Source: a virus. Taken from it: a DNA stretch of 20,941 bases. The notes beneath the pieces were generated by a model that worked only from the letters and a program-made list of their open reading frames with translations, did not search any database and was not told the origin of the DNA. A program made the position numbers and the translations under genes. The stretch spans positions 1-20,941 of IMG/VR virus record IMGVR_UViG_3300020469_002881; one strand, 5' to 3'. Positions within the stretch are counted from its first letter, which is position 1, and each line of letters starts with the position of its first letter. Of the stretch, positions 1-20,941 are shown piece after piece.

Positions 1-3000
1 GTAGATGGATCGGTTGTTGCCACAGGTACAGCGGGCAGTATGGTGTTTCACACATTTACACAAGTGCATGATGGCGGGATTGGCTTTTGGATTAAAGACA
101 ATGGTCTTAGTGAGATTGTTTCTTGCTTTACTTACTATAATGATTACGGATATGTCGCAACAGGCGGCGGTAAGATTCGTGCATTAAACGGAAATAACAG
201 TTATGGTACTTACGGCGCATTAAGTGCTGGATTTGCATCAGACGAAGTGCCACTAAGTGGATATATGTATGGTGATACTGTAGAATACACAGCAAGTACG
301 TTAACCACACCAGACGGATTTACAGTTGGAGATGTAATTACATACGGAAGCGATGCATCCGTAGCAATTACCAGTGTATCAAATGAACAACAATGTACGA
401 TTGTAACAAGTGGTGCTCACGGACTAGCAGAAGGCGATCCGATTGCATTTGGTGGTGTTAGTCCTGTAGCATGGCAACAACTACTAGGTAGTCATAGTAC
501 AGCAAGCATGTACAACAGAACTTGGTATGCAGATGTTGTTGATTCAACAACTTTTAGAATATGTACCAATTCAGACTTAACAACCTACTTTGACACAAGA
601 AGTGTAGCAGGCTGGGGAATTGTTACCGAAACAATCAGTGATGCTACTCGTGCTAATCCTGTGGTTGTAACAATGTCAGGGCATGGATATTCAAACGGTG
701 ATCTAGTACAGAATATAAGTAGTATTGCTGGAATGACACAGTTGAACGGAAACAGTTATTATGCAAACAATGTTACAGCTAATACAGTTGAACTATACAG
801 TGATGCAGGATTAACAACTACACTAGACGGTACAGGATATACTGCGTATACTAGTGGTGGTACTGCTGAAAGAGTATTAACAGGTACTGCATTTGGCGGA
901 GGCAACATACTTTCATTTAAAATAACTGCTGAAGTAGCTAATATTCAAACAAACTTAAATCCAGCAACCAAACACAGACTGGTATTAAACGAACTACAAA
1001 AAGGATATACAGGACAAACGTTTAAAGTTCATGTACAAAATACAGGAGACGGAAACAAATATTGGTTTGATGGACAAGAACTTCCGTCACTTAAATTAGA
1101 TACAAAACATAGAATGTATATCTTCGAACAAAATGATATAACAAATAATGGACACCCACTTTACTTTAGTACTACACCTGACGGAACACATGGCGGCGGC
1201 GCAGAATATAATCCTACTAAAGATGCCGCAACAGGTCTTAGTGGTAATGCTGTTGAATATTACTTGGATGGCGTTAAACAAGCATCACTAGCAGACTATA
1301 ACACTGGATTTAATGCCGCAACTAGTAGAGAAGTTTGGGTTGTAGGTGCTACAGCTGACTTATATGTAGCATGTGTGAATCATCCTGGTATGGGAGGTAC
1401 AACACCTTATACCACTAGTGACGCAACTTATGAAGCTTCAACTGGTATTGCAGTATTAACTATTGGAACACACAGTTTAGTAGCAGGCGACTTTGTACAT
1501 CTTGGAACTGATAGTTTAACATTTACATGCTCGCAAGATTCAAATGCAACAAACCATACATATCCTAGAAATACTGACCCTGCAAATACAAGTTGGTATG
1601 TAAAAATAATTGATGTAGGACTAACTACAATTACAGTAAATGTTGGAGTTTCTCCTAGTGGACAGCAATATACTCATAGTTTTGTAAGTGCTACTTCTAA
1701 CAATGTGCAAGCATATACATCAAATATCTTAATTGATTATACAACTACAACACAACATGATACTACAGATGCATTTAGAGAAAGATTTTTTGGTATATAT
1801 AGATACCCATTTGCAAATAACACAACTATTACTGCACAAGACGGTCAAAGTGCTACGCTATTAACTGTAGATGCAAACCAAGGACAGTTTGGATTTGCAC
1901 TAGTATTAGCAGGACTACCAGAAATACCTAGAGCAGGTGCTAGTATTGAGTTTATAACTAATACAACATATAATCCTGCAGATAATGCAGATATTACAAC
2001 AGATGCTAATTATGGTGCTGATACATTAACATACATTATTACAGCGGTAAGTGGATATACGCAAACACAAGATCCGACACTTAAAGGTACTTGTACAGTT
2101 ACACTAGCTACAGAAAAACAAAATACTAGTGCAACATATTATGGACAAAAGTTTAAAATTAGATACAAATATAGCCAAGTACGATTAACAGGACATGACT
2201 TTTTGAGTATTGGTACAGGTGGTAGATCAACTACCAATTATCCTGGAGAACCAACACAAGCGGCGTCACAAGGTAACGAAGTTACAGAGACTTATCCAGG
2301 TCGTGTTTACTATGTAAGTACAGACCAAGATGGTAACTTTAGAGTTGGTAGTTACTTCAGAGTTGACCAAGCTACAGGTAGAGCTACATTGGATGCTAGT
2401 GCATTTGATCTAGCAGGTCTTACAAGTTTGAGATTGGGTAGTATCGGTGCTCAGTTAGGTGAATCAATTAACGAATTTAGTAGTGACGGTACACTTAGTG
2501 GAAACAGTAACTTGTCTGTTCCAACAGAACAAGCTGTCAAAACTTATGTAGATTCAAAGACTGGTACAAACATTGACACAGTTGGTACGATAACCAGTGG
2601 TACACTAGGTGATGGAGCCGCGATAGGTACTGTCACAACAAGTTTAGGTAGTGATGCAACAGGAGATGTTTTCTATAGAAATGCAGGCGGTAAACTTACA
2701 AGACTAGGAATTGGTAATGCCGCTGAATCATTGACTGTATCTGCTGGTGGAATACCAGAATGGGCGGCGGCTTCAGGTGGATATTCATATGAAGTTAAGA
2801 GTACAAGTTTTACTGCGGCAAGCGGGAGTGCATATCTAGTAGATACTTCATCTGCAGTCACTGTAACATTGCCAGCTAGTCCGAGTGCAGGAGACTTTTT
2901 AATGATTATTGACGGCACTGGCACAGCTGATTCAAATAATATTACAGTAGCCAGAAACGGTAGTGTTATACACCGCAAAGATGATGATATGGAAATCGAT

Positions 3001-3072
3001 TTTGGTGAAACTTCACTAGAGCTTGTTTATATGGATGCTGACAACGGTTGGGTTATTACGAATCTAGTATAA
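1..3072 (+). CDS. Large modular tail-fibre/virion structural protein, 5'-truncated by the window edge
   Basis: The frame is open from base 1 to the TAA at 3070-3072, so at least 1023 residues are present and the true start lies upstream; the Met at base 40 is only the first internal Met. Reading from the N-terminal side, there are beta-rich modules of the E1-FCCH-like kind ('HGYSNGD...LNGNSYY...GGTAERV', about bases 655-885), then a cupredoxin-like segment (about bases 1000-1400) with His at 1153 and a C-x2-H-x2-M motif at 1372-1392. A module with 'LTFTC...NHTYPRNTDP' (about 1420-1730) and a region around 2330-2560 ('FRVDQATGRATLDASAFDL', 'LGSIGAQLGE', 'VPTEQAVKTYVD') follow. The last ~95 residues ('VTVTLPASPSAGD...NNITVARNG') form a compact C-terminal beta domain. 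From memory, the 'VDQATG...LGSIGAQLGE' and C-terminal modules are typical of T4-like cyanophage and other marine phage fibre or baseplate proteins. The exact virion position is inferred. Confidence 0.85.
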   Translation, partial: VDGSVVATGTAGSMVFHTFTQVHDGGIGFWIKDNGLSEIVSCFTYYNDYGYVATGGGKIRALNGNNSYGTYGALSAGFASDEVPLSGYMYGDTVEYTASTLTTPDGFTVGDVITYGSDASVAITSVSNEQQCTIVTSGAHGLAEGDPIAFGGVSPVAWQQLLGSHSTASMYNRTWYADVVDSTTFRICTNSDLTTYFDTRSVAGWGIVTETISDATRANPVVVTMSGHGYSNGDLVQNISSIAGMTQLNGNSYYANNVTANTVELYSDAGLTTTLDGTGYTAYTSGGTAERVLTGTAFGGGNILSFKITAEVANIQTNLNPATKHRLVLNELQKGYTGQTFKVHVQNTGDGNKYWFDGQELPSLKLDTKHRMYIFEQNDITNNGHPLYFSTTPDGTHGGGAEYNPTKDAATGLSGNAVEYYLDGVKQASLADYNTGFNAATSREVWVVGATADLYVACVNHPGMGGTTPYTTSDATYEASTGIAVLTIGTHSLVAGDFVHLGTDSLTFTCSQDSNATNHTYPRNTDPANTSWYVKIIDVGLTTITVNVGVSPSGQQYTHSFVSATSNNVQAYTSNILIDYTTTTQHDTTDAFRERFFGIYRYPFANNTTITAQDGQSATLLTVDANQGQFGFALVLAGLPEIPRAGASIEFITNTTYNPADNADITTDANYGADTLTYIITAVSGYTQTQDPTLKGTCTVTLATEKQNTSATYYGQKFKIRYKYSQVRLTGHDFLSIGTGGRSTTNYPGEPTQAASQGNEVTETYPGRVYYVSTDQDGNFRVGSYFRVDQATGRATLDASAFDLAGLTSLRLGSIGAQLGESINEFSSDGTLSGNSNLSVPTEQAVKTYVDSKTGTNIDTVGTITSGTLGDGAAIGTVTTSLGSDATGDVFYRNAGGKLTRLGIGNAAESLTVSAGGIPEWAAASGGYSYEVKSTSFTAASGSAYLVDTSSAVTVTLPASPSAGDFLMIIDGTGTADSNNITVARNGSVIHRKDDDMEIDFGETSLELVYMDADNGWVITNLV

Positions 3073-3074
3073 AT

Positions 3075-3082
3075 GATAAATA
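3075..3082 (+). promoter_or_regulatory. T4-type late promoter (GATAAATA)
   Basis: GATAAATA matches the T4 late-promoter core TATAAATA in seven of eight positions. With T4 geometry (core at -13 to -6) transcription would start at A3088 and give a 21-base leader containing AAGG (3097-3100) eight bases before the ATG at 3109. An overlapping weaker copy, TATAAATG, lies at 3068-3075. This is the only one of the five ATAAATA sites that leaves room for a normal ribosome binding site. Confidence 0.5.
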
Positions 3083-3108
3083 AATGTAATAAAGAAAAGG
3101 TTTAAAAA

Positions 3109-4077
3109 ATGGCAAGTATAAAAGATTTTTTTGCATCAAGCAGTTCTAATGTTGATACAGTCAGAACTACACATGGAACTTCGGGACAATGTTATCTGTT
3201 AGGCTGTGGTAGCTGGTGTTGCATGTGTTTACCAAGTAGTGCAACTACCTGGACTATGGAATCATGGGGACAAGGCGGCGGCGGACCAGGCAACTGTTGT
3301 TGTATGTGGGGCTGTCAAGGCGGAGCCGGATCAGACTATGCATATAGTGATTGGTCAAGCTGGAGTTGCGGTACTGCTCAAATGTGGTGTAACTGTACAT
3401 GCATGTGTTTCTGTTGTTCACCCGGTAACGGAGCACAACCAGGACAGTTTAGTAGAATGAACAACTGTACAGCCAGTTGGTTTGGATGTGTTGGGGGAGG
3501 TACCCAAGGATATGGTTGTTGTAACTATGGTGGAACAACAAGTTATCTAGGTGACATAAACAGAGAGCAAAATCCTTATGCCACCAGTAGTGGCGGAGGT
3601 GGTTCAAGCGGAACTGCAACAAATATTACAGGACTTGTAAATATTGATTGTGATTGTTGGCATTCTAATTGTACTGCTCAAGGTAATCCATATACAAACT
3701 GGGCTTCCCAATCAAGCGGTGGTGGTGGCGGAGGTGGTTCAAACTCCGACGGTTATTATCCACCAACAAGTGTAAACTGTACAAGTGGTATGTTTGTTAA
3801 CAGTTGTTATAATAATACTAAGTTTTGTGTAAGAGGATCATGTGGATGGTCTAATGCCAGTACGTGTGATGTTAACTGTGTACTAGGTGCTGGCGGATCA
3901 AGCTATGGCGGTGGATTTGTTCAGTGTAAATGTAGCCAGCCAGGTAACTGGGCTTATACAGGATGTCCAGGCAAAGCACCAGGAGGTGGAGCATCTAGTT
4001 CAGGCGCATGTGGCGGCGGATGTTGCTGTGGTGGCGTTGGTGCAGTAGGCGCTATATTAATGAGTTGGGATAACTAA
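3109..4077 (+). CDS. Glycine- and cysteine-rich putative tail-tip/adhesin protein
   Basis: This 322-residue protein has an extreme composition: I count 36 Cys (about 11%), about 65 Gly (about 20%) and many Trp, Ser and Asn. Cys occur in clusters (CCMC near residues 37-41, CCC near 62-64, CNCTCMCFCC near 94-103, CCC near 304-306) separated by Gly runs of up to seven. The start has a plausible ribosome site (AAAAGG, eight bases before ATG). The first ~25 residues are ordinary, and the C-terminus (GGVGAVGAILMSW) resembles the closing strand of glycine-rich phage adhesins. It sits between the fibre gene and an unidentified gene in the same direction, behind a late-type promoter. By context it is probably a fibre tip or receptor-binding protein, loosely like the Gly-rich gp38 adhesins of T-even phages. 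Disulphide bonding or metal binding by the Cys is possible but unproven. I know of no named family for it. Confidence 0.8.
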   Translation: MASIKDFFASSSSNVDTVRTTHGTSGQCYLLGCGSWCCMCLPSSATTWTMESWGQGGGGPGNCCCMWGCQGGAGSDYAYSDWSSWSCGTAQMWCNCTCMCFCCSPGNGAQPGQFSRMNNCTASWFGCVGGGTQGYGCCNYGGTTSYLGDINREQNPYATSSGGGGSSGTATNITGLVNIDCDCWHSNCTAQGNPYTNWASQSSGGGGGGGSNSDGYYPPTSVNCTSGMFVNSCYNNTKFCVRGSCGWSNASTCDVNCVLGAGGSSYGGGFVQCKCSQPGNWAYTGCPGKAPGGGASSSGACGGGCCCGGVGAVGAILMSWDN

Positions 4078-4078
4078 G

Positions 4079-4777
4079 ATGGCAACAAGTTTTACATATA
4101 AAAGTAGAAAAGTTTATCTTTCTACAGCAAATGAAGATAGTGATCTCAAAGATATAACTGGAAGCTATATAGGACCAAACGAAATACTACTTAGTGTAGC
4201 AGATGACGGTATCTATCAAATTTCTGAAATTCCAGCTACAGATGCCGATCTTGCTAACAAATCAGACATGGATCTTTATGGAGATGCTGACCCAGCTAAC
4301 CATAAATGGGTAGTATTATCAAAAGATGATGCAGATCAAATTGTTCTAATGGACATGATTATGAACTGTGCAGGTCATACTGATGAATGGCAAACTGAAG
4401 ACGTTCACACATGGACATTTGATGATGATACAACGTACAAAATGCAGTATAGAAATCCTGTAAATGACAACACAAGACACACATTTGATATGGATAAAAC
4501 TACAGTAGATCAAGATACTGGTAAACCTATTTTTGTAAGATTTGAGACATGGATGGAAAATGTTGAAGTTCAACGTGCAAGAGCTGAACAACAAAGGTTG
4601 TTCTATACAGAAAAGATGAACAATGCTATTTCAGCTACTACAAAAGCAAATTGGAAAAAAATGGTTGAAGTGTATGAACATATTGAATCAAGTTTGGTTG
4701 ATACAGTTCCAAATCACAAAATTGAATTTCCAATGCCAGGTGTTGTTTTACAAGGTAAAACATACGCAGATGGTTAA
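4079..4777 (+). CDS. Unidentified protein downstream of the tail-fibre genes
   Basis: The product has 232 residues and begins two bases after the previous stop, so translational coupling is likely. It is acidic overall, with many Asp in the first 140 residues. A central stretch is rich in Trp, Asp and Thr ('HTWTFDDDTTYKMQY'). A more helical part (about residues 150-205) carries 'ENVEVQRARAEQQRLFYTEKMNNA', split here only for description, with charged residues spaced as in a coiled coil. No signal peptide or membrane segment is visible and I do not recognise a family. Its place after a fibre gene and a putative adhesin suggests a fibre-assembly chaperone or a small virion protein, but only by position. 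Confidence 0.7.
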   Translation: MATSFTYKSRKVYLSTANEDSDLKDITGSYIGPNEILLSVADDGIYQISEIPATDADLANKSDMDLYGDADPANHKWVVLSKDDADQIVLMDMIMNCAGHTDEWQTEDVHTWTFDDDTTYKMQYRNPVNDNTRHTFDMDKTTVDQDTGKPIFVRFETWMENVEVQRARAEQQRLFYTEKMNNAISATTKANWKKMVEVYEHIESSLVDTVPNHKIEFPMPGVVLQGKTYADG

Positions 4778-4785
4778 TTAAATAC

Positions 4786-4814
4786 TTGACAACAGAAACT
4801 TTTCAGTATATCAT
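4786..4814 (+). promoter_or_regulatory. Sigma70-type promoter for the glycan-modification operon
   Basis: TTGACA (4786-4791) is followed after exactly 17 bases by TATCAT (4809-4814). The predicted start is near 4821, and GAGG at 4836-4839 precedes the ATG at 4844. A late-like octamer, TATAAATT (4817-4824), lies just downstream and could give a second start. No separate promoter is apparent before the next four genes, which all overlap. Confidence 0.65.
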
Positions 4815-4843
4815 TATATAAATTGAAAAACTAACGAGGTTTC

Positions 4844-5791
4844 ATGACAAAACGAAATACAGCTTTTTTCCTTAGTGGGGGAGCTGGTAGAATGCTTAGT
4901 GCAGTGCCAGCTTTAGAACTTTACGAACAAGAAAATCCAGATGATGACTTTGTAATAGTATGCGAAGGTACTTGGGAAATGTTCAGAGGACATTCTCTAC
5001 AAAAGAGATGTACCGGACCTGATTTACCACATTTGTTTACTGAAAAAATTAAAAATAGGAACTGTGTAACTACAGAGCCTTACAGAGTGTGGGAATATTA
5101 CAATCAAGAATGTAGTCTTAGACAAGCATTTGATATACAGATCAATAACAAAGGTGTCAGAGATGTGCCTGTACCTAATTTTTATCTAAGTTCAGACGAA
5201 GATGTAAAAGGCTATCATGCAGTTAAAGAAGGTAAAGAAAAAACAGGAAAAGAAAAGGCAATAGTATTACAGCCTTTTGGAAGAAGTTCACAGAATATCA
5301 AAGGCTTTGTATATGATGGTGGTGGCCGCAGTTTAGATATTATGGATACGATTGAACTTGTTAAAAAACTTAAAAAAGATTTTTGTGTGTTTATGATGAG
5401 TGAACATAAGATGAGTTCAGATGAAAACGAAGATTGGAAAGGTGTTGGACAACCAGACAACATCGACTTGCGTGGTTGGGCAGGTATTATCAATAACTGT
5501 GATCATCTAGTTGGCATCGATAGTGCAGGTCAACATATAGCTACTAGTTTAGGTATAAGTACCACAGTACTTTTTGGATCAACTTATCCTATTAATACAA
5601 GTTATCCAGACAATTCTAACGTAAAAATTATAGACTTTGATAAAGAAAAAAGAGGATATTCGCCTATTAGAATAGCTCATGACGATACTATTGAAAGACA
5701 AAATGATAAATGTTTAAAATTTGAAGACAAATACAGAGACATAAATGAAATAGTTAAAGCTATTAAAACTAAACTTGGAGTTAAAAAATAA
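4844..5791 (+). CDS. GT9-family (heptosyltransferase-like) glycosyltransferase
   Basis: The 315-residue protein shows the pattern of family 9 glycosyltransferases (ADP-heptose:LPS heptosyltransferases, WaaC/WaaF type). An N-terminal Rossmann segment has a Gly-rich turn ('SGGAGRMLSAVPAL', residues about 10-23). The C-terminal nucleotide-sugar site 'GIDSAGQHIATSLG' begins at residue 224 and continues to 'TTVLFGST', matching the family pattern D-[ST]-G/A-x-x-H-x-A...G-x-P-x-x-x-L-F-G. It is probably cytosolic or peripheral at the inner membrane face. The start is supported by GAGG four bases upstream and a promoter 30 bases further. It is first in a five-gene overlapping operon, and the window also encodes HldD and an HldE-like enzyme, so ADP-heptose is a reasonable donor; this is inference, as GT9 enzymes can differ in donor and acceptor. 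Confidence 0.75.
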   Translation: MTKRNTAFFLSGGAGRMLSAVPALELYEQENPDDDFVIVCEGTWEMFRGHSLQKRCTGPDLPHLFTEKIKNRNCVTTEPYRVWEYYNQECSLRQAFDIQINNKGVRDVPVPNFYLSSDEDVKGYHAVKEGKEKTGKEKAIVLQPFGRSSQNIKGFVYDGGGRSLDIMDTIELVKKLKKDFCVFMMSEHKMSSDENEDWKGVGQPDNIDLRGWAGIINNCDHLVGIDSAGQHIATSLGISTTVLFGSTYPINTSYPDNSNVKIIDFDKEKRGYSPIRIAHDDTIERQNDKCLKFEDKYRDINEIVKAIKTKLGVKK

Positions 5792-7680
5792 TGAAAGACA
5801 TTTGGGTCGCCGGAGTAAATCGAGGACATAATGCTGGTATCTGCTTACTTAAAAATGGTAAGTTAGTTTTTAGTAGTGAAGAAGAGCGTTATAGTAGACA
5901 AAAGTATGACGGCGCACCTCTTGGAAGTATAGTTAGATTACAAGAGTATACAGATAAATTAGATAGATTTGGTTTAGGTGGAACGTCACAACTAGTCAGA
6001 GGCGCAGAATCTCCATTTGTGGAATACAGTGGAGATAATATGTATCCTGCACTATTGAGAAAGTTAGGACTTTTACCAGGACCTACACAAGCTAATATGG
6101 AAGACTACGATCTGAAAGTACCAGGATCTCATCCACAAATAGATGACCATGGATTAGAACATCATAAATGTCATGCTTGGCTAGCTTTTAGTAAAAGTGG
6201 TTTCGATACTGCAACTGTGCTTGTTGCAGATGGCGCTGGTTCTTTTTTGCCTATTAGATCAGGTATTGCTTATGAAGCAAAAGGACATGAGGTAACTGGT
6301 TGGGAAGTCGAGTCTGTTTTCTTAGGAGATGCAAAAGCTGATGTTCCAATTAAAACTGTGTTTAAAAATATTGGTACTAGAGAAACAGTAGCAGGTTCTT
6401 GTTTTAACGCTTTATCATCCGGAGAAGGTTCTCCGTTGTTTATGAGAAATGAACCAGAAGATGGTGAACATGTTGTACTAGTACATGATCGAGCTGGTAT
6501 AGTGAAAGTTTATGAGGCAATTACTACACTACTTGGGTTTCCAAGTATCGAAGCTGGAAAGTTAATGGGACTTGCGCCTTATGGCAAATCTAATGAAAAT
6601 ATTAGAAGTTTTAGAGATTCTACTAATGATTTTTGGCCCTTGTCAAACAGAATGGCAATTATCCCAACGTATCCTAATTCTGGGCAATTAGGTTATACAC
6701 ATTTTATTCATATTTTACAAGAAATAAAAGATTTTGTAACTTTTGAAGATAGAACCAAATCGGAACTAGGAAGAGATTTTGCATATCATTGTCAAGAAGA
6801 AACACAACAGATGATGTTAGATGCTATTTTAAAAGCAGTTGAAACTACAGGTGATAAAAATGTAGTACTTACTGGTGGATATGCATTAAATTGTGTTGCT
6901 AATTATTGGTATTTAGATAAACTTAAAGAACACGATATTAACTTATATGTCGAACCAGTTAGTAATGATTCTGGGATCGCAATGGGAAGTGCATTATATA
7001 CTCATTGGCTAGAAACTAAAGAGTTTGTAAAATTAGAACCAACACTATATTTAGGTGAAAAGTATAATTATACTAATGAAGATATTAACAAAACTGCAAT
7101 TAAGTATGAAGCACAAGTTAAAGATGCTTCTCAAACAGATGTCGTAAACTTAATTAAAGATAAGAATATTGTAAGTATATTTCAAGGTAGAAGTGAAAAC
7201 GGTCCACGTGCATTAGGCAATAGAAGTATACTATATGATCCAAGAGATCCAGATGGTAAGGATCATGTAAACAAAGTTAAGAGAAGAGAATACTTTAGAC
7301 CATTTGCTGGTACTATACTAAAAGAACATGTACATGAATGGTTTGATCTTAAAGGCATGGAAGATACACCACATATGATGTATGCTGTAAATTGCCAACC
7401 AGGAGTTGAAGAAAAGATTCCGAGTATTATTCATGTTGATGGCACTTGTAGAATACAAACTGTTACTGAAGAAGAAAATGCTAATTATTATAATTTGATA
7501 CAGGAATGGTACAAACAAACAGGTTGTCCTGTAATTTTCAATACTAGTTTTAACTTAGGTGGCGAGCCGTTAGTTGAAACACTAGATGATGCTATAAGAA
7601 CACTGTCGAGCAGTGATATTGAATATTGTTACTTACCAGAGTTTGGTAAACTAATTTATTTGGAAAATAAAGATGACTGA
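5791..7680 (+). CDS. NodU/CmcH/TobZ-type O-carbamoyltransferase
   Basis: The 629-residue protein has both domains of the family. The N-terminal YrdC-linked/Kae1-like domain begins with 'HNAGICLLKNGKLVFSSEEE', followed by 'EHHKCHA' (123-129), which carries the conserved metal-binding His residues, and 'VADGAGS' (146-151). The C-terminal domain (about 460-625) has 'FQGRSENGPRALGNRSIL', 'YFRPFAG' and 'NTSFNLGGEP'. The family transfers a carbamoyl group from carbamoyl phosphate through a carbamoyl-adenylate to a hydroxyl of a sugar or related acceptor. Length is close to that usual for the family (about 550-630). ATG shares its A with the previous TAA (TAATG), so translation is coupled to the glycosyltransferase. 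From memory, such carbamoyltransferases recur in marine T4-like phages. The acceptor is unknown; a sugar added by this operon is the obvious candidate. Confidence 0.9.
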   Translation: MKDIWVAGVNRGHNAGICLLKNGKLVFSSEEERYSRQKYDGAPLGSIVRLQEYTDKLDRFGLGGTSQLVRGAESPFVEYSGDNMYPALLRKLGLLPGPTQANMEDYDLKVPGSHPQIDDHGLEHHKCHAWLAFSKSGFDTATVLVADGAGSFLPIRSGIAYEAKGHEVTGWEVESVFLGDAKADVPIKTVFKNIGTRETVAGSCFNALSSGEGSPLFMRNEPEDGEHVVLVHDRAGIVKVYEAITTLLGFPSIEAGKLMGLAPYGKSNENIRSFRDSTNDFWPLSNRMAIIPTYPNSGQLGYTHFIHILQEIKDFVTFEDRTKSELGRDFAYHCQEETQQMMLDAILKAVETTGDKNVVLTGGYALNCVANYWYLDKLKEHDINLYVEPVSNDSGIAMGSALYTHWLETKEFVKLEPTLYLGEKYNYTNEDINKTAIKYEAQVKDASQTDVVNLIKDKNIVSIFQGRSENGPRALGNRSILYDPRDPDGKDHVNKVKRREYFRPFAGTILKEHVHEWFDLKGMEDTPHMMYAVNCQPGVEEKIPSIIHVDGTCRIQTVTEEENANYYNLIQEWYKQTGCPVIFNTSFNLGGEPLVETLDDAIRTLSSSDIEYCYLPEFGKLIYLENKDD

Positions 7681-8839
7681 CAGTGAAAAGAAAATAGAAT
7701 TTACTGAAAAAACAGGATCTAGAATCTTAGCAGAATTTAAAAATAATAGATTTGAAGCAGATCCAAGTTTAAAACATAAAGATGAGCGTGGAAATTGGAA
7801 TTTAAAGAGAGCTGAAGATAAGAGCGGCGATATATGGTTTAATTGGGATCCTGACCATGACTTTAAAGAATATCCAAACAATGTACATCCTTGGCATCCA
7901 GATCCAAGTTATCGACATCATCATTGGACTGAAATAGAATTTGATCCAATGGAACCTGGACCACCTTGGGATCAAAGTTATGTACAACCAGATAATGATA
8001 TATGGCCTGATCAATGGGTAAATAATTGGTGGAGACAATGGGATATTGATAAACACAATTTATCAGATAGAGAGATGTATGACAAATATCCTGAAATGTG
8101 TGAAGAATACATAATAGAGGAAGAAGTTGAAGAATACAAACAAAAAATGCTTTATGCATTAGAAAAAGGTTTTATAACATATGAAATTGGCGGTATTAAT
8201 CCAAATTCTAAATTAGATGAACCAGAGCATTTAACAGGTAGTGATTTAGTGTTTAATCAAAACGCAAACACAGTAAAACTGTATACTCTTACTTTAAGAG
8301 ATGATATGATACCTGATAGCTCTAATAACCCAACAAACGACTGCTATGGAACAGATCCTCATATCTACGCATTTGATAAGACATCTGATACATGGCACAG
8401 ATTTAATATAAGGAGGTTACATAACGTGTGGGACACAAGATTTTATAAATTTAATACAGAGCAACATTGGGTAATTAAAAAACTTGCAAATTGGACTGCA
8501 AAGTTAGCTTGGAAAGTAAATCCTGAAATATCAAGTAAACCAAAAGAAGTACCTGACGATAATTTAAGGTACTGTGAAGTAACACTTAAACCAGATATAA
8601 TTCCAAAAGATTTCGAGCAACTTCCACAAGTTTCATACGAAGATAGATGGGATCCACAAGTACAAGTAAACTTATGGGATATGACAAATAAACAAGTATT
8701 AACATTACGAATGGACCAAATACATGATTTAACTGTTGATCCTAAACACAGTGAATCTCCTCCTCCAGAAGCTTCGGCCGATCATCCAGATCATCAAAAA
8801 TGGCTAGAAAAACAGAAAAGTAAAAATGACTCAGCTTGA
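7673..8839 (+). CDS. Unidentified acidic, Trp-rich protein in the glycan operon
   Basis: The product has 388 residues and overlaps the carbamoyltransferase by eight bases. Residues about 45-130 are dense in Trp, Pro, His and Asp ('WFNWDPDHDF', 'NVHPWHPDPSYRHHHW', 'QWVNNWWRQWD'). A short helical charged stretch follows ('EYIIEEEVEEYKQKM', about 144-158). Then come mixed beta-like segments with 'TDPHIYAFDKTSDTWHRF' (about 228-245), and the tail is charged and Pro-rich. No catalytic motif, signal peptide or membrane span is evident and I do not recognise the family. Its central place in the operon suggests a role with the same glycan, or a virion decoration. A nearly perfect Shine-Dalgarno sequence lies inside the gene and could start a 137-residue C-terminal product (see 8409-8428). 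Confidence 0.75.
   Translation: MTDSEKKIEFTEKTGSRILAEFKNNRFEADPSLKHKDERGNWNLKRAEDKSGDIWFNWDPDHDFKEYPNNVHPWHPDPSYRHHHWTEIEFDPMEPGPPWDQSYVQPDNDIWPDQWVNNWWRQWDIDKHNLSDREMYDKYPEMCEEYIIEEEVEEYKQKMLYALEKGFITYEIGGINPNSKLDEPEHLTGSDLVFNQNANTVKLYTLTLRDDMIPDSSNNPTNDCYGTDPHIYAFDKTSDTWHRFNIRRLHNVWDTRFYKFNTEQHWVIKKLANWTAKLAWKVNPEISSKPKEVPDDNLRYCEVTLKPDIIPKDFEQLPQVSYEDRWDPQVQVNLWDMTNKQVLTLRMDQIHDLTVDPKHSESPPPEASADHPDHQKWLEKQKSKNDSA
8409..8428 (+). promoter_or_regulatory. Internal strong Shine-Dalgarno with in-frame GTG
   Basis: TAAGGAGGT (8409-8417) is fully complementary to the 16S anti-Shine-Dalgarno core, and an in-frame GTG follows at 8426-8428 after eight bases. It lies within the Arg-Arg codons AGG AGG of the 388-residue ORF. 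Initiation there would give a 137-residue protein identical to the C-terminal third (8426-8839). No gene start I examined in the window has so long a match. It could also be a chance result of an Arg-Arg pair in an AGG/AGA-preferring genome. Confidence 0.35.
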
Positions 8840-9194
8840 CGGCGTACAAGCAAAAGGTTGGGGCAGAGAACTTATTTGGGCAACCAATGACAAGTACTGT
8901 GGTAAACTTATGTTCTTTGATCGCAAAGGTGCGAAATTTAGTATGCACTTTCATAAAGAAAAAGACGAAAGTTGGTATGTACTAAAAGGTAGCTTTACAT
9001 TACATATTATGAATACAGAAACTGCTGATATACAAACACAAGTACTTAAAACAGGAGACACTTGGCGAAATGAACCCATGTGGCCTCACCAGTTGGTAGC
9101 TATGGAAAATGACTGTATTATCATCGAAGTTAGTACACCAGACAGTGTAGAAGATAATTATAGAATTGGAAAAGGAGATAGTCAAAGTGTCTGA
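8826..9194 (+). CDS. Single-domain cupin
   Basis: This 122-residue protein has the two cupin motifs. Motif 1 is 'HFHKEKDESWYVLKG' with H41, H43 and E48; motif 2 is 'GDTWRNEPMWPHQL' with H88; together these are the usual 2-His/Glu/His metal ligands. The overall form ('MHFHKEKDESWYV', 'IIIEVSTPD', 'DNYRI') is closest to the cupin domain of sugar-phosphate enzymes such as mannose-6-phosphate isomerase type II. It starts 14 bases inside the end of the preceding gene, with only a weak ribosome site, so coupled translation is likely. In this operon a sugar isomerase/epimerase-like role, or sugar binding, is the best inference. Family membership is clear; the reaction is not. Confidence 0.8.
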   Translation: MTQLDGVQAKGWGRELIWATNDKYCGKLMFFDRKGAKFSMHFHKEKDESWYVLKGSFTLHIMNTETADIQTQVLKTGDTWRNEPMWPHQLVAMENDCIIIEVSTPDSVEDNYRIGKGDSQSV

Positions 9195-10089
9195 GAAACA
9201 AATTCCATTGGGACCTTGTCTTTGGGTATTTGGGGATAGTTATGTTTCTGAAGCAAATGCTCATTACAATTATACTAACAGATCTAATTGGGTATGGACT
9301 ACTCGACTGGCAAAAAAACTTGGTCTTAACAGATCTTGTGTTGTGGCTCAATATGGAGTTAGTAACGAATGGATTATGACTCAGATAAAAGGTTATAGAC
9401 ATCATATAAATCCAGAAGATATTGTAGTAATTGTTAGCAGTGGAATGGGCAGAAGATGGTTCTTTAAACATTCTCCTGAATTGTGTAATTTTGCGAGTTT
9501 ATGGAACACTGTATTAAATAGAAAAGAGTTTTGGAAACAGGAAAGATGGAAAGGCAAAGGTAAACAAGTTCAAAAAGCAATAGATTATTATCTAACTTAC
9601 CTAGCAGATGAAAATGATATACTCGACAATACATACATGGAAATGTTCTTGGCATGGTGTTATCAAGCTCAGCAGTGGGGGCAATGGAGAAACATGATTT
9701 TACTAGCTGGGTTTGAAGCAATGCCATTACACTCTGGCAATTCAATAGAAGCCAGTCTATTTGATATCGACGGAGACGAAATAGATAAAGATAGTATTAA
9801 ACACAAACAAAAATTCCTAAATCATTATGATTTTCAAGATCCTAGAATAATGCACCTAAGTAGACCAAATCACGAAATTATGGCACAAAAGCTATATGAA
9901 AATATTGTAAATGATACTCCTCTAGACTTTACTACTGGATTTGAAAAAAATCTCTACTTAGACGAAAGCACATGGAAAACTCCTCTTTTATCTGAAGATG
10001 AGGTTAACTTCGGTAGTGAAACTATAACTTTACACAACTGGATAGCAGGAAGAGATAAAGATATATTTGCTCAGAAAAATAGTTTTTAA
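9187..10089 (+). CDS. SGNH/GDSL-like hydrolase
   Basis: From GTG at 9187 the protein has 300 residues. I prefer this start because AGGAG (9173-9177) lies nine bases upstream; a TTG at 9166 would add seven residues but has no such site. The N-terminus has 'WVFGDSYV' with the block I GDS (residues 16-18, S18 the putative nucleophile). Next come 'QYGVSNEWI' (block II-like Gly) and 'IVVIVSSGMGR'. Near residue 230 'MHLSRPNHEIMAQKL' resembles the terminal H-x-N-x-x-(G)H-x-x-MA block that supplies the catalytic His. The canonical DxxH is not clear, so activity is less sure than the fold. Such enzymes often add or remove acyl groups from glycans, which fits a five-gene glycan operon of which this is the last member. 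It overlaps the cupin by eight bases and meets pcyX tail to tail. Confidence 0.65.
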   Translation: MSEKQIPLGPCLWVFGDSYVSEANAHYNYTNRSNWVWTTRLAKKLGLNRSCVVAQYGVSNEWIMTQIKGYRHHINPEDIVVIVSSGMGRRWFFKHSPELCNFASLWNTVLNRKEFWKQERWKGKGKQVQKAIDYYLTYLADENDILDNTYMEMFLAWCYQAQQWGQWRNMILLAGFEAMPLHSGNSIEASLFDIDGDEIDKDSIKHKQKFLNHYDFQDPRIMHLSRPNHEIMAQKLYENIVNDTPLDFTTGFEKNLYLDESTWKTPLLSEDEVNFGSETITLHNWIAGRDKDIFAQKNSF

Positions 10090-10754
10090 ACCTCAGGAAA
10101 CAAGCACTCTTCAATAAAGTGTTTAATAGCAACAGGATCAAGTCCTAGTGCTTCCATAGCCTTAGGTGTATGTGGATTTTGTTTTTGATAATGACAATAT
10201 CTGTTTTGCTGATCTTTTATTAAACCTTGGTTATATTGAGCTTTTGTATATTTAGGTAGCTCTTCAAAGTACATGTCTAGGTTATCTAATGCCATAGTAA
10301 CAACCTGATCCATTTCGTCTGCTTTTACATTGCTTGCGGCTACCATATGTTTGCTGAATATTGCTTGAGCCCACGGAGGTAGTTCACGTTGTTTTTTCCA
10401 TTCTAAATCTTCTACACAATCTCTAAACAATAAACACATAGGATGATGCCAATCTACTGTAGGGGAATAGTCATGGAAAGCACCAGTAACTTTGTTTTTA
10501 CCTGCAATAATATCAAACCCATATATAGGTGCATCATTGTCAAAGTTTGGAAACACACATATATGAGTCATATACAACCCTTTTGAATCTCTAGCATCTA
10601 CACTGTCTATATGAGCTCGTCTAAAATGATCTCCTTTGAATACTCTGTTTAACCAATCAAACTCTGGATCGTCAAAATTTTCTTTGCCTAAACTAGCACA
10701 TTTTGCAATAATCTTTTGTTCGCAATCAATAAGTTTATCCCATATTTCGCTCAT
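10086..10754 (-). CDS. pcyX: Ferredoxin-dependent bilin reductase, PcyX-like
   Basis: The 222-residue protein carries the signature of the ferredoxin-dependent bilin reductases (PcyA/PebS/PcyX family). Seen motifs are 'YMTHICVFPNFDNDAPIYGFD' broken as YMTHICVFPN (61-70) and APIYGFD (75-81), 'FHDYSPT' (93-99) with D95 at the place of the family's catalytic Asp, 'LPPWAQAIFS' (125-134) and 'YCHYQKQNPHT' (186-196). These enzymes reduce biliverdin IXa with electrons from ferredoxin. From memory, PcyX is a phage-borne form that makes phycoerythrobilin and comes from phages of presumed alphaproteobacterial hosts. Exact product cannot be read from sequence, and PebS or PcyA activity is an alternative. 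The ATG overlaps the hemA stop (ATGA), so the two are translationally coupled. No heme oxygenase, which would supply biliverdin, is in this window. Confidence 0.85.
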   Translation of the reverse strand: MSEIWDKLIDCEQKIIAKCASLGKENFDDPEFDWLNRVFKGDHFRRAHIDSVDARDSKGLYMTHICVFPNFDNDAPIYGFDIIAGKNKVTGAFHDYSPTVDWHHPMCLLFRDCVEDLEWKKQRELPPWAQAIFSKHMVAASNVKADEMDQVVTMALDNLDMYFEELPKYTKAQYNQGLIKDQQNRYCHYQKQNPHTPKAMEALGLDPVAIKHFIEECLFPEV

Positions 10755-11935
10755 AATACTTCCTCTAATCGTTCTGCAAGATCCGAAATCATTGCGTTGC
10801 TGTGCATTGGTGTTGGTGCAAATCTTAAACGTTCTGTGCCTTCTGGCACAGTTGGATAGTTAATTGGCTGTACATAAATGTTGTGATCATTTAGTAATGT
10901 ATCACTTATTTGTTTACAACGTACAGGATCTCCAACTATAACAGGAACAATATGTGTATCATTTTCTATCATGTTTATGTCTTTGTGTCTTAGTATTTTC
11001 TTTAGTCTTGTTGCACGATTTTGATGTTGTTCACGCAGTTCAACTCCATGCTCACTACGCAAATATTTTATACTACTCAATGCTCCTGCACATATAACCG
11101 GACTCATGCTGGTGGTAAAAATAAAACCACTTGCTACACTTCTAATTGCATCTATAGCAACATCATCTCCGGTGACATAGCCTCCTTGGCAACCAAATGC
11201 TTTGCCCAGTGTACCATTTACAAAGTCTACACGATCCTGTAATCCAAGTAGTTCTAAGTAACCAGCACCAGTAGCGCCATATAATCCAACAGCATGTACC
11301 TCATCACAATATGTGATAGCTTGATATTCTTCAGCAAGTGCGACTATATCTTTTAGCTTGCTAGTATAACCGTCCATGCTGTATACACTTTCAAACACAA
11401 TACAAGCTGTGCCTTGTACTTGGGCTAGTGCTTGCTCTAAGCTATTCATGTCGTTGTGTTCAAATACATGTTTAGGTGCACCACTGTGTCTAATGCCTTG
11501 TATAAGACTAGCGTGATTTTTGCTATCACTTACAAATTCAATGTCTTTTACTATTTTACTAAGTGCAATTAGTGTCCATTCATTGGCAACATAAGCACTG
11601 GAGTATAACAAAGACGACGGTTTGTTGTGTAATTTCGACAGTTCGTATTCTAATGCAACATGATAATGACTGGTACCTCCGATGTTTCTAGTACCTCCAC
11701 TGCCTGCTCCGGTTTGATTAAGTGCAGTGTGCATTGCATCTAATACAACTTTGTGTTGACCCATGCCCAGGTAATCATTGCTACACCAGTTAACAATGTT
11801 TTTTATATTGTAAGGACCGTAATAGATTGCTTGTGGATATTCTCCGCGTTCTCTGAGTATGTCGTTGAATACTCTGTAATTTCCACTACTCTTTAAGTTG
11901 TTTACAATGTCCTGAAATTTGTTTTTGTCTATCAT
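10751..11935 (-). CDS. hemA: 5-Aminolevulinate synthase (Shemin pathway)
   Basis: From ATG at 11935 the protein has 394 residues and aligns end to end, from memory, with Rhodobacter capsulatus HemA. It begins MIDKNKFQDIV, like MDYN... starts of the family; a longer ORF reaching 11980 adds 15 residues without homology. Motifs are 'WCSNDYLGMGQH', 'TGAGSGGTRNIGGTSHYH', 'NHASLIQGIRHSG' (from 140), 'DEVHAVGLYG' (from 211), 'NGTLGKAFG' with PLP Lys near 245, and 'YVQPINYPTVPEGTERLRF'. The enzyme condenses glycine and succinyl-CoA to 5-aminolevulinate, the first tetrapyrrole precursor, using PLP. The SGGTRNI and PTVPEGTERLRF motifs favour ALAS over the related BioF and KBL enzymes. It follows a 61-residue ORF, overlapping it by 50 bases, and overlaps pcyX by four. 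Transcription is probably from the late promoter at 12077-12084. Confidence 0.93.
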   Translation of the reverse strand: MIDKNKFQDIVNNLKSSGNYRVFNDILRERGEYPQAIYYGPYNIKNIVNWCSNDYLGMGQHKVVLDAMHTALNQTGAGSGGTRNIGGTSHYHVALEYELSKLHNKPSSLLYSSAYVANEWTLIALSKIVKDIEFVSDSKNHASLIQGIRHSGAPKHVFEHNDMNSLEQALAQVQGTACIVFESVYSMDGYTSKLKDIVALAEEYQAITYCDEVHAVGLYGATGAGYLELLGLQDRVDFVNGTLGKAFGCQGGYVTGDDVAIDAIRSVASGFIFTTSMSPVICAGALSSIKYLRSEHGVELREQHQNRATRLKKILRHKDINMIENDTHIVPVIVGDPVRCKQISDTLLNDHNIYVQPINYPTVPEGTERLRFAPTPMHSNAMISDLAERLEEVL

Positions 11936-12071
11936 GATATTCTTTATACATTTCTTTATCAACATATGTGTAGGATCCAAACCACGTGCTTATTGTAAAG
12001 TATCCCATTTCATTCATTTCTTTGGTAGTTGAGTTACAGTCTTTGATCCATTCTTTGATGTACTTTAACAT
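11886..12071 (-). CDS. Small protein preceding hemA
   Basis: The ATG at 12071 opens a 61-residue ORF (MLKYIKEWIKDCN...). It lies exactly five bases after the late-promoter octamer TATAAATA and has no Shine-Dalgarno sequence, as at three other late genes here; this favours 12071 over the longer 80-residue reading from 12128, which would begin upstream of the promoter. The peptide is charged and Trp/Tyr-containing ('STWFGSYTYVDKEMYKEYHD'), without a signal or membrane segment. From memory, similar small 'KEWxKDC...YVDKEMYKEY' proteins occur in other marine T4-like phages, with no known function. Its end overlaps the hemA start by 50 bases, which might couple hemA translation to it. It could instead be a leader ORF with no active product. 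Confidence 0.6.
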   Translation of the reverse strand: MLKYIKEWIKDCNSTTKEMNEMGYFTISTWFGSYTYVDKEMYKEYHDRQKQISGHCKQLKE

Positions 12072-12076
12072 AATTA

Positions 12077-12084
12077 TATTTATA
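12077..12084 (-). promoter_or_regulatory. T4-type late promoter (perfect TATAAATA) for the hemA/pcyX operon
   Basis: On the minus strand TATAAATA is followed by TAATT and then ATG at 12071. In T4 late promoters this octamer occupies about -13 to -6, so the first transcribed base would be the A of ATG and the message would be leaderless. It is the only exact eight-base match to the T4 consensus in the window. It lies eight bases from the -35 box of the oppositely oriented hldD promoter. Confidence 0.6.
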
Positions 12085-12092
12085 GTTAATTG

Positions 12093-12121
12093 TTGACAAG
12101 ATATATTGTGTGCTATATAAT
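12093..12121 (+). promoter_or_regulatory. Consensus sigma70 promoter for hldD/hldE
   Basis: TTGACA (12093-12098), 17 bases, TATAAT (12116-12121): both boxes and the spacer match the consensus exactly. The expected start is near 12128, giving a leader of about 15 bases that contains AGGAG (12132-12136), six bases before the hldD ATG. Such a promoter should be read by unmodified host RNA polymerase early in infection. Confidence 0.8.
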
Positions 12122-12142
12122 TAAACAAAATAGGAGTGAAGA

Positions 12143-13012
12143 ATGCATATCGTCACAGGTGCGGCTGGATTTATTGGAAGTAATTTAGTTGCTCATTTAA
12201 ACAAACAAGGACATGAAGATATCTTACTGGTAGATAATCTTTCTATGGATAAAACAAAAAATCTTGCATATTTACGTTTTGAAGATATGATAAGTCCTAG
12301 TGAACTATTAGAAGCAAATATAGATAAGAGCGATGTTGTATGGCATATAGGTGCGAATAGTAGTACAAAGGAAACAGATTGGAATAAGATATATTCTAGC
12401 AATGTGGCATATACAAGGCAACTAGTAAGCAAATGTAATACAATGGTATTTGCTAGTAGTGCCAGTGTTTATGGAGATAATATTACTACACAAGAGCACC
12501 CAGTTAATGAAGCTCCTAAAAATTTATATGCCAGTAGTAAGTTGATTTGTGACAATATTTTTAGAAATACTGTTGGTTGTAAAATACAAAGCTGGAGATT
12601 CTTTAATGTGTACGGTAATAGAGAAAGCCACAAACAATCTGTAGGCATGGGAAGTCCATATACAAACTTTATTAAACAAGCGAAAGACACAGGTGTTATA
12701 AAAATATTTGAAGGTAGTGAAAAAGTACAGCGTGATTTTGTATGCATTGATGATGTAGTACATGTTATGTATCAGTGTTTACAACACGACGAAAGTTTTA
12801 TTTGTAATCTTGGTACAAGTACTACATATACATTTGAATACTGGGCAAAGTTAATAGCAAGTCATTACAATGCTACTATTGAATATATACCAATTCCAGA
12901 TGACCTTAAAGGAATTTATCAAATGTACACATGTAGTGATAACAATCAATTGGATACACTTATTAATCACAACTTTAAATCTCCTGATCAATTTGTAGAG
13001 GAAAATTTGTGA
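12143..13012 (+). CDS. hldD: ADP-L-glycero-D-manno-heptose 6-epimerase (HldD-like)
   Basis: The 289-residue protein is an extended short-chain dehydrogenase with an N-terminal NAD(P) site 'GAAGFIGSN' (6-14), 'ASSASVYG' (104-111) and the catalytic Y129-x3-K133 pair ('LYASSK'). HldD-specific stretches, compared from memory with E. coli HldD (310 residues), are 'RFFNVYGNRESHKQS', 'IFEGSEKVQRDFV' and 'IEYIPIPDDLKGIYQ', of which the last is nearly diagnostic. The enzyme inverts C6 of ADP-D-glycero-D-manno-heptose to the L,D form used for LPS inner core. The start has AGGAG six bases upstream and a consensus promoter. It overlaps the hldE-like gene by four bases (GTGA). GmhA and GmhB, which make the earlier intermediates, are not in this window and may come from the host. 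Confidence 0.87.
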   Translation: MHIVTGAAGFIGSNLVAHLNKQGHEDILLVDNLSMDKTKNLAYLRFEDMISPSELLEANIDKSDVVWHIGANSSTKETDWNKIYSSNVAYTRQLVSKCNTMVFASSASVYGDNITTQEHPVNEAPKNLYASSKLICDNIFRNTVGCKIQSWRFFNVYGNRESHKQSVGMGSPYTNFIKQAKDTGVIKIFEGSEKVQRDFVCIDDVVHVMYQCLQHDESFICNLGTSTTYTFEYWAKLIASHYNATIEYIPIPDDLKGIYQMYTCSDNNQLDTLINHNFKSPDQFVEENL

Positions 13013-14172
13013 TTGTAGTAATAGGCGATATTATTATAGATGAATATGTTTATGGCACAAGCACACGGCTTAGTCCAGAAGCACCAGTACCTGTTGTAAA
13101 ACACGAAAAGACAGAACGTAAATTAGGCGGAGCAGGAAATGTTTACAATAACATAAAAAGCCTTACAGATGATGTAACCCTAATAGGTTATAGAAATGAC
13201 ACTACTGATTGGCCCGTAGAGCTGTTTTGCACACACATGCCACTAAAGCAAAGAATATATGCTGACAAACACTATATTACTAGGATTGATAGAGAACAAA
13301 CAATAGATAATAGTACATTGTTTGATTATGTTAAAAAACGTGTGCATAACTCTACAGTGGTAATAAGTGATTACAACAAAGGCACTATACAAGATTCGCA
13401 ACGTTTGATAAAAATACTTAAAGATAATAACTGTTATGTAATTGTCGACCCTAAACAACATTTAGATTTATATACAGGTGCTGATGTAATCAAACCTAAT
13501 AAAAAAGAATATGAAGAATATAATAATGGTGTTAAAACTGATATGGTTGTAACAATGGGTGCAGATGGCTATATGATAAATGGCGTACACTACCCAACGC
13601 AAAAACAAGATGTATATGATGTTACAGGTGCAGGTGATACATTTTTAGCAGTGATGTCATATTTTTTAGACTCGGGTGAAAGTTTAGAGTTTGCCTGTGA
13701 GATGGCTAACAAAGGTGCTGGTATAAGTGTACAACACAATGGTGTTTATGTGGTGCATTGGAAAGACTTGGATCCTCGCCCTACAGTTGTGTTTACAAAT
13801 GGTTGTTTTGATTTGTTACACAGAGGACATGTAGAAATGCTTAAAGCTAGTAAAGCACTCGGAGAGCATCTTGTAGTAGGGTTAAATACTGATTCTAGTG
13901 TCAAAAGATTAAAAGGTGACACTAGACCAATCAATAACGAAACTGATAGAAAAGTAGTACTTGAGAGTTTAGATTTTGTCGATGAAGTTATTTTATTTGA
14001 TGAAGATACACCACAACAATTAATAGAGAGAATACGACCTAACATTATAACCAAAGGTGGTGACTACACTGTTGATACTGTAGTTGGTAACGAGCTAGCT
14101 GAAGTTATAATTATACCAACTGTAGAAAATCAAAGCACTACAAATACAATAACCAAACTAAAAGCTGTCTAG
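13009..14172 (+). CDS. hldE: Bifunctional heptose kinase/cytidylyltransferase-fold enzyme (HldE-like, compact)
   Basis: The product has 387 residues from a GTG start, with AGAGGA six bases upstream and a GTGA overlap with hldD. Residues 1 to about 255 are a PfkB-type kinase: 'GDIIIDEYVYG', 'RLSPEAPVPVVK', 'KLGGAGNVYNN' and the catalytic GAGD at 207-210. The rest is a nucleotidyltransferase domain with 'FTNGCFDLLHRGH' (HxGH at 271-274), 'RLKGDTRPIN', 'FDEDTPQQLI', 'ITKGGDY' and 'STTNTI', all matching HldE. In E. coli HldE (477 residues) these domains phosphorylate D,D-heptose 7-phosphate at C1 and form ADP-heptose. The roughly 90-residue shortfall falls in the kinase half, so kinase function is a little less certain. 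It ends overlapping the Nudix gene tail to tail by 15 bases. Confidence 0.87.
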   Translation: MIVVIGDIIIDEYVYGTSTRLSPEAPVPVVKHEKTERKLGGAGNVYNNIKSLTDDVTLIGYRNDTTDWPVELFCTHMPLKQRIYADKHYITRIDREQTIDNSTLFDYVKKRVHNSTVVISDYNKGTIQDSQRLIKILKDNNCYVIVDPKQHLDLYTGADVIKPNKKEYEEYNNGVKTDMVVTMGADGYMINGVHYPTQKQDVYDVTGAGDTFLAVMSYFLDSGESLEFACEMANKGAGISVQHNGVYVVHWKDLDPRPTVVFTNGCFDLLHRGHVEMLKASKALGEHLVVGLNTDSSVKRLKGDTRPINNETDRKVVLESLDFVDEVILFDEDTPQQLIERIRPNIITKGGDYTVDTVVGNELAEVIIIPTVENQSTTNTITKLKAV

Positions 14173-14616
14173 CCAATTTGGCAAATCAGTTTGATCTTTT
14201 TCACGTTCGTATATAGTTACCAGTTTATCTACAAGTTGTTTATTTGATAATACAACTCTAGCACCTCTGTGTAATGGCTTGGGCCAGCAGTCTATGCTTA
14301 CCCAACTATATCCACTGCTTTCATAATTACAACTAGGTATAAATTCTTCAAATACTGTTATACAAAACGTATTGTAAGTAAACTTTTTATCATCACTTAG
14401 AAAAGTATGTAGTGGGTGTACTTTAGCAATATCGGGTAATGGTCCCATTTCTTCTTTACATTCTCTGAGTAGTGTTTCGATAGGACGTTCTTTTTTCTCA
14501 GCTTTGCCTCCCCAAAAACTCCAAGTCAATGGGTGACTACTTCGTTTACTTCTTTGTTGTAGCATGATTCTGCCTGTGTCTAAGGCAAGAAAACAGCAAC
14601 CGCTTGCTTGTATCAT
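14158..14616 (-). CDS. Nudix hydrolase
   Basis: From ATG at 14616 the protein has 152 residues. This start shares its A with the gp15 stop (TAATG), the same junction as between gp14 and gp15; a TTG at 14634 would add six residues but lies inside gp15 without better support. The Nudix box is complete: G37-x5-E43-x7-R51-E52-x2-E55-E56-x-G58, preceded by 'TWSFWGG'. Nudix enzymes hydrolyse nucleoside diphosphates linked to another group, such as oxidised dNTPs, NAD, nucleotide sugars, or capped RNA ends; the substrate cannot be chosen here. Its position as the last gene of a structural operon is unusual for nucleotide metabolism. A role on ADP-heptose made by the facing hldDE genes is possible but speculative. 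Confidence 0.85.
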   Translation of the reverse strand: MIQASGCCFLALDTGRIMLQQRSKRSSHPLTWSFWGGKAEKKERPIETLLRECKEEMGPLPDIAKVHPLHTFLSDDKKFTYNTFCITVFEEFIPSCNYESSGYSWVSIDCWPKPLHRGARVVLSNKQLVDKLVTIYEREKDQTDLPNWLDSF

Positions 14617-16019
14617 TATAGGTATATTCGCCAAAATCCTGGGTTATAAGTGCCTTCAAATGCATTTACCCACTCTGTGCCGTTGTATTTTAGTCTATCG
14701 GCAGTAGTTGTATTTGTTGTATGTTGTACTGTAGATCCATTAACACTTGCATCAAAAACAATATCCCATTGATTTGTTCCTAAGCTGTACTGTACAATAT
14801 CATGTTTCTTTGCACTACTGCCTAACCAACCTGCTCCGCCTGCAACATCTTCTGTAAGCAAATATCTATCGCCATCTGCCGCCGCAGTAATTGTTCCGTC
14901 TCCGGGTTGGTTAGCTTGTGGATTAACCACTGCATCAACAGCTTGTACTGTATTAGCGGGGAAGGTTGAAGTATCCATAGTAATGTCAAGTAAATTAGGA
15001 TTTCCTTGATTTACTTTTATGTTGCCAATTATGTCTCCGCTTGTGTCTCCTGGATTGTCTGTTTGCTTTAATCTCAGTTGACTTATATCGTCTCTAAATT
15101 CTCCAAAAGGTTTAAAAATATCTTCCCAAATCAATAGACCATTAGCATTACTGTTAGTACCACTTTCACTCAATAATTGTGCAGAACCATTGCCACTAGC
15201 GTCCATTGTAAAACGCATTTTGAAATTATCTAGTGTAACAACTTTATAACTTGTAAACAATGGAACATAACTTTGACCTGCTCTTAGAGCATCTAAACCT
15301 GCTTCGTCTGTGTCGTTTATGTTATCAATTATGGTGTGTATAATAGTTTGTTTTTGTACTTTAGCAGGTGGGTTAATCAACACAGGCATATTAAATGTCA
15401 TTGTACTGATATCAATAATATCATCTACTCCGCTGGGTATTGCTCTCATACTCCAAGTGCTAGCAATGAGTTCTACATAGCTTAGTGTACTCCAATCAAG
15501 TGGATTATTACTGGTGTGTATATTCAGTGTAGGATTAAACAACACTAGTATTTGTTCTAGTAGCTGTAATTTTTGTTCTGTATTTGATGTCCATACATCT
15601 ACTTGCATTGTTAAATTGTAAGGAACAGGTTGATGTCTTTTTATACTATAAGCTCGACCTTTTTCATTTTCATATGCTCCGGTTATCTCATTAAATTTCT
15701 TTTCGTAAACTGGTACAGTTTCTTCATATGAACCAAGTGTTCTTCTGTCGGGTGCAGTTTCTAGTCCTGTTACATGACAACTAATAAATGGAGTAGTTTG
15801 TACCATGTTTTCTGAATTTTCTCTTACAATGTGTGCCGCCATTCTACTTACATCACCATAACGTACAGGTGCAGTCTGATATACAACATTTCCAGCACTA
15901 TCTGTATGCATAGCTACTTGAAATCCAGCAAATATTCTTATAAACTGTTGAATATATCTACGAAGCTGTTTATCGTAAAAGTAAGGTACTGCTGTAAGTT
16001 TTGGACTTGTGCTTGCCAT
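14616..16019 (-). CDS. 15: gp15-like tail-sheath terminator/stabiliser with C-terminal extension
   Basis: The 467-residue protein aligns from memory with T4 gp15 (272 residues). The N-terminal 'PYFYDKQLRRYIQQFIRIFAGFQV' region (12-35) matches T4 'YFYNSSFRRYATLMGDLFSNIQI', followed by 'VRYGDVSRM' against 'VPITYASKE'. 'PYNLTMQVDVWTSNTEQKLQLLEQILVLFNP' (133-163) matches 'IYELSIFTRYEDDMFQIVEQILPYFQP', and 'MTFNMPVLINPP' (207-218) ends the core. gp15 caps the tail tube and sheath and joins the tail to the head. Residues about 236-467 are extra. Within them 380-423 ('ADGDRYLLTED...WLG...DIVQYSLGTNQWDIVF') resembles the DUF2793-type surface module of phage structural proteins, and a further 'DRLKYNGTEWV' element lies near 441-451. 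The gene overlaps its neighbours by one base on each side. Confidence 0.82.
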   Translation of the reverse strand: MASTSPKLTAVPYFYDKQLRRYIQQFIRIFAGFQVAMHTDSAGNVVYQTAPVRYGDVSRMAAHIVRENSENMVQTTPFISCHVTGLETAPDRRTLGSYEETVPVYEKKFNEITGAYENEKGRAYSIKRHQPVPYNLTMQVDVWTSNTEQKLQLLEQILVLFNPTLNIHTSNNPLDWSTLSYVELIASTWSMRAIPSGVDDIIDISTMTFNMPVLINPPAKVQKQTIIHTIIDNINDTDEAGLDALRAGQSYVPLFTSYKVVTLDNFKMRFTMDASGNGSAQLLSESGTNSNANGLLIWEDIFKPFGEFRDDISQLRLKQTDNPGDTSGDIIGNIKVNQGNPNLLDITMDTSTFPANTVQAVDAVVNPQANQPGDGTITAAADGDRYLLTEDVAGGAGWLGSSAKKHDIVQYSLGTNQWDIVFDASVNGSTVQHTTNTTTADRLKYNGTEWVNAFEGTYNPGFWRIYL

Positions 16020-17110
16020 TATTTGTTATCCGCTTGTGGTTTTATAACTTCACTAAGTGCAGTTTGTTCTTTTGTTTCTTGGTCATCAACAACTGTCGTG
16101 TTTTCGTTAAAAATGTAATTGCTAGCGTTATAAGTTTTATCTGTCCATGTTTGCCCAGTAATATTATCATATAGTCTATGCCATCTGTTACCTCGTCTGG
16201 CAAACAATCTATTCGGACTAAAATCTGTTCTAATAAAGTAATCGCCTTCGGCTGGGTTACTCGGAAATTGATCTCCGCTGTTAATACTTTCTCCGTGGCT
16301 ATATGAGTTGGACTGATTTACAATACCACCACTAGTAGCATCATCATATCCAAACAAATGATCTGTTAAACTAGTGCCAGTTGGATCAGCTTGATCAGCC
16401 GCCTCTACAATAGCATTACTAATATTATATTCTGCTTTGTATGTACTAAGATCATTTTTAAGACTTTCGCTATCTTTTCCATCTCCAAGTATATCATAGT
16501 ATTCTTGACTGTCTGTCAATGGTGATAGTTTAACACGCCATATATGAGGATACCAAGTTTGGCTAAATCCTTCTGCCCCTCGGTTTGTATCATTTACAAC
16601 ATAGTATTTGTTAATTGCTTTTTTATCTGCATTCAACAATAATGCATCTCTAAGATGAGGAAGCTCTAGTACGTCTCCTGGCATTAAACGTCTACCCATT
16701 ATTTCTACCATTTGATTCATATGGAATGTCATGTATAACATATCGTTACTGAGAAAAAGTCCAAACTGTGTAAGATCAAAATCTGTATCTTGTACATTAT
16801 AAACGCCACGCATTTCGTAAATGTCAGGATCATATTTGCGATCTCTATTTTCCATAAACAATAAGTCTTGTACTTTTGTTTCGTTTAATATACCTTCAAC
16901 ATTTATAAATTCTCCACTAAGTGGATCTATTTCTCTACCGTCGATGTAATTAGGCTGACTAGGATCGTTTTTATCAGCAGTTACCGCTGGTCCTAAGTAT
17001 TTGTGTACATGTACACCTGTTCCGCCTACGTCAAACTGTTCACGGATAGTTCTATCCATGTAGTGATAATCGTTAGTTTTGGTCGGTTTATATAGACTTA
17101 ATCTTGGCAT
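16019..17110 (-). CDS. 14: gp14-like neck protein
   Basis: The 363-residue protein has 'KTNDYHYMDRTIREQF' (11-26), 'VQDLLFMENRDRKYDPDIYEMRG' (80-102), 'DLTQFGLFLSNDMLYMTFHMNQM' (about 112-134), 'MPGDVLELPHL' (143-153) and 'FSQTWYPHIWRVKLSPLTDSQEY' (182-204). Their order and pattern fit T4 gp14 ('FSNFGMQVQDEVTLSI', 'EGDLIYFPMDNSLFEI'), and the gene stands directly before gp15 as in T4. From memory, related proteins in marine T4-like phages are often called only 'virion structural protein', so the gp14 name is an inference. A C-terminal extension (about 270-363) has a small module, 'GDYFIRTDFSPNRLFARRGNRWHRLYDN' (289-316), of the kind seen on phage surface proteins. The ATG follows a late-type octamer by five bases and has no ribosome site. 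Confidence 0.65.
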   Translation of the reverse strand: MPRLSLYKPTKTNDYHYMDRTIREQFDVGGTGVHVHKYLGPAVTADKNDPSQPNYIDGREIDPLSGEFINVEGILNETKVQDLLFMENRDRKYDPDIYEMRGVYNVQDTDFDLTQFGLFLSNDMLYMTFHMNQMVEIMGRRLMPGDVLELPHLRDALLLNADKKAINKYYVVNDTNRGAEGFSQTWYPHIWRVKLSPLTDSQEYYDILGDGKDSESLKNDLSTYKAEYNISNAIVEAADQADPTGTSLTDHLFGYDDATSGGIVNQSNSYSHGESINSGDQFPSNPAEGDYFIRTDFSPNRLFARRGNRWHRLYDNITGQTWTDKTYNASNYIFNENTTVVDDQETKEQTALSEVIKPQADNK

Positions 17111-17115
17111 ACAGT

Positions 17116-17123
17116 TATTTATC
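17116..17123 (-). promoter_or_regulatory. T4-type late promoter (GATAAATA) for the 14-15-Nudix operon
   Basis: On the minus strand GATAAATA, ACTGT and then the gp14 ATG at 17110 follow in order. The five-base gap predicts transcription from the ATG itself. No Shine-Dalgarno sequence is present. It lies 14 bases from the -35 box of the divergent plus-strand promoter. Confidence 0.58.
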
Positions 17124-17137
17124 GTAAATCTATGAGG

Positions 17138-17165
17138 TTGACAAATAAGTAAAAAGTGTTATGCT
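17138..17165 (+). promoter_or_regulatory. Sigma70-type promoter with extended -10
   Basis: TTGACA (17138-17143), 16 bases, TATGCT (17160-17165), with TGT at 17157-17159 immediately before the -10 box giving an extended -10. Expected transcription begins near 17172, and AAGGA (17181-17185) lies seven bases before the GTG at 17193. The upstream GG (GGTTGACA) is shared with the promoters at 17401 and 20806. Confidence 0.6.
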
Positions 17166-17192
17166 ATTAAGAAAACTTCAAAGGAAATACTA

Positions 17193-17390
17193 GTGAAGAC
17201 AATATTCATATTCTTATTACTGTCAACTGACATGGACATGACATTGGATGCAACGGCTGTGTATGGTCTACAAACATTAGAACAATGTAACTTTATTTTA
17301 GAAACAATCAAAGGAGAGTTCAATGCAACAGACGGATACTGTTATGATGATAGCACCGGAGATATAAACACAAAGTTTGGGAACTCGTAG
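17193..17390 (+). CDS. Small putatively exported two-cysteine protein
   Basis: This 65-residue ORF starts with GTG, supported by AAGGA seven bases upstream and a promoter just before it. The N-terminus MKTIFIFLLLST is a short positively charged then hydrophobic stretch, like a signal peptide or membrane anchor. The remainder is acidic and has two Cys (residues 32 and 49) that could form a disulphide once exported. It ends just before a second strong promoter, so it forms a one-gene unit. From memory, small proteins of this shape are common in marine phages and have no assigned function. An envelope role such as superinfection exclusion is possible but unsupported. Confidence 0.6.
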   Translation: MKTIFIFLLLSTDMDMTLDATAVYGLQTLEQCNFILETIKGEFNATDGYCYDDSTGDINTKFGNS

Positions 17391-17400
17391 ATTTACAAGG

Positions 17401-17429
17401 TTGACAAATCGTATATAATCGTATATAAT
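17401..17429 (+). promoter_or_regulatory. Consensus sigma70 promoter for the 412-residue gene
   Basis: TTGACA (17401-17406), 17 bases, TATAAT (17424-17429): an exact consensus in both boxes and spacing. The start should be near 17436, with GAGGAG (17454-17459) six bases before the ATG at 17466. The -10 region lies in a three-copy 10-bp repeat. Confidence 0.8.
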
Positions 17430-17440
17430 CGTATATAGAC
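17411..17440 (+). repeat. Three tandem 10-bp repeats spanning the -10 box
   Basis: GTATATAATC occurs at 17411-17420 and 17421-17430, followed by a degenerate copy GTATATAGAC at 17431-17440. The period of 10 is close to one helical turn. The second copy supplies the TATAAT correctly spaced from TTGACA; the first also holds TATAAT but only seven bases from the -35 box. It may be replication slippage or a repeated binding site. Confidence 0.8.
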
Positions 17441-17465
17441 ACAGAAACATTTTGAGGAGACTCTT

Positions 17466-18704
17466 ATGGCTAGAGTGAATAAAATTACAGGTCGAGCAGT
17501 TAAAAAGAAAACGCCACTAAAGCGTATTAGTAAGCGTGGATTGCAAGCACCTGGATTTGAAGGATGGGAAAATTTATCTGGTGATAAGTTCCATAGGCTA
17601 AAACGTCATAATAATGATTTCTGGTATATGAACTACAAACATAATGAAAATATAGAACATTTGTTTACCTGGATGAAACAAAATGATTACACTAGATCAG
17701 ATATCTCAAATGCAAAGAAAGCCGCTAAACATGAAGGACTAGTAGGTATCTACTGTCGTATGTTATTAGATGGTTGTCCTGATTATAATCCTAAGGAACA
17801 GGAATACTGGCAAGCATGTCCTGGCACAGGTGGCGATATTGCTCCTATGACAGATTACATTAAACCTAAAATTACCGAACTTGTAGAAGCAGGAAAACTT
17901 ATTGTTGAAGAGAAAAAATCTACAACAAAAAATGTATACATACCTAGTATACAAGAACGTTTACAAGAAGCGGCTGAAGAAAAAACAGGTGAATTAGACG
18001 AATGGTTAGACAATTGGATGCGTGACCCTAAAAAGAATCCGCTAAAAGATGTACACCCAATTAAAATGTTTAAGAAAAATCAAATTAATCTTGGGCACCT
18101 ACGTTTTGTAACAAACTGGTATACAGGTAGTTATGAAGAACTGTTAGAACTAGTTGATCTTCCTACACCTAAGAAACGTGACGACATGCAGGAACAACTT
18201 GCTGAAGGCTACAGTTCATATAGCAAATCTCAAATTAAAGAACTTGTAGACTTTTATAAGAGACTGTTTGATGCTATTGAAATAATGAAAGCAGAGCAAA
18301 AACAAAATCGTGCAGTTCGTAAACCTAAGGTTAAAAGTGCTCAGGAGCTTGTTAAAAAGCTCAAGTTTAAGCCTAGTGATGGAGACTTTGGTATTGCTAG
18401 TATTAACCCAAGTGAGATTATTGATGCAACCGCGGTAGTAGTGTTTAATACAAAGAACCGTAAGATAGGCATTTACTATGCAGAAGACCATGCACAGTTT
18501 AAAGTTAAAGGAACTACACTGCAACATTTTAGCGAAACTCGAAGTGTACAAAAGACAGTTCGTAAGCCAGATGAAGTACTACCTAGTTGGAAAAAGGTTA
18601 CTAAACACAAACTAAAAGCACAGTTTGGATATCTCAAAACAACTGAGACAAAAATGAATGGTAGATTTAATTCAGATACTATCATTCTTAAAGCCTTCAA
18701 ATAA
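17466..18704 (+). CDS. Unidentified Lys-rich protein
   Basis: The 412-residue protein has a strongly basic start ('VKKKTPLKRISKRG', residues 12-25) and is rich in Lys and Arg throughout. A middle part (about 150-300) is probably helical and charged. The last ~110 residues look like a mixed alpha/beta domain ('IDATAVVVFNTKNRKIGIYYA', 'TKHKLKAQFGYLKTT'). I see no helicase, nuclease or protease motif, no signal peptide and no membrane segment. It has its own consensus sigma70 promoter and a strong ribosome site, so early, high expression is likely. The basic N-terminus could bind nucleic acid. I do not recognise the family. Its stop region holds the late promoter of the next gene. Confidence 0.8.
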   Translation: MARVNKITGRAVKKKTPLKRISKRGLQAPGFEGWENLSGDKFHRLKRHNNDFWYMNYKHNENIEHLFTWMKQNDYTRSDISNAKKAAKHEGLVGIYCRMLLDGCPDYNPKEQEYWQACPGTGGDIAPMTDYIKPKITELVEAGKLIVEEKKSTTKNVYIPSIQERLQEAAEEKTGELDEWLDNWMRDPKKNPLKDVHPIKMFKKNQINLGHLRFVTNWYTGSYEELLELVDLPTPKKRDDMQEQLAEGYSSYSKSQIKELVDFYKRLFDAIEIMKAEQKQNRAVRKPKVKSAQELVKKLKFKPSDGDFGIASINPSEIIDATAVVVFNTKNRKIGIYYAEDHAQFKVKGTTLQHFSETRSVQKTVRKPDEVLPSWKKVTKHKLKAQFGYLKTTETKMNGRFNSDTIILKAFK

Positions 18705-18707
18705 ATA
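18700..18707 (+). promoter_or_regulatory. T4-type late promoter (AATAAATA) for the metallopeptidase gene
   Basis: AATAAATA overlaps the stop codon of the preceding gene and is followed by GTTAT and the ATG at 18713. The five-base gap again predicts a leaderless transcript, and no Shine-Dalgarno sequence precedes the start. The first base departs from T4 TATAAATA. Confidence 0.5.
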
Positions 18708-18712
18708 GTTAT

Positions 18713-19405
18713 ATGAAAGTTTACGAGATAGTCGAAGCACGGGTAGAGCCTGACAAAAAGTTTATGAGTCAGGTTGAGCAAATTCTCGACGACAGTATCG
18801 AAGAGTATCAAGACTACCTAGACGATAGCAACGATGTCGACGATATAGACGAACTAGAAGAAATACTTAACTCAAACAATCAAAACAATTTACCTATAGA
18901 GTTTTTTGCTGTTGACCAAGAACGTGAAGATCCAAATGAATGGATCAGTGCAGAAGCTGGCATAGACAAAGATGGTAAATTTATGCAAGTGTATTTGTTT
19001 ACAAAGAATCTTGCAGGCAAGTATGGTCCAAAAACTTTCAAACAAATTGTAATGCGTATGCTTGCACACGAAACTATCCATTGGAATCAGTATACTAAGA
19101 TTGGTTTGGATAGAGTTAATAAAATGAAAAGTGGTCACCAAAAAGGTACTGAACTAGCAAATAAAACTGGAGATCCTAGAGATTGGATGCGTGAATATTT
19201 GCGTGATCCACACGAACTTATGGCATACGGCAGTGACCTTGCTAGCGAAATAAAAGATACTGATAATCCAGAACAAGTGTTAAGAAACCCAGAAGCATAT
19301 AAAAATGATTTGCCTAGTTATGCTAGGTATAGACAGGTTTTTGAGCCTAATAGTAAAGAGATTAAACAACTGCTCAAGTACACCGCGGATTATTATAACG
19401 GATAA
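18713..19405 (+). CDS. Putative HExxH zinc metallopeptidase
   Basis: The 230-residue protein has 'MLAHETIHWNQY' with the zinc motif H119-E120-x2-H123, and a second conserved-looking block 'YLRDPHELMAYGSDLA' (162-177) whose E168, 45 residues on, is a likely third ligand as in gluzincins. Residues about 20-55 are very acidic (Asp/Glu runs), and no signal peptide is present. The start 'MKVYEIVEA' has no ribosome site but follows a late promoter by five bases. It lies directly before the gp13-like gene, so a part in head or neck maturation, or in host lysis, could be guessed. From memory, similar HExxH...HE(I/L)MAYG proteins occur in other marine T4-like phages. Proteolytic activity is unproven. 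Confidence 0.7.
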   Translation: MKVYEIVEARVEPDKKFMSQVEQILDDSIEEYQDYLDDSNDVDDIDELEEILNSNNQNNLPIEFFAVDQEREDPNEWISAEAGIDKDGKFMQVYLFTKNLAGKYGPKTFKQIVMRMLAHETIHWNQYTKIGLDRVNKMKSGHQKGTELANKTGDPRDWMREYLRDPHELMAYGSDLASEIKDTDNPEQVLRNPEAYKNDLPSYARYRQVFEPNSKEIKQLLKYTADYYNG

Positions 19406-19408
19406 ATA
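19401..19408 (+). promoter_or_regulatory. T4-type late promoter (GATAAATA) for the gp13-like gene
   Basis: GATAAATA overlaps the stop codon of the metallopeptidase gene and is followed by TTAGT and the ATG at 19414. The gap is five bases and there is no Shine-Dalgarno sequence. Confidence 0.55.
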
Positions 19409-19413
19409 TTAGT

Positions 19414-20154
19414 ATGGCACTTAGAGATGACTTAACAAAAGAAATAGAACTTAGACTTGGTGGTCAAATGGTCGACGTTGAACTTGACCCTGAACACTAT
19501 TCTCTTTCTATTAATAAAAGTTTTGAAAAATACAGACAACGCAGTGAAAATGCAGTAGAAGAAGCATTTGTAGCTCTTGAACTTACTAGAGAGATCAGCG
19601 AATATACATTAGATAATGAAATAATTGAAGTTATGGATGTGTATAGACGCAGTAGTGGAACACTTAATAGTGCTAGCGGTGGAGATATTGAACCGTTCGA
19701 AAGTGCATATCTAAACAACTATTTGCTATACAGTGGTAAAGCAGGTGGCATGCAAGTTTATGATGCACTTGCTCAAAATAGAGAACACCTAGGTAAGATG
19801 TTTGGAGAAAACTTTACATTTACTTGGAATACAGTAACTAAAAAAATATTGCTACATAGAAAAGTAAAAGCTGATGATACAGTATTTTTACATGTATATA
19901 AACATCGTAGTGATGAAGAATTATTACAAGACCCATATTGCTTGCCTTGGATCAAAGAGTTTGCACTAGCACAAGCTAAACTAATGTTAGCTGAAGCACG
20001 TGGTAAATTTAATACTATTGCTGGACCACAAGGCGGTACTAGTCTTAATGCTGACGCATTGCGTAATGATGCTCAAATGCAAATAGACAAATTAGAAGAC
20101 GACCTCAAATACTATGCTGAAGGGCAACAAGGTCTCGGCGTAATTATTGGTTGA
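19414..20154 (+). CDS. 13: gp13-like neck (head completion) protein
   Basis: The 246-residue protein follows the form of gp13 in T4-like cyanophages as I recall it. The N-terminal helix is 'RDDLTKEIELRLGGQMVDVEL', split at residues 4-12 and 13-24, followed by 'INKSFEKYRQRSENA' (33-47). A beta-rich middle leads to a C-terminal helical part 'WIKEFALAQAKLMLAEARGKF' (about 175-195). It then ends 'GGTSLNADALRNDAQMQIDKLEDDL' with the terminal Gly-Val-Ile-Ile-Gly. gp13 joins gp14 at the head-tail connector. T4 gp13 is longer (309 residues), and similarity to T4 itself is weak by eye. Unlike in T4, the gene is on the opposite strand from gp14/gp15 and about 2.3 kb away. Confidence 0.72.
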   Translation: MALRDDLTKEIELRLGGQMVDVELDPEHYSLSINKSFEKYRQRSENAVEEAFVALELTREISEYTLDNEIIEVMDVYRRSSGTLNSASGGDIEPFESAYLNNYLLYSGKAGGMQVYDALAQNREHLGKMFGENFTFTWNTVTKKILLHRKVKADDTVFLHVYKHRSDEELLQDPYCLPWIKEFALAQAKLMLAEARGKFNTIAGPQGGTSLNADALRNDAQMQIDKLEDDLKYYAEGQQGLGVIIG

Positions 20155-20179
20155 CTTTTCTTAAAATTTACGCTAAACT
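20151..20179 (+). promoter_or_regulatory. Weaker sigma70-type promoter for the dNMP kinase gene
   Basis: TTGACT (20151-20156), 17 bases, TAAACT (20174-20179). It shares the GGTTGAC context with three other promoters here and has exact spacing, but the -10 box is two bases off consensus. CGGAG (20198-20202) lies six bases before the ATG at 20209. Confidence 0.45.
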
Positions 20180-20208
20180 GTAAAAAATAACAATTTACGG
20201 AGTAGCGT

Positions 20209-20799
20209 ATGATAATTGGTATATGCGGTTTAATCGGCAGTGGTAAAGGAACCGTTGCCGATATTTTAGTAGAAAATCATAACTTCCAAAAACTTAGTTT
20301 TGCTGACAAACTTAAAGATGGCGTTGCCAGTGTGTTTGACTGGGATAGAGATATGCTGGAAGGCGACACTGACAGGAGTCGTATATGGCGAGAAAAAGAA
20401 GACGAGTTTTGGTCAAATGAAACTGGCATGTCTGTTACTCCAAGATTGATACTACAACTATTTGGTACTGATTGTATGCGTAATGGATTCTATGACGGCA
20501 TTTGGGTAAGTTTAGTAAAAAAGCAAATACTTGAAAATCCAAATACAAATTGGGTAATACCTGATGTACGTTTTCCTAACGAAATGCGTATGATTGATAA
20601 TATACAAGGACAAGTATGGCAGGTTCGTAGAGGTGAATTGCCATCATGGTTCTACTCTTATAGAGATCAAGGTATAAAACCCGAAGGTGTACATCCAAGT
20701 GAGTGGGCATGGATTGAAAGTAATAGTAGCTTTGATCAGATTGTATGCAATGAAACAAGTTTAGAAGAATTACAAGAAAAGATTGAAAAAATCGTATAA
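20209..20799 (+). CDS. 1: Deoxynucleoside monophosphate kinase (T4 gp1-like)
   Basis: The 196-residue protein begins with a P-loop, 'GLIGSGKGT' (7-15). Next come 'LSFADKLKDGVASVF' (32-46), 'TPRLILQLFGTDCMR' (about 77-91) and 'WVIPDVRFPNEM' (about 115-126), all as in the T4 gene 1 dNMP kinase family. This family phosphorylates dNMPs to dNDPs for phage DNA synthesis. It is shorter than T4 gp1 (241 residues), which is usual for the marine relatives as I recall. The start has CGGAG six bases upstream. It belongs with early nucleotide metabolism, which fits a sigma70-type promoter rather than a late one. Confidence 0.85.
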   Translation: MIIGICGLIGSGKGTVADILVENHNFQKLSFADKLKDGVASVFDWDRDMLEGDTDRSRIWREKEDEFWSNETGMSVTPRLILQLFGTDCMRNGFYDGIWVSLVKKQILENPNTNWVIPDVRFPNEMRMIDNIQGQVWQVRRGELPSWFYSYRDQGIKPEGVHPSEWAWIESNSSFDQIVCNETSLEELQEKIEKIV

Positions 20800-20805
20800 A
20801 AAAGG

Positions 20806-20834
20806 TTGACAGTATGACGTCTTGGTGCTATAGT
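20806..20834 (+). promoter_or_regulatory. Sigma70-type promoter with extended -10
   Basis: TTGACA (20806-20811), 17 bases, TATAGT (20829-20834), with TGC directly before the -10 box. The start should be near 20841. AAGGAG (20856-20861) lies six bases before the ATG at 20868. Confidence 0.72.
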
Positions 20835-20867
20835 ATATGTATAAGTTAAACAAACAAGGAGACGCAG

Positions 20868-20941
20868 ATGTTTAGAATCCCTAGCTTTTACCAAGAGAAT
20901 GTAACGTTTGACAATGCATGGAAAACAATTACAAACTTTGG
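20868..20941 (+). CDS. Start of an unidentified gene, cut by the window end
   Basis: Only 24 complete codons are present (MFRIPSFYQENVTFDNAWKT...). The ATG is well supported by AAGGAG six bases upstream and a strong promoter, so this is very probably a real early gene. The fragment is too short to identify. Confidence 0.7.
   Translation, partial: MFRIPSFYQENVTFDNAWKTITNF

Follow-up and report, generated by a model that had tools for sequence, protein, structure and literature searches.

In cyanophage Pam3, the virion tail fiber gp24 is a trimer that combines a beta (TNF-like) domain with a glycine-rich lattice of four layers, kept together by main-chain hydrogen bonds. Receptor binding is proposed to take place at the distal ends of gp24, which is assembled by gp25, a chaperone encoded by the adjoining gene (PMC9608196). 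Another arrangement is that of S16 gp38 (6F45) and T2-type gp38, in which a separate adhesin gene with glycine-rich motifs follows the tail fiber; S16 gp38 is a polyglycine sandwich for which a Cys clamp is not reported. Nearest by family to the protein considered here are products of cyanophages P-SSM2, S-CAM1, S-CAM3, and S-SSM7, assigned to PHROG 4205 and 35878, both of "unknown function." Our literature searches found no description of Cys-rich cyanophage adhesins.

The window analyzed here is a stretch of viral DNA of 20,941 nucleotides (IMG/VR record IMGVR_UViG_3300020469_002881, positions 1 to 20,941; features in Table 1). Directly downstream of the tail fiber ORF, an ORF with an ATG start encodes a protein of 322 aa with 36 Cys, 65 Gly, and 2 His. 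Its Cys content is 11.2%, compared to 1.1% (71 of 6,395 residues) in the 18 other window genes; at the rate of those genes, the binomial probability of at least 36 Cys is about 1e-24. The extreme Gly/Cys richness beside a tail fiber, which was the starting point of the original prediction, is therefore real. CCC occurs twice, at residues 63 to 65 and 305 to 307, and the C terminus reads GGVGAVGAILMSWDN. The protein looks unique because direct searches with it return nothing: it had no direct match in Pfam (E ≤ 1, including Gly_rich_2 [PF21722] and the gp38 adhesin family), PHROG, or NCBIfam, nothing useful by sequence in the phage collection or the PDB, and no relatives in a single-protein scan of IMG/VR. 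The PHROG 4205 profile did not match it either and matched its orthologue L003 weakly (E 0.022).

Table 1. Features of the adhesin locus, in window coordinates
Feature	Position	Strand	Basis
Upstream tail fiber, 5' end outside the window, 1,023 aa	1..3072	+	PHROG 9851 "tail fiber protein," E 4e-124
GATAAATA, T4-late-promoter-like octamer	3075..3082	+	Similar octamer in orthologues
Cys/Gly-rich protein, very probably a tail fiber adhesin, 322 aa, 36 Cys	3109..4077	+	Composition, orthologues, model, fold match
N-terminal motif MASIKDFF, possible fiber anchor	3109..3132	+	Invariant in 8 window-clade proteins
Residues 20-140, predicted beta/glycine-rich core with WGQGGGGPGNCCC and CxCxCxCxCC	3166..3528	+	pLDDT mostly 70-90
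CCC, residues 63-65	3295..3303	+	89/92/100% Cys over 36 diverse members
CNCTCMCFCC, residues 94-103	3388..3417	+	Sequence
Residues 140-280, insertion, mostly low confidence	3526..3948	+	pLDDT < 50; evolves faster
Residues 281-322, C-terminal Gly/Cys stretch PGGG...CGGGCCCGGVGAVG and predicted last core strand	3949..4074	+	Model, fold match
232-aa partner, probable tail fiber/adhesin assembly chaperone	4079..4777	+	Relatives match PF16778; beta + alpha-hairpin model
Glycosyltransferase-9-like protein, conserved cassette neighbor	4844..5791	+	Profile search, synteny
NodU/Nol-like carbamoyltransferase, conserved cassette neighbor	5791..7680	+	Profile search

The window protein does not stand alone: it belongs to a large unannotated superfamily, widespread in marine T4-like phages. 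With the neighboring 232-aa protein as the query, two contigs carrying full-length orthologues in the same slot were reached, and an alignment of these two with the window protein led to seven distinct orthologues besides it, 37 to 55% identical (L002, L003, L015=L016, L017, L018, L019, and L020; here, the window clade). The loci read share one gene order as far as the contigs reach: tail fiber, Cys/Gly protein, 232-aa protein, GT9-like protein, and carbamoyltransferase. Cyanophages with a related tail fiber have Gly/Cys-rich "hypothetical" genes downstream of it, encoding 24 to 36 Cys each. These are the PHROG 4205 and 35878 proteins, which resemble the window protein in genomic slot, motif order, and number of Cys but are only about 21 to 31% identical to it and usually come as two or three tandem paralogues (two in P-SSM2; three each in S-CAM1, S-CAM3, S-SSM7, and Sf-FS3). 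Profile-profile comparison (hhalign) linked the window clade to this cyanophage family at 97.5% (E 5e-12); a larger clade alignment scored 97.1%, whereas none of 14 controls (reversed, shuffled, or block-shuffled) exceeded 25.5%. The motifs W.VP..TFE.WGGGGGG and CGGG.CCG..G..G are aligned between the two.

The cyanophage alignment, used to scan IMG/VR, returned at least 277 relatives. The loci fetched held 199 distinct complete Cys/Gly-rich proteins, falling into 88 clusters at 60% identity, with 17 to 46 Cys, a range that is partly set by choice since the list was selected on composition (≥5% Cys, ≥10% Gly). A start like M-x-x-[LI]-[RK]-x-[LF]-[LF], related to the MASIKDFF of the window protein, is found in 49 of the 88 clusters. 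Three-gene arrays are the commonest arrangement (61 of 96 loci, near-identical contigs counted apart). The paralogues of such arrays (L021 to L048 and others, e.g., L021:1100-3897) keep a fixed order, with the starts MSSLRDLLD, MANLRGLLGKEF, and MPNTNLRDLLG; one can envision that they might form a hetero-trimeric tip or provide three alternative adhesins. The only Cys-poor relatives reached as a control family were of the Mosig type, with 0 to 4 Cys. Marine virus AG-345-P14 has in the same slot a Cys-rich protein of another layout (L008:5117-5965; 26 Cys in 282 aa), which gave no Gly_rich_2 match. Bacterial or prophage copies were not found in a narrow pattern test, with 0 relatives among 595 pattern matches in genome contigs.

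Across this family, the residue most strictly kept is cysteine. Within the window clade, 20 of the 36 window Cys are invariant across the seven orthologues (56%, the top share among abundant residues), compared to 48% for Gly and 12% for Ser. Cys was also the least substituted residue in 51 independent sister pairs (75 to 99% identity), at 1.7%, with Gly at 3.9%, Trp at 4.2%, Ser at 21%, and the non-Cys, non-Gly residues spanning 4 to 21%. Seven window positions (C64, C65, C127, C138, C183, C257, and C305) hold Cys in more than 90% of 36 diverse members. The worry attached to the original prediction, that no homologue might share the Cys pattern, thus did not materialize.

An extreme composition and the lack of a database match of its own could also mark an out-of-frame or spurious ORF. 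However, dN/dS lies between 0.04 and 0.33, well below 1, in ten sister pairs of relatives, and therefore the Cys/Gly genes are translated and constrained. With orthologues that are full length, equal in size, and syntenic and with the Cys conserved, there is practically no chance that the ORF is spurious, and we reject that explanation, in agreement with the earlier view that the frame is no artifact. In the two window-clade pairs examined, residues 140 to 280 evolved faster, with a dN of 0.205 versus 0.062 and 0.011 in the flanking core regions for L002/L003 and 0.132 versus 0.070 and 0.087 for L017/L018.

An AlphaFold model of the window protein was built with an alignment of 36 family members. 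Its overall pLDDT is 58; residues 20 to 140 and 281 to 322 reach about 70 to 90, and most of residues 140 to 280 fall below 50. The model matched the Pam3 tail fiber 7ypx (Z 15.3, 182 aligned residues, rmsd 3.2), followed at Z 11.8 by the tail tip of Bxb1 and at 7.8 to 9.2 by the glycine-rich domain of ALK/LTK, with the next rows at 4.0 or less. What it matches is the gp24-like beta core with its glycine-rich lattice; residues 140 to 280 lie outside the confident model. By Foldseek alone, the PDB matches were weaker (E 0.01 to 0.04), and BFVD gave 46 matches at E ≤ 0.001, of which the top was a S-CAM3 Cys-rich protein and the other named ones were mostly glycine-rich-domain proteins of phages and giant viruses. 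Among 36 aligned members, 17 match Gly_rich_2 (best 4.3e-10), and the window protein is tied to matching members by homology (hhalign, 97.5% and 97.1%). Gly-Gly spacing is enriched most at 1 and 3, which is the expectation for three-fold glycine-rich helices. Structure prediction was in line with glycine-rich strands in the core; a mere spacer-like matrix, as once suggested, suits neither the compact fold predicted nor the conservation of Cys.

Like Pam3 gp24 (7YPX/7YFW), the window protein has glycine-rich strands on a beta core and a chaperone-type gene next door. It differs in its short N-terminal helix, where gp24 has a long helical shaft of its own, in its long insertion at residues 140 to 280, and in the separate large tail fiber alongside; the account of gp24 makes no mention of cysteines or disulfides (PMC9608196), whereas the window protein has 36 Cys. 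The gp38 adhesins share with it the separate gene after the tail fiber and the glycine-rich motifs, and they would work in the same way if the adhesin interpretation is right. However, the window protein has no sequence match to gp38, and no three-helix N-terminal attachment domain of the gp38 type is visible in it; 6F45 was not among the fold-match rows, an absence that does not exclude likeness. The ALK/LTK receptor tyrosine kinase domain is extracellular and of the same kind of fold but is an animal receptor domain, with no sequence kinship shown to the window protein. Taken together, it is very likely that the window protein is a glycine-rich adhesin with its own chaperone. It is probably a virion component at or near the tail fiber tip with a role in receptor binding. 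Adhesins of this kind are already known; the Cys-studded variant is new.

The gene after a Cys/Gly gene encodes, in most loci, a Cys-poor protein that starts like KTFTYxxPDxYLxQT...TYxGP. Seven of 26 aligned members of the neighbor family match PF16778 (phage tail assembly chaperone; best 1.4e-11), and the window 4079-4777 protein itself has no direct match to PF16778 or elsewhere in Pfam. Its model (pLDDT 89) places strands within residues 3 to 127 and helices at 162 to 182 and 186 to 209, the layout reported for gp25, a beta part and then an alpha-helical hairpin (PMC9608196). A fold search with this model gave helical-hairpin matches only (Z up to 6.4), and neither of the solved chaperones, Pam3 gp25 and TfaMu, was matched. 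The relatives and the model argue strongly for a tail fiber/adhesin assembly chaperone, short of proof because no solved chaperone was matched by fold. The octamer upstream of the adhesin gene recurs as [GT]ATAAATA with similar spacing in orthologues L003, L015, L018, and L019. Upstream of array starts, the T4-late-promoter octamer TATAAATA was found exactly in 6 of 73 stretches, compared to 1.0 expected; its position, e.g., in L015 and L018, is about -35. The C-terminal domain of the window tail fiber (about 2761-3069) forms a small gene of its own, about 109 aa long, in both S-CAM1 and S-CAM3 (L005:8004-8333).

The conserved presence of a glycan-modifying cassette alongside might instead suggest a non-virion protein, such as a secreted or intracellular factor of the downstream cell-surface modification genes (glycosyltransferase, carbamoyltransferase). 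Neither virion proteomics nor binding data for any family member turned up in the literature searched. Still, with a tail fiber directly before and a tail-assembly-chaperone-type gene after in most loci, phage tail proteins as the best fold matches, and a T4-late-type octamer in the clade, we consider a non-virion role very unlikely.

What the cysteines do is approached here through their spacing and numbers. CC and CxC are in excess (z 18 and 7), and CxxC (k = 3 spacing) is not enriched (z 1.4). CxxC is the usual motif of zinc ribbons and many Fe-S sites; with no excess of it, standard Zn, Fe-S, or thioredoxin motifs are therefore not favored, which leaves metal as such in play. The numbers of Cys show no even bias (48 even and 40 odd in the 88 superfamily clusters), paired loss of Cys was not seen (differences of a single Cys are common in close relatives and separate 11 sister pairs), and Cys columns covary no more strongly than Gly or Pro columns. 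Given that none of these signals appears, not every Cys need be paired within the chain; partial pairing, bonds between subunits, as a trimer like that of Pam3 gp24 would allow, or metal could each apply. Of the "Cys-armoured receptor-binding tip" with polyglycine-like strands in the original prediction, then, the adhesin identity and the fold stand (Pam3 gp24, Gly_rich_2 relatives, fiber and chaperone context), but full pairing of the Cys is not favored by two weak tests, parity and single losses.

The same lack of even bias, paired loss, and special covariation would suit an ordinary Gly_rich_2 adhesin in which Cys is not crosslinked and serves as a small, mildly hydrophobic packing residue, and the Mosig relatives manage with few or no Cys. 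We find this unlikely: Cys is substituted less than any other residue, Gly and Trp included, the seven columns hold over very divergent members, and Ala or Ser could do the packing. Conservation of this strength demands that the thiols have a role.

One such role would be that of a metal-thiolate adhesin, with CCC and CxCxCxCxCC binding Cu, Zn, or Fe, either structurally or as bait for metal-uptake receptors. An iron-in-tail "Trojan horse" has been discussed for marine phages (PMC11705849). Reports of iron ions in HxH tail fiber motifs of T4, with a similar proposal for marine phages, would fit this reading, as would the dense CC and CxC runs and the tolerance of odd Cys numbers and single losses. 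However, CxxC is not enriched, His is scarce, and the Cys do not gather at one site but are distributed over the entire fold, so that we hold a metal-thiolate adhesin to be rather unlikely; the metal-cluster-bearing tip first suggested is less likely on the same grounds of CxxC and His. In a bolder version, which seems quite unlikely, the tip would be a multi-metal thiolate or free-thiol adhesin, its CCC and CxCxCxCxCC holding metal or reacting covalently with host-surface thiols, and adsorption would depend on metal or redox chemistry and not on shape alone.

A disulfide clamp formed after lysis is the simplest fit for the Cys conservation, and we would give it about an even chance. A search of 12 records for a phage-encoded Erv-type sulfhydryl oxidase found none, and its positive control was equally silent. 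The explanation that we favor as a whole, and consider reasonably probable, is a chaperone-assisted, Cys-clamped, glycine-rich receptor-binding adhesin that gains its cystines after release. We imagine that a short N-terminal anchor would seat the adhesin on the tail fiber, at or near its tip, where it would contact the receptor. Antiparallel glycine-rich strands would extend its beta core as a lattice, like that of Pam3 gp24, and its folding would be aided by the chaperone from the next gene. Conserved Cys located in these strands and at their ends could then clamp the lattice; they would be reduced in the cytoplasm during assembly and would most probably turn into cystines after virion release into oxygenated water. 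The oxidized lattice may serve as a rigid scaffold for variable receptor-contacting loops, with residues 140 to 280 as a fast-evolving insertion.

The cultured phages found with the adhesin family are cyanophages, whereas the gp15 of the window is nearest to that of jumbo T4-like phages, e.g., Sinorhizobium phage Phosso and Atu_ph07. On the minus strand, the window also encodes a 5-aminolevulinate synthase (10754-11980; TIGR01821, 542 bits, above the cutoff) and, adjoining it, a ferredoxin-dependent bilin reductase (10089-10754; PF05996). 5-Aminolevulinate synthase belongs to the heme route of alphaproteobacteria and not to that of cyanobacteria, and this heme/bilin pair points to a putative alphaproteobacterial host. 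psbA is present in the cultured cyanophages and was not seen in the contigs of eight short relatives, a weak absence in fragments. Since the gp15 kinship and 5-aminolevulinate synthase stand against cyanophage carriers, the tail fiber/adhesin cassette seems to move between phage lineages whose hosts differ. Elsewhere in the window, 12143-14172 encodes ADP-heptose epimerase-like and HldE-like (heptose kinase/adenylyltransferase) proteins, which are lipopolysaccharide inner-core precursor functions; L002 and L003 carry relatives of the HldE-like gene in the same neighborhood.

Adhesins set host range, and marine T4-like phages are among the commonest viruses in the sea; the adhesins of these phages are largely unassigned. 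A couple of hundred "hypothetical" Cys/Gly-rich genes are here tied to one adhesin fold with its own chaperone. It is unexpected, in a protein assembled inside a reducing cell, that Cys should be the most conserved residue, and the proposal predicts tips that mature after release by oxidation or metal binding. If it is true, these phages would have found a way to produce a cystine-dense protein despite a reducing cytoplasm, and the redox state or trace metals of the water could affect infectivity.

Follow-up and report, generated by a model that had tools for sequence, protein, structure and literature searches.

A predicted late operon for 5-aminolevulinate synthase and a PcyX-type bilin reductase, headed by a small conserved gene, in a marine T4-related phage

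Phage loci that carry valaS together with hemO and pcyA or pcyX are already known (Wegner et al. 2024, Nat Commun; PMC11480375). The formation of 5-aminolevulinate (ALA) has been demonstrated for one of the encoded synthases, vAlaS of the freshwater phage CB_2, and the residues named for heme feedback in such enzymes are His342 and Cys400 (PMC11480375). In T4, late promoters have no -35 element and carry a box roughly one turn of the helix ahead of the point where the transcript starts (PMC2988020). For pelagimyophages, a published effort to predict such promoters had no success (PMC7029224).

The window analysed here is the whole stretch of viral DNA, a complete IMG/VR record of 20,941 bases. 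A first-pass annotation had described a synthase and a bilin reductase gene overlapping by ATGA, preceded by a small ORF and a perfect late promoter box, and all four are present on the minus strand, back-to-back with a second set of genes on the plus strand:

10086..10754, minus strand: bilin reductase of the PcyX type (ferredoxin-dependent, 222 aa), overlapping vALAS by ATGA
10751..11935, minus strand: vALAS, 5-aminolevulinate synthase, 394 aa
10759..10766, minus strand: Shine-Dalgarno-like AGAGGAAG for PcyX, read from the sequence within the end of the vALAS gene
11886..12071, minus strand: small ORF, first cistron, 61 aa, overlapping the start of vALAS by 50 nt
12077..12084, minus strand: TATAAATA, a late promoter box of the T4 type, from which transcription is predicted to start near 12071
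12093..12121, plus strand: divergent sigma-70 promoter TTGACA-N17-TATAAT, 12/12 match, kept in all distinct relatives
12143..13012, plus strand: ADP-heptose 6-epimerase-like gene (TIGR02197, 225 bits, below cut-off)
13009..14172, plus strand: HldE-like heptose kinase/adenylyltransferase (NF008454, 317 bits, below cut-off)

Our reading, to which we give a probability of roughly 0.7, is that in this marine phage related to T4 the three minus-strand genes, for the 61-aa leader protein, vALAS and PcyX, make up one late operon that works as follows. A late RNA polymerase made of the host core and a gp55-type sigma would initiate at TATAAATA, and the mRNA would probably begin at the ATG of the leader ORF or a few bases from it, which would make the first cistron leaderless. 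Host enzymes would then carry 5-ALA on to heme. A heme oxygenase of the phage, with its gene elsewhere in the genome as part of the tail operon, would convert heme to biliverdin, and PcyX would reduce biliverdin to phycoerythrobilin.

In a profile search the synthase reaches 542 bits with TIGR01821 (cut-off 338.55). None of the models for bioF, KBL and serine palmitoyltransferase reaches its own cut-off, and a BioF/KBL identity, which the first-pass annotation had raised against its own assignment, is thereby ruled out. The PLP lysine that had been placed near residue 245 is K245, which aligns with K248 of Rhodobacter capsulatus ALAS and is, like D211 and H214, invariant among 73 sequences. 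Judged by its sequence, the protein is a true 5-aminolevulinate synthase, and it has a dN/dS of 0.056 among close relatives. In the alignment with the R. capsulatus enzyme Arg339 replaces His342 and the protein stops short of Cys400, so both heme-feedback residues are missing in vALAS.

A scan of viral contigs with an alignment of the small protein found the leader ORF in 28 viral loci, each with vALAS directly downstream and an overlap of about 50 nt between the two; several of these loci yielded no pcyX. For the part of the leader ORF that does not overlap vALAS, dN/dS among close relatives is 0.079 when read in the frame of the gene but 1.27 and 0.92 in the remaining two, and within the overlap constraint is seen in the synthase frame only (0.21 against 1.42). 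The small ORF that had been noticed ahead of the pair is on this evidence a real, conserved gene, met only in front of vALAS, and appears to represent a new family of micro-proteins that goes with phage ALAS. It has no match among protein families, and its AlphaFold model, a helix-hairpin-helix with a pLDDT of 75 and a pTM of 0.42, has no significant match in BFVD. A search of the window against Rfam found no riboswitch or other Rfam RNA. In loci L019-L023 a gene for a DUF454 membrane protein stands in the place of the leader ORF, with a 4-nt overlap with vALAS.

The promoter box of the operon lacks a -35 element and lies 13 nt ahead of the leader ORF ATG, and both the sequence TATAAATA and this position are invariant in all close relatives. 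The number of such boxes in the window is at chance (1 found against about 3 expected), and the count alone was dropped as promoter evidence for want of enrichment. It also speaks against the promoter reading that T4-type boxes are short and the DNA is AT-rich. A gp55-like late sigma is encoded by relative G015 (E 5e-11) and is absent from the window fragment. Within the clade, sites of the degenerate motif NATAAATA are mostly found ahead of ORFs, and many of these ORFs encode large fibre-like proteins. The late control proposed in the first-pass annotation has thus gained comparative backing as far as a late-type promoter is concerned; the late timing itself is what we infer from this promoter, and a need for the product near assembly or lysis, as that annotation had suggested, would be a further conjecture. 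A single 71-bp gap holds an early-type promoter leading into the heptose-sugar operon and a late-type promoter leading into the vALAS operon in the opposite direction. With the operon seemingly built for late expression and its neighbour for early expression, the heme and bilin cargo of phages becomes a question of timing. Several distant loci (L177-L186) have ATAAGTA in place of ATAAATA, with almost unchanged spacing to the leader ATG, perhaps as a shifted late box.

The same spacing recurs elsewhere in the window, where four of the five NATAAATA sites lie exactly 13 nt ahead of the ATG of an ORF of at least 50 aa. Besides the box of the small ORF, the five sites comprise one at a greater distance and three at 13 nt:

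3075..3082, plus strand: GATAAATA, 34 nt ahead of a Cys/Gly-rich 322-aa ORF (start 3109), with a leader
17116..17123, minus strand: GATAAATA, 13 nt ahead of the gp14-like gene (start 17110)
18700..18707, plus strand: AATAAATA, 13 nt ahead of a 230-aa ORF (start 18713)
19401..19408, plus strand: GATAAATA, 13 nt ahead of the gp13-like gene (start 19414)

Against a background rate of 0.0041 per position this gives a binomial P of about 1.5e-9, which is optimistic since the motif was known beforehand but the 13-nt spacing was spotted in the same data. The spacing reappears, outside the data in which it was first noticed, in two Pelagibacter phage isolates, Mosig and HTVC008M. With each protein family counted once, the 13-nt class comprises 5/22 sites in the window clade, 6/31 in Mosig and 8/13 in HTVC008M, against 0/16 in T4, 0/5 in Syn9, 1/11 in S-PM2, 0/4 in Atu_ph07 and 0/4 in Phosso. 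Pooled, this is 19/66 against 1/40 (Fisher P 0.0006), in a comparison that used partial genomes of T4, Syn9, S-PM2, HTVC008M, Atu_ph07 and Phosso. The class is absent from the compared parts of the Atu_ph07 and Phosso genomes, both jumbo isolates, and so is no general feature of the jumbo-type backbone.

Sites that lie 24-49 nt from an ATG mostly come with a Shine-Dalgarno sequence (14/16 in the clade). A late box acting about one helical turn from the transcript start, with 13 nt to the ATG, would place that start at or near the ATG and leave no room for a Shine-Dalgarno sequence, and we infer that late mRNAs of the 13-nt class are leaderless. A simple rule follows for some late genes of marine phages: NATAAATA - 13 nt - ATG. 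We see about even odds for a broader proposition. On this view two distinct backbones among the T4-related phages of the sea share a class of late promoters with transcripts starting at the ATG, and in one lineage a promoter of this class governs a tetrapyrrole operon whose first gene encodes a micro-protein dedicated to vALAS, back-to-back with an early sigma-70 promoter. In the library of papers searched, none joins leaderless, phage and TATAAATA.

Other boxes in the clade stand further from their genes. In relatives G001, G002 and G003 TATAAATA is found 35 nt ahead of the counterpart of the Cys/Gly-rich ORF. The protein encoded by this ORF in the window (3109-4077, plus strand) has 36 Cys and 65 Gly in its 322 aa, and those of relatives have 33-38 Cys at 320-326 aa; it has no family match and is adhesin-like by impression. 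A 210-aa ORF on the plus strand of G002 (16005) and G001 (21891) has TATAAATA 33 nt upstream and may, by its looks, encode a fatty acid desaturase; a late box would then precede a further cargo gene.

Alternatively, read-through or a host sigma-70 promoter could give expression of the operon early or throughout infection, with TATAAATA incidental. Some T4-like phages without MotA do pair early with late promoters (PMC2984593), and the minus strand carries weak sigma-70-like matches, TTGTCA-N18-AATTAT (9/12) and, within the leader ORF, TTGATA-N17-TATCAT (10/12). However, the 10/12 match runs up to the vALAS ATG, which would put the transcription start within the coding sequence, and the conserved TTGTCAA on the operon strand is accounted for as the complement of the -35 box TTGACA of the divergent promoter. 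The distance from TTGTCAA to TATAAATA differs among relatives and TATAAATA itself is unchanged, and a TATAAT reading on the operon strand loses its final T in several of them. With its best matches either badly placed or due to the divergent promoter, a host sigma-70 promoter for the operon was rejected, and we consider early or constant expression improbable. An equally low standing is given to the proposal that the 13-nt spacing reflects compact packing, in which the TAA stops of preceding genes create ATAAATA next to the following start, and not leaderless promoters. At the gp13-like gene and the gene starting at 18713 the TAA within the motif is indeed the stop codon of the preceding gene, but the box of the operon has the same spacing with no upstream gene on its strand. 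Scrambled AT-rich control motifs gave no comparable peak save where they overlapped the same sites, and T4 and the two jumbo relatives have none at 13 nt.

The identity of the reductase bears on the end product. The protein scores 70 bits against PF05996 (cut-off 31), and its best solved structure is PcyX 5owg (E 5e-57, 196 bits), against E 5e-15 and 59 bits for PcyA. It carries D50, H64 and D95, and the latter two, which align with PcyA His88 and Asp105 (PcyA numbering), are invariant among 61 distinct relatives. D50 aligns with PcyX Asp55 and PcyA Glu76; the position is Asp in the 33 closest of these relatives and mostly Glu in more distant ones. The enzyme might nevertheless be PcyA-like and make phycocyanobilin. 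The closest NCBIfam model is PcyA, at 91 bits though below its 206-bit cut-off, and the CB_2 PcyA/X turned out to be a true PcyA, for which the proposed reason is its missing Asp55 (PMC11480375). The window enzyme has the equivalent of this residue in D50, and this, with the far better match to PcyX among the structures, makes a PcyA-like activity doubtful and phycoerythrobilin the predicted product. It is also conceivable that the genes, as passengers or as decaying acquisitions from a host, play no role in infection, as no evident use for bilins was seen: a search of 22 records from the clade and from relatives, mostly fragments, found no bilin-binding GAF or phycobilisome proteins. We regard this as very improbable given the intact residues, the dN/dS of 0.06-0.10 across relatives (0.10 for PcyX among close relatives), and the persistence of the vALAS/pcyX pair in more than 20 contigs while the neighbouring genes vary.

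For the late operon that we favour, biliverdin would have to be supplied from outside the window, whose 20,941 bases contain no heme oxygenase, as the first-pass annotation had stated, and hence no three-gene cassette with hemO adjacent to pcyX and valaS. Of the two sources it had allowed, a gene elsewhere or the host, the former is favoured by relatives, since a heme oxygenase lies on the same contig as PcyX in G001 (33 kb away), G005 (about 24 kb), G015 (39 kb) and the more distant G028 (about 20 kb). The phage studied here is represented by a 20.9-kb fragment, and by comparison with these close relatives it would carry a heme oxygenase as well. In all four contigs the gene sits in a fibre-gene cluster, behind a gene of 682-802 aa where cleanly called and followed by a large fibre-like gene. 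These heme oxygenase genes (loci L187-L190) have a sigma-70-like element, TTGACA-N16-TACATT/TATAGT, ending 5 nt ahead of the ATG, so the enzyme is possibly made early as well as late. In the more distant relative L192, hemO and pcyX stand directly behind gp13, whose late box GATAAATA comes with a leader. No ferrochelatase was found among the 22 records, mostly fragments, and this, together with the missing bilin-binding proteins, counts against our reading. Iron supply as the purpose was ranked low, as ALAS and heme oxygenase together would give no net iron yield.

The gp13-, gp14- and gp15-like proteins of the window are 34-40% identical to those of Agrobacterium phage Atu_ph07 and Sinorhizobium phage Phosso and also match PA5oct. 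The gp15-like protein scores 282 bits to Phosso, 257 to Atu_ph07 and 48 to HTVC008M and Mosig, and the gp13-like and gp14-like proteins match jumbo phages only, among the phages compared; the structural genes are thus not closest to HTVC008M/Mosig, as would be expected of a pelagimyophage (Kyanoviridae). A tail fibre and a carbamoyltransferase are 39% and 32% identical to Mosig proteins, and relative G028 is a contig of 198 kb. These matches suggest a large T4-related phage near the T4-like jumbo phages, whose host would be a marine alphaproteobacterium, perhaps of SAR11 type. The plus strand also holds a glycan gene set (4844-9194 and 12143-14172) with a glycosyltransferase 9, a carbamoyltransferase, a WbuC-like cupin, the heptose epimerase and the HldE-like protein, the last being 387 aa long (model 475 aa) with a kinase part that matches in three pieces. 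A NUDIX hydrolase gene (14158-14634, minus strand) overlaps the gp15-like gene, a pairing also seen in PA5oct-like phages.

Compared with the known systems, the operon is a variant of a known phage cargo whose enzymes have already been described from phages. The gene pair is therefore less unusual than it had first seemed, valaS with hemO and pcyX being published (PMC11480375), and what is added is the small ORF and the late-type promoter. The published loci resemble the window in having the same enzymes in marine phages, in cassettes that are complete, broken or single, and in the loss of the heme-feedback residues. They differ in that valaS and pcyX are here joined by ATGA, with hemO far off in the tail operon of close relatives. 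The accessible text of PMC11480375 has no discussion of the promoters of these loci or of a leader ORF, and on the basis of gp13 it places its contigs with pelagiphages, whereas the gp13 of the window matches jumbo phages. The published gp13 tree grouped valaS contigs with pelagiphages, and the gp13/gp14/gp15-like genes at 14616-20154 match jumbo phages; the window clade may be misplaced in that tree. One scaffold in the accessible text, with a fatty acid desaturase, FDBR, HemO and vAlaS, may belong to this clade.

Pelagibacter phage Mosig (MT647606) has a hemO-pcyX locus among structural genes, with AATAAATA 18 nt ahead of hemO and a PcyX 44.5% identical to that of the window, but there hemO is adjacent to pcyX, the backbone is that of a pelagimyophage and no ALAS match is found. 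The late promoters of T4 (TATAAATA with gp55/gp33/gp45; PMC2988020) share the octamer and the lack of a -35 box, and a gp55-like gene occurs in a relative; unlike the exact 13-nt class here, sites in the stretch of T4 compared lie at least 18 nt ahead of the start codon, most with a Shine-Dalgarno sequence. The NATAAATA late promoters of the cyanophages S-PM2 and Syn9 (PMC2984593) have the same degenerate motif, but in 50-kb samples almost none fall into the 13-nt class. No earlier description of a leader gene and a late, apparently leaderless start of such an operon was found in the literature. What the locus would add to the known picture is an ATGA-linked pair with hemO in the tail operon of close relatives, a micro-protein linked to vALAS, and early-type and late-type promoters placed back-to-back.
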